DNA from: Dehalococcoidales bacterium
Lineage (GTDB): Bacteria > Chloroflexota > Dehalococcoidia > Dehalococcoidales > UBA1222
Direction: 5' to 3'
Assembly (NCBI GenBank): GCA_016286345.1
Contig: JAEESL010000001.1
Location: 1 to 50,218, forward strand
Length of the DNA stretch: 50,218 nucleotides
This document shows positions 1-50,218 of this stretch, one piece after another (the first letter of the stretch is position 1; each line of letters starts with the position of its first letter). The position numbers and the translations under genes are program-made. The notes beneath the pieces are model-generated. The model worked only from the letters and a program-made list of their open reading frames with translations, had not been told where the DNA came from and did not search any database.

Positions 1-1339
1 CTTCTGTTTCTTCCTGAATGAGAGTGTTTTCTCTCTTCTTTTCATTGAGCTGGGCTGAAAATCTTTCAGCCTGATCGATCGGATCATTTAGTTCTGAGTA
101 GCAGTTTGCCAGTTCCATGCATGCCGCATATGCTTCAAATCTTTCAACTGCAGTTTCATGACCCGGCTTTTTCTTAGCCAGAGGCGACATATCGATGGGA
201 TGATCCATAAGAAATGTCGGGTTTATCAGTTTGGGCTCGACATACAGTTCGACCAGATAGTCAATGAGTCGACCTCTGTCTCTGTTCGGATCGAATTTGA
301 TGTTTCTTCTGGTCATTTCCTCTGCAAGTGATTCACGGTCAGGATACTGTTCGTAATCAAGTCCGCATCCTTCGATGACTGCTGTTCGCATATCCAGTCT
401 CTTCCATGGAGGTTTGAAATCGATCTCCTGCCCGTTGTAATTGACTACATAGCTTCCGTGTATGTCCATGACGATGCTTGAAACCATGTCCTCAAGAAGA
501 TCCATGTTCCATGTATAATCGACATAGGCCTTGTACATTTCAAGAAGAGTGAATTCAGGATTGTGATGTGTATCAATACCTTCGTTTCTGAATACTCTGC
601 CTATTTCATACACACCGTCGAAACCGCCGACGATAAGTCTTTTCAAATGAAGCTCAAGTGCAATCCTGAGATAGAAGTTTTGATCAAGTGCATTGTGATA
701 TGTGATGAACGGCCGTGCAGTGGCACCGCCTGCGGAAGCCTGCAGCATAGGGGTCTCGACTTCGGTATATCCATGTGTGTCCAAATAATGTCTTATACCT
801 GAAATGATTCTTGCTCTGTTTTTGAACAGAGTCTTAACTTCAGGGTTGGCAATAAGGTCCAGATATCTCTGTCGGTATCTGGTCTCGGTGTCCTGAAGTC
901 CATGGAACTTTTCAGGTAAAGGTTTCAGTGATTTGGAGAGAATCGTGATATTCGAGGCAAGAACTGATGGCTCTCCGCTCTTTGTTCTGGTGAGAGTACC
1001 GTCAGCCTGAATAAAGTCGCCGATATCAAGATCCTTGAGGAGCAGCTGGGCTGCTTCAGGAATATCATTGACTCTTATGAATATCTGTATCTTACCGCTG
1101 TCATCAGTGATATCCATGAATGCAAGCTTGCCCATGCCTCTGTTTGCTGTGATTCTGCCGCAGACTGATACTTCAGAATGCTTTTCAACGCTGGCGGCTT
1201 CTTCCCTGGCAAGAAGATCAACAGCTTCCTGCATGGTATGTGTTCTCTTACATCGCGGAGGATAAGCCGAAACACCTCTGCTGATAATACGGTCCAGTTT
1301 TTCTTTTCTCTGCTGGGATATCTGATCAATAGATGCCAT
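1..1339 (-). CDS. lysS: Lysine--tRNA ligase, class II (C-terminus cut by window edge)
   Basis: Cytoplasmic enzyme that charges tRNA-Lys with lysine. The reading frame stays open from an ATG at 1339 to the window's first base, giving about 446 residues of a protein normally near 500, so only the extreme C-terminus is missing. The N-terminus carries the OB-fold anticodon-binding domain (roughly residues 55-150, with GRI and DDSGKIQIF segments). The class II catalytic core follows, with motif 1 around FLTRRYLDL-like residues (RYRQRYLDL) and motif 2 as FRNEGIDTHHNPEFT. A purine-rich AAAGGG lies about 13 bases before the ATG. The gene downstream on this strand lies outside the window. The identification is secure from the FRNEGID...NPEFT motif and the HGSY/DMHPIDMSPLAK region. 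Confidence 0.95.
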   Translation of the reverse strand, partial: MASIDQISQQRKEKLDRIISRGVSAYPPRCKRTHTMQEAVDLLAREEAASVEKHSEVSVCGRITANRGMGKLAFMDITDDSGKIQIFIRVNDIPEAAQLLLKDLDIGDFIQADGTLTRTKSGEPSVLASNITILSKSLKPLPEKFHGLQDTETRYRQRYLDLIANPEVKTLFKNRARIISGIRHYLDTHGYTEVETPMLQASAGGATARPFITYHNALDQNFYLRIALELHLKRLIVGGFDGVYEIGRVFRNEGIDTHHNPEFTLLEMYKAYVDYTWNMDLLEDMVSSIVMDIHGSYVVNYNGQEIDFKPPWKRLDMRTAVIEGCGLDYEQYPDRESLAEEMTRRNIKFDPNRDRGRLIDYLVELYVEPKLINPTFLMDHPIDMSPLAKKKPGHETAVERFEAYAACMELANCYSELNDPIDQAERFSAQLNEKKRENTLIQEETE

Positions 1340-1429
1340 TTGAGTATCCGTACCCTTTATTAATAATTCTTTTTATTTTATAACGAATACCCTTATATCT
1401 GCCAAGTATTAGCTGATGATCACAAGTGT

Positions 1430-1459
1430 GTCCGCAGTACACCGGAATGTACTGCGGAC
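1430..1459. other. Perfect 12-bp hairpin between lysS and the beta-helix lipoprotein gene
   Basis: The arms GTCCGCAGTACA (1430-1441) and TGTACTGCGGAC (1448-1459) are perfectly complementary around a six-base loop CCGGAA. The hairpin lies about 40 bases past the stop of the minus-strand lipoprotein gene. No T-run follows on either strand, so it is not a classical intrinsic terminator. It could be a transcript-end stabiliser, a processing site or a protein-binding site. Confidence 0.5.
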
Positions 1460-1498
1460 TGCGATTTATTTATTAATCGATAAAGGGGAGACTATTTA

Positions 1499-2827
1499 TT
1501 ACCAGCGGGGTATTCTGCCTGTTCCGCCCGGACCCATTCCGCCTGGCTGCATTCCTCCCATGCCTCCCGGAAACATCATGGAGTTGGTGATAGTGGTGAC
1601 CTGTGTTCCGTTGACATATACCGTACCGCCGGTGAAAGTGACATTTCTGTCGTAGTCAAAGGCAAACTGGGCTGTGATGTTGAGTGTGCCGCCAGTGATG
1701 ATAATGTCTCCGTTTGCATCCAAGGCATCTGTATCGCCCTGAGCCATTGTAATTGTTATATTGCCTCCGTTGATCTCAATGGTGGGAACTGAATAAGCTG
1801 AACTCTTGTCTGAGGCATTGATGCCGTCATCTGTTGCGTTGATGGTAATGGTTCCGCCGTTTATCAGGACATATGTGCCTTCTATGCATTCTGACCCTTT
1901 GAGATCCAGTGTTCCGCCGTCGATCACCGTGATGGTAGTTCCCTGTATGGCATCATCTGCGGCATCAATGGTGATGTTTCCGCCGCCGATGTAGACTGAA
2001 CCGACAGTGTCATCTTCATCATATTCACTGTGGATGCCGTCTTTATTTGTCTTGATGGTTATATTGCTGTCGTTGATATAAATGGCATCGTGTGCTTCAA
2101 TTGCATCTTTTTCTGAAGTGATATTGTATGTGCCGCCTGTAATTTTGACCGCATCTTTTCCGCTGATGCCGTTGCCCTGTGACGAAATAATTGTGAGAGT
2201 ACCGACACCATTGAATGTAAGATCGTCTTTGGAATATATGACTGCATCGCCGTTCTCTCCGAATGCTCCGGTTACCTTGAGAGTATTAGTGCTGTTAGTG
2301 GTGGTGATGAACACCTTGTCTGCTGAAAGAACGTATATACAGGGATCATTCTCATTTGTGATGGTCAGTCCGTCGAGGACCAGCTGTACCTTATCGTCTT
2401 CGCCTTCCACATTGACTGTGACCGTAACGTTCTTAGCTTCACCTGAAAGAACATATACTCCGGCTTCATCAATGGTTACATCGTTGTTGTCTGTAACAGT
2501 GATGTATTCTGCATCGGTAAGATCTGCTGTCTGGGCAAGATCTCTCTTTGTGATCTTAATGCCTGCAGCATTTTCAGTTGAAGAAGAACTGCTGCTCTGA
2601 CTGCTCGTTGTTGTTGTTGTTGTCTGACTGGTACCGGAAGAAGTGGAATCTTTCGTTATTGTTGTTGTGACTGTGTTTCCGGTTTCTTCTGTCTTGGTCA
2701 CGGTAGTGGTCACTGTCTGTGTTGAAACAGAATTAGCCGTTGTATTTGCAGAACAACCGGATAGTATTGTCAGGGATATGATACCGGCTATTACTGAATA
2801 GATAATGCTTTTAAATAATTTCTTCAT
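1499..2827 (-). CDS. Secreted beta-helix carbohydrate-binding lipoprotein (Cthe_2159 family)
   Basis: Predicted surface lipoprotein of about 442 residues. I chose the ATG at 2827 (MKKLFK) over upstream in-frame ATGs because GGAG lies six bases before it. A hydrophobic signal segment ends in a lipobox (LSGC), then comes a roughly 60-residue Ser/Thr-rich linker (TVTTTVTKTEE..., runs of T and S). The rest is repeated short beta-strand units of the type GGTLxI / GGNITI / NGVGTLTI, the pattern of right-handed beta-helices. The Cthe_2159 family (DUF4353) includes acidic-polysaccharide-binding beta-helix proteins; that is family knowledge. The C-terminus is an unusual Gly/Pro/Met-rich tail (PGGMGG, PGGMGPGG) ending in RIPRW. 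It is probably an adhesin or polysaccharide binder; the ligand cannot be told from sequence. It appears monocistronic. Confidence 0.8.
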   Translation of the reverse strand: MKKLFKSIIYSVIAGIISLTILSGCSANTTANSVSTQTVTTTVTKTEETGNTVTTTITKDSTSSGTSQTTTTTTSSQSSSSSSTENAAGIKITKRDLAQTADLTDAEYITVTDNNDVTIDEAGVYVLSGEAKNVTVTVNVEGEDDKVQLVLDGLTITNENDPCIYVLSADKVFITTTNSTNTLKVTGAFGENGDAVIYSKDDLTFNGVGTLTIISSQGNGISGKDAVKITGGTYNITSEKDAIEAHDAIYINDSNITIKTNKDGIHSEYDEDDTVGSVYIGGGNITIDAADDAIQGTTITVIDGGTLDLKGSECIEGTYVLINGGTITINATDDGINASDKSSAYSVPTIEINGGNITITMAQGDTDALDANGDIIITGGTLNITAQFAFDYDRNVTFTGGTVYVNGTQVTTITNSMMFPGGMGGMQPGGMGPGGTGRIPRW

Positions 2828-2923
2828 TTCTTTCTCCGCCATTTTATTTGTCAAAGCCCTTTTAACTTATTGACGGATTCATTCTATTTGGCGAACCTTA
2901 AACGATACTTAAAATTCAGAAAA

Positions 2924-4519
2924 CTATTTAAGTTTGCTGTAACCGGTCTTCTCAATATAATTCTGACCGTCTTCAGACAACAGATAATCCAGCATTTTCT
3001 GTACATACGGATTGTCCTCATCTGCTCTTGTGATGCAGTAGAGGCCTGCTATGGCAGGATATGTTCCGTTTGTAATATTCTCAGGATCAGGGAATACTCC
3101 GTCCACGGAAAGAATCTTTACATGTTTTTCCTGGTTAAGGCCGATAAGAAAATACCGGAATGTATATCCCATTGCTCCGTCTTCATTTGCATACTGGGCA
3201 ACATGACTGACAACCCCACCCATTGCATCGACTGTTTCATAGCTCATGGGCTTTTTCAGTGGGACATCTCCCATAAAGTATTCCATCATCGTTTGGGATC
3301 CTGAGTTTGCGGGTCTCTGAAAAGCCGTGATCTTCTGATTTTTACCGCCGACTTCATTCCAGTTGGTGATTTCACCGGAATAAATCTTCCTGATCTGTTC
3401 ACTTGTCAGGTTATCCACAGGATTATCCTCTTCAACAAAGAAAATGAAGGCTTCCCGTCCGATAGGAGTCTGGACCACTTCAACTCCTTCTCTGTTGGCT
3501 TCCTCAAGCTGATTGGCTGAGAGCCTGGCACCGAACAGCATATCAACTTTGTTTTCAATCATCCTGTTAAACGCATGGACTGTATTTGTGAAAGTAATGA
3601 TTTTACCGTTCTGATAGGCGTAATCTGACTCAGATGCATCTTTTTCAATCCCGGCAATATTCTCATAGAAAGCCTTTCCAAGACCTGAATAAAGAGGATA
3701 ACATGCTTCTGCTCCGTCAAGGATCGGCATATCTTTTTCTTTTTTGATAGTGAAGGGAACATTTTCGGGAAGAACGAGTTTTGACGGATCGCTGTATGGA
3801 TAATAATCGCTGAAATCAGTACTGGAATAGCCGTGCATGTAGTCAAATCCGTGTCCGGTATACTTTCTCTGAGGACTGTTCTTATACATTGTCACAGATA
3901 TTCCTGAACATACAATTATCAGTGCCGCCAGAGCACATAATGTGATTTTTGATTGTTTGGATATTTTAACTGGAGCAGGCCTGTTGGGAATGGCGGTGCT
4001 GTCTTTCTCAACATATTCGTTGAATTCGGAAACTTCCTTTGTTTCCAGTTTTTTATTTCTGAAAAGAGCTGTAACTATTATGGAAGCATATGTCATTATG
4101 CCTGCTATCGTCGTAGCCGGATAATCCTGGAGCAGGGCATTAAAGACGATAAGAGGCAGGAAAGGAGCCTGGGGTATATTTGCACTAAACATTTCCCTTG
4201 CTTGGGGATATCCGTCTGAAATGATAAACAGTAGCGTAAACTGGAGTACAGACCAGGCAATCATACACTCGAAGAATATGATGCCTCCCTTCGGATATTT
4301 ATTCTTGAGTGTGCATAATAATGTCCAGCCGAAGGCAAGGAGAGCACAAACAATTCCTTCGGCAAAACCGACCAGTAACCATTGCGTGCCGTAGTCGAAT
4401 TGCCAGGTCAGATCATCAAAGATAAGAAATGCAATTATTCCGATAATTGAGGCAATCAGAGACAAAAGAATGAAATCACGGAAAAAGACGATCAGAAAAT
4501 TCTTCAGTTTTATATTCAT
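2924..4519 (-). CDS. Membrane protein with N-terminal helices fused to a PstS-like substrate-binding domain
   Basis: Protein of 531 residues with strong ribosome binding (GGGAGGG nine bases before the ATG). Residues 1-160 hold about four hydrophobic helices (near 10-32, 45-68, 80-100, 130-153). A fifth helix at about 193-213 leads into an extracytoplasmic PBP-like domain (about 240-531). That domain has PstS-type features: ADMLFGA-like early strand (VDMLFGARLS), SEQIRKIYSGEITNWNEVGG, and the phosphate-loop-like segment FQRPANSGSQTMMEYF. Ordinary PstS proteins are free lipoproteins delivering phosphate to PstCA. Here the domain is tethered to a multi-helix membrane unit and no pstCAB genes are nearby. 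It may act as a phosphate or anion sensor or receptor rather than as a transport subunit; that is inference. No partner genes are evident. Confidence 0.75.
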   Translation of the reverse strand: MNIKLKNFLIVFFRDFILLSLIASIIGIIAFLIFDDLTWQFDYGTQWLLVGFAEGIVCALLAFGWTLLCTLKNKYPKGGIIFFECMIAWSVLQFTLLFIISDGYPQAREMFSANIPQAPFLPLIVFNALLQDYPATTIAGIMTYASIIVTALFRNKKLETKEVSEFNEYVEKDSTAIPNRPAPVKISKQSKITLCALAALIIVCSGISVTMYKNSPQRKYTGHGFDYMHGYSSTDFSDYYPYSDPSKLVLPENVPFTIKKEKDMPILDGAEACYPLYSGLGKAFYENIAGIEKDASESDYAYQNGKIITFTNTVHAFNRMIENKVDMLFGARLSANQLEEANREGVEVVQTPIGREAFIFFVEEDNPVDNLTSEQIRKIYSGEITNWNEVGGKNQKITAFQRPANSGSQTMMEYFMGDVPLKKPMSYETVDAMGGVVSHVAQYANEDGAMGYTFRYFLIGLNQEKHVKILSVDGVFPDPENITNGTYPAIAGLYCITRADEDNPYVQKMLDYLLSEDGQNYIEKTGYSKLK

Positions 4520-4590
4520 GATGCAGCCCTCCCTGATATACGGCGAATTCCTCTGTCATTCCGATTTTAACTTCTGCGGTGTCGTTTGGC

Positions 4591-4622
4591 AAAAAAAGAA
4601 CTCTGACATCCGTCAGAGTTCT
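4591..4622 (-). terminator. Intrinsic terminator after the DUF4428 zinc-ribbon gene
   Basis: Perfect 11-bp stem (4597-4607 with 4612-4622, AGAACTCTGAC/GTCAGAGTTCT, loop ATCC). On the minus strand it is followed by seven Ts, the complement of the A-run at 4591-4597. It lies 26 bases past the stop of the gene at 4648-5898. Confidence 0.9.
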
Positions 4623-4647
4623 TGATAGTTAACAGTTAAAGATAATG

Positions 4648-5898
4648 TTAAGGTCGTTTGCTGCCGCAGATTGAACAGAAATTGCCGGTGTTCTTATTGC
4701 CGCAGCCGGGACAGGTCCAGTCCTGGGATGCTCTGTCCTGGGTGATGATGCCGAGAAGCTGTGCGACCTGTTTTCTGTTGTCTTCCTTGATGGTTACCTT
4801 ATCGATCTTGAGTGATTCAATGATGATGCCCATGAACTGGCACAATGATTTTGAAAGATTCTTAATTGAATCTGATGCAAGAAGATCATCGGCATGTGCG
4901 GGCAGTTCATTCGGTAAGCCATACTGTCCGTTCATGGTCTCAGTGCTGATGGCATTCTTGAGACCGGTTGAGAATCGGGCAAGGATCACAGCGTCTGAAG
5001 GCTTGACTGCAACATACTTTTCCTTGTCAGCAATGCTGTAACCGAAGGTGCCGCTGACCTGGATGGGAACTTCCGCATAGATGTTCTTTTCAGGATACTG
5101 GAGGATGAATGTGATCCAGTTGTCCTTGAGAACAGGATCTTCTGCAGTGTTGAAAGCGATGTCACGTACAGGCATCTTTTCTGCAGGTTTTGCAGCTGCA
5201 GGGGCGGCATTGGGTTCAAATTTCTTGTATGGCTGGGGCTTTCCGCCGTTAAGTACATCTACGATGCATTTTGCTGCATTCATATAGTTGGCATAATCTG
5301 AATCTGCCATTCTGGGATCGTTGTCTCCCTCAAATCCTTCTGCAAAGTTCTGACCTTCGAATTTTACGGGAAGATCGTTGAGCTTGAATTCAATCTCATC
5401 AAAATACGGATGATCGAGCTTGATGTTGATTGTGAAATCATAGCCGTAATTATATCGTTTGGGGGAATAGCTTACACGTTTGATGTCACCGTTGAAATCC
5501 TTTGTTTCCTTAAGTATCTCTGTCTTTGTTTCAGGAACATCATAGCTGACTGTTCTGATCATGGCGAGAGTCAGAACATCAGGATTTGCTTCAAGAAGAT
5601 CGCTGTCTTTTGCACTGGTGATCATGAATGTGTTCAGATGTGAGTTGAAAAGGAACCTGTATTTATCAGTGGGGACCTCATATGTCTTTTCAAATTTTGC
5701 AACATTCTTCTTGTTGGACTCTCTGTATTCGAGTTGTGATTTGATCTGATCAACTGTTGCATGTTTCCTTCCATCAAACCAGGGAGAAAGCTTTGCTGCG
5801 CAGGTTTTGCAGCAGTTTCCGTTTTCGAGTTTTCTGTTTCCGAGAAGTCCGATTTCAGCGCCGCAAATATCGCAATATTTTTTACCGAATAATCCCAT
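4648..5898 (-). CDS. DUF4428-type protein with zinc motifs at both ends and an SPFH-like middle
   Basis: Protein of 416 residues with a strong Shine-Dalgarno (GGAGG, six bases before ATG). The N-terminus has a treble-clef-like metal site (C9, C12, C29/C30, C33) typical of DUF4428 domains. A second CxxC...CxxC zinc ribbon closes the protein (CPGCGNKNTGNFCSIC, about residues 395-412). Between them lies a DUF4428/bPH-like region (about 70-230), then an Ala/Pro linker (NAAPAAAKPAEK). A region at about 255-385 (VPIQVSGTFGYSIADKEKYV...) recalls the SPFH/virion-core-like proteins that also end in a zinc ribbon. No signal peptide or membrane helix is visible, so it is probably cytoplasmic. Function unknown; a scaffold role is a guess. 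It is transcribed alone and ends at an intrinsic terminator. Confidence 0.65.
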   Translation of the reverse strand: MGLFGKKYCDICGAEIGLLGNRKLENGNCCKTCAAKLSPWFDGRKHATVDQIKSQLEYRESNKKNVAKFEKTYEVPTDKYRFLFNSHLNTFMITSAKDSDLLEANPDVLTLAMIRTVSYDVPETKTEILKETKDFNGDIKRVSYSPKRYNYGYDFTINIKLDHPYFDEIEFKLNDLPVKFEGQNFAEGFEGDNDPRMADSDYANYMNAAKCIVDVLNGGKPQPYKKFEPNAAPAAAKPAEKMPVRDIAFNTAEDPVLKDNWITFILQYPEKNIYAEVPIQVSGTFGYSIADKEKYVAVKPSDAVILARFSTGLKNAISTETMNGQYGLPNELPAHADDLLASDSIKNLSKSLCQFMGIIIESLKIDKVTIKEDNRKQVAQLLGIITQDRASQDWTCPGCGNKNTGNFCSICGSKRP

Positions 5899-6001
5899 GT
5901 TTTCCTCCGCATATATAAAATTTGTGGGTTAACACTTTTTATAAATTGTAGCCATTTCGTAAGGTTTAGTCATCAGTTTTCTTTATTTCCGTACTTTTTT
6001 G

Positions 6002-6778
6002 TTACTTTACATCAGCAAGAAGTCTGAGATGATTGAGCCACGCATACGACTTTACTTCTTTTTCAAGAGTGAATGTTATATACCTTTTGAGCAGCATCTC
6101 CGTTTCATTCAGGATACTGCTGTCAGGCGGTTCATTCTCCAGTTCCTCCCATGAGTATTTCTGAAGGTCTTTGATCAGCTGACATGTTCTCCAGCTGAGA
6201 GGATAACCATAGTAGTGTGAATGGTCACGGCAGTTTGAACAGAGCATTCCGCCGGCACTGGGTGAAAACCCTCCGTGGTTGGATCTGGTTATTTCCGTCT
6301 GGCATATAACACACTGGTCCATCTCAGGACGGAATCCCGTATTGGTAAGAAGATTGACTTCAAAATATCTCAGAAGGTAAAGCGGGTAGGGAGTTCTTCC
6401 GAGTTCCTTCATGCATCCAAGATACAGATCGAATAACTCCGGGTTTGCTTCTTCATCTGTCGCAAAATGCTCAATAAGTTCTGCCATATACAGCGCATAT
6501 GAAATGCGGTAGAGATCGTTTTTAATGCTCAGAAATGAATCTATATTCTGGCTTCCGATTACCGTATCGATTCCTCTTCCTTTGGTTAGGGTAAGACTGG
6601 AATAGGTGAGAAGCTCAAGGTGTCCCGAGAGCTTGCTGTTTGTTTTACGGACTGATTTTGCAAAACCCTGTATCTTGCCGTAGTCAGGCGTGAAGAAAGT
6701 CAGGATCCTGTCTGCTTCACCGAGCTTTGTTTTCCTGATTACGATACCGGTTGTTTTATATGTTCGTTCCTTAGCCAT
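6002..6778 (-). CDS. recO: DNA repair protein RecO
   Basis: RecO mediates loading of RecA on SSB-coated single-stranded DNA in the RecFOR pathway and anneals complementary strands. The protein is 258 residues, normal for the family. Residues 5-80 form the OB-fold (TTGIVIRKTKLGEADRILTFF, PDYGK). The four-cysteine zinc site is complete: C156, C159, C180 and C183. It starts six bases after recR stops, and no independent ribosome site is obvious, suggesting translational coupling. It is the last gene of dnaX-ybaB-recR-recO, so recombination mediator genes are co-expressed with the clamp-loader subunit. Confidence 0.95.
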   Translation of the reverse strand: MAKERTYKTTGIVIRKTKLGEADRILTFFTPDYGKIQGFAKSVRKTNSKLSGHLELLTYSSLTLTKGRGIDTVIGSQNIDSFLSIKNDLYRISYALYMAELIEHFATDEEANPELFDLYLGCMKELGRTPYPLYLLRYFEVNLLTNTGFRPEMDQCVICQTEITRSNHGGFSPSAGGMLCSNCRDHSHYYGYPLSWRTCQLIKDLQKYSWEELENEPPDSSILNETEMLLKRYITFTLEKEVKSYAWLNHLRLLADVK

Positions 6779-6784
6779 ACGAAC

Positions 6785-7387
6785 TTAGAAATCTTGACGG
6801 CCTTCGAATGCATTGGAAATTGTCGTATCATCAGCATATTCAAGTTCTGATCCAAACGGCAGACCTCTTGCAAGACGGGTGACTTTTATTCCCAATGGTG
6901 AAATGAGTTTCTTGAGATAAAGCGCTGTGGTTTCGCCTTCTCTTGTCGGATTGGTTCCGATGACGACTTCCTTGACTGCTCCGTCCTGGAGACGGGCAAG
7001 CAGTTCCTGAATCCTAAGATCATTTTCTCCCACACCTTCTGTCGGGGAGATGGAACCATGCAGGACATGGTATCTTCCGTGATATGCTCCGGTATGCTCG
7101 ATCGCGACGATATCCTGGGGCTGTTCCACGATCAGAACGAGTGTGGGATTCCTGTTCGGATTGCTGCAGATGCTGCATATATCATTCTCGGATACATTGC
7201 AGCAAATGCGGCAAAGCTTTGTTTTCTTTTTAAGTGTTATAAGTGCATCTGCCAATGCTGTTACCTGTGTCTCATTGGTACGCAGAAGATAATAGGTTAT
7301 CCTCTGTGCACTCTTCGGTCCGATACCGGGAAGAGATGACAGTTCCTTGATCAGTGAGTTGATAGGATCGCTTGGCAGTTCAGGCAT
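6785..7387 (-). CDS. recR: Recombination protein RecR
   Basis: RecR forms a ring-shaped clamp that works with RecO (and RecF) in gap repair. The 200-residue length is typical. In order I see a helix-hairpin-helix (LPGIGPKSAQR, residues 19-29), a four-cysteine zinc finger (C59, C62, C71, C74), a Toprim domain beginning near LVIVEQPQD (about 83-90) with the acidic EGE-type segment (REGETTALYL), and the C-terminal Walker-like tail (LARGLPFGSELEYAD). The start ATG overlaps the ybaB stop codon (shared base at 7387), a classic coupling arrangement. Confidence 0.97.
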   Translation of the reverse strand: MPELPSDPINSLIKELSSLPGIGPKSAQRITYYLLRTNETQVTALADALITLKKKTKLCRICCNVSENDICSICSNPNRNPTLVLIVEQPQDIVAIEHTGAYHGRYHVLHGSISPTEGVGENDLRIQELLARLQDGAVKEVVIGTNPTREGETTALYLKKLISPLGIKVTRLARGLPFGSELEYADDTTISNAFEGRQDF

Positions 7388-7692
7388 TAGAATAATCCCG
7401 GAATATTCATTCCGCCGGTAACAGACTTGAGCTGATCCGACTGAAGTTTCTGTGACTTTTCGATTGCTGAATTCAAGGTCTTGACGATGGTCTTTTCGAT
7501 GTCCTGAGGCTTGGCGTTTGCCAGATATTCAGGGTCGAGTTTGATTTCCTTAACCTTCTGAACACCGTTGATTATGACTTTGACTTCGCCTTTTCCTGAT
7601 TCGACATCAATGTCTGTTTTTTCCAGTTCCTTCTGGATCTTCTTCATTTTGCTGACCATCTCCATGGCCTGTTTCATTTGGCTGGTATCCAT
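7387..7692 (-). CDS. ybaB: YbaB/EbfC-family nucleoid-associated protein
   Basis: Small DNA-binding protein of 101 residues. It begins with the characteristic amphipathic helix (MKQAMEMVSKMKKIQKELEK), followed by strands GKGEVKVIINGVQKV and the conserved KEIKLDPEYL and SAIEKSQKLQSD segments. YbaB/EbfC dimers bind DNA with modest specificity and are almost always encoded between dnaX and recR, as here. Its ATG shares a base with the dnaX stop (7692), and its stop shares a base with the recR start, so all three are translated in a coupled chain. Confidence 0.95.
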   Translation of the reverse strand: MDTSQMKQAMEMVSKMKKIQKELEKTDIDVESGKGEVKVIINGVQKVKEIKLDPEYLANAKPQDIEKTIVKTLNSAIEKSQKLQSDQLKSVTGGMNIPGLF

Positions 7693-9395
7693 TATTTCTC
7701 CTCTTGGCGGATTATCGTACCGCCCATTTTTTGTGCTTCTTTAACTAAATAATCTTCACTCTGTGCAAGAAGACACTCAATCTTACAGGGTGAATTGAGA
7801 TAACTTGAAAACAGATCGGTTGCGATCTTTATATTGCTCTTATTCTCAAACATTTCCTTAAGAGTCGGATATTTGAAAGATAAAGTAAGAACCCCGTTTT
7901 TAAGGCTTACCGGTTCAACACCGTTGCTCCTCAGAATATTCATGGCCTGGGATCGCTTGATTGTATTTGAAACGTTTGAGAGAATACTCGTCCAGTTGGT
8001 CTTAAGACCTTCGAAAGTATATTTGTCTGCATATTCATTGACAGACTGACTTGTATTCACTGTGCTTTCTGCCGGTTTTGCTTCAGGCTTAACTTCAGCC
8101 TTTTTAGACTCAGTCTTTTCAGGAGCAGCTTCGACTGTTTTCTGGACGGGTTTTATTTCGTTTTCCACGGCCTTCTTAACCGGCTGGACAGGTTCTGAAA
8201 CAACAGGTTTGGGCTCGGCTTTGACGACGGGTTTAGACTCGGCCTTGGCAGCAGGTTTTGTGGCTGTCTTAACAGCTGTTTTCGGCTCTGCAGCAGGAGC
8301 TTCTTCCTCTGTGCATGCTTCCACAACACCCAGTTCCAATGGAAGGGTATTGTCTTCTGTCAGCTGATAATCAAGCTTTCCGAAAATATTGAGAAGTCTT
8401 ATGATCTCTCTCATGGGAAGCTTTTCAGACAGCTTAGTCAATTCTGCTATTTCGTCTGCTCCATAATCGAGAGCATTTTCACAGCCTGTCTTGATAAGCA
8501 TCATTGCTCTGAGTGTTCCAACTATGTCGGAATTCAGCTGTCTTAAATTGAAACCACTTCTCTGGGCATCTCCGACAGCCTGTATGCCGTCTCTGGCATT
8601 TCTGTCTGCAATATAACCGACGATCCTGCTTCCGTTCTTTCCGTCACTTGTTCCAAGCAGTTCTCTGACGTTTGCAATGGTTATGTCTTTTCCGTAATAG
8701 GAAATGACCTGCTGAAGAAGGTTCTCTGAATCTCTGAGACCGCCGCGTGAATAATTCGCGATTGCCCGCAGAGCATGTTCCTCAGCAGTGCATTCTTCAC
8801 TGTCGCAGATGTATTTCAGCTGTTTGACGATGGCATCACTGTTGATTCGTTTGAAATCAAAACGCTGGCATCTTGAAATGATGGTTGGGAGAAGCTTGTG
8901 TATTTCGGTCGTTGCCAGTACGAATTTTACATTGGGAGGCGGTTCTTCCAGAGTTTTAAGAAGGGCATTGGAAGCCGAATTGGAGAGCATGTGGACTTCA
9001 TCGATAATATAGACCTTGTATTTGGCAGTAGCCGGAACATAGCCTATTTTTTCGATAAGGTTTCTTATATCATCGACGCCTGTATGGCTGGCAGCATCGA
9101 TTTCGATTACATCAAGAGCATTTCCGTTGGTGATATCAATGCACATCTGACACTTATTGCAGGGCTCCCCCTTGCCTTCATTTGTCAGACAGTTGATCGC
9201 TTTGGCAAGTATACGTCCAGTGGATGTTTTGCCTGTTCCTCTGGGACCGCAGAAAAGATAAGCATGTGATAATCTGTCATTCGCGAGGGCATTGAGAAGA
9301 GTGGTGGTTACATGTTCCTGACCTACTACTTCAGCCAGTGATTGCGGACGGTACTTACGGTAAAAGACCTGTTGTTCTTTACTGCTCTCTATCAT
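7692..9395 (-). CDS. dnaX: DNA polymerase III subunit gamma/tau
   Basis: ATPase of the clamp loader that places the sliding clamp on primed DNA. I chose ATG 9395 (MIESSKEQQVFYRKYRPQ), the usual distance before YRKYRPQ; an in-frame TTG at 9446 would add 17 unconserved residues. Visible parts are the Walker A GPRGTGKTS, the zinc module (C...CNKCQMC), Walker B DEVHMLS, SRCQRFDF, and sensor 2 GGLRDSENLL. Domain III is followed by a low-complexity Ala/Lys/Pro/Glu linker (about residues 375-460), then a tau-like C-terminal domain. The full length of about 567 residues suggests a tau form; I found no A-rich slippery site that would produce gamma by frameshifting. There is no Shine-Dalgarno; a TATAAT ends six bases before the ATG, suggesting a leaderless transcript. 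Confidence 0.95.
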   Translation of the reverse strand: MIESSKEQQVFYRKYRPQSLAEVVGQEHVTTTLLNALANDRLSHAYLFCGPRGTGKTSTGRILAKAINCLTNEGKGEPCNKCQMCIDITNGNALDVIEIDAASHTGVDDIRNLIEKIGYVPATAKYKVYIIDEVHMLSNSASNALLKTLEEPPPNVKFVLATTEIHKLLPTIISRCQRFDFKRINSDAIVKQLKYICDSEECTAEEHALRAIANYSRGGLRDSENLLQQVISYYGKDITIANVRELLGTSDGKNGSRIVGYIADRNARDGIQAVGDAQRSGFNLRQLNSDIVGTLRAMMLIKTGCENALDYGADEIAELTKLSEKLPMREIIRLLNIFGKLDYQLTEDNTLPLELGVVEACTEEEAPAAEPKTAVKTATKPAAKAESKPVVKAEPKPVVSEPVQPVKKAVENEIKPVQKTVEAAPEKTESKKAEVKPEAKPAESTVNTSQSVNEYADKYTFEGLKTNWTSILSNVSNTIKRSQAMNILRSNGVEPVSLKNGVLTLSFKYPTLKEMFENKSNIKIATDLFSSYLNSPCKIECLLAQSEDYLVKEAQKMGGTIIRQEEK

Positions 9396-9401
9396 AGGAT
9401 T

Positions 9402-9407
9402 ATTATA
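9402..9407 (-). promoter_or_regulatory. Probable -10 element of the dnaX operon
   Basis: TATAAT on the minus strand ends six bases before the chosen dnaX ATG, which would place the transcription start at or next to the start codon. The best -35 match is weak (TTATTA, 18 bases upstream). Confidence 0.45.
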
Positions 9408-9575
9408 CTCTAATGGTCGTTCTTTTAATAATTCTAACTTATGCAACGGTCATGTTTAAAACCGAAAACAAGCGGTAAACAACGGACAAATTGGAATAAG
9501 CTGCATTATGAGAAGATGATCCTGAAACAGCTCACTAAATAATAAGAAAAGTAGTGAAAGAGAGAAGGAATTAAA

Positions 9576-10397
9576 ATGGATTTAGGTAAATATCTTGCCG
9601 ATGTCAGAAACAAAAAACCTCTTGTACACAATATTACAAATTATGTGACGGTAAATGATGTAGCAAATGCTCAGCTGGCTGTCGGCGCCAGCCCTCTTAT
9701 GTCGGACGAATTTCATGAAATGAAGGATATTGCGGCCCTTGCAAGTGCTGTAAATATCAATATCGGTACTCTCTGTGAACGCACGGTGGAAGCCATGAAT
9801 GCATCCGGAATGGCTGCAACAAGTCTTAAGAAACCTGTCGTATTTGATCCCGTCGGAGTAGGGGCAAGCAAATACAGATATGATGTCGTCAAATTCCTTC
9901 TTCAGCATTTTGATCCGACAGTCATCAAAGGCAATGCTTCAGAGATAAGAGTACTTGCTGCAGGTCTGAAGGATAAAGTCGGTATTGATGCCGCAGCTTC
10001 CGATGCGGTTACCAGAAATAACCTTGATAAGTTTGCAGTAATGGCAAAGGCTGTTGCCATAGACCGAAGATGTGTTGTCGTGATAACCGGTGCGATCGAT
10101 GTGGTTTCCGACGGAAAGAAAAGCTATGCCTGTTTCAACGGACATCCTGAAGTCACCCAGATAACCGGTATGGGATGTGTCCTCAGCGGTTTGATGGGAG
10201 CTTTTGTTGCAAATGCTGACAACAAGGTTGAAGCAGCACTTTCATGCGTATGCACCATGGGAATCGCAGAGGAGATCGGTTATTCCAATATGCTTCCGCA
10301 AGAAGGAAACTCTTCATACAGAAATCATATCATCGATGCTCTGTACAGAATGCTTCCCAGAGATGTTGATGAAAAAGCCAGATACGAAGAAGTTTAA
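9576..10397 (+). CDS. thiM: Hydroxyethylthiazole kinase
   Basis: Phosphorylates 4-methyl-5-(2-hydroxyethyl)thiazole with ATP in the thiamine salvage pathway. The 273-residue protein shows the ThiM pattern: PLVHNITNYVTVNDVANAQL at the N-terminus (substrate site), GASPLMSDE, the VFDPVGVGASKYR loop, KGNASEIRVLA, and the ribokinase-type anion hole/catalytic segment TGMGCVLSG with its conserved Cys. A purine-rich GAGAGAAGGA precedes the ATG. No other thiamine gene and no TPP-riboswitch sequence is visible nearby, so it appears to be a stand-alone salvage gene. It stands divergent from the dnaX operon and ends at a bidirectional terminator. Confidence 0.95.
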   Translation: MDLGKYLADVRNKKPLVHNITNYVTVNDVANAQLAVGASPLMSDEFHEMKDIAALASAVNINIGTLCERTVEAMNASGMAATSLKKPVVFDPVGVGASKYRYDVVKFLLQHFDPTVIKGNASEIRVLAAGLKDKVGIDAAASDAVTRNNLDKFAVMAKAVAIDRRCVVVITGAIDVVSDGKKSYACFNGHPEVTQITGMGCVLSGLMGAFVANADNKVEAALSCVCTMGIAEEIGYSNMLPQEGNSSYRNHIIDALYRMLPRDVDEKARYEEV

Positions 10398-10427
10398 TAC
10401 ATCAGATTAAGTTACTGTTTTCTGAAT

Positions 10428-10458
10428 AAAAAATCTGCATGATGAGTGCAGATTTTTT
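10428..10458. terminator. Bidirectional intrinsic terminator between thiM and the hydrolase gene
   Basis: Twelve-bp stem AAAAAATCTGCA (10428-10439) with TGCAGATTTTTT (10447-10458) around a seven-base loop. It has a T-run on the plus side and an A-run on the other, so it can end both convergent genes. Confidence 0.88.
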
Positions 10459-10469
10459 GTTTGGGATAT

Positions 10470-11213
10470 TTATTTCTCTTTTTGTTTTTTTATAAAGGAA
10501 TCTATCAATCCGGCCGTCTGTTCCTGCTGCTCTTCTGATGTTATAGATGACTGTCCGTCAAACAACTGGGTGCCGTAGTTTCCGAATTGGGAGTGGTTCC
10601 CTCCGGAGATGATATATTCCTCGGATTTCCCGTTAAGACGATTCTTTGACAGTATCCTGTCTTCTGAACCGTAGATGACGATCGTGTCATCGGCAGGATA
10701 GCTCTTGTATTCGAATGAACCAAGATGTATCAGTCCGGCTGTTTCTTCAATGTGATTTTCGGAGAACAGTGCAGCCGATGATCCTCCCAGTGAATGACCG
10801 GCAATGAACCACCTGTCTATTTCGGGATATGCATCCATGATCGTCTGCGCGGCATTGAAGTCCAGTACTGCGAGGTGCAGGAAAGGCTTGGAAATAAAAC
10901 ATATATATCCGAAGTCCTGAAGTTTCGACATAAGAGGAAGATAAGAAGTGCTGTCAATATTGGCGCCCGGATATAGGATGATGCCTGTCTTATCTGTCTG
11001 ACTGTCATAACCTGCAGGTGTCAGTACATACCATTTATCTGTTGATTCGAGCTTTTCATCTGAATTAAGTTCAGAGCCGTTGAGCACTGCGAGGGCAGTG
11101 CTGTCGGCTTTGTAGTGCATCCCAACAAAATAGATGATATTCAATATCAAAAGCAGGATCAGAGCTGTGAAAAATGTCAGAATGATCCTCTTTTTTGTTT
11201 TCTTTTTTGCCAT
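10470..11213 (-). CDS. Membrane-anchored alpha/beta hydrolase
   Basis: Protein of 247 residues. A positively charged start (MAKKKTKKR) and one hydrophobic helix (about 10-31) form a signal anchor, so the catalytic domain should face outwards. The alpha/beta hydrolase triad is readable: nucleophile Ser in GHSLGG (about residues 139-144), acid Asp in IVIYGSEDRIL, and His in SGGNHSQFG. The strand-turn GIILYPGANIDSTSYLP supplies the oxyanion side. The family has esterase, lipase or dienelactone-hydrolase-like members; the substrate is unknown. It follows the terminator of the CetZ-like gene and appears to be expressed separately. Confidence 0.85.
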   Translation of the reverse strand: MAKKKTKKRIILTFFTALILLLILNIIYFVGMHYKADSTALAVLNGSELNSDEKLESTDKWYVLTPAGYDSQTDKTGIILYPGANIDSTSYLPLMSKLQDFGYICFISKPFLHLAVLDFNAAQTIMDAYPEIDRWFIAGHSLGGSSAALFSENHIEETAGLIHLGSFEYKSYPADDTIVIYGSEDRILSKNRLNGKSEEYIISGGNHSQFGNYGTQLFDGQSSITSEEQQEQTAGLIDSFIKKQKEK

Positions 11214-11221
11214 ATATGCAT

Positions 11222-11256
11222 AAAAAATGCAGGAGTCTCTTCCCCTGCATTTTTTT
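11222..11256 (-). terminator. Intrinsic terminator after the CetZ-like gene
   Basis: Stem AAAAAATGCAGG (11222-11233) with CCTGCATTTTTT (11244-11255), loop of ten bases. The minus-strand transcript leaves it through a run of Ts. It lies between the tubulin-like gene and the hydrolase gene and may also act in reverse. Confidence 0.85.
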
Positions 11257-11273
11257 GATCTCTTTCTTAAATC

Positions 11274-12443
11274 TTAAAATACTGTCGGAACGTCTCTGGC
11301 AGCATCTTCAATGTTCTGGAGTTTTTCCTGAACCTGCTGCTGTCTCATCTTCATGACAGGCATAAGCTGGGTTGATCTGGTGTAGTAATCACGTACGATA
11401 GGTATATCAGCCAGTTCACTGAGGATAACAGTGATATCCATCTGTGAATCACCGCTGGGATAATCTCCATTTCGGATAATGGCATTGGGCGCCAGATCTT
11501 TAAGCCAGTCGCCTAACTCCTTGATAAGTCCCATGTTCATTTCTTTTGCAGGGGCCGAAATCAGATACATTGCTCTGCCTGCGTCAGCGGCATCACACTG
11601 TGCAGATAATTCGGAGATTGCCTTATCCATAATCTGAATACCCTTGTGAGTTTCACCGCTCTTATCAATGAAGTTTCCTTTGTTGAAACCAAGTGACCAG
11701 CCGAGTCGTGAAGAGCTGTGACCGAGTACTGTCCAGCCTGAAAGACTCTGAATGGTATCACCGGCATCAAGAGTCTTGGAACCGACTTTCTTTGCTTTCT
11801 TTTCTTCACCGGCGCAGAGCAGGTTGTAGAAAGGTTCGACCATTGCTTCATTGATCTGATTAAGATTGTATCTGAGTGACTGTTCTTTCTGAACATATCG
11901 CTGGTTGTCTACCAGGAAAACACAGTCTGCAACAGATGATACAGACTTCAGACAGACTGCTGTGTTGTATACGGCTCTTTCTTCATTCTGTCGTTCATGT
12001 TCAAACGGAAGAATGACCATTGCATATACGGGCTTTTCGTAATATCTTTCCTTCACGGTCTTGACCATGATGGGAAGGGAACCTGAACCGGTGCCGCCGC
12101 CGGCACTTGCGATGAGCATGAATGCATCTGCTTCATAGAAGTTCTTGGTGTTTCGCATTGCATCAATTACTTTATCTGCATCTTCCTTTGCGATTTCTGC
12201 AGCAAGTTCATTGATCTTGCCTACACCATGACCGCCGGTCTTTCTGCTTCCGATCAGGATTCTGTGCTGATAGTCGGGTTTAATGTGAACAAGACCGCTG
12301 AGATCAGCAGAATCTGTGTTTACAGCAAAGACTCCCGGACAGATTTCAATGCCGCGCTGTGCACGGGCTTTTTTATTCAGTCGGGCAAATTCATCTGCGA
12401 TTCTTGAACCGCACTGCCCGAGCCCGATTATCATTAATTTCAT
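11274..12443 (-). CDS. CetZ/FtsZ-like tubulin-superfamily GTPase
   Basis: Protein of 389 residues with a tubulin/FtsZ GTPase fold. The N-terminal nucleotide loop is GLGQCGSRI (residues 7-15), the tubulin signature is SAGGGTGSG (113-121), and the T7-like catalytic loop has LDAGDTIQSL (D226, D229). Several segments match archaeal CetZ more closely than bacterial FtsZ as I recall those families: GHGVGKINELAAEIAKED, EADAFMLIASAGGGTGSG, KPVYAMVILP, and NQINEAM. There is no C-terminal FtsZ tail peptide; the protein ends in a Gln/Glu-rich helix. CetZ proteins control cell shape in haloarchaea; what a bacterial homologue does is unknown. SD GGAGG precedes the ATG. It lies 71 bases downstream of gap with its own likely promoter. 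Confidence 0.85.
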   Translation of the reverse strand: MKLMIIGLGQCGSRIADEFARLNKKARAQRGIEICPGVFAVNTDSADLSGLVHIKPDYQHRILIGSRKTGGHGVGKINELAAEIAKEDADKVIDAMRNTKNFYEADAFMLIASAGGGTGSGSLPIMVKTVKERYYEKPVYAMVILPFEHERQNEERAVYNTAVCLKSVSSVADCVFLVDNQRYVQKEQSLRYNLNQINEAMVEPFYNLLCAGEEKKAKKVGSKTLDAGDTIQSLSGWTVLGHSSSRLGWSLGFNKGNFIDKSGETHKGIQIMDKAISELSAQCDAADAGRAMYLISAPAKEMNMGLIKELGDWLKDLAPNAIIRNGDYPSGDSQMDITVILSELADIPIVRDYYTRSTQLMPVMKMRQQQVQEKLQNIEDAARDVPTVF

Positions 12444-12484
12444 GCGTTAATACCTCCAACGCTTATAAGGTAGTCTAATAGCTA

Positions 12485-12514
12485 ATTCTAACTAGTACGC
12501 TTCGTGGCTGTCAA
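12485..12514 (-). promoter_or_regulatory. Probable sigma-70-type promoter of the CetZ-like gene
   Basis: On the minus strand TTGACA (12509-12514) is separated by 18 bases from TAGAAT (12485-12490). The -35 abuts the gap stop codon, so the tubulin-like gene can be transcribed independently of gap and eno. Confidence 0.6.
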
Positions 12515-13528
12515 TTAAAACCCGAAGCTTCCTATGTAAGCAATCAGGTCTGACAGTCTGGTACTGTAACCCCATTCATTGTCATACCATGCAAGTATCT
12601 TAACCATATTGCCGCCGATGACCATCGTGCTGAGTGAATCAACAATGGATGAATAGGCATTTCCCTTGAAGTCCATGCTTACAAGAGGCTCATCACAGTA
12701 TTCAAGGTAGCCCTTGAGATAGGTCAGGGAAGCTTCCTTGAATGCTTCGTTGATCTGTTCCTTTGTTACATCACATTTCAGTTCTGCGACAAGATCGATT
12801 GCTGAAACGGTTGTTGTCGGTACCCGGAGTGAAACTCCGTGAAGTTTTCCTTCGAGTTCGGGGATCACAAGTCCTATTGCCTTTGCGGCACCTGTTGATG
12901 TGGGAATGATATTGGAACAGGCAGCTCTTGCTCTTCTTGGATCCTTGTGAGTGACATCCTGAAGTTTCTGATCGTTAGTATAGGAATGAACGGTTGTCAT
13001 CATACCTTTTACGATGCCGAATTTATCGTTGAGGACTTTACAGATAGGGGCAAGACCGTTGGTCGTACATGATGCATTTGAAATGATTTTGTCCTTGGCA
13101 GGATCATAATCCTTGTTGTTGACGCCCATGACGAATGTACCGTCGACATTTTTGCCGGGAGCGGAAATGATTACCTTTTTTGCACCTGAATTAATATGGG
13201 CTACCGCTTTTGTACCGTCAGTAAAGACTCCTGTTGATTCGATAACAACATCCACACCGTATTCTCCCCAGGGAATGTTGTTGGGGTCTTTTTCTGAAAA
13301 AGTATGGATCTTTTTTCCGTTTATTATGATTGAATCATCTGTGCTTTCAACATCGCCTTCAAATCTGCCGTATGTTGAATCCCATTTGAAAAGATGGGCG
13401 TTGGCAGGTGCGGTTGAGAGATCGTTCACAGCAACAAGTTCGATTTCATCACTGTGATATTTATACATGCATCTTGTAGTAAGTCTGCCGATTCGACCGA
13501 AACCGTTGATACCGACCCTAGTAACCAT
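12515..13528 (-). CDS. gap: Glyceraldehyde-3-phosphate dehydrogenase, type I
   Basis: Oxidises glyceraldehyde 3-phosphate to 1,3-bisphosphoglycerate with NAD in glycolysis, or runs in reverse in gluconeogenesis. The 337 residues are typical. The Rossmann start is VGINGFGRIGR; Asp in AVNDLS (about residue 36) points to NAD rather than NADP. The catalytic Cys154 sits in SNASCTTNGLAP, and the C-terminal WYDNEWGYSTR segment is conserved. Its ATG lies 23 bases after the eno stop, so the two are probably co-transcribed from pth onward. Confidence 0.97.
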   Translation of the reverse strand: MVTRVGINGFGRIGRLTTRCMYKYHSDEIELVAVNDLSTAPANAHLFKWDSTYGRFEGDVESTDDSIIINGKKIHTFSEKDPNNIPWGEYGVDVVIESTGVFTDGTKAVAHINSGAKKVIISAPGKNVDGTFVMGVNNKDYDPAKDKIISNASCTTNGLAPICKVLNDKFGIVKGMMTTVHSYTNDQKLQDVTHKDPRRARAACSNIIPTSTGAAKAIGLVIPELEGKLHGVSLRVPTTTVSAIDLVAELKCDVTKEQINEAFKEASLTYLKGYLEYCDEPLVSMDFKGNAYSSIVDSLSTMVIGGNMVKILAWYDNEWGYSTRLSDLIAYIGSFGF

Positions 13529-13551
13529 TTCTCTCTCCTGTTTTTTTTATT

Positions 13552-14826
13552 TTATTTAGTAAAGGCAGTTATGCCTGCATATTCCGCTTTGTCACCGAGC
13601 ATTCGTTCAATCCTCAGCAGACGGTTGTACTTTGCAGTTCGCTCACCTCTGCATGTGGCACCGGTCTTGATCTGACCTGTTCCGAATGCAACGGCAAGAT
13701 CTGCAATCGTTGTGTCTTCTGTTTCACCGCTTCTGTGTGAAATTATTGCCTTCCATCCGGCATCCCTTACCATCTTTATCGCATTGATCGTTTCGGTAAG
13801 AGTGCCGATCTGATTAAGTTTGATGAGTACTGCATTTCCGGCGTTTTCTTCGATGCCTTTCTTTATTCGTTCGGTGTTGGTTACGAATAAATCATCTCCG
13901 ACCAGCTGAATTCTGCCGCCCAGATTCTTGGTGAGCAGTTTCCATCCTGACCAGTCATCTTCAGCCATGCCGTCTTCGATGCTGATGATAGGGTATTCGA
14001 CATTAAGTCTTGTATAGTATTCAACCATCGTTGAATTGTTAAGCATAAGATTATCTTTTTTAAGTGTATAAATACCGTTTTTGAAGAATTCACTTGATGC
14101 TACATCAAGTGCAATGGCACATTGTTCTCCGACCGTGTAGTCTGCATCCTCTATTGCCTGCTTGATCATTTCACACGGTTCTCTGTTGTCATCAACAGCA
14201 GGTGAAAAACCGCCTTCGTCACCGACATTGGTCGAATATTTTGAATTTGTAAGCAGTGTTTTAAGCCACTGATAAACTTCGGCTCCCATACGCAGTGCAT
14301 CACGATATGTCGGAGCACCGACGGGAACTATCATATATTCCTGAAAATCAGTTGCATCGGCTGCATGTTTGCCGCCGTTGATGATGTTCATCATGGGAAC
14401 CGGCAATATATGTGCATCGGGATTCAGATAGGCAAAGAGCTCCTTCTTTGCTGAATTTGCTGCGGCGTGGACCGCTGCAAGTGATACGCCGAGAATGGCA
14501 TTTGCACCGAGCTTTTCCTTGTTCGGAGTGCCGTCGAGATCGATCATTTTCCTGTCGATCGCTTCCTGATCCTCGATGTTCATTTTTTCAAGTTCAGGTG
14601 CAATTATGTTTTCAATATTGTGAATTGCATTGCGTACACCTTTGCCGCGGAATCTCTCCTTATCTCCGTCTCTCAGCTCAAGTGCTTCATGAGATCCGGT
14701 GGAAGCACCTGAAGGAACTGCAGCTGAACCTGTGACTCCGTTGCTCAGTTCCACTGTGACTTCGATTGTGGGATTTCCTCTTGAATCAAGTATTTCCAAT
14801 GCATCTATATTACTGATTTGTTCCAT
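13552..14826 (-). CDS. eno: Enolase
   Basis: Interconverts 2-phosphoglycerate and phosphoenolpyruvate. The 424 residues cover the full protein: [14 protein letters not shown] at the N-terminus, [17 protein letters not shown] flexible loop, the metal/acid region [10 protein letters not shown], Asp in ALDVASSEF and [11 protein letters not shown], catalytic Lys in [12 protein letters not shown], and [17 protein letters not shown]. The start overlaps the end of the upstream LOG-like gene by 17 bases. Gene order pth, LOG-like, eno, gap on one strand suggests a housekeeping operon. Confidence 0.97.
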
Positions 14827-15337
14827 CTTTCTCTCCTTTTATGATCTTTAAAGCTAAGGCAACTGCTTCAACGGGATCATCACATCTGGTGATAGGGGAT
14901 TCCTCTCCTTCGCCATTGACCAGATGCCATGATTTCACGCCTATTACGGGTATGCCGTAATACAAAGCGAAAGCAATTTCAGAAAGCGTACCGTAATGCC
15001 CTCCGACAGCAATGGCAACCTGTCCGTTGGAAGCCATCATTGCATTCCTAGTGAATCCGATTCCTGTCATTATCGGCATATCGACATATGCGTTTTGGAA
15101 TGAGGTGTCACTGGTAGGTAGAATACCGATGGTCATTCCTCCTTCGGCTTTTGCCCCGCGGCATACGGCTTCCATTACACCAGGACCTCCTCCGCATACG
15201 ACTACAGCTCCTGCTTTGGCTATCTCACGGCCTACGATTTCAGCATCTTTAACGTTCTGTTCAGTCGGGTTTGCTGCACCGAGCACAGCTATTCTGATCT
15301 TGTCCCCAAGCATTGCGCGGCCGGTCATTTCAGTCAT
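14810..15337 (-). CDS. LOG-like / TIGR00725 Rossmann-fold nucleotide-binding protein
   Basis: Protein of 175 residues resembling the TIGR00725/lysine-decarboxylase-like (LOG) group. After a short leader comes [15 protein letters not shown], then [25 protein letters not shown] and [16 protein letters not shown], the counterparts of the PGGxGTxxE phosphoribohydrolase motif. Some members are described as molybdenum-cofactor carrier-like; classical LOG members cleave nucleotide 5'-monophosphates. Which applies here is not settled by sequence. It overlaps pth by four bases (ATGA) and eno by 17, so it is firmly inside the operon. Confidence 0.8.
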
Positions 15338-15933
15338 TGCTCGTCCTTCCCGTCGTTGCTTTTTTTTTCTGAACCGTTGTATTTATTCATTGCATATTCA
15401 ACACCGTTTTCTATGATGTCGATTACTGCTTCACATGCTTTATCAATTGATGTATTGAGTTCCTGCTTTTCTTCTTTTGTGAAGTTTTCAAGAACATAAT
15501 CGATCACTTCGTCTTTCTGATGTGATGGATGCCCGATTCCGAGTTTTATCCTTGTGAAGTCCTGGGTGGCTGTCTTTGCAATGATGGATTTGATACCATT
15601 GTGACCGCCTGCGCTTCCGCCTGATCTTATCCTCAGTTTGGCAACAGGCAGGTCCATATCGTCATGGATAACGATCAGATCTTCCTTGCTGACCTTGAAT
15701 TTGCGCATGAGAGCATTTACGGATTCACCGGAATTGTTCATATAAGTCTGGGGACGGGCTAAAACAACATCGGTACCATTGATGGTACCGTGTGCAGTCC
15801 TGGCATTGCATTCCTTTTTTGAAAATGATGCGCCTATTTTTTTAGATAACTGTGATACGGCCATGAACCCGACGTTGTGACGGGAGCCTTTGTAGTAATC
15901 ACCGGGATTTCCAAGACCTACAATTAACTTCAT
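15334..15933 (-). CDS. pth: Peptidyl-tRNA hydrolase
   Basis: Recycles peptidyl-tRNAs that drop off ribosomes. The 199 residues hold the family landmarks: IVGLGNPGDYY (start), the catalytic His in RHNVGFMAV, ARPQTYMNNSGESV, the acid in VIHDDMDLP, and GGSAGGHNGIKSI. The C-terminal tail is charged ([13 protein letters not shown]). It is the first gene of the minus-strand pth/LOG-like/eno/gap group and is divergent from ligA across about 110 bases. Confidence 0.96.
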   Translation of the reverse strand: MKLIVGLGNPGDYYKGSRHNVGFMAVSQLSKKIGASFSKKECNARTAHGTINGTDVVLARPQTYMNNSGESVNALMRKFKVSKEDLIVIHDDMDLPVAKLRIRSGGSAGGHNGIKSIIAKTATQDFTRIKLGIGHPSHQKDEVIDYVLENFTKEEKQELNTSIDKACEAVIDIIENGVEYAMNKYNGSEKKSNDGKDEQ

Positions 15934-16007
15934 TGTGTCTTATATTTTAACCTATTGAAAGTTTCTTGAAAACTTGTCTTTGTAGTATTCTGGTCTCTTC
16001 ACAATGA

Positions 16008-18107
<2,100 letters not shown>

Positions 18108-18109
18108 TC

Positions 18110-18781
18110 ATGAACCTGACGGACCGTCTGTTCTCATTACAGGATCCGGAATATCGTGATTTTTCAGCAAAGCTTATGCCGAATGTTGATAAGTCGACTG
18201 TGATTGGTGTCAGAACACCCCAGTTAAGGAAATTAGCCAGGGAAATCTACAGGGAAGGGAATTATCAGACATTCCTCCATAATCTGCCCCATAAATACTA
18301 TGAGGAAAACAATCTTCACGGATTCCTTATTGAACAGATCAGGGATCCGAAGGAATATCTTCAGGAAATAGAAAAGTTGCTTCCTTATATAGACAACTGG
18401 GCAACATGTGATCTTATCCACCCGAAGTGTCTTAAGAAGGATCCTGAGCTTGTAATCAAGCACGTAAAGAAGTGGCTTGGTTCCAGCCATACTTATACTG
18501 TCAGATACGGTATAGGAGTTCTGCTAAGCGATTTTCTGGACGAACTGTTCAGGCCTGATTATCTTGACTGGGTTGCCGGTGTAAAAAGTGATGAGTACTA
18601 CATCAATATGATGAGAGCATGGTACTTTGCAACTGCTCTGGCAAAACAGTACAAAGCTGCAATCCCTTTTATTGAGAATGGCCTTCTGGATAAATGGACC
18701 CATAACAGAACGATACAGAAAGCTGTTGAAAGCTACCGTATACCTGATGATGTCAAATCTTATCTGAAACAATTCCGTTAA
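18110..18781 (+). CDS. AlkD-like DNA alkylation repair protein
   Basis: Predicted DNA glycosylase of 223 residues built of HEAT-like helical repeats, as in AlkC/AlkD proteins that remove alkylated bases. Supporting segments are GVRTPQLRKLAREIYR, the conserved WATCDLI (where AlkD members carry an active-site Trp and Asp), KKWLGSSHTYTVRYGIGVLL, YINMMRAWYFATALAKQY, and WTHNRTIQKAVESYRI. The ATG lies two bases after the ligA stop, implying translational coupling of two repair functions. Substrate specificity cannot be read from sequence. Confidence 0.88.
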   Translation: MNLTDRLFSLQDPEYRDFSAKLMPNVDKSTVIGVRTPQLRKLAREIYREGNYQTFLHNLPHKYYEENNLHGFLIEQIRDPKEYLQEIEKLLPYIDNWATCDLIHPKCLKKDPELVIKHVKKWLGSSHTYTVRYGIGVLLSDFLDELFRPDYLDWVAGVKSDEYYINMMRAWYFATALAKQYKAAIPFIENGLLDKWTHNRTIQKAVESYRIPDDVKSYLKQFR

Positions 18782-18907
18782 TCATAATCAGTTTTTATCG
18801 AATTATCAGCTATCCCCAGTTAACTATAAAATTCGCTTATATGATTGATTATTTAGCTTTATTTAAGGATAATATATTGGTAGGTGAAGTTTTGGAGGTC
18901 AGTAATA

Positions 18908-19381
18908 ATGAAAAAGTCACTTTTATCTTTTTTCGCTGTATTATTGGTTCTCTGTTCTTTGCTGACAGGATGTCTGTCATCAGATAATAGTTCCAAAAGA
19001 GTTGTACGGACACAGATTTTTGAGAGAATAATCAGCGGAGATCAGATTGCTCAGTATGTTCCTTACGGCGCAGACGGTTTGATCAGTCAGTATAACTATT
19101 TCAAGTTTTCCTATGCTGACGGAGATACCAAACCATTTTACGGTGAATATGTGACTGCATATATATTCGATAATGCTGCAAATGCGCAGAAGCGTTATAC
19201 ATCACTATACCGGACTTATCAGGACAGAGTTGTCATCATTGACAATGTTGTTTATCTTAACGAGGATCATGTACTAGAAGGGCATGAACTTGATTACTTC
19301 GATGACTATGAATTAACAGAACAAAAATATCTGGATGATGGCTATGTTTCCATTCAGGAAAAGATTGTGGAGAATAAATAA
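18908..19381 (+). CDS. Small lipoprotein, first of three tandem paralogues
   Basis: Lipoprotein of about 157 residues. I prefer ATG 18908 (MKKSLLSFF) because GGAGG lies nine bases before it and it starts a proper signal peptide; the upstream ATG at 18884 does not. The lipobox is LLTGC. The mature part holds the repeated family signature FERIISGDQIAQYVPYGADGL (cf. the next two genes), then LISQYNYF, and the AQKRYTSLYRTYQD segment. I do not recognise a named domain. Three adjacent copies with shared order indicate tandem duplication. They may form a surface complex or bind related ligands; that is speculation. Confidence 0.75.
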   Translation: MKKSLLSFFAVLLVLCSLLTGCLSSDNSSKRVVRTQIFERIISGDQIAQYVPYGADGLISQYNYFKFSYADGDTKPFYGEYVTAYIFDNAANAQKRYTSLYRTYQDRVVIIDNVVYLNEDHVLEGHELDYFDDYELTEQKYLDDGYVSIQEKIVENK

Positions 19382-19384
19382 AAT

Positions 19385-19837
19385 ATGAAAAGGATTTTAG
19401 CTGTCTTTCTGCTGTTAGTTGTTTTTTCCATATGTGGTTGCAGTTCAGGCAATGCATCATCAACTGATTATAACCAGGTTTTCGAGCGGATAATATCGGG
19501 AGATGAAATCAGCCAGTACATTAGTTATGGTACAGAAGGTCTTGTCAGCGAATATGAATATGTTGAACATCACTACCACAGAGATGGATCAAAAGCCTTT
19601 GAAACTCAGTTCAACTACGCATATGTCTTTGCAAATGAACAGGCGGCACAGAAAAGGTTCGAGTCAATCAAACGTACATACGGCGACAGCGCAACTATCT
19701 CAGGAAAATCAATTTATATAAACCAGCTGTACGTTTATTCCGATTATGAGATGAGCTACAAGCTCAATTTTGAAGAAGAAAAAGCACAGAGACTTTCCAA
19801 CGGGTATATTGAAGTCCCTGCTGCTCCGAAAGAATGA
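19385..19837 (+). CDS. Small lipoprotein, second of three tandem paralogues
   Basis: Lipoprotein of 150 residues beginning MKRILAVFLLLVV with lipobox SICGC. After the cysteine and a short Ser-rich linker comes the shared block FERIISGDEISQYISYGTEGL, then VSEYEYVEHHYH and AQKRFESIKRTYGD. The stretch GLVSEYEYVEH is almost the same as in the third copy (GLISEYEYVEH), so copies two and three are the closer pair. It starts three bases after the first copy stops, with GGAG overlapping that gene's end. Function unknown. Confidence 0.78.
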   Translation: MKRILAVFLLLVVFSICGCSSGNASSTDYNQVFERIISGDEISQYISYGTEGLVSEYEYVEHHYHRDGSKAFETQFNYAYVFANEQAAQKRFESIKRTYGDSATISGKSIYINQLYVYSDYEMSYKLNFEEEKAQRLSNGYIEVPAAPKE

Positions 19838-19872
19838 AATTAATGAGTAATCAAATGGGAAAGGAGTATAAA

Positions 19873-20361
19873 ATGAAAAGAATAATATCATCTATTGTTG
19901 CAACAGTATTCATCGCAAGCTTATTCCTGCTTGCAGGATGCGGTTCAAAGGGTTCGACTGATTTTTCACAGGTATTTGAGAGAATGATTGCAGGTGATCA
20001 GATCGCTCAGTATATTCCCTATGGCGCAGAAGGACTTATCAGCGAATATGAATATGTCGAACATGTCTATCATCAGGGTGAAAGCAAAGCATATCTTTCA
20101 ATTTTCAGAACAGCATACACTTTTGATACAGAGGAACATGCACAGAAGCGTTTTACTACACTTCAGAGAAGCTATAAGGATGATGTTGTCATCCTTGGAA
20201 GAGCTGTATATGTAAATCAGGAATTCAATAATTCCAATGTCGGAACCATTACAGGCGGACAGAGAACTTATGATGAAATGTTCGATTATATGGCAGATCA
20301 GGGATACACACTCATAGAAGAACATGATCCGACAGGTACCAATCCAAACACGGCATCATAA
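19873..20361 (+). CDS. Small lipoprotein, third of three tandem paralogues
   Basis: Lipoprotein of about 162 residues. ATG 19873 (MKRIISSIVATVF) is preferred over 19834 because AAGGAG stands seven bases before it and the signal peptide begins there. The lipobox is LLAGC. The mature domain repeats FERMIAGDQIAQYIPYGAEGL, ISEYEYVEHVYH, and AQKRFTTLQRSYKDD. It carries an extra C-terminal extension (GGQRTYDEMFDYMADQGY) not seen in copy two. The operon ends at a strong terminator 15 bases downstream. Confidence 0.78.
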   Translation: MKRIISSIVATVFIASLFLLAGCGSKGSTDFSQVFERMIAGDQIAQYIPYGAEGLISEYEYVEHVYHQGESKAYLSIFRTAYTFDTEEHAQKRFTTLQRSYKDDVVILGRAVYVNQEFNNSNVGTITGGQRTYDEMFDYMADQGYTLIEEHDPTGTNPNTAS

Positions 20362-20375
20362 ATAGTTTTATTCCT

Positions 20376-20422
20376 AAAAAACGGACTGTATCCAACCCCT
20401 CGGATACAGCCCGTTTTTTTTT
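20376..20422. terminator. Bidirectional terminator between the lipoprotein triplet and the LolD-like ATPase gene
   Basis: Long stem with one mismatch: AAAAAACGG-A-CTGTATCC (20376-20393) pairs with GGATACAG-C-CCGTTTTTT (20402-20419), and Ts continue to 20422. A-run and T-run on either side let it stop transcripts from both convergent operons. Confidence 0.9.
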
Positions 20423-20436
20423 GCTGTTAAATACTT

Positions 20437-21093
20437 TTAGTTTATAAGTTTTCCGTTAAGTATTTTTAACTGACGGTCGGTATTTGCAACCAGCTCCAGG
20501 TTATGGGAACTCATCAGTACCGATTTGCCGTCTTTGCATTCTTTCATAAATACTTCTGTAATCAGCTTCGCATTCTCGGGGTCAAGATTGCTTGTTGGTT
20601 CGTCTGCAATTATCAGTTCGGGATTATGAGCAAGAGATCTTGCGATTGAAACCCTTCTCTGTTCGCCGCCGGAAAGACTGGCAGGGTAGGAATTCATCAG
20701 TTCCTTAAGGCCGAGTGTTTCTATCAGTTCGTATGCTCTGTCAGTATTTCTGTCCTTTCCGAGATAAAGAGGAAGGCAGATATTTTCCAGGACCGTAAAA
20801 TTCTGCATAAGATTCTGTCCCTGGAGTATATAGCCTATTTTGGTGTTTCTGAGATGGCTGAATTCATCCTTGCTCAGTTTAAGCAGGCTTTCTCCGTTCA
20901 TTTCAACAGTACCGCTGTCCGGTTTGACCAGTCCTGCAATCATGCTGAATAGTGTTGACTTGCCACATCCGGAAGGACCGATCACGGCAACGAATTCACC
21001 TTTGTCCAGTGAAAAGGAAATGTTATCTACTGCGAAGAATTCTTTTTCTCCGCGAGAATACTTCTTTGTGAGTTTATCGACTTTGAGTTCCAT
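20437..21093 (-). CDS. ABC transporter ATPase, LolD/MacB type
   Basis: ATPase of 218 residues. It has Walker A GPSGCGKST, Q-loop GYILQGQNLMQNF, ABC signature LSGGEQRRVSIARSLAH, Walker B LIIADEPTSNLD and H-loop SSHN. LolD/MacB-type ATPases partner FtsX-like permeases and power lipoprotein extraction, efflux or mechanotransmission rather than import. It starts two bases after the FtsX-like gene stops, so they form one transporter. It is the last gene of the large minus-strand block that also contains DUF4418 and the SsuABC-type importer. Confidence 0.9.
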   Translation of the reverse strand: MELKVDKLTKKYSRGEKEFFAVDNISFSLDKGEFVAVIGPSGCGKSTLFSMIAGLVKPDSGTVEMNGESLLKLSKDEFSHLRNTKIGYILQGQNLMQNFTVLENICLPLYLGKDRNTDRAYELIETLGLKELMNSYPASLSGGEQRRVSIARSLAHNPELIIADEPTSNLDPENAKLITEVFMKECKDGKSVLMSSHNLELVANTDRQLKILNGKLIN

Positions 21094-21095
21094 GA

Positions 21096-22313
21096 TTATT
21101 CATCCCCCTTGATAAGAGTTATAGGTTCTGCGCGACCGATTCTTATTGCAGAATAGAGGGATGCAAGTATGGATGATCCGATTGCTATCAGAAGAGTTTT
21201 GAGGATAAGAGGTATCAGATCTGAAGGTGAATTGTCCAGATAAGGTATTTCCAAAGCTGACGTGATCGCATTGTTGAAAATAAATGATGCGACTGCTGAA
21301 ATAATCACAGCCAGAACACCGCCTATCAGACCGATCATCACCGCTTCCAAAACGATAATCAGAACAAGCTGCTTCTGGGTTGCACCAAGAGATATAAGAA
21401 CACCGAATTCATGCTGTCGTTCATTGATAGTAATCGTGAATATACAAATCAGTGCAAGCACTGCAAGGATGAACGAAATCGTTACAAGAATAGAACTGAA
21501 ACTTGTAAGATTGTCCAGGTTATCACTGATGGCACTGAACATACCGTTCGTAGTAAATGCTTTTACAGGAATCTTGTAGGTATATGTTATCCTGCTGGCC
21601 ATTGTATTAAGATTGGCCCCGTTTTTTGCCTTTATCATGATAGCTGAAATGACATTATCAGGATCTATCGTGCTGTCAACAAGAGATTTGAATCTCTCGG
21701 ATTCCAGTATTATTTTTGATGTGTCGAATCTCATGAAAACGCAGTAGTCATATCCGGTCTGTGTGTTTTCAAGCTTTCCGACAACAGGAAAATCGATATC
21801 AAAGAATTTAATTGTGCTTCCGACATCTGCCACAACGCCATTGCCTACGATTACTTCACCATAATTGATCTCTTTTTTGTTTATGTCCTGCAGCCATGGC
21901 GTGACGATGAAATCTGTTTCCGGATCAAAAGCTATGATTTGTGTTGGAAGTCCGCAGCATTCTGCTTCAAGTGAAGCAATATACAGCTGAGGTGTCATTT
22001 GCTGTATGCCTTCAGTTTCTGCCACTTTATCCATGTAGGATCTGTCAGTGTAGAAAGTTGAACACTCTCCCAGGAAGAGAGAGGACCGCATGTTGTTTTC
22101 ATACTCCTGCGGGACAACGATGAGATCAGCGCCGATTCTGCCGATCGTTTTTTCAAGTCCAAGGTTCATGCTGTTGATAAGCAGTGAACTGATATACAGT
22201 GAAGAAGCAAGAATGAAGACAAATGCAATCATTATGCCGCTTCTTATCTTGCGGTTTGAGATGTTTCGTTTGGCTATACCAAATATAGACATCAGTTTCC
22301 GGTTGTTATTCAT
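21096..22313 (-). CDS. FtsX/MacB-like ABC permease
   Basis: Permease of 405 residues with the MacB/FtsX layout. One N-terminal membrane helix (about 25-50) is followed by a large extracytoplasmic domain (about 50-275, starting LEKTIGRIGADLIVVP). Three helices come at about 280-305, 325-350 and 370-395, with the conserved cytoplasmic segment RQHEFGVLISLGATQKQL. The start overlaps the end of the DUF4418 gene by eight bases. The ATPase gene follows directly. Because the neighbours are an importer and a reductase cluster, it may export or extract a product or lipoprotein linked to that pathway; this is inference from position only. Confidence 0.88.
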   Translation of the reverse strand: MNNNRKLMSIFGIAKRNISNRKIRSGIMIAFVFILASSLYISSLLINSMNLGLEKTIGRIGADLIVVPQEYENNMRSSLFLGECSTFYTDRSYMDKVAETEGIQQMTPQLYIASLEAECCGLPTQIIAFDPETDFIVTPWLQDINKKEINYGEVIVGNGVVADVGSTIKFFDIDFPVVGKLENTQTGYDYCVFMRFDTSKIILESERFKSLVDSTIDPDNVISAIMIKAKNGANLNTMASRITYTYKIPVKAFTTNGMFSAISDNLDNLTSFSSILVTISFILAVLALICIFTITINERQHEFGVLISLGATQKQLVLIIVLEAVMIGLIGGVLAVIISAVASFIFNNAITSALEIPYLDNSPSDLIPLILKTLLIAIGSSILASLYSAIRIGRAEPITLIKGDE

Positions 22314-22707
22314 CTTTGCAGCCCCTGTATTTCCATGCCAGAATGAGTTGTATCACCGCACCGATCACACAGATCGCATAGATGCAGGGAAAAGCAACTT
22401 TTTGACACGCCATAGCAGGGTTGGCACATCCGCCGATAGCCCATGAAGGTATCAGAATTGTTAAAGCGAATATTACTGCACTTGAAATGCAGGTAATCAT
22501 ATTCTGCGATTTTTTAAACAGTAATTTGATCAGGCCAATCACCATCAGAATGATTCCGATAATCAAAACCGCACGGCAGCTGTAGTAGCACTTCATTATT
22601 TTTTCAGCTGTGCTGCATGTCTTGAAGATTGTCCACGGTCCAATTGCCAGAAGCAGACCCAAAACAATGTCTGCTATGGCTGAGACATACCCTTTTGTTT
22701 TATTCAT
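22306..22707 (-). CDS. DUF4418-family membrane protein
   Basis: Protein of 133 residues with four predicted helices (about 8-30, 43-62, 72-92, 105-125). Cysteines recur at the membrane borders: TCSTAEKIMKCYYSCRA, GGCANPAMAC and FPCIYAIC. The pattern matches the DUF4418 family, of unknown function, which in my recollection is often found beside FtsX-like permeases and ABC ATPases, as here. SD AAGGAG lies seven bases before ATG. It overlaps the FtsX-like gene, so it is probably a third subunit of that transporter. The cysteines could bind a metal or form disulfides. Confidence 0.75.
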   Translation of the reverse strand: MNKTKGYVSAIADIVLGLLLAIGPWTIFKTCSTAEKIMKCYYSCRAVLIIGIILMVIGLIKLLFKKSQNMITCISSAVIFALTILIPSWAIGGCANPAMACQKVAFPCIYAICVIGAVIQLILAWKYRGCKDE

Positions 22708-22724
22708 CTTTTCTCCTTTTTTAC

Positions 22725-22772
22725 AGAGAATGCAGTATCACTATCGGCCGCGATACTGCATTCTCTTTTTTT
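22725..22772 (+). other. 15-bp hairpin with plus-strand T-run inside a minus-strand operon
   Basis: AGAGAATGCAGTATC (22725-22739) pairs perfectly with GATACTGCATTCTCT (22752-22766), loop of 12 bases. Seven Ts follow on the plus strand (22766-22772), but the minus-strand transcript leaves the stem through GTAAAAAA, without a U-tract. It therefore looks like an intrinsic terminator facing against the operon. In the sense transcript it would be a stabilising or processing hairpin between the binding-protein gene and DUF4418. Confidence 0.6.
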
Positions 22773-22835
22773 ATTAAAATGACACTGTCTGTTCAACAGC
22801 ATCACCTTAATAAAAATTTAAGGAACAAAAAACAA

Positions 22836-23975
22836 TTACTTTGTCAGGACAGGATTCCAGGCAAGTTTGAGTACTTCATCTACCTGTGAGGCAGTATATC
22901 GGGTAATAATGTTGTACTGGATGTAGTCAGTGATGATGTTACGGAGAGCATATTCGCATTCTTCATCTGAAATGCTCCAGTCGAGTGACCACAGAAGTTC
23001 TCTGTTCATTGCGAAGTCATCGTTTGAAGTGCAGTGGTTATCGATAAGCATCTGGGTGGCTTCATCAATGTTTCGTCGGATCCACATATGGGCCTCGTGC
23101 ACGGCATATGTGATGGCATAGGTATGAGCGGGATTCTTTGCTGCCCATTCGCTGTTGAAAGCGAGAATACAGCAGGGTTCATCTGCGAAATCTTCATCCC
23201 ATGTTATTGATCGGATGCATCGGAGAGTGCCGTCTTTGACGAACTTGTATGCATAGTAGTCTGTAAGGATTGCGCCGGCGATCTTTCCGTCTTTCATTGC
23301 CTGAACACATCCGCTGGTTTCAACTACCTGATATTTGACATCCTTCAGAGGATCAATACCTTTCTTGATGAACATTCTGCAGAGAATATTGTAGTCAGCG
23401 GTTCCGATACCTTCAGGAGGAGAAATGGTTTCGCCCTTGAGGTCTTCAAATTTCTCGTACTTTGAATCATTCAATACATAGAGTGATTTGCAGCCTGTCA
23501 TTGCGGGAGTAGTGAAGATCATAGGAGTACCATTGGTGATAGGTACAAGAAGGTTTGCAATGTGGTGAACACCGAACTGAACTTTGTTGGTACCGAGGGC
23601 TGCTTTGATTTCATTACCCTTTAAGCCTTCGATCTTAAGACCATACGGATCATATAAACCGAGTAATGCTGCATAAAGAGGACCACAGGTACAGTTACCG
23701 GTATCATATTCGTAGTAGATTGTCTGACCATATGCAGGTTCTTTTTTCATCTGGTCGACGATCTGGCTTACAGTCATGTGTCTGTAGTCATTGTCTGCTA
23801 CTGAGCTGCCGCTGCCGCCACCGTTGATTGTTGTGGTTACGGTTTCTGTTTTGGTTATGGTTTCTGTTTTGCCTGAACATGCTGCAAGCAAAGCTGATGA
23901 TGCAACTGTTGCACCACCGACCGCCAGACCGCACTTCTTGAGGAAGTCTCGTCTGTTAAGATTATTGTTCTCCAT
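22836..23975 (-). CDS. Tat-exported, cysteine-rich ABC substrate-binding lipoprotein (SsuA/NMT1-like)
   Basis: Binding protein of about 379 residues for the importer encoded just upstream. ATG 23975 is chosen because AAGGAG lies eight bases before it. The signal combines a twin-arginine motif (RRDFLKK) with a lipobox (LLAAC), so it is probably folded in the cytoplasm before export. A Thr-rich linker and a Gly/Ser stretch precede an NMT1/ThiY-like fold (FGVHHIANLLVPITNGTPM, GETISPPEGIGTADYN, GAILTDYYAYKFVK). The mature domain has about ten cysteines, including NCTCG, TGCK, SGCVQ, EPCC and NHCTS, unusual for an extracytoplasmic binding protein. Tat export plus many cysteines suggests a metal- or thiol-liganded site. 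Substrate unknown; aliphatic sulfonates, taurine or thiamine precursors are what relatives bind. Confidence 0.85.
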   Translation of the reverse strand: MENNNLNRRDFLKKCGLAVGGATVASSALLAACSGKTETITKTETVTTTINGGGSGSSVADNDYRHMTVSQIVDQMKKEPAYGQTIYYEYDTGNCTCGPLYAALLGLYDPYGLKIEGLKGNEIKAALGTNKVQFGVHHIANLLVPITNGTPMIFTTPAMTGCKSLYVLNDSKYEKFEDLKGETISPPEGIGTADYNILCRMFIKKGIDPLKDVKYQVVETSGCVQAMKDGKIAGAILTDYYAYKFVKDGTLRCIRSITWDEDFADEPCCILAFNSEWAAKNPAHTYAITYAVHEAHMWIRRNIDEATQMLIDNHCTSNDDFAMNRELLWSLDWSISDEECEYALRNIITDYIQYNIITRYTASQVDEVLKLAWNPVLTK

Positions 23976-24029
23976 ATTTTTCTCCTTTTTTGTTTTATAT
24001 TGGTGCATTTTCTGCACTTTAAAACCTGT

Positions 24030-24815
24030 TTAAGCTTCTTCCTTGACACCGAAGTGAAGAGTTTCAAGAATCTCATTACGGTATTCAACAAACTTGTTTG
24101 AAGATCTGTTTCTCGGATATTCCATGTCGATTGAAATCAGTTTCTGGACTTTTCCGGGATTCTTATCCATTACCAGCACTTTTGTTCCCATATAGATCGC
24201 TTCTTCGATTTCGTGGGTCACCATGATTGCAAGCTGCGGACGCATCTGCCACAAACCAAGCACTTCATCCTGCATATTCATTCTGGTAAATGCATCGAGT
24301 GCACTTAACGGCTCGTCCAAAAGAAGGATGTCCGGCTGGTTGATGATAGTTCTTGCCAGAGCCACACGCTGTGCCATACCGCCTGAAAGCTGGGAAGGGA
24401 ATTCATTTCTGAATTCATACAGGCCGATAAGATTCAGCATATCTTTGACTTTTTCACTGTTCTCCTTCAGAATGCCTCTCATTTTGAAAGTGAATTCGAT
24501 GTTCTGCTGAACAGTAAGCCACGGGAATAATGTGGGCTTCTGGAAAACCATTCCGCGGTTAGGATCAGTACCTATGACTTTGGCTCCGTTTACTGTGATT
24601 GAACCTTCAGTAACAGGAATAAAACCGGCAATCATTCTCAGAAGAGTTGATTTTCCGCATCCTGACTGACCGACGATTGCTACGAATTCACCGCCGTGGA
24701 ATGTCTCATTGATGTCCTCAATGACATTGAGGATCTCTTTACCTTCTTTTTTTGCAAAGGATTTATATACGTGATCGAGTTTTAATTCAATTTTTGCGTT
24801 CTCTTGATTAGTCAT
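24030..24815 (-). CDS. ABC importer ATPase, SsuB/TauB type
   Basis: ATPase of about 261 residues. I chose ATG 24815 (MTNQENAKIEL), which shares its A with the permease stop (TAATG) and has GGTGAG just upstream; the longer ATG 24839 would lie inside the permease gene. Motifs: Walker A GQSGCGKST, Q-loop MVFQKPTLFPWLTV, signature LSGGMAQRVALARTI, Walker B ILLLDEPLSALD, switch His in MVTHEIEEA. The FPWLTV Q-loop is typical of nitrate/sulfonate/taurine-type ATPases. Stop-start coupling fixes it as the partner of the permease gene at 24815-25855. Confidence 0.92.
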   Translation of the reverse strand: MTNQENAKIELKLDHVYKSFAKKEGKEILNVIEDINETFHGGEFVAIVGQSGCGKSTLLRMIAGFIPVTEGSITVNGAKVIGTDPNRGMVFQKPTLFPWLTVQQNIEFTFKMRGILKENSEKVKDMLNLIGLYEFRNEFPSQLSGGMAQRVALARTIINQPDILLLDEPLSALDAFTRMNMQDEVLGLWQMRPQLAIMVTHEIEEAIYMGTKVLVMDKNPGKVQKLISIDMEYPRNRSSNKFVEYRNEILETLHFGVKEEA

Positions 24816-25855
24816 TATCTCACCATTCCTTCTTGCCATCTGAGAACGTAGCGCTTAATGTATGCAAGTGCCTGTGTAACAACTGTGAAGATGATACAGA
24901 TGATGATCAGTGATGCATACATCTTGCCGTAATTCGCCCAGGCCTTGGCCCATACGATGTACCAGCCTAGACCGGATTCCACACCGATCATTTCCGCTAC
25001 CATCAGTGACACACAGGCAGAGCTCATACCCTGGGTCAGACCCTGGAAGATACTGGGTACTGCTGCAGGGATGGCAATTCTGAATACGAGCTGTCTTGTG
25101 TTGCAGCCGAGGTTCTGGCCGGCTTCAAAATATGACTTTTCAATGCTCTCAATACCTGTCATTGTTGCTGTTGTAACTGCGAACCAGACGCCTAGTGCAA
25201 CAATGAAAACACAACCTTTGTACAAGGTAGAGGCAATAACCATTACAAGAGGAATCCATGTTGCGGTAGGAATAGGACCGAGTAATTTGATTATCGGGTC
25301 GATCCAGTATTTTGCTTTTTTACTGTAACCGCAGATAATACCTGTCACAAAACCTATTGCAGCACCGAAGAAATAACCATAGAAGAGTAATTTCAGTGTG
25401 CTGAGTGTGCATTCCCACAGGAAAGCTGCATCGCCTTTCATTGCATTGAGAATGTCGTTGAACCATGGGAAGAACGGATATAAAAGCTTATTTGATTTGA
25501 GTGTCAGAAGATCATATGTAATAAATGCCGCAAATATAGCTGCCGTGATCGGAGCTTTACTTATAACCTTGTTATACAGGTTTTTCTTCTTCAAAAACAG
25601 ACTGACAACGAATACTGCAGTGTATGCTGCAATCAGGATAATTATAAATGTTATATAAGTGTTGGGTGACAGGTTCTTGAAATTACCGAAATTCGGAACA
25701 TAAAGGTATTCGAGAATTGCAATGATACCCATCAGGATAGGGAGACAGCAGACCAGAAAATCAAGAACCTTGTCTTTTTTTGTCTTTTCTTTCTGTTCTT
25801 TTTCCAGAAGCTGCTCAAATGTAAGCTTGTTTTGTGTTGTTGTATCTTCTTTCAT
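24815..25855 (-). CDS. ABC importer permease, SsuC/TauC type
   Basis: Permease of about 346 residues from ATG 25855 (MKEDTTTQNKLT). An in-frame ATG at 25894 lies upstream of the likely -10 and is disfavoured. Two extra helices (about 36-58, 65-85) and a third precede the BPD core. The EAA loop reads YFEAGQNLGCNTRQLVFRIAIPAAVPSIFQGL, with AEMIGVESGLGWYI beyond it, typical of the taurine/sulfonate class. A TTGACA-N17-TAAAAA promoter ends seven bases before the ATG and there is no clear Shine-Dalgarno, so the mRNA is probably leaderless. The gene heads the importer operon and lies about 90 bases after the cysteine-desulfurase-like gene. Confidence 0.9.
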   Translation of the reverse strand: MKEDTTTQNKLTFEQLLEKEQKEKTKKDKVLDFLVCCLPILMGIIAILEYLYVPNFGNFKNLSPNTYITFIIILIAAYTAVFVVSLFLKKKNLYNKVISKAPITAAIFAAFITYDLLTLKSNKLLYPFFPWFNDILNAMKGDAAFLWECTLSTLKLLFYGYFFGAAIGFVTGIICGYSKKAKYWIDPIIKLLGPIPTATWIPLVMVIASTLYKGCVFIVALGVWFAVTTATMTGIESIEKSYFEAGQNLGCNTRQLVFRIAIPAAVPSIFQGLTQGMSSACVSLMVAEMIGVESGLGWYIVWAKAWANYGKMYASLIIICIIFTVVTQALAYIKRYVLRWQEGMVR

Positions 25856-25862
25856 ATTGATT

Positions 25863-25891
25863 TTTTTACCATTAATAAAATTGATTGTCAA
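25863..25891 (-). promoter_or_regulatory. Promoter of the SsuCBA-type importer operon, containing TTGACAATCAA
   Basis: On the minus strand TTGACA (25886-25891), 17 bases, TAAAAA (25863-25868), then seven bases to the permease ATG. The -35 extends into TTGACAATCAA (plus-strand TTGATTGTCAA, 25881-25891). The same 11 bases occur at the activator promoter at 30484-30494. The element is an imperfect palindrome (TTGA-TTG-TCAA), a plausible regulator site. Confidence 0.6.
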
Positions 25892-25945
25892 CAAAGAAAT
25901 AATTTATAGATAATGAACGATTATTTGACTAAGAGTCATGTGATT

Positions 25946-27079
25946 TCAGTGTGTAATGCTTTTCAGCACTTCTATGGCTGTATCAACGTCCTTCTTTGTG
26001 TTGAACCAGCCGAAACTGAAACGCACTGCACCTTGCTTTTCTGTTCCCAGTGCTCTGTGGATCCTGGGAGCACAGTGGCCTCCTGATCTTGTTTCTATTC
26101 CGTATGTTCTGGCAAGCTCTGCTGAAATAACACCTGAATCAATGTCTCTGATGTTAAGAGCCACAACAGGTGCTTTATCAGATGAACAGCTTCCGTATAC
26201 TTTTATGCCTTCTATCTGTTTTACTGCTGATGTGAATCTTTCTGTAAGTTCCATTTCATGATCATGAATCACGTCGATTCCTGTGTTGTTTATCCATTCT
26301 AATGAAGCAAGAAGACCTGCGATCCCATGTCCGTTAAGAGTGCCTGCTTCAAGAAGAGTAGGGAAGATAGCAGGCTGTTCTTCAGAATATGTCTGAATCC
26401 CAGTTCCGCCGACATTCCATGGCCTGATTTCAACGCTCTTTCTGAATACTATGCCGCCCGTGCCCTGTGGCCCCATAAGCGCCTTGTGGCCTGTGAAACA
26501 CAGTATGTCGATATTGCTCTTCTCTATATCAATTATCCTTGCTCCTGCCGTTTGTGAAGCGTCAACGATATAAAGGAGTCCATGCTTTTCTGCAATCTTT
26601 CCGACCCGGTCTACATCAACCAGATCCCCTGTCAGATTTGATGCATGGGTTGTTATTATTGCCCTGGTGTTGGGTTTTATCAGTGATTCAAATTCCGAAT
26701 AATCAAGCTGACCGTTTGAATCGGCCTTAACAAACTCTACTTCGACATTTCTTTCTTTTCTCAGTCTGTAAAGCGGACGTAACACGGAATTGTGTTCAAG
26801 ATCAGTGCTGATAACATGATCGCCTGAACTGAACAGACCATTTATGACAATATTCAGAGCTTCTGTGGAATTATGGGTAAAACAGACAAGGTCGGGAGCC
26901 TGGCAGTTGAACAATGCGGCCACGCTCCTGCGGGCTTTGAATATGATACGTGACGAAGTCAGTGCATCTTCGTGTGTGCTGCGTCCGCTGTTTCCCATCG
27001 TGGTCATTGCTTTTACAACAGCATCTATGACTTCCTGTGGACGATTCAGTGATGTTGCTGCATTGTCAAGATAAATCAT
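25946..27079 (-). CDS. Cysteine-desulfurase-like PLP enzyme (class V aminotransferase, TIGR01977-like)
   Basis: PLP enzyme of 377 residues. The PLP-binding Lys199 lies in CFTGHKALMGPQG, His/Asp cofactor contacts are in HNSTEALN and IVDASQTAGA, and the candidate sulfur-accepting Cys336 is in RSGGHCAPRIHRALGT, the short-loop SufS-like arrangement. This subgroup abstracts sulfur (or selenium) from cysteine or selenocysteine as a persulfide. Its start overlaps the stop of the dehydratase-family gene at 27079, so it belongs to the reductase operon. No SufU/IscU scaffold is next to it; the partner could be the DUF3343 Se/S-carrier-like protein four genes earlier. A role in cluster assembly or in handling a released sulfur/selenium atom is inference. 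Confidence 0.85.
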   Translation of the reverse strand: MIYLDNAATSLNRPQEVIDAVVKAMTTMGNSGRSTHEDALTSSRIIFKARRSVAALFNCQAPDLVCFTHNSTEALNIVINGLFSSGDHVISTDLEHNSVLRPLYRLRKERNVEVEFVKADSNGQLDYSEFESLIKPNTRAIITTHASNLTGDLVDVDRVGKIAEKHGLLYIVDASQTAGARIIDIEKSNIDILCFTGHKALMGPQGTGGIVFRKSVEIRPWNVGGTGIQTYSEEQPAIFPTLLEAGTLNGHGIAGLLASLEWINNTGIDVIHDHEMELTERFTSAVKQIEGIKVYGSCSSDKAPVVALNIRDIDSGVISAELARTYGIETRSGGHCAPRIHRALGTEKQGAVRFSFGWFNTKKDVDTAIEVLKSITH

Positions 27080-28254
27080 TATCTGTTTTCCAGCATTTCT
27101 ATAAATGCTTCAATTCTTGTTCTTAGCTGGCCTTCATCTCCGGGAGCATAATCGGTTCGTACATGCAGGAACGGAACTTCGTTTTCCTCACAGATGTCTT
27201 CCAGCTTTTTGCTTTCGATATCAAACGGATCACATGCGTGAACTGTAATGCTGATCACTCCGTCAACATTCCATTCCTTCACTGTATCCATGAATTGTTC
27301 GAATCTTCTTGTGTTGGGGCTCATGACAGCACATGGTACTTCCAGATATTTATCTGCAATTGCATGCATGGGATCAGGATCCGATTCATCAATGGGTCTT
27401 CTCATGTTTAGAATACCGCAGCATCCCTCATAGCAGACGATTGCAGCACCAAGATCTTCGATTGTCTTGATTGTTTTATCTATAACTCCGTCAAGACCTG
27501 CTCCTGAAACCAGAATTCGGACCGGATGCTCATCCTTTTTGTATGGTCCTTTGCCTTCTTTCCAGTTCTCTTCCATTATCTGAAGCATTCTTTCGGTTTT
27601 TTCGATTTTGTTCTTTTTATCAAGCATGAAATACTCAGCGGTAAGAACGCTTCTCATTTGTAAACCTGTCATGGCAGGAGGATCGTATTTGCCGAGTTCA
27701 TACATCCTGGCAGTCTGGCTTCGTTCTATATTGAGTGTGTGAATCGATTTCCTCAGGTCTTCGTCAGTTATCGTTACATTGAATCTCTTTTCCAGTGCAT
27801 CCTTGAATAATTCAAGTTCTGCCTGCCAGCTTGACAGAGATCTTTCCTTGTCAGGAACATTGGGAAGATGAATTACATGCATGTCCTTCAGTTTGCCCAG
27901 CATTTCATACATCTTCTTTTTCCCGTCGCAGGTTGTTTCACCGACGATGATATCGGAATAAAAAGCAAACGGGCAGGTCTTTCCAAGAATATTTCCATAA
28001 CTTGATTTAATAAGAGGACAAAGATTCGCCGGAAGTTCTGTTTCTGCAAGCGGAATGGGAGGATCATAGTTGAATCCGCAAAGAAGTACGTTATAAAAAC
28101 CGGGGGCATTGATTATTTCCATCGGTGCATACTGACAGAATGAACCGATAACAATATCACCGTTTTCTGAGGCATTTTTCACGAAAATACTGGCATTCTT
28201 TTTTGCATTTGCAAATTCATCCATTATTTCGCTAAGTTCTTGTTCTTTACTCAT
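27079..28254 (-). CDS. 2-hydroxyacyl-CoA dehydratase / double-cubane-cluster family subunit (B)
   Basis: Iron-sulfur protein of 391 residues in the HgdB/YjiM family. Family landmarks include FCQYAPMEIINAPGF, LCPLIKSSYGNIL, the TTCDGKKKMYEML segment, LVSGAGLDGVIDKTIKTIE, CYEGCCGILNMRRP and CAVMSPNTRRFEQF, then HACDPFDIES. Cysteines in CPLIKSS, TTCDGKKK, EGCCG and CAVMSPN are candidate cluster ligands. It is a paralogue of the gene at 28514-29650; the two may form a heterodimer. Members either dehydrate 2-hydroxyacyl-CoAs by a ketyl-radical route or, as double-cubane proteins, reduce small molecules. No CoA-transferase gene is nearby, which favours the second role. Confidence 0.88.
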   Translation of the reverse strand: MSKEQELSEIMDEFANAKKNASIFVKNASENGDIVIGSFCQYAPMEIINAPGFYNVLLCGFNYDPPIPLAETELPANLCPLIKSSYGNILGKTCPFAFYSDIIVGETTCDGKKKMYEMLGKLKDMHVIHLPNVPDKERSLSSWQAELELFKDALEKRFNVTITDEDLRKSIHTLNIERSQTARMYELGKYDPPAMTGLQMRSVLTAEYFMLDKKNKIEKTERMLQIMEENWKEGKGPYKKDEHPVRILVSGAGLDGVIDKTIKTIEDLGAAIVCYEGCCGILNMRRPIDESDPDPMHAIADKYLEVPCAVMSPNTRRFEQFMDTVKEWNVDGVISITVHACDPFDIESKKLEDICEENEVPFLHVRTDYAPGDEGQLRTRIEAFIEMLENR

Positions 28255-28272
28255 TGATATGTATCCTTGTCT

Positions 28273-28527
28273 TTATAATTCGATTGTATAAATCTCGGAA
28301 AACTTTAAACCTTTTCCGGTTATATAGAGAACGAGATTGTCTTTTTCCTCTTCAGCTGCCTGCCATGCGAAACCGCAGCCGGCAGTAATGGAGTTGGGAA
28401 CAGGTATGAGCTCTCCTGCAACTCCATCTGCCTTGCACGATTCTTCCATTGCCAGTGCTGCAGTCGTGTTGGGAAATGTTATTACTGTGTATACTTTCTT
28501 TTCTTTAAGCATGTTAAATTGTCTCAA
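28273..28527 (-). CDS. DUF3343 putative Se/S-carrier-like protein
   Basis: Small protein of 84 residues matching the DUF3343 pattern: a beta-strand start (KVYTVITFPNTTAALAMEESCK), LIPVPNSITAGCGFAW with a conserved Cys-Gly, and a terminal strand. The Pfam family is described as putative Se/S carrier-like. The start overlaps the end of the upstream dehydratase-family gene by 14 bases and the next one starts 18 bases after, so it is embedded between the two reductase subunits. With a cysteine-desulfurase-like enzyme in the same operon, a persulfide or selenide relay via the CG cysteine is a reasonable inference, not shown. Confidence 0.8.
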   Translation of the reverse strand: MRQFNMLKEKKVYTVITFPNTTAALAMEESCKADGVAGELIPVPNSITAGCGFAWQAAEEEKDNLVLYITGKGLKFSEIYTIEL

Positions 28528-29650
28528 GGAATGCTGCTATACGTGTATCGATCTGACCGTCATCTGAATGAGAGTAATCTGTTTCAAGATTCATGTAAGG
28601 AACATTGATCTCATTGCATTTTTCCTGAAGAGCACGTGATTCGATCATATACGGATGGCATCCCTGAAGTGTGACATCAAGTACACCTTCAGCCTTGAAT
28701 TCCCTGACGAGATTGGGGATGTTCTCGAAACGGTGGATGTTGGGTGACATTACTGCACAGCCGATCTTGAGATAAGCATCTGCAAAGGCATCATAAATAT
28801 CAGGATTCTCTGTATCAACAAAGCATCGCATCGGTTTGATGCCGGAACAGTTTTCAAAGCAGACAACTCTTCCGTTGTTCTTTTCTATTGAACCTACGAC
28901 TTTATCAAGTACACCGCCGATAGGACATCCTGTGACAAGAATTCGTTTTTCGTCAGGATTTGTTGCATTTTCTTCCTTGATTTTTGCAACGAGTTCATGA
29001 ACAGACTGGATTGCACTTTCCAAATCAAAATTGAATTTGATGCTGTCCAGGAATTTGTAGAGCTGTACACTGGGAACAGGGGCGGGAACAGCATGCTGAA
29101 GTTCCATGAGCTCCAGGCAGGCTCTTCTGTATTCATTTCGTTTAACTGCTGCTTTTCTCAGATCATCATCGGTAATCTTCACACCGAATTTTTCCTCTGT
29201 CTTTTTTACCAGCAGTTTGATTTCATTTGCCATTAACGGCTTCGCATACGGTCGGTCAATGCCCTGGGGAATCTGCATCATGTAAACGTCCTTTAATTTA
29301 CCCAGACGTTCATACATTTTCTTTTTGCCGTCACAAGTTGATTCGCCGATGATCATATCTGCAAAGTATGTATACGGGCATTTTTCGGTAAGTGCAAAAC
29401 CGTAGCTTGATTTGATAAGTGGGCATAAATTCTTTGGTAATTCAGTTTCTGCATCGGCGATCGTTTCATCACTCATGCCGCACAGACTTACAGAAAGGAT
29501 TCCGCCGGCGTCAAAAATCTCCAGGGGAGCGAATGTACAGAAGTAACCGACAACGTTCTTTCCCTCATCCTTGACTTTCTTCATCTTCAGGAAGCCTTTT
29601 TTCCTTCCTTCAGCGTAGTCTTCGAATTTTTCTGGTAACAGATGTTCCAT
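28514..29650 (-). CDS. 2-hydroxyacyl-CoA dehydratase / double-cubane-cluster family subunit (A)
   Basis: Iron-sulfur protein of 378 residues, paralogous to the subunit at 27079-28254. Segments in order: GYFCTFAPLEIFDAGG, NLCPLIKSSYGFAL, GESTCDGKKKMYERL, VTGCPIGGVLDKVVGSIE, CFENCSGIKPMRCF, IGCAVMSPNIHRFE and QGCHPYMIESR, ending in LETDYSHSDDGQIDTRIAAF. The last motif is nearly repeated in subunit B (RTDYAPGDEGQLRTRIEAF). Compared with HgdA/HgdB the sequence looks closer to YjiM/double-cubane proteins. It starts 14 bases after the activator gene stops and is the first reductase subunit of the operon. The reaction is unknown. Confidence 0.88.
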   Translation of the reverse strand: MEHLLPEKFEDYAEGRKKGFLKMKKVKDEGKNVVGYFCTFAPLEIFDAGGILSVSLCGMSDETIADAETELPKNLCPLIKSSYGFALTEKCPYTYFADMIIGESTCDGKKKMYERLGKLKDVYMMQIPQGIDRPYAKPLMANEIKLLVKKTEEKFGVKITDDDLRKAAVKRNEYRRACLELMELQHAVPAPVPSVQLYKFLDSIKFNFDLESAIQSVHELVAKIKEENATNPDEKRILVTGCPIGGVLDKVVGSIEKNNGRVVCFENCSGIKPMRCFVDTENPDIYDAFADAYLKIGCAVMSPNIHRFENIPNLVREFKAEGVLDVTLQGCHPYMIESRALQEKCNEINVPYMNLETDYSHSDDGQIDTRIAAFLETI

Positions 29651-29664
29651 TTACATCCTCCGTT

Positions 29665-30435
29665 TTATTTGATATTGCAAGCAAATAAAGACGCCCCAAG
29701 TGCTCCTGCATATCTTCCCAGCGGATCGCTTTTTACTTCGGTGCCAAGTTTCTCAGACAGGGAATCCAGAATAAAAGGAATCTCACAAAGTCCGCCTGTC
29801 AGGCGTACAACATTGTTAGTTCCTGTTATCTTTCCCATCTGACCTCTGACCTTATTCGTAATCGAATCCACCACACCGTATGCTATGTCCTCTTTGCTCG
29901 TACCACGTCCTATAAGAGAAACCACTTCAGATTCGGCAAAGACCGTACACATTGAAGATATTGAAATGTGGTTTTTGCTTGATCTTGCCAGTTCGCACAG
30001 TGAATTAATATCGACGCCAAGAGTATTGGCCATTATTTCAAGGAATTTTCCTGTTCCGGCAGAACACTTGTCATTCATGTTGAAATTCTTGACTGCACCG
30101 TTTTCGATTTCAATTACCTTTGTATCCTGACCGCCGATATCGATCACAGTGAAGTTCTTTTCATTGAACAGATAGCATGCTCCTTTACCATGGCATGAGA
30201 TCTCTGTGATTGTCTTATCCATATACGGAACTGATATTCTTCCGTATCCGGTTGCTACACATTTGAAATCATCTCGTTCGATTCCGTTATTCTTCAGTTC
30301 TTCGAGTATTCCATTCGCAGTATCAAGACAATTCCAGCCGGTTGGAACCACTTTTTTGTAATGAATTTCTTTGTTTTCATTCAGCACTATGACTTTTGTG
30401 CTTGTTGAGCCCATGTCTATACCAAGATAATACAT
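29665..30435 (-). CDS. 2-hydroxyacyl-CoA dehydratase activator (BadF/BadG/HgdC ATPase)
   Basis: ATP-dependent one-electron donor of 256 residues. The ASKHA ATPase core shows GIDMGSTSTKVIVL, VIDIGGQDTKVIEI and LTGGLCEIPFI. The two cysteines that let the dimer hold a bridging [4Fe-4S] cluster are C124 in NDKCSAGTGKF and C163 in SSMCTVFAESE, at the same spacing as in HgdC. It hydrolyses ATP to push a low-potential electron into the partner clusters. GGGG precedes the ATG by five bases, and a TTGACA-N18-TAAAAT promoter lies upstream. It is the first gene of the reductase operon. Confidence 0.95.
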   Translation of the reverse strand: MYYLGIDMGSTSTKVIVLNENKEIHYKKVVPTGWNCLDTANGILEELKNNGIERDDFKCVATGYGRISVPYMDKTITEISCHGKGACYLFNEKNFTVIDIGGQDTKVIEIENGAVKNFNMNDKCSAGTGKFLEIMANTLGVDINSLCELARSSKNHISISSMCTVFAESEVVSLIGRGTSKEDIAYGVVDSITNKVRGQMGKITGTNNVVRLTGGLCEIPFILDSLSEKLGTEVKSDPLGRYAGALGASLFACNIK

Positions 30436-30464
30436 AATGACCCCAAATCAATGTGATATGTGTG

Positions 30465-30494
30465 ATTTTATTTATAAAGTGATTTGATTGTCAA
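30465..30494 (-). promoter_or_regulatory. Promoter of the reductase operon, containing TTGACAATCAA
   Basis: On the minus strand TTGACA (30489-30494) and TAAAAT (30465-30470) are 18 bases apart, about 30 bases before the activator ATG. The -35 is part of TTGACAATCAA, the same 11-mer that forms the importer promoter 4.6 kb away. TTTATAAA octamers flank it on both sides (30472-30479 and 30511-30518). Confidence 0.65.
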
Positions 30495-30657
30495 ACAAAA
30501 ATATATTTATAAATGAAAACAGTGATGAACATCATCGGTCTTTTTTTAATTCATCTGCTTCAGAAAAATATAAAAAAACTATTTCATATGTAATGAATAA
30601 ATGATAATATTAGGCGAATTTAAATTTTGCATGAGAAAATCTTGGAAAGCAGACATT

Positions 30658-31548
30658 ATGGATAAAATTCGAATAAAACGAGTCGGTTCAGTATCAGTTA
30701 GTTTTGTTTTCTTTGTGGTTTTATATATCGTTTTATTTTTCGCCACAAGTTACTTTTCTTCTCATGGAATAGGAGTAATTGGGCGGGGAGTTTCAATTCC
30801 AGGTATTATTACTGCTCTAGAGTTTGTAGTTGCTATCGCTATTGCTCTTAGTGACTATAGAATCGGTGGATGGGTCTCAATTGGGTTACTTTCACTATCT
30901 TTATTGTCTGCAAGTATCTCCATCATCACTTCTGGCGACCTCAGAGCTCTGTCTGGTGTGATGTATAACGTTGCCAGTATTGTTGGTATTTTAATGATCA
31001 GAAGAGGCCTTAAAAATGAACGTAAACTGGCTGATATTGATCCTCTTACCGGTGTTGCAAATAAAAGAGCAATCATTGAATCAATAGAACAGAAAATCGA
31101 ACTGAAACGCCCATTTTATCTGTTGTTCCTCGATCTTGATCATTTTAAGGAACTGAATGATACATATGGTCATGAAGAGGGTGATGTTATCCTTTCAGAG
31201 ATAGCATCAAAATGGAATGACGCTTTTAAACATTACGGACAGTTGGGACGTTATGGCGGAGATGAATTTCTTTATATCACTTTAGAAAAAGATGAAGACA
31301 AGGTGAAAGATCTTGCAAAAAGGTTTATCCGTGTTCTCTTGTCCCTTGATATCAATATCGATATAAATGTATCTGTCAGTATAGGTATCGTCAAATATGA
31401 CGGAGAAAACAATATTACGGTCAAGAAACTGATCAGTAATGCGGATACAGCAATGTACAATGCCAAAATGAACGGCCGACACGAAATTTGTGTATATAAT
31501 GATTCGCTGAGCAGAGAAAAGACATCACCTACCGCATCTAATGACTGA
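30658..31548 (+). CDS. Membrane-bound diguanylate cyclase (GGDEF)
   Basis: Predicted c-di-GMP synthase of about 296 residues. I favour ATG 30658 (MDKIRIKRVGS) since GGAAAG lies ten bases upstream; earlier in-frame ATGs lack a site. Four membrane helices (about 13-33, 46-64, 70-90, 95-112) form an unrecognised sensor unit. The GGDEF domain follows at about 128-285: DPLTGVANKRA, FLDLDHFKELNDTYGH, active-site RYGGDEF, and SIGIVKYDG. The RxxD inhibitory site five residues before GGDEF is absent (the position reads HYGQ), so product inhibition is probably missing. It is the first of two cyclase genes on this strand, divergent from the reductase operon. Confidence 0.88.
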   Translation: MDKIRIKRVGSVSVSFVFFVVLYIVLFFATSYFSSHGIGVIGRGVSIPGIITALEFVVAIAIALSDYRIGGWVSIGLLSLSLLSASISIITSGDLRALSGVMYNVASIVGILMIRRGLKNERKLADIDPLTGVANKRAIIESIEQKIELKRPFYLLFLDLDHFKELNDTYGHEEGDVILSEIASKWNDAFKHYGQLGRYGGDEFLYITLEKDEDKVKDLAKRFIRVLLSLDINIDINVSVSIGIVKYDGENNITVKKLISNADTAMYNAKMNGRHEICVYNDSLSREKTSPTASND

Positions 31549-31733
31549 TGCTGATTGTTGTGAGTTATTCTTAGATTTTTTATTCTTATTTTTTTTCTTT
31601 GATATTATCAAAAGAATTACTTCTGTATTATACTAAAATGAGATTGTCTTTATCGAATGGTAATGGCAGTGTTGGTTTGTGTTTCCTTCAGTGGAGGCCG
31701 GACTAGAGGATTCCTATGAGGTGATAATAGGTC

Positions 31734-33065
31734 GTGTTAAAAGGAAAAAGCTATTTACAATTGGTTGATAATCTTCCTGAAGAGGAAAGAACATCAGAAA
31801 ATATGCTTGCCCTTCTTGAAAAGGAAATCGGAATGATGCCGGGAGGTTTCTTTAAATACCGTGCAGAAAGAAACAGCCGTCAGGAATTTGTATACGTAAG
31901 CGATTCTATGCTCAAACTTCTTGGTTTTTCCACTGTTGAGGATTTCAAGAACAGCTGCAATAACAGTTTCTTTGAATTTGTCTATGAAGAAGACCGTGAA
32001 TCAGCAATGAATGACATTTATTCCCAGATAAGAAAAGGATCTGAGGATTATTGTGTTTACCGTGTCAGAAAAGCTGATGGCTCTTTGATGTGGGTGTTTG
32101 ATCGCGGATACAAGGCCACGGACAGTAATGGTGTCGATTGGTTCTACGTTATTATTCTTAACGCAGATAGTTTCATGCGTCAGCATATCAAGATTGAAGC
32201 AGAGCATGAAGAACTCCAGCTTATCAATCGTATTCCCGGTATGGCTACATGGGAGTATTATCCCAACAGGGATACTCTTGCAGTACGCATTACCAATTCA
32301 GAAGGTGAAATCATAGGAATCTGTGAGGATGACTTCCTCAAACGACTTAATGAAATTTCATGGATTAGTAAATCATCTGTCAGCATTATCAGGGACAATA
32401 TCCAGAAAATTCTTGAAGTCCATAGTTCAGGTTCATTTGAGTTCGAAATCAAAGTAAAAGATGAACTGTTGTGGTATAAGACAACTTTTGCAAGTATTAC
32501 ATCAAGTAGAAATAAACTGAATATTATTGCTGGACTTGCCTTCAGCATTGAAAACTATCGCAATGAAGCGGAACAATGGCGAGAAAAGGCATCAATGGAT
32601 TCTCTGACAGGTCTTTATAATCATGCATATCTGCTGAAAACCATTGAATATCATCTGTCAGAGAATAAACCGGGCACCATGCTTATGATTGATATAGACG
32701 GTTTCAAAGCTATCAATGATAACTACGGACATGTTTTCGGTGATACTATTCTGAAAAAATATGCAACAACAATGATGGAATTGTTCAGACCAAGTGACAC
32801 TATAGTCCGATATGGCGGCGATGAATTTGCCGTATTTGTTCCGATGATGACGGATCACGAACTGTTGGATAACAGGACAAAGAAGCTGATGGATACACTT
32901 CACAATATCACAACTCCTGACGGAAACTCTGTTAATGCCAGTATTGGTCTTTATGTATATGACGGAAAAGAGAACATCTCTGTAGAAGATATGATCGTCA
33001 GAGCAGATAAAGCTTTGTATACTGCCAAGAACAGTGGCAAAGCAACGTATTCATTCTACAAATAA
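31734..33065 (+). CDS. PAS-containing diguanylate cyclase (GGDEF)
   Basis: Soluble cyclase of 443 residues starting at a GTG with GAGGTG ten bases upstream. A PAS domain (about 35-145, with FVYVSDSMLKLLGFSTVEDF and RVRKADGSLMWVFDRG) is followed by a second PAS-like region (about 150-275). The GGDEF domain covers about 280-443: DSLTGLYNHAYL, MIDIDGFKAINDNYGH, VRYGGDEFAVF and SIGLYVYDG. An RxxD inhibitory site (RPSD) stands exactly five residues before GGDEF, so feedback by c-di-GMP is likely, unlike the membrane cyclase 186 bases upstream. No phosphodiesterase domain is present. It ends at a bidirectional terminator. Confidence 0.9.
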   Translation: MLKGKSYLQLVDNLPEEERTSENMLALLEKEIGMMPGGFFKYRAERNSRQEFVYVSDSMLKLLGFSTVEDFKNSCNNSFFEFVYEEDRESAMNDIYSQIRKGSEDYCVYRVRKADGSLMWVFDRGYKATDSNGVDWFYVIILNADSFMRQHIKIEAEHEELQLINRIPGMATWEYYPNRDTLAVRITNSEGEIIGICEDDFLKRLNEISWISKSSVSIIRDNIQKILEVHSSGSFEFEIKVKDELLWYKTTFASITSSRNKLNIIAGLAFSIENYRNEAEQWREKASMDSLTGLYNHAYLLKTIEYHLSENKPGTMLMIDIDGFKAINDNYGHVFGDTILKKYATTMMELFRPSDTIVRYGGDEFAVFVPMMTDHELLDNRTKKLMDTLHNITTPDGNSVNASIGLYVYDGKENISVEDMIVRADKALYTAKNSGKATYSFYK

Positions 33066-33087
33066 CAAATTGATACCATGTAATAAA

Positions 33088-33121
33088 AAAGAAGGCTTTA
33101 TGAGATCATAAAGCCTTCTTT
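33088..33121. terminator. Bidirectional terminator between the PAS-GGDEF and NSS transporter genes
   Basis: Perfect 15-bp stem, AAAGAAGGCTTTATG (33088-33102) with CATAAAGCCTTCTTT (33107-33121), loop AGAT, with A- and T-rich flanks. It serves two convergent genes. Confidence 0.9.
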
Positions 33122-33138
33122 GTAATAATCAGAACTGT

Positions 33139-34701
33139 TTATTCGGCTTCATCAGGGATCTGATCCCATTCGATATTGTCTTCTTTGAAACCTTTCTTTT
33201 CTTTCTGTTTGATTACGATTCTGATAATGACACCAAGGAAAAGACAGAACAGAACTATTGCCCAGCCGAAGATTGCATTGGCAGCTACAGAGTAGCCGTC
33301 TCCTGCGCCATAGATACCCTTGCCGCTCCCGGTGATAAGACTGATCAGATTCCAGATTACCAGGCCGAAAAGAATGACGGGGGTAATAAATTTGATTGAG
33401 GTGACAAACCACGCCTTAGGCATTTTGTATCCGTTTGTGTTTCGGTTGATCTGATATAAAACTTTGTCCGGTTTTGTTATCCATCCGATTGCAATTGCTT
33501 CGAGAGCACCGCAAATCAGGATAGGATATGCATTGATGAAGTAATCCTGGATATCAAGGAATGCAACACCGGCACTGTTGATAAAGACAAAGCCGAGTAC
33601 AAATTCCACAGCACAGAAGATCAATGTTGTCTTTTTCTTGTCCCAGTGGAATTTGTCTGAGAATGCTGTTGACGTGCCTTCTACGATGGAGAACATTGAG
33701 TCGACCGCAAGAGTGACCAGACAGAAGTAGAAGACATATGCAAACAGTGAATTGACCCATGGAATACCGGTAAGAAGAACGATTGCCTGAGGATAGATGA
33801 TGAAAGCTGTGGCGATACCGGATGCACTCATGTTGTCAAGCATACCGACACCTGCCATAGTGGTGAACATTACGACTGATGATAACAGTGAGATACAGAA
33901 GTCCAGTACTGCAATGATTGTTGCATCAAGGGCAATGTTTGAATCCTTCTTAAGGAATGAACCATAGGCGAACATGATTGCCATAGCACATGACAATGAA
34001 TAGAAACACTGACCGAAGGCATCAGCCCAGATCATTGAATTGCCGAGGGCTGACCAGTCAGGAATGAATAATTTTGCGATGCCATCCATTGCATTTGGAA
34101 GAGTGAAACCTCTTACAGCAAGAATGACCAGACAGATAACCGGTAAAGAGACTGTGTATTTAACTACTTTGCTTACCGATGATGTGCCGTTTCTTATGCA
34201 GTACCAGCATGATGCCCATGCTACGACAAGACAAAGGAATACAGGCCAGACGATCAGAGAGTTCGCACCTTCAGTGAACCCTGTTGTCCATGAAGTTTTG
34301 ATTGTATCTGCCCATAATGAGCTTGCGGCCGCAGTATCACCTGTGAAACCCGCAAATTTGTAGGAAAGGAAGAACATTAAGATTACCCATGCGAAAACAA
34401 CAGCATAATAGATTGAAATCGCGATACCATTTCCTACTGAGATCCATCCGATTCCTTCTGCTTTTTTGCTGAGTGCCCGCATTGAACCTGGAGCGCCCTG
34501 CATAGTTTTACGACCGATTGAGATTTCAGCCATAAGCAGAGGAATACCGATAAGTAACATGGCAATGATATAAACGAAAAGGAATGTACCACCGCCGTAT
34601 TTTGCAGCAAGTCCAGGGAAGCGCCATGCGTTGCCTAAACCAACTGCTGAGCCAACAGCACCGAGGATGAATGTGGCTCTAGAAGACCATTTATCACGCA
34701 T
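33139..34701 (-). CDS. Sodium-dependent NSS/SNF-family transporter
   Basis: Secondary transporter of 520 residues with about 12 helices, of the LeuT/SNF fold that co-transports sodium with amino acids or related compounds. The N-terminal signature is GAVGSAVGLGNAWRFPGLAAKYGGGTF, carrying the unwound TM1 sodium and substrate sites. Also visible are IPLLMAEISIGRK, the TM6 region WADAFGQCFYSLSCAMAIMF and TM8 VDSMFSIVEG. SD AAGGAG precedes ATG, and a TATAAT at 34744-34749 (minus) is a likely -10. The substrate is not predictable. It stands alone between two terminators. Confidence 0.9.
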   Translation of the reverse strand: MRDKWSSRATFILGAVGSAVGLGNAWRFPGLAAKYGGGTFLFVYIIAMLLIGIPLLMAEISIGRKTMQGAPGSMRALSKKAEGIGWISVGNGIAISIYYAVVFAWVILMFFLSYKFAGFTGDTAAASSLWADTIKTSWTTGFTEGANSLIVWPVFLCLVVAWASCWYCIRNGTSSVSKVVKYTVSLPVICLVILAVRGFTLPNAMDGIAKLFIPDWSALGNSMIWADAFGQCFYSLSCAMAIMFAYGSFLKKDSNIALDATIIAVLDFCISLLSSVVMFTTMAGVGMLDNMSASGIATAFIIYPQAIVLLTGIPWVNSLFAYVFYFCLVTLAVDSMFSIVEGTSTAFSDKFHWDKKKTTLIFCAVEFVLGFVFINSAGVAFLDIQDYFINAYPILICGALEAIAIGWITKPDKVLYQINRNTNGYKMPKAWFVTSIKFITPVILFGLVIWNLISLITGSGKGIYGAGDGYSVAANAIFGWAIVLFCLFLGVIIRIVIKQKEKKGFKEDNIEWDQIPDEAE

Positions 34702-34816
34702 GCTTTACTCCTTTATAAATTTTTTATAAAAAAGATTTGTAACATTATAGCTTTAATCACGCATAAATACCATATATATGTTGATATTTATGAAGCAAAA
34801 ATGCTACCGCAAATCT

Positions 34817-34850
34817 AAAAAAAAGAACCTGCTCCACGCAGGTTCTTTTT
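34817..34850 (-). terminator. Intrinsic terminator after tyrS
   Basis: Stem AAAAAGAACCTG (34820-34831) with CAGGTTCTTTTT (34839-34850), loop of seven bases. The minus-strand transcript leaves it through a T-run of about eight. It closes the MFS-ribF-tyrS group. Confidence 0.88.
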
Positions 34851-34875
34851 ATAAAAATACATTATCGTTCAGATA

Positions 34876-36048
34876 TTAAAGATTGATTTTCAGATAACGT
34901 CTTTTACCGACTTTGAGTAAGTCTCCGTTTTTGAATGAGACAGCAGGATCTGTGACTTTTTCACCGGCAAGTTCGACACCGCCTTGCTGAATAAGACGTC
35001 TTGCTTCTCCCATGCTCTTGGCAAATCCGGCATTGACCATGATCTGTGAAATGTTTGCGCAGTTCCTCGCATCAAAGTCGGGGATCTCATCAGGAATCTC
35101 CTTGTTCTGTACGGTCTTTTTGAAATATGTTTCACCTTCATCGGCTGCTGCTGAATCATACAACTGGGTGATGATATTCTTGGCAAGATCCTTCTTATAT
35201 GTCATGGGATTAACACTGCCGCTCTCAAGATCCTTCTTCATGTCATCAAGGTCTTTCTGGGGAACATCAGTGATCAGTTCAAAGTAATTCATGATCAGGC
35301 TGTCAGGAATGCTCATGACTTTACCGTAGATCTGTTCCGGTGATTCTGTGACTCCGATATAGTTGCCGAGACTCTTGCTCATTTTATGAACGCCGTCGGT
35401 TCCGACAAGCAGCGGTGTCATGACGATATTCTGGGGTCTCTGACCCATCTGTTCCTGAAGCTGTCTTCCGACAAGCAGATTGAATTTCTGGTCATTGCCG
35501 CCGAATTCAACATCGGCTTTGACCATAACTGAATCGTATGCCTGAAGCATAGGATAAATGAATTCAGTGACGGAAATTGGGAGATTGGCATCATATCTCT
35601 TTTTGAAGTCATCTCTCTGAAGGAACTGGGCGATAGTGAACTTTCCGGCAAGCTTCAGGACTTCTGAAAGATTGAAGTTTCCATACCATTCACTTTGCCA
35701 TTTAACTTCGGTTTTATCCTTGTCAACGATAGTGAAGAACTGTTCCATGTATGTCTGGGCGTTGGCTCTGACCTGTTCAGCTGTCAAAACCGGTCTTGTT
35801 GCCGATCTTCCGCTGGGGTCACCGATCTGTGCCGTCCAGTCGCCGACGATAAGAACGACTTTATGTCCCATTTCCTGGAACTGTCGCAGCTTTCTTAAAC
35901 CGACCATATGTCCGAGATGAATATCAGCGGAAGAAGGATCAAATCCTTCTTTGATTCGGAGGATCTCTCCTTTTTCCATTCTTTTCTTGAGATCTTCCTT
36001 AACGATCACCTCTGAAATACCACGTGTTAATAATTCTTCAATATCCAT
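34876..36048 (-). CDS. tyrS: Tyrosine--tRNA ligase
   Basis: Class I aminoacyl-tRNA synthetase of about 390 residues. ATG 36048 (MDIEELLTRG) has GAGG six bases upstream, better than ATG 36066. HIGH-type motif is HLGHMVG, tyrosine-pocket segments are VGDWTAQIGDPSG and GGNDQKFNL, and the KMSKS loop is intact (HKMSKSLGN). The C-terminal S4 RNA-binding domain covers about 325-390 (EARRLIQQGGVELAGEKV). It resembles the TyrZ-like longer form without a bacterial linker insertion. No T-box leader is present, and it lies 19 bases after ribF. Confidence 0.95.
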   Translation of the reverse strand: MDIEELLTRGISEVIVKEDLKKRMEKGEILRIKEGFDPSSADIHLGHMVGLRKLRQFQEMGHKVVLIVGDWTAQIGDPSGRSATRPVLTAEQVRANAQTYMEQFFTIVDKDKTEVKWQSEWYGNFNLSEVLKLAGKFTIAQFLQRDDFKKRYDANLPISVTEFIYPMLQAYDSVMVKADVEFGGNDQKFNLLVGRQLQEQMGQRPQNIVMTPLLVGTDGVHKMSKSLGNYIGVTESPEQIYGKVMSIPDSLIMNYFELITDVPQKDLDDMKKDLESGSVNPMTYKKDLAKNIITQLYDSAAADEGETYFKKTVQNKEIPDEIPDFDARNCANISQIMVNAGFAKSMGEARRLIQQGGVELAGEKVTDPAVSFKNGDLLKVGKRRYLKINL

Positions 36049-36067
36049 ATAATTCCTCTTGTGCATA

Positions 36068-36976
36068 TTAAAGTATGCTGTTTATCGTTTTTATATCCCT
36101 GTTTATCTGATCTGCAAGCGCCTGGGCATTTGCAAATTTGAATTCACCGCGTATGAATTTTATCATTTCAAGTGTTATTGTCTTGCCGTAAATGTCGCCG
36201 CATTCATCAAGAATATGTATTTCTGTCAGTTTCTCATTTCCGTTGAATGTAGGGCGGGTACCGATAAATGAAGCTGAAGGATGCTTTACTCCGTCAATTA
36301 TTGCATATGATGCGTATACTCCGTTAGGTGGAAGGACCTGCTTTGGCTTTTCTGCAAAGTTGGCAGTAGGGATATTCAGTACATCACTGCCGATATGCTT
36401 TCCATGTATGACCGTATCGGTTATTGAAAAAGGACGTCCCATCATCCCGTTCGCTTTTTCAAGGTTACCTTCCATAATGGCTTTTCTTATAGCAGATGAT
36501 GAAATGACTTCATTGCAGTATTCGACTGCAGGTACCTGGATGACTTCTATATTTTTCCTGTCTCCAATATCTTTGAGTACTTCATAATTGCCGGCTCTGT
36601 TTTTGCCGAGAGCAAAATCCCAGCCCAGAACAAGCTTTTTTAAATTGAAAGCGTTGATCAGGTATTCCATGAATATGTCGGGTGAAGTGCCTGCGAGTTC
36701 ATAATTGAATTCAAGAACATGTACTTCATCTATGGAACATGACTTCAATGTTTCGATTCTTTCATCAAGGGGCTGAATGTATTTGAAGGGCTTGTCCTTG
36801 ATGAATAACTCATCAGGATGAGGATAAAATGTCACGGCCAGCTTCCGTCTGTCATTTCCGAGTGCTTCAATGATCTTCTGGTGTCCTCTGTGAACACCGT
36901 CAAATACACCGACGGTTATGGCAGTTCCGGACGAATAGTCGCCTCTGTTTGTTATCGAATCATTAAACATATTCAT
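36068..36976 (-). CDS. ribF: Bifunctional riboflavin kinase / FAD synthetase
   Basis: Makes FMN from riboflavin and then FAD. The 302-residue protein has the N-terminal nucleotidyltransferase domain (VGVFDGVHRGHQKII; VLGWDFALGKNRAG; SSSAIRKAIMEG) and the C-terminal riboflavin kinase domain from about 180 (GKHIGSDVLNIPTANF; PPNGVYASYAIIDG; HILDECGDIYGK). No FMN riboswitch is visible upstream. It lies between an MFS carrier gene (34-base gap) and tyrS (19-base gap), so the three are probably one transcript. Confidence 0.95.
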   Translation of the reverse strand: MNMFNDSITNRGDYSSGTAITVGVFDGVHRGHQKIIEALGNDRRKLAVTFYPHPDELFIKDKPFKYIQPLDERIETLKSCSIDEVHVLEFNYELAGTSPDIFMEYLINAFNLKKLVLGWDFALGKNRAGNYEVLKDIGDRKNIEVIQVPAVEYCNEVISSSAIRKAIMEGNLEKANGMMGRPFSITDTVIHGKHIGSDVLNIPTANFAEKPKQVLPPNGVYASYAIIDGVKHPSASFIGTRPTFNGNEKLTEIHILDECGDIYGKTITLEMIKFIRGEFKFANAQALADQINRDIKTINSIL

Positions 36977-37010
36977 TAATTATAAAAGAAAAGGTATGAA
37001 TATGACTAAT

Positions 37011-38255
37011 TTACTTGGATTTTATCTTCAGTAATATTGTCATACCAATCAGCATATAGACGATTATGCCTATAAACATCACATTGTAACCTGAGTTGAC
37101 ACTCTGTGCATTGAAGTAGTCTATCAATGGTCCCATGATTCTCGAACATGCGCCGCCCATAGTACTTGCCATTGCTGCAATGCCGAGATACAGAGCTTCA
37201 TTGCCTTCAATTATCATACTGTTTGCCATAGCCCAGTTTGCAGGATTGAACAATCCGATTGCTGCTCCCATGAAGAATGCTCCGATCAGCAGGAAGACTG
37301 TTGTTTTAGGCATAAGAAGTATGAAAACAAGTGCAAGGAGTCCGGTCATTGATCCTGCCAGTGATACTCTTTTATTGCCGATTTTGTCACTCAGTACTCC
37401 TGCAGGATAGGTGAATATCAGCATGCCTGCTCCTGCTGACGCAATTATGAATATAAATGATCCTGCAGCATTCTGTGATTTGAGCACATCCTGTATGTAA
37501 TAGAGTGCAAACTGCTGCAGTGTTGTAGAAGCCATGAAGATAAAGAACCTGGACCCGACCAGGAGTTTCAAATTCCTGGACCATTTAATGCGGAAGAAGT
37601 CAGAGAAATTCGGTCTGCTGTCCGCAATGGTTACTGACAGAGGAGGTTCATCCACGAGAATCAGAGTGAGTAAACCTGTAATGACGAGTATTGTTCCGCA
37701 AACGACCAGTGTCAGATAGAAATAATTGATATTTCCTGTTTCTGCATATTGGTCCATGATGAATGGGCTTATAAGCACCATCAGTGCTCCTCCAAGAACT
37801 TCAAGGAAACTCTTTACTGAAGAAGCTTTTCCTCTGTGGGAAACCTCTATTTTTTCAGGGAGCAGGGCCTGTGTCGCAGTCTGTGCAGTATTTGAAGACA
37901 ACTGTAGGAAACAGTAGGCAATGAATATAGTCAGATATGATCCTGCTGTTCCGAAAAAGGTCAGCGACAGAAGCATAAGAAGTATGCCGATTGCAATATA
38001 TGGTTTTCTGCGTCCGAATCTCGAAGACGTAACATCGGATAATCTGCCAATAAGGGGCTGGGTAAGAATACCGATCACCATTCCGCAGAATGTAAGGATG
38101 CTCAGATAAGTGCTTTTCTTCGATACATCCACAAGATCAAGTATTCGCATCGGAAGAACATATGAGTGAATGCTTTGCCATAGACCTGTAATTCCGAAGG
38201 CAAGAAGATTGAGTTTGAAAAAGTCTTTGGCCAGGGATTTGTTCGAGGAATTCAT
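37011..38255 (-). CDS. Major facilitator superfamily transporter
   Basis: Secondary carrier of 414 residues with about 12 helices. The loop 2-3 signature reads IGRLSDVTSSRFGRRKPYI, and the corresponding loop after TM8 reads AGVLSDKIGNKRVSLAGS. The RFGRRKPYI form resembles sugar-type MFS members, but the substrate is unknown. Co-direction with ribF might hint at flavin or precursor uptake; that is weak positional inference. The start lies about 110 bases from the Fic-like gene, which is transcribed divergently. Confidence 0.85.
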   Translation of the reverse strand: MNSSNKSLAKDFFKLNLLAFGITGLWQSIHSYVLPMRILDLVDVSKKSTYLSILTFCGMVIGILTQPLIGRLSDVTSSRFGRRKPYIAIGILLMLLSLTFFGTAGSYLTIFIAYCFLQLSSNTAQTATQALLPEKIEVSHRGKASSVKSFLEVLGGALMVLISPFIMDQYAETGNINYFYLTLVVCGTILVITGLLTLILVDEPPLSVTIADSRPNFSDFFRIKWSRNLKLLVGSRFFIFMASTTLQQFALYYIQDVLKSQNAAGSFIFIIASAGAGMLIFTYPAGVLSDKIGNKRVSLAGSMTGLLALVFILLMPKTTVFLLIGAFFMGAAIGLFNPANWAMANSMIIEGNEALYLGIAAMASTMGGACSRIMGPLIDYFNAQSVNSGYNVMFIGIIVYMLIGMTILLKIKSK

Positions 38256-38312
38256 AAGAAAAATATACTCCTTAATCTCTGCGTGTCAATACTGAATTAT
38301 CAGGATTTATAT

Positions 38313-38341
38313 TTCACAAAAAATAACTTGTTCGGTATAAT
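38313..38341 (+). promoter_or_regulatory. Probable promoter of the Fic-like / plsY transcript
   Basis: TTCACA (38313-38318), 17 bases, TATAAT (38336-38341). The Fic-like ATG follows 23 bases later with TTGGAG as ribosome site. Confidence 0.6.
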
Positions 38342-38364
38342 AAAGCACAAGTTGGAGCATTAAT

Positions 38365-39432
38365 ATGGCGTATAAACCTGATTTTGTTATTACTGCGAGT
38401 ATCCTGAACAAACTCGCTTCCATATCTGAAATTATCGGTCGTTTTTCATTGGGCAACAGCCTTGAAAAAGACACGTATCTCCAGAGGGAGTATCGTGTCG
38501 GAAACATTTTCTCTAACTGCATGGCTGAAAACATGAATGTAGATTATGACGATGTCCAGAGAGTTGTTGAGGAACCCACGTTGGATCCTGCATTCAAGGT
38601 GGTCAATAACAACAACCTTGCATATGAGGAATTCATGGGACTGGATCCTTACAGCGTTTCTGATCTTCTTCACCTTCATAATACTTTGATGAATGGGCTC
38701 AGCTATGATGCAGGTCTTTTCAGACGTGCTGCCGGCGGGGTATACAACGGCAAAAGGCTTATTCATTCGGGAACTTCACCGGATTATATCCAGGCTTCAG
38801 TTGAACAGCTCATGACCTGGGCAAAGACCACCAATCTTCATCCTCTGATCGTAAGCATTATTTTCCAGTATCAGCTTCAGTACATATATCCTTTTACTGT
38901 CGGAAACGGAAAGGTAGTCAGGATGTGGCAGCTCCTTCTCATGTACAGATGGAAACATTTTCTGGGATATCTTCCTCTCGAAAAGTTCATCAACGAGAGA
39001 AGGGATGCCTATTATGCTTCCCTTGAACAGTCAAATCTGGAACTGGATGTTGCTCCTTTTGTTGATTTTATGCTCGATGTCATTTATGACGCATTGTATG
39101 ATGTTCCTGAATATACAGAGCCGGCTGCTTCTATACCGGATGACACCGATTTTTTCAGCTTTGGTGACGATGACGAAGAAGAGTCCGTTGAATATAACAC
39201 TCCTGCTGATGTCAACAGACCTTTGGAAATGTCTATACAGGTTGAAAAACTGATGAATGTTATAGGCGACAGAACGATGACAGCAAGACAGCTGCTGAGT
39301 GAACTCGGTCTGCATCACCGTCAGTCATTCCGAAAACTATATATACAGCCTGCTATCGAAATGGGTCTTATTGAAATGACTGTTCCTGATAAGCCCAACA
39401 GCAGAAACCAGCGTTACAGAAAAGTTAGATAA
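38365..39432 (+). CDS. Fic-domain protein with a degenerate active-site motif
   Basis: Protein of 355 residues resembling Fic family proteins. An N-terminal helical region contains ASISEIIGRF, comparable in place to the inhibitory helix of self-inhibited Fic proteins. The Fic core has LHNTLMNGLSYDAGLFRR and then IYPFTVGNGKVVR (174-186). The canonical motif is HPFxDGNGRxxR, so the catalytic His is Tyr175, the Asp is Val179 and the first Arg is Lys183. The TAT codon differs from CAT by one base. An acidic linker (about 255-285, DDDEEESVEY) precedes a C-terminal winged-helix-like domain (MTARQLLSELGLHHRQSFRKLY). Loss of His predicts no ordinary AMP transfer. It may be a DNA-binding pseudoenzyme or use another chemistry. 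plsY follows 11 bases later. Confidence 0.8.
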   Translation: MAYKPDFVITASILNKLASISEIIGRFSLGNSLEKDTYLQREYRVGNIFSNCMAENMNVDYDDVQRVVEEPTLDPAFKVVNNNNLAYEEFMGLDPYSVSDLLHLHNTLMNGLSYDAGLFRRAAGGVYNGKRLIHSGTSPDYIQASVEQLMTWAKTTNLHPLIVSIIFQYQLQYIYPFTVGNGKVVRMWQLLLMYRWKHFLGYLPLEKFINERRDAYYASLEQSNLELDVAPFVDFMLDVIYDALYDVPEYTEPAASIPDDTDFFSFGDDDEEESVEYNTPADVNRPLEMSIQVEKLMNVIGDRTMTARQLLSELGLHHRQSFRKLYIQPAIEMGLIEMTVPDKPNSRNQRYRKVR

Positions 39433-39443
39433 GGGGAATAATT

Positions 39444-40064
39444 ATGGTTTGGAAAATTGTCTTAGTGTTTGTTGCTGCGTATTTGATGGGATCGATTCCC
39501 ACTGCATATATCCTGGGAAAATTGGTTAAAGGTATTGATATCAGAACTGTTGGCAGCCATAACATGGGCACTATGAACACTGTATATACCATTGGCCTAT
39601 GGGCAGGTATCGTAGTGTTGATTTTTGATCTTGCAAAAGGTGCAGGAGCTGTTCTCCTGGCAAGATATCTTGGTCTAAGTGATATTATTCAGTTTATTGC
39701 CGGTATTATTGCCATCCTCGGTCATAATTATCCTGTATGGCTTAAATTCAAGGGCGGTAAAGGCGGGGCTACTGCAATCGGCGCAACATCTGCTTTTCTT
39801 CCTCAGATATGGTTTATTTCGTTTCCTATCTTTTTGATTCTTCTCCTTATCCTCAGGACTCCTACGATCTCTTATGGTATAGCCATGGTTACCTTTCCTA
39901 TTCTCGGCGCTATTTTCTATCCTGAGACTAACATCTGGTGGTTTACACTCATCTACATTCTTATCCCTTATCTGAGCTATATCCCGAGACTTATAGAGAT
40001 GAGGAAAAAGGGCGGAAGCTGGAAACATGTCTTCAAGCGTGACAGCGTAAAAGACCGTTTTTAA
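39444..40064 (+). CDS. plsY: Acyl-phosphate:glycerol-3-phosphate acyltransferase
   Basis: Membrane enzyme that adds the first acyl chain to glycerol 3-phosphate from acyl phosphate. The 206 residues show about five helices, GSIPTAYILGKL near the N-terminus, DIRTVGSHNMGTMNTVYTIG, and GHNYPVWLKFKGGKGGATAIG. The usual glycerol-phosphate loop is GSGNxGATN; here it reads GSHNMGTMN, a noticeable variant in a conserved site. SD GGGG lies seven bases before ATG. It is downstream of the Fic-like gene on one transcript. The family assignment is firm, the substrate less so because of the changed loop. Confidence 0.88.
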   Translation: MVWKIVLVFVAAYLMGSIPTAYILGKLVKGIDIRTVGSHNMGTMNTVYTIGLWAGIVVLIFDLAKGAGAVLLARYLGLSDIIQFIAGIIAILGHNYPVWLKFKGGKGGATAIGATSAFLPQIWFISFPIFLILLLILRTPTISYGIAMVTFPILGAIFYPETNIWWFTLIYILIPYLSYIPRLIEMRKKGGSWKHVFKRDSVKDRF

Positions 40065-40087
40065 TCCGTACTGCTATACTCTTTTTT

Positions 40088-40157
40088 GATGCATTTTATG
40101 CATCGGTGCGTCAACTTTACTTTAATTAAATAAAGTGATAAATTGTTAACACGTTAA
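40088..40157 (+). promoter_or_regulatory. Palindromes upstream of the YerC-like repressor gene
   Basis: Two inverted repeats lie before the TrpR-like gene: GATGCAT-ttt-ATGCATC (40088-40104) and TTAAC-ac-GTTAA (40146-40157). Neither is followed by a T-run, so they are not terminators. Since the gene encodes a TrpR-type repressor, they are candidate autoregulatory operators; this is inference. Confidence 0.35.
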
Positions 40158-40174
40158 ATTTGGAGAGGTTAATT

Positions 40175-40474
40175 ATGGGTGATTTGCACACTAAGGAAAT
40201 GGATTGCCTTTTTGAAATCATTCTTCACCTGAAAACAAAAGAGGACTGTTACGACCTGTTTGAGGATATGTGCACAATCCGTGAAATGAAGGATATGTCT
40301 CAGCGTCTTCAGGTCGCGATCATGCTAGATCAGGGTATGAATTATCAGGAAGTGTCTGAAAAGACCGGTGTCAGTTCTGCAACCATCAGCCGTGTTAACC
40401 GATGCCTTAATTACGGTTCCGGAGGATACAGAAAAGCAATTGACTATATCAATGGAAAAGACAACAAAAAGTAA
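40175..40474 (+). CDS. YerC/TrpR-family transcriptional repressor
   Basis: Helix-turn-helix protein of 99 residues. ATG 40175 (MGDLHTKEMD) is preferred because GGAGAGG precedes it by six bases; ATG 40160 lacks a site. Features of the YerC/YecD group of TrpR relatives are FEDMCTIREMKDMSQRLQVAIMLDQG and the HTH YQEVSEKTGVSSATISRVNRCLNYGSGGY. TrpR itself senses tryptophan; YerC relatives regulate amino-acid genes. It lies 27 bases before an amino-acid binding-protein gene, so it most likely heads and controls that ABC operon. Confidence 0.85.
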   Translation: MGDLHTKEMDCLFEIILHLKTKEDCYDLFEDMCTIREMKDMSQRLQVAIMLDQGMNYQEVSEKTGVSSATISRVNRCLNYGSGGYRKAIDYINGKDNKK

Positions 40475-40501
40475 AAAACAAGAAAGAAGGATAGGGGATT
40501 T

Positions 40502-41287
40502 ATGAAAAAAGTTTTAGCTTTGATTCTGGCAAGTCTTATGATCATCTCCACAGTACTCTCTGTAGGCTGTAAGAGTGAATATGGAAAGGGTTATACATTC
40601 AAACATGGTTTTGATATGGAATATCCTCCTTATTCATACCGACAGGATGACGGCAACTACGGCGGGTTCGATATCGATATGTGCAAAAAAGTCTGCGAAT
40701 ACTACGGTTGGACCTATGAACCTGTTCCCATCAACTGGGATACTAAAAAGGCTGAACTTGATTCAGGCGCTATTGACTGCATCTGGTCAGGTTTTACAAT
40801 CGAAGGTCTTGAAAACGATTATGCCTGGTCCAAGGTTTATTCAAATAACTCACAGGTCGTTCTTGTAAAGAAAGATTCACCCATTAAAAAGGTTTCCGAC
40901 CTTGCCGGTAAATTAGTCGGCGTACAGAATGATACATCAGGCTGGAAACTCCTCACTGACGGTGATCAGAAGGCTCTTACCTCTACATTCAAGGAACTTA
41001 AGGTCTATGAAAACTTCACCGTTGCAGTACAGGATCTCAAGGCAAATGGAATTGATGCTGTAGCAATCGACATTACTGCTGCAAGATATTACACCAAAGA
41101 TGATGCAAGCCTTGTTATTCTCGATGAAGTACTTGGTGCTGAAACTTATGGAATCGGTTTCCGTGTTGCTGACACTGAACTTCGCGATAAAGTAAATGCA
41201 GCAATCGATGCTCTTTACAAAGACGGAACATTCCAGAAAGTCGCAAACAACTATCCTGATATTTCAGAATACCTTTGCTGGGAATAG
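40502..41287 (+). CDS. Polar amino-acid ABC transporter substrate-binding lipoprotein
   Basis: Lipoprotein of 261 residues with signal peptide MKKVLALILASLMII and lipobox LSVGC. The SBP_bac_3 fold is clear: GFDMEYPPYSYRQDDGNYGGFDIDMCKKV, DCIWSGFTIE, VYSNNSQVVLVKK, GKLVGVQNDTSG and the closing ALYKDGTFQKVANNYP. Such proteins bind glutamine, histidine, arginine, cystine or similar. Here the ligand-contact Arg usual in this fold is not obvious by eye, so the ligand is undecided. It is followed by permease and ATPase genes, separated by a hairpin. Confidence 0.9.
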   Translation: MKKVLALILASLMIISTVLSVGCKSEYGKGYTFKHGFDMEYPPYSYRQDDGNYGGFDIDMCKKVCEYYGWTYEPVPINWDTKKAELDSGAIDCIWSGFTIEGLENDYAWSKVYSNNSQVVLVKKDSPIKKVSDLAGKLVGVQNDTSGWKLLTDGDQKALTSTFKELKVYENFTVAVQDLKANGIDAVAIDITAARYYTKDDASLVILDEVLGAETYGIGFRVADTELRDKVNAAIDALYKDGTFQKVANNYPDISEYLCWE

Positions 41288-41303
41288 TTTAGATTAATGA
41301 TCA

Positions 41304-41335
41304 GCCGGGGGAATGCACTCTTCATTTCCCCCGGC
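41304..41335 (+). other. GC-rich hairpin between binding-protein and permease genes
   Basis: Stem GCCGGGGGAA (41304-41313) with TTCCCCCGGC (41326-41335), loop of 12 bases, followed by GTTTG, not a true U-tract. Such hairpins after a binding-protein gene often stabilise the upstream message or attenuate readthrough, giving more binding protein than membrane subunits. That role is inferred from position. Confidence 0.6.
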
Positions 41336-41357
41336 GTTTGCATAAAAGGGGAATGCC

Positions 41358-42005
41358 ATGACAATACAGACAATGCTACTTACTATGGGCAGCGGCATGT
41401 TGAAAACGTGCGGGATTTTTATCCTCTCACTTATTTTCTCATTGCCTCTGGGTATGGTTGTCTGTTTCCTGCGCAAATCAAAGAACAAATTCGTAAGCAA
41501 CGTAACCAGGTTCTTTATTTCGGTGCTCCGCGGTACACCTCTCATGCTCCAGCTGATGGTGTGGTATTTCGGCCCGTTTTATCTTTTTCAATGGAGTATC
41601 CGAACATGGCGTTTTCCTGCTCTGATCGTCGGTTTTTCCATTAATTATGCTGCTTACTTTGCAGAGATATACCGTGGCGGTATTGAATCAATGGCAATCG
41701 GACAGTATGAAGCAGCTGAAGTCCTGGGTTATACAAAGACACAGACCTTTTTTAAGATCATTCTTCCTCAGGTCATTAAACGTGTACTGCCTGCCGTTAC
41801 AAATGAAGTGATTACTCTTGTCAAGGATACATCTCTTGCATTCACTCTTGCTTATCAGGAAGTTTTCTCTATTTCAAAACAGATTGCCAGCAAGGAAAAC
41901 TCTCTTATCCCGTTCGTTGTCGCAGGTGTTTTCTACTATGTGGCCAATTATGTTGTGGCATTTGTAATGGAAAGAATTGAAAAGAGACTGAACTATTACA
42001 AATAG
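41358..42005 (+). CDS. Polar amino-acid ABC transporter permease
   Basis: Permease of 215 residues, HisM/GlnP class, with about five helices. The conserved segments are [15 protein letters not shown] near residue 60 and the EAA loop ([25 protein letters not shown]), then [31 protein letters not shown] precedes the ATG. As there is a single permease gene, the channel is probably a homodimer. The ATPase gene starts 10 bases after the stop. Confidence 0.93.
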
Positions 42006-42015
42006 GAGACCATCG

Positions 42016-42777
42016 ATGAATATTCTTACTATGAAAAATATTGAAAAAAGCTTCGGTGATCTTCAGGTCATCAAAAACGTTTCTCTTTCCGTGGATAACG
42101 GTGAGGTCGTTTCTATCATCGGTCCGTCCGGATCAGGCAAATCAACTCTTCTCAGATGTGCCACCTTTCTGGAAACGATCGATTCAGGATTGATTAAGTA
42201 TGAGGATAAGATCGCAGTTCAGAATGATGAGAACGGAGTTGCCCGTTATGTCCCTCAGAAGGAACTCAAGAATATAAAAAGAGTCTTCGGACTGGTCTTC
42301 CAGCAGTTTAATCTATTTCCGCATTTTTCCGTGATCAAGAATGTCACAGATGCTCCTATTAGTGTTCAGAAACGTAATAAAGACGAAGTCAAGGAAGAGG
42401 CTATGGGTATCCTGAAAAAAATGGGGCTTGAAGATAAAGCAGATGCCTATCCTTATCAGCTTTCAGGCGGTCAGCAGCAGAGAGTTGCAATAGCCCGTGC
42501 TCTTGCCATGAATCCCGACATTCTTTTCTTTGACGAACCTACTTCGGCTCTTGATCCTGAGCTGACAGGGGAAGTACTTAAAGTTATACGACAGCTTGCC
42601 GATGAAAAGATGACAATGGTTGTCGTTACTCATGAAATGCCTTTTGCCAGAGCTGTTTCAGACAGAGTTATCTTTATTGATGGCGGTGTGATCGTCGAGG
42701 AAGGTGATCCTGAAATCGTTCTCGGCAATCCTACCAAAGAAAGAACCAAACAGTTCCTCAAGAATTACCAGAGATAG
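42016..42777 (+). CDS. Polar amino-acid ABC transporter ATPase
   Basis: ATPase of 253 residues, GlnQ/HisP class. Motifs: Walker [11 protein letters not shown]-loop [15 protein letters not shown], signature [17 protein letters not shown], Walker [14 protein letters not shown]-loop VVTHEM. SD GGAG lies seven bases before ATG. It closes the YerC-like/binding protein/permease/ATPase operon. Its stop is one base from the end of the convergent mntP gene, with no terminator between. Confidence 0.94.
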
Positions 42778-42778
42778 G

Positions 42779-43360
42779 TTATTTATCAAACAGCGAAAAG
42801 ATACCCAGCAGGATAAGAATGATTCCTCCTGCGATCTGCGCACCTTTCTTAAATCTTGAACCGAACAGATTTCCGATTTTTACTCCTGCAGCAGAAATGA
42901 TCAGTGTGATTATTCCGATTATTACAGCTGCAAACAGAGTATTAGCAATGTGACCTGCATTCAGTATCTCGACCGGGATTGCAACAAAAGTGATCCCGAC
43001 AGCAAGTGCATCGATGCTGGTTGCTATCGCAAGCATAAGCATTGTCCTGAATCCCAGATCGGCACTCTCTTCTTCGACATCATTCTTTTTAGACAGTGCT
43101 TCTCTGATCATATTGATACCTATCAGTACGAGAAGGATAAAAGCAACGATCGGAGCAACGATATCGATCCATTTTTCAAACAGTGAGCTTAAAAGGTAAC
43201 CGATGGTAGGCATTAAAGCCTGGAATATACCGAACCACAGTCCGCATATCAGGCATTCTTTCAGAGTTATTTTGTGTATGGCAAGCCCTTTGCAGACTGA
43301 AACGGCGAATGCATCCATAGAAAGACCGACTGACAAAATCAGAATCTCAACAAGTCCCAT
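42779..43360 (-). CDS. mntP: Manganese efflux pump MntP
   Basis: Membrane exporter of manganese, 193 residues, about six helices in two homologous halves. Each half carries the conserved metal-site motif: SMDAFAVSVCKG (about 15-26) and TSIDALAVGITF (about 113-124), with the membrane aspartates typical of MntP. It is transcribed alone. In the roughly 175 bases upstream I see no yybP-ykoY type manganese riboswitch, so its control is not explained by the sequence. Confidence 0.92.
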   Translation of the reverse strand: MGLVEILILSVGLSMDAFAVSVCKGLAIHKITLKECLICGLWFGIFQALMPTIGYLLSSLFEKWIDIVAPIVAFILLVLIGINMIREALSKKNDVEEESADLGFRTMLMLAIATSIDALAVGITFVAIPVEILNAGHIANTLFAAVIIGIITLIISAAGVKIGNLFGSRFKKGAQIAGGIILILLGIFSLFDK

Positions 43361-43537
43361 TTATCAAAGTCCTTTTTTCGCCTTTCCCGATACCGTTTAT
43401 AACGATGAACCATTATATCGTACATCATTTGTGCAATGAGTTGTTTATAATTTACAAAAAGCAGATTTCCAGAAATTGTTTTGTATGCGTATTAGTTACG
43501 TATTAAAATATTTCATATCAGAATCAAAGGAAATAAT

Positions 43538-44338
43538 ATGAATCTCAGATATACAGTTCTTGATCCGGCAGGCAATAAAACCCTGATTGTTGAAACGCCT
43601 GTTGAGAGAGATAAATACAAGACTGTTGCAGATATTCTTATGCAGAAGGAACCTGATGTTGAACAGGTGGGTTTTCTTGAAGAAGCAGATGACGGTGCTG
43701 ATATCCATCTTGAAATGGCAGGAGGGGAATTCTGCGGAAATGCTTCGATGTGTGCTGCAGCAATGTTTTTGGAAGACCATCGTCTGAAAGAAGGAGTTGT
43801 CAGACTGTCTGTTTCAGGAGCAGATGAAATTCTCGGCATTACACTGAAAGAAGAAGGACGTTACTGGAAATGTTCAGCTGAGATGCCGGTTCCTGAATCA
43901 GTATGGCTTCGTGTTCTGAAGCTCAACGGCAAAGATGTAACTCTTCCGGTTGTTAATTTCAAAGGTATTTCTCATGCCATCGTATCCTGGAACATGGAAT
44001 ATGACGAAGCTGAAAAGATCATTGAGGACTGGGCTGAACAGCTGGAGGTTGATACTCTCGGAATTATGCTTCTCGACGAAGAAAATTCCAAGCTTCTGCC
44101 GCTTGTATTTGTGAAAAAATCTGATACTCTGTTCTGGGAGCATTCCTGTGCCAGCGGTACTGCTGCAGTCGGTGCATGGAGTGCCGTTGATAAAAATCAG
44201 GATTTCAGTGTTGAACTGAAACAGCCGGGCGGTTCCATCGGAGTTTCAGTGGAATACAGTGACGAAAAAATGAAATCATTGGTAATAAACGGAAAAGTCA
44301 GGATCAGTTCCACTTGTTCCGTTGAATTAGATATATAG
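43538..44338 (+). CDS. DapF-like amino-acid racemase/epimerase
   Basis: Cofactor-independent two-cysteine racemase of 266 residues related to diaminopimelate epimerase. The catalytic cysteines are C66 in GGEFCGNASM and C204 in EHSCASGTAAVGAW. In DapF the corresponding loops contain GNGxR and ERGxG, which hold the diaminopimelate carboxylate; here they are GNASM and EHSCASG, so the substrate is probably not diaminopimelate. Histidine racemases (CntK and relatives) share this departure, in my recollection. An amino-acid importer operon ends 760 bases upstream, with only the opposing mntP between. An amino-acid racemase working on imported substrate is inferred. Confidence 0.78.
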   Translation: MNLRYTVLDPAGNKTLIVETPVERDKYKTVADILMQKEPDVEQVGFLEEADDGADIHLEMAGGEFCGNASMCAAAMFLEDHRLKEGVVRLSVSGADEILGITLKEEGRYWKCSAEMPVPESVWLRVLKLNGKDVTLPVVNFKGISHAIVSWNMEYDEAEKIIEDWAEQLEVDTLGIMLLDEENSKLLPLVFVKKSDTLFWEHSCASGTAAVGAWSAVDKNQDFSVELKQPGGSIGVSVEYSDEKMKSLVINGKVRISSTCSVELDI

Positions 44339-44363
44339 CATCAGCTATGAATGGAGAGAGAAT

Positions 44364-44957
44364 ATGTTTGGACTAGATGCTCAATGGATGCTGGTGATTC
44401 TGACTTTTGCATATTCACTGGCTACCGGAGTCATATGTATCATGAATGCTGTTAACAATTCGACTCTGAAAAAACAGGCGATTGATTCCAATGATCATCA
44501 AAAACAAAATGCCGGTATTCAGCTTTACGCTTTGAGAAAAAATGTTCTGGCTGCTTTGGATAAGGGTAAGTATGATGAAATTTACTGGGATGTTGCCATG
44601 CTGTTTGATGCTGACATAAACAAGCAGTTTCTGGACCTGGCAGATGTTGCACATAAACTTCAGGCACTTTCCTCGGATATGTCCTTCTATGAAAGATTTC
44701 TTGTAAGCAATACCGATCAGGCACAATATGCCACTTTCAAAACGGCAAACAAACTAAATGAGAGTATATTTGAAGAGAAAGCCAAAAAACTGGGAACCTT
44801 TGACAAGAATGTTGCAATCACAGTGGACGGACAGACAAAACAGCTCAACTATCATGATCTTCTCAAGAACAAACACGAGCTCAGCATCAGGCTGGATAAA
44901 ATGAGACTCGATCTGTCAGTCAATATGCAGAAGTTTATTAAAGACAGTATTAAATAA
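44364..44957 (+). CDS. Membrane-anchored protein of unknown function
   Basis: Protein of 197 residues with one N-terminal helix (about 9-31) and no lipobox, so a single-pass anchor. The remainder is mostly helical and charged, with stretches such as LRKNVLAALDKGKYDEIYWD and KNKHELSIRLDKMRLDLSVN, suggestive of coiled coil. I recognise no family. GGAGAGAG lies seven bases before the ATG. It begins 25 bases after the racemase gene stops and probably shares its transcript. It ends at a strong terminator. Confidence 0.6.
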   Translation: MFGLDAQWMLVILTFAYSLATGVICIMNAVNNSTLKKQAIDSNDHQKQNAGIQLYALRKNVLAALDKGKYDEIYWDVAMLFDADINKQFLDLADVAHKLQALSSDMSFYERFLVSNTDQAQYATFKTANKLNESIFEEKAKKLGTFDKNVAITVDGQTKQLNYHDLLKNKHELSIRLDKMRLDLSVNMQKFIKDSIK

Positions 44958-44975
44958 TCCGTTTCTTTAAGTCAT

Positions 44976-45007
44976 AAAAAAAGGATTCTGCGCAGAATCC
45001 TTTTTTT
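44976..45007. terminator. Bidirectional terminator after the anchor-protein gene
   Basis: Perfect 16-bp inverted repeat centred at 44991/44992 (AAAAAAAGGATTCTGC and its complement), flanked by A- and T-runs. It lies between convergent genes and can end both. Confidence 0.92.
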
Positions 45008-45027
45008 TATATGACTATGATCTGTGT

Positions 45028-46386
45028 TTAGTTCTTCAAACTGTGGATCGGGGCGGGGATATGTCCGCCTCTGTTGATGAATACAGCAGATGATTCCTTA
45101 TGGACAGGCATTACAGGAGCTGTGCCGAGCAGGCCGCCCATTTCTATTGAATCACCGATATCCTTGCCGGGTGTGGGCAGGACACGTACGGCTGTTGTCT
45201 TCATGTTGATCATACCGATAGCTGCCTCATCTGCAATGATTGCAGAAATAGTCTCTGCAGGTGTATCACCGGGGATTGCAATCATATCAAGACCTACGGA
45301 ACAAACACATGTCATTGCTTCCAGTTTGTCGATACAGAGCGTTCCTGCTTCTGCAGCGGCAATCATACCTTCGTCTTCTGAAACGGGGATGAAAGCGCCG
45401 GATAAACCGCCGACTGATGATGATGCCATGATACCGCCTTTTTTGACTGCATCATTGAGCAGTGCAAGTGCTGCTGTGGTTCCGTGGGTACCGCATGTCT
45501 CAAGTCCGATTTCCTCAAGGATTCGGGCAACTGAGTCACCTCTTGCACTGGTAGGGGCAAGTGAAAGGTCCACGATGCCGAAAGGCGTATTTAAACGTTT
45601 TGATGCTTCCTGTGCAACCAGCTGGCCCATTCTTGTGATGCGGAATGCTGTCTTTTTTATCGTTTCGGCAACAACATTGATCGGCTGTCCCTTAATGCTC
45701 TGAAGGGCATGGAATACGACACCGGGACCTGAAACACCGACATTGATGGCTCTTTCGCTTTCACCTGTGCCGTGGAAAGCGCCTGCCATAAACGGGTTGT
45801 CTTCGACCGCATTGCAGAATACAACCAGTTTGGCGCATCCAAGACCATCCTTATCCTTGGTCAGTTCCGCTGTTTTCTTGATTATTCTGCCCATCATTGC
45901 AATGGCATCAAGGTTGATGCCTGCCTTGGATGAGCCTACGTTGATTGATGAACAAACTATTTCAGTCGATGCAAGTGCTTCAGGAATGGAATTGAGAAGC
46001 TTTACATCAGAATCAGTCATGCCTTTCTGTACAAGTGCGGAAAAGCCTCCGATAAAGTTGACTCCGCATTCTCTTGCAGCACGATCCATTGCCTGGGCAA
46101 AAATACTGTAGTTGTCAGTTTCTGATGCGGCGGCAACAAGCGAAATGGGAGTAACGGAGATTCGTTTGTTAACGATGGGGATACCGAATTCACTTTCGAT
46201 TTCCCTGCATACAGGAACAAGCTTTTCCGCCGATTTTGTTATTTTGTCGTATATCTTTGTCGACGCTTTCTTAGGGTCTTCGTCGCAGCAGCTCAGAAGT
46301 GAAATGCCCATTGTCACAGTTCTGATATCCAGATGCTGCTGTTCAATCATTTCTATTGTTGAAAATATCTGTTTCTGATTAAGCAT
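45028..46386 (-). CDS. UPF0210 (PFL/DUF711) family protein
   Basis: Cytoplasmic protein of 452 residues, full length for the UPF0210 family (DUF711). The sequence is well conserved: [14 protein letters not shown] near the start, [80 protein letters not shown] segments and [20 protein letters not shown] structure of the family is related to glycyl-radical-like barrels, but no activity is established, to my knowledge. It is preceded by an ACT-domain gene with an eight-base gap, the conserved UPF0237-UPF0210 pair, which suggests amino-acid-responsive control. Confidence 0.92.
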
Positions 46387-46394
46387 GTTGTCCC

Positions 46395-46664
46395 CTAAAT
46401 TGTGTGCATGGCATCAAAGATTTCCTGTCTTTGAATGTGTATGGCCAGATTCATTGAATCACCAAGCTTGTGCAGCTGATCATGTACTTCAGTAAAAGGT
46501 ATGTTTGCATCCTTGATATCCACGGCCATGACCATCGTGAAGTTGTTTTCAAGAATGGTCTGTGAGATATCAAGAACATTGATGTTCATTTCCGCAAGTT
46601 TAATGCAGATGGCTGCGATGATACCTACTCTGTCTTTGCCTACGACTGAGATGATAGCGATCAT
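46395..46664 (-). CDS. ACT-domain protein (UPF0237)
   Basis: Single ACT domain of 89 residues: [37 protein letters not shown] followed by the strand [11 protein letters not shown] and the second helix. ACT domains bind amino acids or other small effectors as dimers. UPF0237 relatives resemble the GcvR repressor's ACT units. It directly precedes the UPF0210 gene and is likely its regulatory partner. No DNA-binding segment is present. Confidence 0.88.
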
Positions 46665-46722
46665 TATTTCACTCCAAAATAATTAAGTAATATGAAAGTG
46701 TAGCACTATTTCGTTCTTAAAA

Positions 46723-47136
46723 TCACTTTCGGCTGAGAGCCTGAATGAAAGCGATAAAAAATATTATTGCGGCTGTGAGCAGTGCAATGCCCAGTCCCGG
46801 ATAGAAGAATGCAACAAAGACTTCAATATTCCATGGTAATAATCGGAGAACAACACCCAGCAATATCATGAATAAAATGATGATCCATGTTTTAAGCTCG
46901 AATGTATTGAAGACACTTTGTTTTGTTCCTTCAAAACCGTTTATCCGCTTTTTATTTTTTGTGGTCATTCTTGTAAAGATGAAGAGGAAGAATGCCAATG
47001 TTAAAACTGCCCCGACTATTCTCCAGATGCCCCAGGAGTCAGGTGTAGTCATAAATCCGCGTCGTGTGATAATAATTCCCGGAATCATCCATATTATGGA
47101 TGCAATGAGGAACAGGTACTTTGAGTTAATTCTCAT
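46723..47136 (-). CDS. Small four-helix membrane protein, unknown function
   Basis: Protein of 137 residues with four hydrophobic helices (about 7-24, 37-56, 82-99, 107-132) and a basic loop between helices two and three (TTKNKKRINGFEG). GGAG appears shortly before the ATG (AAGGAGACAGC). No named family is recognised. It lies between the ACT/UPF0210 pair, on the same strand, and the divergent LicD gene. Confidence 0.6.
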   Translation of the reverse strand: MRINSKYLFLIASIIWMIPGIIITRRGFMTTPDSWGIWRIVGAVLTLAFFLFIFTRMTTKNKKRINGFEGTKQSVFNTFELKTWIIILFMILLGVVLRLLPWNIEVFVAFFYPGLGIALLTAAIIFFIAFIQALSRK

Positions 47137-47211
47137 GCTGTCTCCTTAGTATGTTAATTAATTAAAGCGGATTTGTTTTTTATTGTGCCATCTGTATAAA
47201 AATCTGTCTAT

Positions 47212-47219
47212 GCTATACT
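47212..47219 (+). promoter_or_regulatory. Extended -10 element directly before the LicD gene
   Basis: TGCTATACTT contains an extended -10 (TG-N-TATACT; hexamer 47214-47219) ending six bases before the ATG at 47226. The transcript would begin at or beside the start codon, and no Shine-Dalgarno is present. Confidence 0.5.
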
Positions 47220-47225
47220 TGCAGT

Positions 47226-48035
47226 ATGAATGAACTTCAGGCAAAACTGGTGGAAGAACTGGGATGGCTGACTGACTTTTGTGATCAGAATAATGTCTCA
47301 TATTTTGTAATCGGCGGTACATTGCTGGGTGCTGCCCGTCATAAAGGGTTTATTCCATGGGACAATGATATAGATGTCGGATTTCCCAGACCGGATTATG
47401 AAAGAGTCATTCAGCTTCTTAAAGAACAGAAAAGCAAGTACGTTATTGAAACGTGTTATTCAGATGCACCGGACTATCTCTATAAGTTCTCCAAGCTTTA
47501 CGATACAACCACAACTGTTATTGAAGACACCAGGCGTCCGTGCAAACGCGGCACATTCATAGACATCATTCCTTTGGATGGAATAGGGAATTCCCGTTTC
47601 ACGACCAGATTTCATTTCCTTCCGATTTATATTCTCAATACATTGCTTACAGCCAATGCAATATCTGAAAGACCTGACAGACCCAAATGGCTTAACTGGC
47701 TTTCCGCCAAGGTTGCAGGCATTCCGAAAGCACTGTTCAACGAAAAGAAACTTCTTAAAAAACTTGACCGCATGTGTAAAAAGAGAAGCTTTTCCGATTG
47801 CAAATATGTCGGGGTACTGAACGGTGGATATGGCCTGAGAGATATTGTTGAACGCAGAATCTTCGAAGAAAAAGATGTTTATGATTTTGAGTATCTCAAA
47901 GTAAAAAGTGTCAGGGATTACGACAGTTATCTGACACATTTGTATGGCGACTGGCGAAAGATACCGCCTCCTGAAAAAAGAAAATCCGATCACGAATATT
48001 CTTTCGTGGATCTCAATAAATCATATCTGGACTGA
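47226..48035 (+). CDS. LicD-family phosphotransferase
   Basis: Protein of 269 residues of the LicD/fukutin-like nucleotidyltransferase fold, which moves phosphocholine or other phospho-alcohols from CDP-activated donors onto cell-surface glycans. The motif is complete: YFVIGGTLLGAARHKGFIPWDNDIDVGFPRPDYERV (about 28-62), with metal-binding DNDID and the GTFIDIIPLDGIG segment. The C-terminus has YGDWRKIPPPEKR. The gene is probably leaderless, with its -10 just before ATG. It is convergent with the XRE-cytidylyltransferase gene (five-base gap) and belongs with the locus that follows. Confidence 0.9.
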   Translation: MNELQAKLVEELGWLTDFCDQNNVSYFVIGGTLLGAARHKGFIPWDNDIDVGFPRPDYERVIQLLKEQKSKYVIETCYSDAPDYLYKFSKLYDTTTTVIEDTRRPCKRGTFIDIIPLDGIGNSRFTTRFHFLPIYILNTLLTANAISERPDRPKWLNWLSAKVAGIPKALFNEKKLLKKLDRMCKKRSFSDCKYVGVLNGGYGLRDIVERRIFEEKDVYDFEYLKVKSVRDYDSYLTHLYGDWRKIPPPEKRKSDHEYSFVDLNKSYLD

Positions 48036-48040
48036 TTCTT

Positions 48041-48976
48041 TTATCTGAGCAACGATTCAAGAAGAACTATATCTTCCTGTCTGACTACCTTGATGTTGTT
48101 GCTGCTTCCTTCGCAGAAGTGGAGCTTTTCACCCATGTTATAGAAAAGCATATAGCAGCAGGATTCGCTATATACATGACTGGCCCTGTCGCTTTTTGCA
48201 AAGATGTCCTTAAGTGATTTGAATGTATAGGCTTCAGGCCCCTGGGCGGCTATGATGTTATCGCGATCGAGGTATTCGCATTTGTTTCCCTTGACGTTGA
48301 ACTGTATATATTCCTGCATGGATTCATATGTGATGGCATTGCTGTTTTCATGTGCATAGTAAAGCAGCTTTGATATCAGAGTTTCCGGAACCAGAGGTCT
48401 TGTCGCTTCCTGGAATATAAGAATGTCCTCATCTTCCTTATCTCCTTTCTGCAGGATATGCTCAAATGCATTCCTTGCGGAAAGAATGGCTGAATCACCT
48501 GATTTTATTATCGCGGAGACCTTGCTGATCTTATATCTTGTCACATAGGATCTGAGGATATCCTCCCAGCCTTTCAGGCACACGATGATGATCTCATCAA
48601 TGGAAGGATGATTCTGATATGTTTCAAGGGAATAGATGATTAGAGGCTTTCCCAGTACTGTCGCGAACTGTGTCGGAAGTTTCTGGTTGTTGCGGTCGGT
48701 GTTTCCTCCGGCGAGGATGATTGCAGTGTTGTGTGATTTTTCCTGGTTCATCATCATGCTGCTTACCGTTTCCTGTTCAGTGCTTCCGATCAGGTTTTCG
48801 ACTGTCGTACCCAGTACACTGGCGAATTTTTTCAGCTTTGATAATGAAACATCATTGTCTCCGGATTCGATTTTAGCTATGGTGGAACGTGTTCTGTAGC
48901 CGAGAACAGTAGCGAGTTCCTGCTGGGACATACCTAATTCTATTCTTCTGCGTCTGATATTTGATCCGGTTGACAT
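48041..48976 (-). CDS. XRE regulator fused to a cytidylyltransferase-like domain lacking the PKQ lysine
   Basis: Protein of 311 residues in two parts. Residues 5-64 form an XRE helix-turn-helix (RRIELGMSQQELATVLGYRTRSTIAKIESG). Residues 83-311 resemble IspD/TarI cytidylyltransferases: NTAIILAGGNTDRNNQKLPTQF, GKPLIIYSLETYQ and EDILIFQEATRPLVPE. In active enzymes the motif is PKQ; here it reads P101-T102-Q103, so the lysine is lost and the glycine-rich loop is altered (GGNTDRN). The domain therefore looks like a ligand-binding rather than a catalytic unit. As an HTH fusion it could repress while sensing CTP or a CDP-alcohol; that is inference. Its -35 overlaps an operator half-site shared with the divergent gene at 49080. 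No Shine-Dalgarno precedes the ATG. Confidence 0.8.
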   Translation of the reverse strand: MSTGSNIRRRRIELGMSQQELATVLGYRTRSTIAKIESGDNDVSLSKLKKFASVLGTTVENLIGSTEQETVSSMMMNQEKSHNTAIILAGGNTDRNNQKLPTQFATVLGKPLIIYSLETYQNHPSIDEIIIVCLKGWEDILRSYVTRYKISKVSAIIKSGDSAILSARNAFEHILQKGDKEDEDILIFQEATRPLVPETLISKLLYYAHENSNAITYESMQEYIQFNVKGNKCEYLDRDNIIAAQGPEAYTFKSLKDIFAKSDRASHVYSESCCYMLFYNMGEKLHFCEGSSNNIKVVRQEDIVLLESLLR

Positions 48977-48990
48977 TGTTTTTGCTGCAT

Positions 48991-49020
48991 TTTATAGATT
49001 TGCAAGTGATTATAAATCAA
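48991..49020 (-). promoter_or_regulatory. Promoter of the XRE-cytidylyltransferase gene
   Basis: On the minus strand TTGATT (49015-49020), 18 bases, TATAAA (48991-48996), about 14 bases before the ATG at 48976. The -35 lies inside the half-site AATCAACAA (49015-49023). Confidence 0.6.
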
Positions 49021-49050
49021 CAATAACTAATAATCAACAAATGTTGATTA
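49015..49050. promoter_or_regulatory. Inverted-repeat operator between the divergent XRE and cytidylyltransferase genes
   Basis: Perfect inverted repeat TAATCAACA-aa-TGTTGATTA (49031-49050) plus an extra half-site AATCAACAA at 49015-49023, spaced 17 bases from the same half-site in the repeat. The right arm overlaps the -35 of the plus-strand gene and the extra half-site overlaps the -35 of the minus-strand gene. The obvious candidate binder is the XRE protein encoded beside it. Confidence 0.65.
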
Positions 49051-49072
49051 AATAATGCCTTTTGTCTAAAAT
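49044..49072 (+). promoter_or_regulatory. Promoter of the cytidylyltransferase-kinase gene
   Basis: TTGATT (49044-49049), 17 bases, TAAAAT (49067-49072). The ATG at 49080 follows seven bases later, so the transcript probably starts at the start codon. The -35 lies within the right arm of the inverted repeat. Confidence 0.65.
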
Positions 49073-49079
49073 GTATTGT

Positions 49080-50218
49080 ATGAATTTTGCATTGATTTTG
49101 GCAGGAGGTGCAGGAGACAGAATCGGATCTTCGATTCCCAAACAGTACCATATCATTGCCGGAAAACCGGTTATTGATTATGTGGTTGAAGCCTGCAGCC
49201 GTGCTAATTTAATTGATAAGATTGCTGTTGTCATGGATAACACCTGGCAGGACTATTCATATGCCCTTAAGTCAGTTGATGCCGTGTATGCAACTCCCGG
49301 AAACACACGTCATAAATCTCTGTATAATGGTCTCAGAGAGATCAAAAAATCATATGCCTGTGAGAAAATTATTATTCTCGATGCGGTTTCTCCGTTTGTT
49401 TATCCTGAACTGATCGATGAGTATATCGAACTGCTTGATAAATATGATTCAGTCATAACTGCCCAGCATATCACAGGCGGTTTTACCGATATCTATAATA
49501 ATAAACTGGATCGTGAAAAATATATCATCACCCAGTCTCCGGAAGGCTTCAGATTTGAGCTTTTATATGACAATTTTGACCTTGACTTCCCGTATCAGGA
49601 AGTGGCCGGAATGCTTCCCGAGGGAAGTACCAGAAAGTATTACTACGGCTTCAAGAACAATATCAAGCTTACCTATGATTACGAATTAGGTTATGCCGAT
49701 TATATGATGACCCATATCGGTAACAATGATAATAACGTTGCATTTATCGACAGAAATTTACTTGTTACTGTCGGATTGAAATCATTTCTTTTACGCCATG
49801 AAAAGGAAAAGACCATCAAATGGCTTGATGAAGTATATAAATCATTGCCTCGTCTGATCAAGAAATGGGAGATTACTTCCATCGAGCCGAATCAGACTTC
49901 CTTATACGGACTTGTCCTGTATGGCAACAGTGCAAAATACGGTGATGTGATAATAAAACTGATCCCCGGATTTGTCGGCAGATATGAACGTGAACTTGAA
50001 GCTGTGAGAATGCTTCCGCAGTCCTATATGTGCAAACTGTATGACTGGGATCTATCAACAAAGTCGATGCTTTTTGCGAGAGTCAACAATCCGAGATATG
50101 CTTCATTCGATGAAAACATCAAACTGAGTGCTTTTTTTACAAAAGTAATTCGTGATGCGATTCCATATACTCCCGAATGCAAGCTGAAATATATCACTAA
50201 ACATGTGGAAGATCTTAA
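49080..50218 (+). CDS. Cytidylyltransferase fused to a kinase-like domain (runs off the window)
   Basis: Open frame of at least 379 residues from ATG 49080 to the window end. Residues 1-230 are an IspD/TarI/LicC-like cytidylyltransferase with intact motifs: ALILAGGAGDRIGSSIPKQY (K21 in PKQ), GKPVIDYVVEA, IILDAVSPFVYPEL and the later QSPEGFRFELL. From about 235 comes a second domain with APH/LicA-kinase features: a small lobe with VIIKLIPGF (candidate ATP-binding Lys) and an alpha-C-like helix YERELEAVRML. The HxD catalytic loop must lie beyond the window. One polypeptide could phosphorylate an alcohol and activate it with CTP, serving the LicD transferase upstream. No Shine-Dalgarno is present, and the likely -10 is seven bases before ATG. 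Confidence 0.8.
   Translation, partial: MNFALILAGGAGDRIGSSIPKQYHIIAGKPVIDYVVEACSRANLIDKIAVVMDNTWQDYSYALKSVDAVYATPGNTRHKSLYNGLREIKKSYACEKIIILDAVSPFVYPELIDEYIELLDKYDSVITAQHITGGFTDIYNNKLDREKYIITQSPEGFRFELLYDNFDLDFPYQEVAGMLPEGSTRKYYYGFKNNIKLTYDYELGYADYMMTHIGNNDNNVAFIDRNLLVTVGLKSFLLRHEKEKTIKWLDEVYKSLPRLIKKWEITSIEPNQTSLYGLVLYGNSAKYGDVIIKLIPGFVGRYERELEAVRMLPQSYMCKLYDWDLSTKSMLFARVNNPRYASFDENIKLSAFFTKVIRDAIPYTPECKLKYITKHVEDL

Follow-up and report, generated by a model that had tools for sequence, protein, structure and literature searches.

In Haloferax, cell shape is under the control of the tubulin homologue CetZ1. CetZ1 and CetZ2 of Haloferax volcanii (PDB 4b46, 4b45) are the closest described relatives of the protein considered here, and bacterial FtsZ belongs to the same superfamily. 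In papers from 2023-2024, CetZ has been called archaea-specific (PMC9856176, PMC11621097). CetZ-like proteins of the Dehalococcoidia were mentioned by Santana-Molina et al. (2023) in one sentence, as being sparse and paraphyletic (PMC9871819).

The gene studied here, cetZL_A, lies in a window of 50,218 nucleotides (the whole stretch of DNA that was analysed) from a metagenome-assembled genome of the Dehalococcoidales (Chloroflexota), a 1.46-Mb draft that is 91% complete. We conclude with high confidence that its product is a CetZ-type tubulin homologue, i.e. a CetZ-like GTPase and not an FtsZ. The "Chloroflexota-Dehalococcoidia" sequences of Santana-Molina et al. (2023) are likewise CetZ-like, come from Dehalococcoidia and match the CetZ C-terminal HMM; almost certainly they belong to the same family. 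Compared to that study, we find an order-wide family comprising the paralogues A and B as well as further ones, with a fixed locus, promoter and tail and a link to wall loss. The family had been regarded as little studied. This holds in so far as we found no experimental work on the CetZ-like family of the Dehalococcoidia in the literature, but the sentence in PMC9871819 shows that it had already been noticed. Furthermore, we found no published account of its order-wide spread, fixed locus, conserved promoter, hosts lacking MurG and MreB, or DIPSLL-type tail.

The gene and its chromosomal locus

According to the original prediction, a CetZ-like gene follows gap and eno and has its own promoter. 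The gene as such was borne out, with the correction that it is encoded on the minus strand, where an open reading frame of 389 amino acids exactly fills positions 11274-12443 as a single complete gene; the plus strand of this segment is stop-rich and non-coding. The following elements were annotated:

11274-12443, minus strand: cetZL_A, CetZ-like tubulin-superfamily GTPase, 389 amino acids (Pfam, PDB match, AlphaFold2 fold)
12453-12457, minus strand: ribosome-binding site GGAGG, 9 nt 5' of the ATG (direct reading)
12485-12514, minus strand: promoter of the sigma-70 type, TTGACA-N18-TAGAAT, between gap and cetZL_A (11 of 12 positions matching)
11222-11255, minus strand: intrinsic terminator 3' of cetZL_A (14-pair hairpin, -18.4 kcal/mol, 3' arm ending in a T-run)
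12515-13528, minus strand: gap, conserved upstream neighbour (NCBIfam GAPDH-I above cut-off)
13552-14826, minus strand: eno, conserved neighbour (open reading frame)
7692-9446, minus strand: dnaX, usual downstream neighbour (gene-neighbour count)

As had been claimed, gap and eno are situated directly upstream on the same strand, and the promoter is found inside the 71-bp spacer between gap and cetZL_A. Across the order, 44 of 49 equivalent spacers, the window's own included, match the promoter at 10 or 11 of 12 positions, among them spacers of genomes that we take to be Dehalococcoides and Dehalogenimonas. Since cetZL_A has its own promoter and terminator, it is probably transcribed as a separate unit, with the glycolysis genes in all likelihood being mere neighbours. 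A functional tie to glycolysis was considered and rejected: the gap neighbourhood is conserved, yet the gene with its own signals shares only its position with it.

The order-wide arrangement reads pth, LOG, eno, (HGD-D), gap, cetZL_A, dnaX, ybaB, recR. Among 79 named loci, gap is located near the cetZ-like gene in 52 and dnaX in 56, and eno belongs to the same cluster in 37. The gene is not found beside ftsA-ftsZ or rsmH. In most relatives cetZL_A and dnaX are adjacent, unlike in the window, where two inserted genes separate them at 9576-11213: thiM on the plus strand (273 amino acids) and, on the minus strand, a gene for an alpha/beta hydrolase of 247 amino acids.

One genome with the same locus order (G106) is presumably that of Dehalococcoides mccartyi, and from gene order and this identity we infer that DET0589 is probably the direct orthologue of cetZL_A in a cultured species. 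A transcript network lists DET0589 under the name FtsZ, cell division protein (PMC5102406); no functional work on it was found in the literature.

Relationship to CetZ, FtsZ and other tubulins

Two Pfam profiles match cetZL_A far beyond chance, the Tubulin GTPase domain (6.6e-34; 118.3 bits, cut-off 33) and CetZ_C (PF21011; 1.1e-13; 51.4 bits, cut-off 21.6). The FtsZ equivalog TIGR00065 reaches 61.9 bits, in the N-terminal part only, and thus stays below its cut-off of 295.2; there was no match of the FtsZ C-terminal domain to cetZL_A, and Tubulin_2 (PF13809, covering FtsZl1/FtsZl2) also remained below threshold (22.2 bits, cut-off 27). In the PDB search, HvCetZ1 was the top full-length match (1.3e-44), followed by HvCetZ2. 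Matches to FtsZ and tubulin, listed below the CetZ entries, extend over the GTPase domain only, which is also true for BtubA/B and eukaryotic tubulin. In alignments, the identity amounts to 30% with HvCetZ1 and 17-20% with FtsZ of bacteria and haloarchaea. A search with PADLOC returned no match that would indicate a role in defence.

The sequence motifs quoted in the original prediction are all present, namely GGGTGSG (residues 115-121), GHGVGKINELAAEIAKED (from residue 71) and LDAGDT (residues 225-230). The T loops are as follows:

12405-12425, minus strand: T1 loop GLGQCGS, of the CetZ/tubulin type GQxG, FtsZ having GGxG (alignment with CetZ and FtsZ)
12219-12233, minus strand: T3 loop GHGVG in the CetZ form, FtsZ having GLGAG (alignment)
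12081-12101, minus strand: T4 GTP-binding loop GGGTGSG (motif reading and alignment)
11754-11771, minus strand: T7 loop LDAGDT with the acidic residue D229 (aligned with E218 of HvCetZ1)

Residue D229 is invariant in the family (59/59). An AlphaFold2 model built from 59 family sequences has a mean pLDDT of 89, and in Foldseek and VIA-align comparisons the top-ranking structures were HvCetZ1 and HvCetZ2 (Z 45.0, rmsd 1.7), followed by Methanosaeta CetZ (3zid, Z 38.4), FtsZ (Z at most 35.8), OdinTubulin and other tubulins including BtubA/B and eukaryotic tubulin (Z 33-34) and TubZ (Z 33.0). Hence, the assumption that the protein is closer to CetZ than to FtsZ is in agreement with profile, pairwise identity and predicted fold alike, and by these measures no other family comes closer to it than CetZ.

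The phylogeny leads to the same placement. The trees were calculated with FtsZ and CetZ rows, the archaeal sampling consisting of haloarchaeal plasmids and PDB entries, while TubZ and tubulin rows were left out. In a maximum-likelihood tree of 67 rows, the CetZ-like proteins of bacteria group with archaeal CetZ, far from FtsZ, and the split from FtsZ has a support of 100/100; a clade of CetZ-like proteins and bacterial FtsZ was rejected by the AU test (p 1.4e-9). The gene does not fall inside bacterial FtsZ, and FtsZ identity was rejected on the basis of the AU test and the TIGR00065 cut-off. Haloarchaeal CetZ and the archaeal-type Dehalococcoidia copies form a clade (98/100) next to which, but outside of which, the proteins are placed; they are therefore called CetZ-like and not canonical CetZ. 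Monophyly of all bacterial CetZ-like proteins is supported in the 67-row tree (94/97). It was not recovered in a 52-row tree, in which the DehC paralogues shift in the direction of the long branch of FtsZ, but neither was it rejected when tested (p 0.35).

With CetZ1 and CetZ2 of Haloferax volcanii, cetZL_A shares full-length homology, the CetZ_C domain, the T1, T3 and T4 loops, an acidic T7 residue, the fold and the nearest clade. It differs in its bacterial host, its position outside the haloarchaeal CetZ clade, its gene context and its end, which is DIPSLL in the family and ELDxLF or a near variant in several haloarchaeal CetZ proteins. Bacterial FtsZ has in common with it the superfamily, the GTPase domain and a short terminal peptide, [D/E]-[I/V]-P-S-[L/F], and is distinguished from it by the low identity, the disordered linker, the adjacency to ftsA or rsmH and a separate clade.

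A few other Dehalococcoidia contain far more archaeal-like CetZ copies with CetZ_C scores of 94-138 bits and no DIPSLL tail (loci L035, L148, L149, L150, L151, L152 and L153 in genomes G187, G510, G518, G465, G534, G456 and G486). FtsA was not detectable in three genomes (family f136) among those with such copies. Either transfer or bin contamination could account for them.

The C-terminal peptide

At its end, cetZL_A carries a short peptide:

11277-11297, minus strand: C-terminal peptide RDVPTVF, resembling the FtsZ C-terminal peptide (family consensus KDIPSLL)

The original prediction had denied the protein an FtsZ tail. This is correct for the long disordered linker, which is replaced by a 35-residue C-terminal helix (residues 348-382 in the AlphaFold2 model), but not for the FtsZ-like terminal peptide. 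Among 142 distinct CetZ-like proteins, 132 have the pattern [DEGN]-[ILV]-P-[ST]-[LFVIMY] within their last 12 residues (0.09 for shuffled tails), usually as KDIPSLL at the extreme end, and FtsZ of the same order mostly shows [DE]-[IV]-P-S-F-[LM]. P386 is invariant (59/59), and conservation is far higher in the final seven residues (3.5 bits) than in the preceding helix (2.3 bits). The peptide is missing from a few members, the divergent L057-L059 as well as L154 and L155.

In FtsZ, the peptide serves as landing site for FtsA, SepF, ZipA and others, and in Thermotoga an Arg residue after the core is part of a salt bridge with FtsA (PMC3418248). FtsA was found in 63 of 66 Dehalococcoidia genomes tested, and SepF in none of the 66 above cut-off. 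Because SepF is absent, FtsA is the likeliest candidate receptor of the cetZL tail, as far as the sequences suggest. However, the family peptide lacks the Arg after the core that is present in Thermotoga FtsZ, so the tail may bind something other than FtsA.

Further tubulin homologues of the host

A standard ftsA-ftsZ pair is present on another contig of the same genome (C20), its FtsZ carrying the classical peptide ELDIPSFLRTQ; the genome had been proposed to be checked for such a gene, and cetZL_A is thus not its sole FtsZ homologue. Two FtsZ-type genes are common among the relatives. A second ftsA is located beside rsmH and is truncated by the contig end (L175, contig C1, 1-1195). Because many relatives have two genes and the ftsA by rsmH is cut there, the assembly probably lacks a second ftsZ.

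The genome also encodes a second CetZ-like paralogue, B, on contig C92. In the families examined, B is arranged tail-to-tail with a gene for a soluble coiled-coil protein of 445-900 amino acids, which has a 25-residue periodicity, no membrane segment and only a weak Phasin_2 match; 23 of 28 copies end near a conserved RLEFLARMY-type motif. The gene was seen next to B across the order, on contig C92 of the window's own genome (L172, 1986-3761), in L171 (5733-7070), in L174 (4377-7079) and at approximately 25 named loci. A frequent order in the families is gap, B, two opposite-strand coiled-coil genes, A, dnaX. In the window's own genome, B and its coiled-coil neighbour are on a different contig from cetZL_A. 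A second, shorter coiled-coil gene (151-194 amino acids) is often found between A and B.

Distribution and loss of the cell wall

The scan of GTDB contigs for named relatives gave 302 matches, of which the best 80 are nearly all titled Dehalococcoidia or Chloroflexi. The named relatives among them are MAGs of the Dehalococcoidales and of further Dehalococcoidia, with 87% identity for the closest one (L064). Over the phylum, CetZ_C was detected in 26 of 400 sampled genomes, all within the Dehalococcoidia, and in 39 of 157 genomes of this class. Three MAGs titled Deltaproteobacteria (L089, L097, L098) also contain members of the family. On L089 and L098 the gene order is that of the Dehalococcoidales, and for this reason the titles of the three are probably wrong. 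The Dehalogenimonas-like genomes G240, G097 and G317 harbour divergent copies (L057, L058 and L059) without tail peptide and with T4 altered to GGTAAG; no other CetZ_C copy was found in these genomes, and degeneration or a change of function is possible.

Wall and division genes were tested in 66 Dehalococcoidia genomes, 37 CetZ_C-positive and 29 negative. Neither MurG nor full-length MreB was detected in any of the 37 positive genomes, and both are present in 14 of the 29 negative ones. In the positive genomes, the MreB model gave weak matches of about 40-68 bits, most of which were partial and fell on proteins of FtsA or DnaK size. The Fisher value of 1e-6 for this contrast is overstated, as the genomes are related and do not represent independent events. 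Loss of the wall genes has been placed in the common ancestor of Dehalococcoidales and SAR202, both of which lack dcw genes, and no peptidoglycan was seen in D. mccartyi, which has an S-layer-like envelope (PMC10608941). Wall loss perhaps occurred once, and the contrast in MurG and MreB may then go back to very few events. Moreover, some wall-less lineages of the Dehalococcoidia have no CetZ-like gene.

Possible function

We consider it fairly probable that cetZL_A forms a GTP-driven filament of the CetZ branch, docked on FtsA, that serves shape and/or division of wall-less cells beside a normal FtsZ. GTP would be bound between the subunits and hydrolysed with the help of D229, the acidic T7 residue contributed by the adjacent subunit, and protofilaments would form. 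The DIPSLL-type peptide, presented at the end of helix 348-382 and not on a disordered linker, would dock on membrane FtsA in a similar way to the FtsZ tail, and the filament, thereby anchored at the membrane, would act as a scaffold in shaping and/or dividing cells that have no wall. The parts of this model differ in strength. Formation of filaments is very probable, whereas for docking at the membrane through the tail, deduced from the peptide, we see about an even chance. Shape and division appear about equally likely as the role.

The tail and the near-universal FtsA would also fit a protein that acts mainly as a second division tubulin, joining the FtsZ ring through an FtsA-binding peptide and constricting the wall-less cell with no role in shape, for which the division of labour between FtsZ1 and FtsZ2 in archaea is the model. 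Such a task could be expected in hosts that are unable to use septal wall growth, but sequence and fold are CetZ-like and not FtsZ-like, and cetZL_A is located apart from ftsA-ftsZ and rsmH, so we regard this restriction to division as possible but rather unlikely. A similarly doubtful place is assigned to the opposite restriction, i.e. mainly a scaffold for shape or surface of the CetZ1 type, in which the tail binds a coiled-coil partner and not FtsA. It would be consistent with the function of CetZ1 in Haloferax, with the tail-to-tail arrangement of B and the coiled-coil gene and with the joint cluster of A, B and two coiled-coil genes in many families; however, where A and B are separated, as here, the coiled-coil gene stays with B, and the peptide corresponds to the tail that FtsZ carries in these organisms. 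Even more tentative, and in our opinion unlikely, is the wider proposal that a CetZ cytoskeleton made of A, B and coiled-coil partners with 25-residue repeats replaced MreB and peptidoglycan in the wall-less Dehalococcoidia, anchored at the membrane through docking of the FtsZ-mimicking tail on FtsA.

Two alternatives question the CetZ relationship itself. A diverged bacterial FtsZ paralogue with a CetZ likeness by convergence could be suspected from the FtsZ-like tail and from the long branch between CetZ-type and FtsZ, which makes attraction possible, but given the AU test, the CetZ_C match and the low TIGR00065 score it is very improbable. Lastly, a TubZ-type filament for DNA segregation or a phage or plasmid remnant, to which the distant structural match to TubZ and a PhuZ PHROG (0.0046) might point, is hardly credible for a chromosomal locus between gap and dnaX that is conserved across the order, all the more as phages gave no match and the plasmid matches were haloarchaeal CetZ only; a phage or plasmid origin was rejected for the same reasons.

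An order-wide bacterial branch of CetZ would allow a CetZ-type filament to be investigated alongside bacterial FtsA-FtsZ and without peptidoglycan. By inference, the branch is carried under the name "FtsZ" by Dehalococcoides mccartyi, a cultured organism of bioremediation. Two open questions would become testable, the job of CetZ filaments and the way in which bacteria without wall or MreB achieve their shape and division.

Follow-up and report, generated by a model that had tools for sequence, protein, structure and literature searches.

Reductases of the double-cubane-cluster type (DCCPs) are homodimers with an [8Fe-9S] cluster and are reported to reduce acetylene, azide and hydrazine promiscuously. 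Few complex Fe-S clusters besides those of nitrogenase are known, and DCCPs carry one of them, yet no natural (in vivo) substrate is known for these proteins (PMC11971306). A crystallised DCCP comes from Carboxydothermus hydrogenoformans (PDB 6ENO, 7YYL), and E. coli has the related YjiM in a bare trio, yjiM-yjiL-ytiA, where ytiA is the DUF3343 partner. On the side of transport, the SAO (selenocysteine-assisted organometallic) system was reportedly named by Haft and Gwadz in 2023 with its organometallic role as a prediction, and we know of no substrate for it. A selenium link for DCCP, DUF3343 and selenocysteine (Sec) lyase has already been published (PMC5322559, PMC10418091). The selenium-associated set consists of YedE, YedF, DUF3343, Sec lyase, a CoA-type activase and a 2-hydroxyglutaryl-CoA-dehydratase-like subunit (PMC5322559), and type 1 mlp clusters are a related gene set (PMC10418091).

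Here ‘window’ refers to the whole stretch of 50,218 nt that was analysed, from a rumen-type Dehalococcoidales bacterium. It contains a run of 11 co-oriented minus-strand genes at 20437-30435, which has DUF3343, lyase, activator and DCCP in common with the published selenium set and the type 1 mlp clusters. The association of Se/S handling with the reductase is therefore not new, but a dedicated ABC importer of the window kind with tandem DCCPs is not described in PMC5322559 or PMC10418091. The reductase family and the ATP-driven activator type are shared with both C. hydrogenoformans DCCP and E. coli YjiM-YjiL-YtiA, the eight conserved cysteines with the former and the DUF3343 partner with the latter. 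Unlike these two, the window has two tandem reductase genes, and its run adds the importer and a lyase.

Results

Gene order and division of the run

All genes named in an earlier sequence-only reading were found on the minus strand (Table 1), with best Pfam matches (E 1e-13 to 1e-104) far beyond chance.

Table 1 Features of the run and its flanks, with the score or match that supports each.
Feature	Position	Strand	Support
Terminator-like hairpin, end of run, between convergent genes	20383..20409		
LolD-type ATPase	20437..21093	-	PF00005 1.1e-37; best NCBIfam model LolD, below cut-off
FtsX-like permease	21096..22313	-	PF02687 5.8e-17
DUF4418 membrane protein	22306..22707	-	PF14387 1.8e-25
Intergenic double hairpin, likely internal terminator or attenuator	22708..22835	-	fold z -11.1
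Cys-rich substrate-binding protein, TAT signal and lipobox	22836..24017	-	NMT1_2 1.1e-13
ABC importer ATPase, best model SaoA but below cut-off	24030..24839	-	NF040729 236.7 vs 360
ABC importer permease, best model SaoP but below cut-off	24815..25894	-	NF040733 106.4 vs 295
Cysteine desulfurase / selenocysteine-lyase-like PLP enzyme	25946..27079	-	TIGR01977 407.9 vs cut-off 377
DCCP-2, second double-cubane-cluster reductase	27079..28254	-	NF040772 433.2 bits vs cut-off 350
DUF3343 Se/S carrier-like protein, 79 aa	28273..28512	-	PF11823 2e-19
DCCP-1, double-cubane-cluster reductase	28514..29650	-	NF040772 455.6 bits vs cut-off 350
ATP-dependent activator (archerase, HgdC/YjiL type)	29665..30435	-	PF01869 7.5e-58
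Promoter-like site TTGACA-18-TAAAAT, 29 bases upstream of activator	30465..30494	-	11/12 matches

Gaps of 14, 1 and 18 bases separate the activator, DCCP-1, DUF3343 and DCCP-2 genes in that order, and DCCP-2 and the lyase gene have one base in common. A shared-base join had been noted at the outset, together with 14-base overlaps; the 14 bases between the activator and DCCP-1 are a gap. The importer part follows the reductase part after 51 bases, and its permease and ATPase genes overlap by 25 bases or 1, depending on the choice of start. DUF4418 lies 128 bases beyond the substrate-binding protein gene and overlaps the FtsX gene by 8 bases, with the LolD gene 2 bases farther on.

Because the 128-base gap holds two strong hairpins, the border between units was placed there. 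The run is thus best divided after the substrate-binding protein gene and not between reductase and importer; the earlier reading had also spoken of two adjacent operons. The hairpin arms at 22725-22739/22752-22766 are 15 bases long and perfect, and the sister genome has a hairpin of other sequence at the matching position. As a separate observation, the hairpin sets DUF4418-FtsX-LolD apart, which speaks against the whole run as one scavenging unit.

Across the whole region, promoter-like sites were not above shuffles, and an Rfam scan of 18500-31500 gave no credible match. A Sec codon hidden in the operon was rejected, as importer and DCCP genes all stop at TAA. The TGA of the lyase gene was also rejected as a Sec codon, with just 13 codons downstream.

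Two double-cubane reductases and an activator

DCCP-1 and DCCP-2, 42% identical to each other, both pass the DCCP model. DCCP-1 matches 6ENO at E 5e-67 and is ~45% identical to E. coli YjiM. All eight Cys columns common with the crystallised DCCP, a subset of which supplies the six cysteines that bind the [8Fe-9S] cluster, are Cys in both proteins. The activator gene is adjacent to DCCP-1, and its product scores 248.7 bits with TIGR00241 (cut-off 125.4); cluster-ligand motifs read from its sequence are NDKCSAGTG and SSMCTVFAESEV.

The superfamily (PF06050, PF01869) is also that of ordinary 2-hydroxyacyl-CoA dehydratases of amino-acid fermentation. However, HadB/HadC models give only 23-93 bits on the two subunits against cut-offs of 700-750, and two DCCP-specific cysteines are present in both but absent in HAD-type relatives of Dehalococcoidales. 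Judged by model and cysteine pattern, both ‘dehydratase’ subunits are DCCP/YjiM-type reductases and not 2-hydroxyacyl-CoA dehydratases. The window, whose genes beyond the operon were identified by eye only, also showed no recognisable CoA-transferase or acyl-CoA dehydrogenase; the sequence-only reading had reported this absence nearby and doubted 2-hydroxyacid fermentation. Its doubt is borne out by membership in the DCCP family, and a fermentation role, rejected on the DCCP model and the Cys pattern, is scarcely credible.

An importer resembling that of the SAO system

Among NCBIfam models, SaoX, SaoA and SaoP are the best for the three importer subunits, yet none reaches its cut-off (binding protein, 50.5 against 300 for SaoX). 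The binding protein is also below the cut-off of the SsuA model TIGR01728 of the aliphatic sulfonate importer SsuABC (34.6 against 163.5). In alignments, the SaoP Sec/Cys site WMxVI[U/C]AE has Val in the window permease, and the SaoX [C/U]DP site is TD in the binding protein, so the CDP cysteine is missing. No gene for SaoB or SaoC is in the run. SAO membership of the window importer was rejected on the scores of the three subunits and the absent diagnostic residues. Selenocysteine synthesis, which belongs with SAO membership, is indicated for the source genome by SelD with an in-frame TGA, SelA and SelB.

The binding protein has eight Cys in common with the sister-genome protein. Its CC 282-283 is kept in 6/6 aligned homologues and may match the ligand position of nitrate/bicarbonate binding proteins, as aligned with 2I48 and with the residue that we take to be the ligand there. 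An AlphaFold model from a two-sequence alignment had a mean pLDDT of 40, too poor to place the cysteines.

These data bear on a divergent SAO system, in which the importer would take up an organometallic or organometalloid and the DCCPs would cleave its carbon-metal bond by reduction. The ranking of models, the conserved CC pair and the bona fide SAO operons of relatives, which contain the same DCCP clade (see below), point toward it. With all three subunits under SAO cut-offs, Val and TD at the diagnostic sites, SaoB and SaoC absent from the run and the organometallic role of SAO itself only predicted, we consider it improbable.

Searched in all reference genomes, the binding protein matched the sister metagenome-assembled genome and one irrelevant weak hit. 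None was found in viral contigs, and a wider profile gave nothing in Chloroflexota beyond general NMT1-type matches. In the genomes searched here, the window-type importer is present in two species of one genus, and its link with DCCP-1 and DCCP-2 therefore counts as about a single observation.

A related module on a Treponema plasmid

Treponema saccharophilum plasmid pTS2 (L103) carries an importer homologue within a cysteine-synthesis operon. As in the window, the module has permease (43% identical), binding protein, DUF4418, FtsX, LolD-type ATPase and Sao-like ATPase. Unlike the window, it lacks a DCCP, and its neighbours are a cysteine synthase, a CymR-like regulator and Cys/Met PLP enzymes. 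Import and reduction are therefore separable. Separately, the location of this homologue beside cysteine-synthesis genes speaks for a sulfur role.

DUF4418-FtsX-LolD, present in the run as the sequence-only reading had said, is a separate, widespread module. A search for DUF4418 in plasmids gave no match. Fusobacterium has the module near another set, FtsX-FtsX-LolD; this pairing and the thiol-rich binding protein would suit a supply of metal or Fe-S, with importer and DUF4418-FtsX-LolD handling a metal or a metal sulfide and the DCCPs as bystanders. With Se/S genes as neighbours both in the sister genome and in Treponema, such a supply is very improbable.

Selenium and sulfur setting

The DUF3343 protein scores 69.3 bits with PF11823 (Se_S_carrier; gathering score 25) and has one Cys, in the motif ITAGCGFAW. 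The lyase is the sole gene of its kind above cut-off in the genome and stays below the selenocysteine lyase SclA model (NF040779, 369 against 525). Both had been assigned to the block; DUF3343 is kept in the sister operon, but the lyase is absent there and is not a fixed component. The Se/S setting proposed earlier is supported by YedE and YedF above cut-offs in the source genome, in addition to the Sec machinery, and by YedE and a SirA-like protein adjoining the sister block.

Among Dehalococcoidales, SelD occurs in 19/19 genomes with a DCCP-type match compared with 97/156 overall (Fisher p 5.7e-5). Counted by genus it is 10/10 (p 0.009); the association is weaker at this level and is partly phylogenetic. 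DCCP, DUF3343 and SelD co-occur in the same 2/14 control genomes, and other Chloroflexota have DCCP-activator-YedF with SelD and/or Sec lyase.

Linkage of importers to one reductase clade

The sister genome retains the entire block except the lyase, with YedE, LolD, FtsX, DUF4418, binding protein, ATPase, permease, DCCP-2, DUF3343, DCCP-1 and activator together. In three further relatives, a true SAO importer (SaoX above cut-off) is joined to DCCP and activator, with a likely Sec codon in SaoP in 2 of the three. The importer-DCCP linkage, on which the sequence-only reading had staked itself beforehand, was thus seen in five genomes and is conserved. The SAO relatives have a different importer subfamily from the window type, an observation that goes against the scavenging unit.

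A gene tree of 26 rows unites the importer-linked DCCPs in a single clade (100/99), separate from YedF-linked DCCPs. The crystallised DCCP falls outside this clade, and E. coli YjiM is absent from the tree. True SaoX adjoins a DCCP of the clade in 3/3 Dehalococcoidales genomes having SaoX.

Alternatively, DCCPs could serve general intracellular selenium delivery, turning carrier-bound or oxidised Se into selenide for SelD, while an ordinary sulfur nutrient enters through the importer, and reductase and importer are neighbours through shared S/Se demand. Most Dehalococcoidales DCCPs lie beside activator and YedF, sometimes with SelD and Sec lyase, and without importer; this, the Treponema importer without DCCP and the bare E. 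coli trio all fit. However, the importer-linked clade, with two importer subfamilies joined to it, favours a direct link between import and reduction, and we hold general delivery to be a possible but lesser account.

Discussion

The presence of an importer, two DCCPs and Se/S-handling proteins in one run suggests that a sulfur or selenium compound is imported and reduced. We conceived the run as a scavenging unit, in which an S/Se source would be imported, reduced at the expense of ATP and passed to S/Se carriers, and regard this reading as about evenly poised. The Sao/SsuABC-like importer with its Cys-rich binding protein would take in a thiophilic sulfur or selenium compound. By ATP hydrolysis, the activator would send very low-potential electrons into both DCCP-type reductases, which would reduce the imported compound or a derivative of it. 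The S/Se released may then be carried by DUF3343, and the desulfurase/lyase may supply the same pool, leading to SelD and selenoprotein or Fe-S synthesis. From these parts we infer that there is a single pathway, in what order it runs and that S/Se is what the importer transports. For a nitrogen-containing substrate, also entertained earlier, only the reported promiscuous activities of DCCP can be cited.

More broadly, a distinct DCCP clade could be the enzyme partner of ABC importers, both SAO and its Cys-rich relative, freeing Se/S reductively. We offer this tentatively and think it rather unlikely. If true, it would be the first physiological role assigned to DCCPs. The binding protein of the same run would give a direct handle on a possible DCCP substrate, and the same handle would apply to the SAO system, which in Dehalococcoidales is always beside a DCCP of this one clade.

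Layout of the gene run

The reductase and importer genes form a run of eleven genes, all on the minus strand, in a draft genome of 1.46 Mb (91% complete). The sequence-only reading had the coordinates and gene calls right; its division into two operons and some of its join lengths were wrong, the sole large gap within the run (128 bases) coming directly after the binding-protein gene. The activator is preceded, at 29 bases, by a good promoter-like site, and a terminator-like hairpin separates the last gene from convergent lipoprotein genes. The gap holds two adjacent strong hairpins, with a 15-base stem that is followed by a T run when read on the plus strand. In the sister genome (Dehalococcoidales MAG Tb.RUG.278 of the same genus, ‘RUG’ presumably meaning rumen uncultured genome), a perfect hairpin of unrelated sequence is found at the equivalent site; what is conserved is therefore location and shape, not sequence. 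Because of this gap and its differing hairpins, the main unit likely extends from activator to binding protein, and DUF4418-FtsX-LolD would then be expressed downstream of a partial terminator.

Two GGDEF-type genes diverge from the operon head, possibly sharing a promoter region with the activator. Small lipoproteins of a tandem family (IFERIISGDQIAxYI...) adjoin the operon, on the opposite side in the sister, where further copies interrupted by stop codons lie on contig C1. Among 156 genomes of the order, the family is limited to this genus; it matches no Pfam or NCBIfam model above cut-off. Elsewhere in the window, an FtsZ/tubulin-like protein scores only 61.9 against an FtsZ cut-off of 295.2 and adjoins GAPDH- and enolase-like genes.

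Coordinates of the features discussed
Feature	Location	Strand	Remarks
Genes 1-5 of run	window, from 30435	minus	activator, DCCP-1, DUF3343, DCCP-2, cysteine-desulfurase-like enzyme
Genes 6-8	window	minus	ABC permease, ABC ATPase, substrate-binding protein
Genes 9-11	window, down to 20437	minus	DUF4418, FtsX permease, LolD-type ATPase
Two hairpins	window 22708-22835	minus	between binding-protein gene and DUF4418; folding z -11.1
Perfect hairpin	sister L052 4103-4185
Lipoproteins	window 18884-20361	plus	3 copies
Lipoproteins	sister L052 10763-13029	minus	at least 4 copies
GGDEF-type genes	window 30601-33065	plus
FtsZ/tubulin-like	window 11274-12443	minus
Kinase/NAD(P)H-hydrate-dehydratase-like	L008 8494-9405; L009 8762-9628		weak YjeF C-terminal match
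SaoP frames	G118 L055 8726-9622; G114 L056 4563-5465		one in-frame TGA each
ArsP_1-type permease	G118 L055 12343-13035		adjoins DCCP-activator genes
SaoE/SO_0444-like permease	G045 L057 3718-4746		below cut-off
Treponema importer cluster	pTS2 L103 5931-14804		permease, binding protein, DUF4418, FtsX, LolD-type ATPase, cysteine synthase, then Sao-like ATPase, CymR-like Rrf2 regulator, Cys/Met PLP enzymes

Two double-cubane-cluster reductases

Both HGD-D proteins exceed the cut-off of the curated double-cubane-cluster reductase (DCCP) model, and their scores fall far below the cut-offs for 2-hydroxyisocaproyl-CoA dehydratase subunits, an identity that we rejected. The closest solved structures by sequence are 6ENO and 7YYL (C. 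hydrogenoformans DCCP), and DCCP-1 is ~45% identical to E. coli YjiM. Since each copy keeps all eight cysteines conserved across the aligned DCCPs, each subunit, DCCP-1 as well as DCCP-2, could hold a full double-cubane cluster, in a homodimer or in a heterodimer; two of the eight are absent from the 2-hydroxyacyl-CoA dehydratase-type relatives of the order used as outgroup. In homodimeric DCCPs, each monomer contains one double-cubane cluster; acetylene, hydrazine and azide are reduced by these proteins, and no physiological role is known for them (PMC11971306).

A maximum-likelihood tree was built from 26 rows, without E. coli YjiM, and the program cautioned about long branches. In it, importer-linked DCCPs from the window, the sister and the SAO genomes group with a G117 fragment in one clade (100/99); YedF/SelD-linked DCCPs and that of C. 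hydrogenoformans make up the other (97/97).

Selenium context

The window's genome encodes SelD, whose gene contains a single in-frame TGA, with SelA and SelB next in order, and has two more DUF3343 loci (L008, L009), both with YedE-type transporters and one with YedF. Between the DUF3343 and YedE/YedF genes of these loci lies a kinase/NAD(P)H-hydrate-dehydratase-like gene, possibly a further selenium-linked gene. SelD is found in 19/19 genomes with a DCCP-type match (≥200 bits to DCCP-1) vs 97/156 of the order overall (Fisher p 5.7e-5), or 10/10 by genus (p 0.009), both uncorrected for shared ancestry. In a set of 14 named controls, E. coli and M. jannaschii both have DUF3343, DCCP and SelD over cut-off, and the others have none of the three; in E. 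coli, DCCP, activator and DUF3343 form a single run, yjiM-yjiL-ytiA. In many other Chloroflexota genomes, YedF comes next after the DCCP-activator pair, and in some the pair lies beside SelD and/or a Sec-lyase-like gene. The DCCP-selenium association is already published: Sec lyase, DUF3343, a CoA-type activase and a 2-hydroxyglutaryl-CoA dehydratase subunit were listed as linked (PMC5322559), and DCCP was ‘provisionally linked’ to selenium (PMC10418091).

Linkage of importer and reductase in relatives

In the sister, one stretch contains LolD, FtsX, DUF4418, binding protein, ATPase, permease, DCCP-2, DUF3343, DCCP-1 and activator. Immediately downstream of this stretch come a YedE selenium transporter (408 bits, cut-off 200) and a small SirA-like gene. 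The desulfurase-like gene is absent from this run; a homologue is found on a different contig, close to a DCCP that stands alone (L053).

For all three importer subunits of the window, the top NCBIfam model belongs to the selenocysteine-assisted organometallic (SAO) system, each under cut-off (binding protein SaoX 50.5/300, ATPase SaoA 236.7/360, permease SaoP 106.4/295). Within the order, SaoX exceeds its cut-off only in G118 (401.8), G114 (398) and G045 (440.4), and DCCP and activator adjoin it in 3/3. DUF3343 directly follows DCCP in G118 and G114; in G045, SaoB, SaoC and SaoP are likewise over cut-off, and DUF3343, a lyase and YedF come later in the cluster. The SaoP frames of G118 and G114 have a TGA (asterisk) where G045 has Cys (WMAVI*AEFIAT / WMSVI*AEMIAT / WMSVICAEFIAT), and these two are likely selenoproteins in Dehalococcoidales, judging from the reading frames. 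The window permease has Val at that position, and its binding protein lacks the SaoX CDP cysteine. With the sub-cut-off scores, these missing residues place the window importer by sequence as an SAO relative, not a member. Other permease genes (ArsP_1-type, SaoE/SO_0444-like) were seen in G118 and G045.

The importer-reductase linkage, which the sequence-only reading had made its own test, thus holds in the sister run and the SAO genomes. The interpretation given in that reading, import and reduction of a small substrate with sulfur or selenium passed on, survives the test; the selenium/sulfur part was prior knowledge, and the import-to-reduction step we still infer.

An importer among cysteine and methionine genes

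The binding protein's top plasmid match is on pTS2 of Treponema saccharophilum (28%), a rumen spirochaete plasmid, whose permease is 43% identical to the window's. There a homologous importer and DUF4418-FtsX-LolD sit inside a cysteine/methionine gene cluster, with no DCCP within the stretch read around the importer. This speaks for a sulfur (or selenium) source as the cargo of the importer module, and for DCCP-independent function of the module in some hosts. The window, sister and Treponema binding proteins have in common a Cys in the first-loop region, GC at window residues 175-176 and CC at 282-283, the last pair being kept in SaoX proteins too.

Proposed course from import to reduction

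Gene identities, cysteine patterns, the presence of Sec machinery and conserved order were observed directly. A chain of four steps, with support falling from the first to the last and about even odds for the whole, may be proposed. First, the reductase set would be part of selenium/sulfur metabolism. Second, the importer ligand would be sulfur- or selenium-containing or otherwise thiophilic. Third, the DCCPs would reduce this ligand or its product with ATP-driven electrons. Fourth, DUF3343 and the lyase may hand sulfur or selenium to SelD or to Fe-S synthesis.
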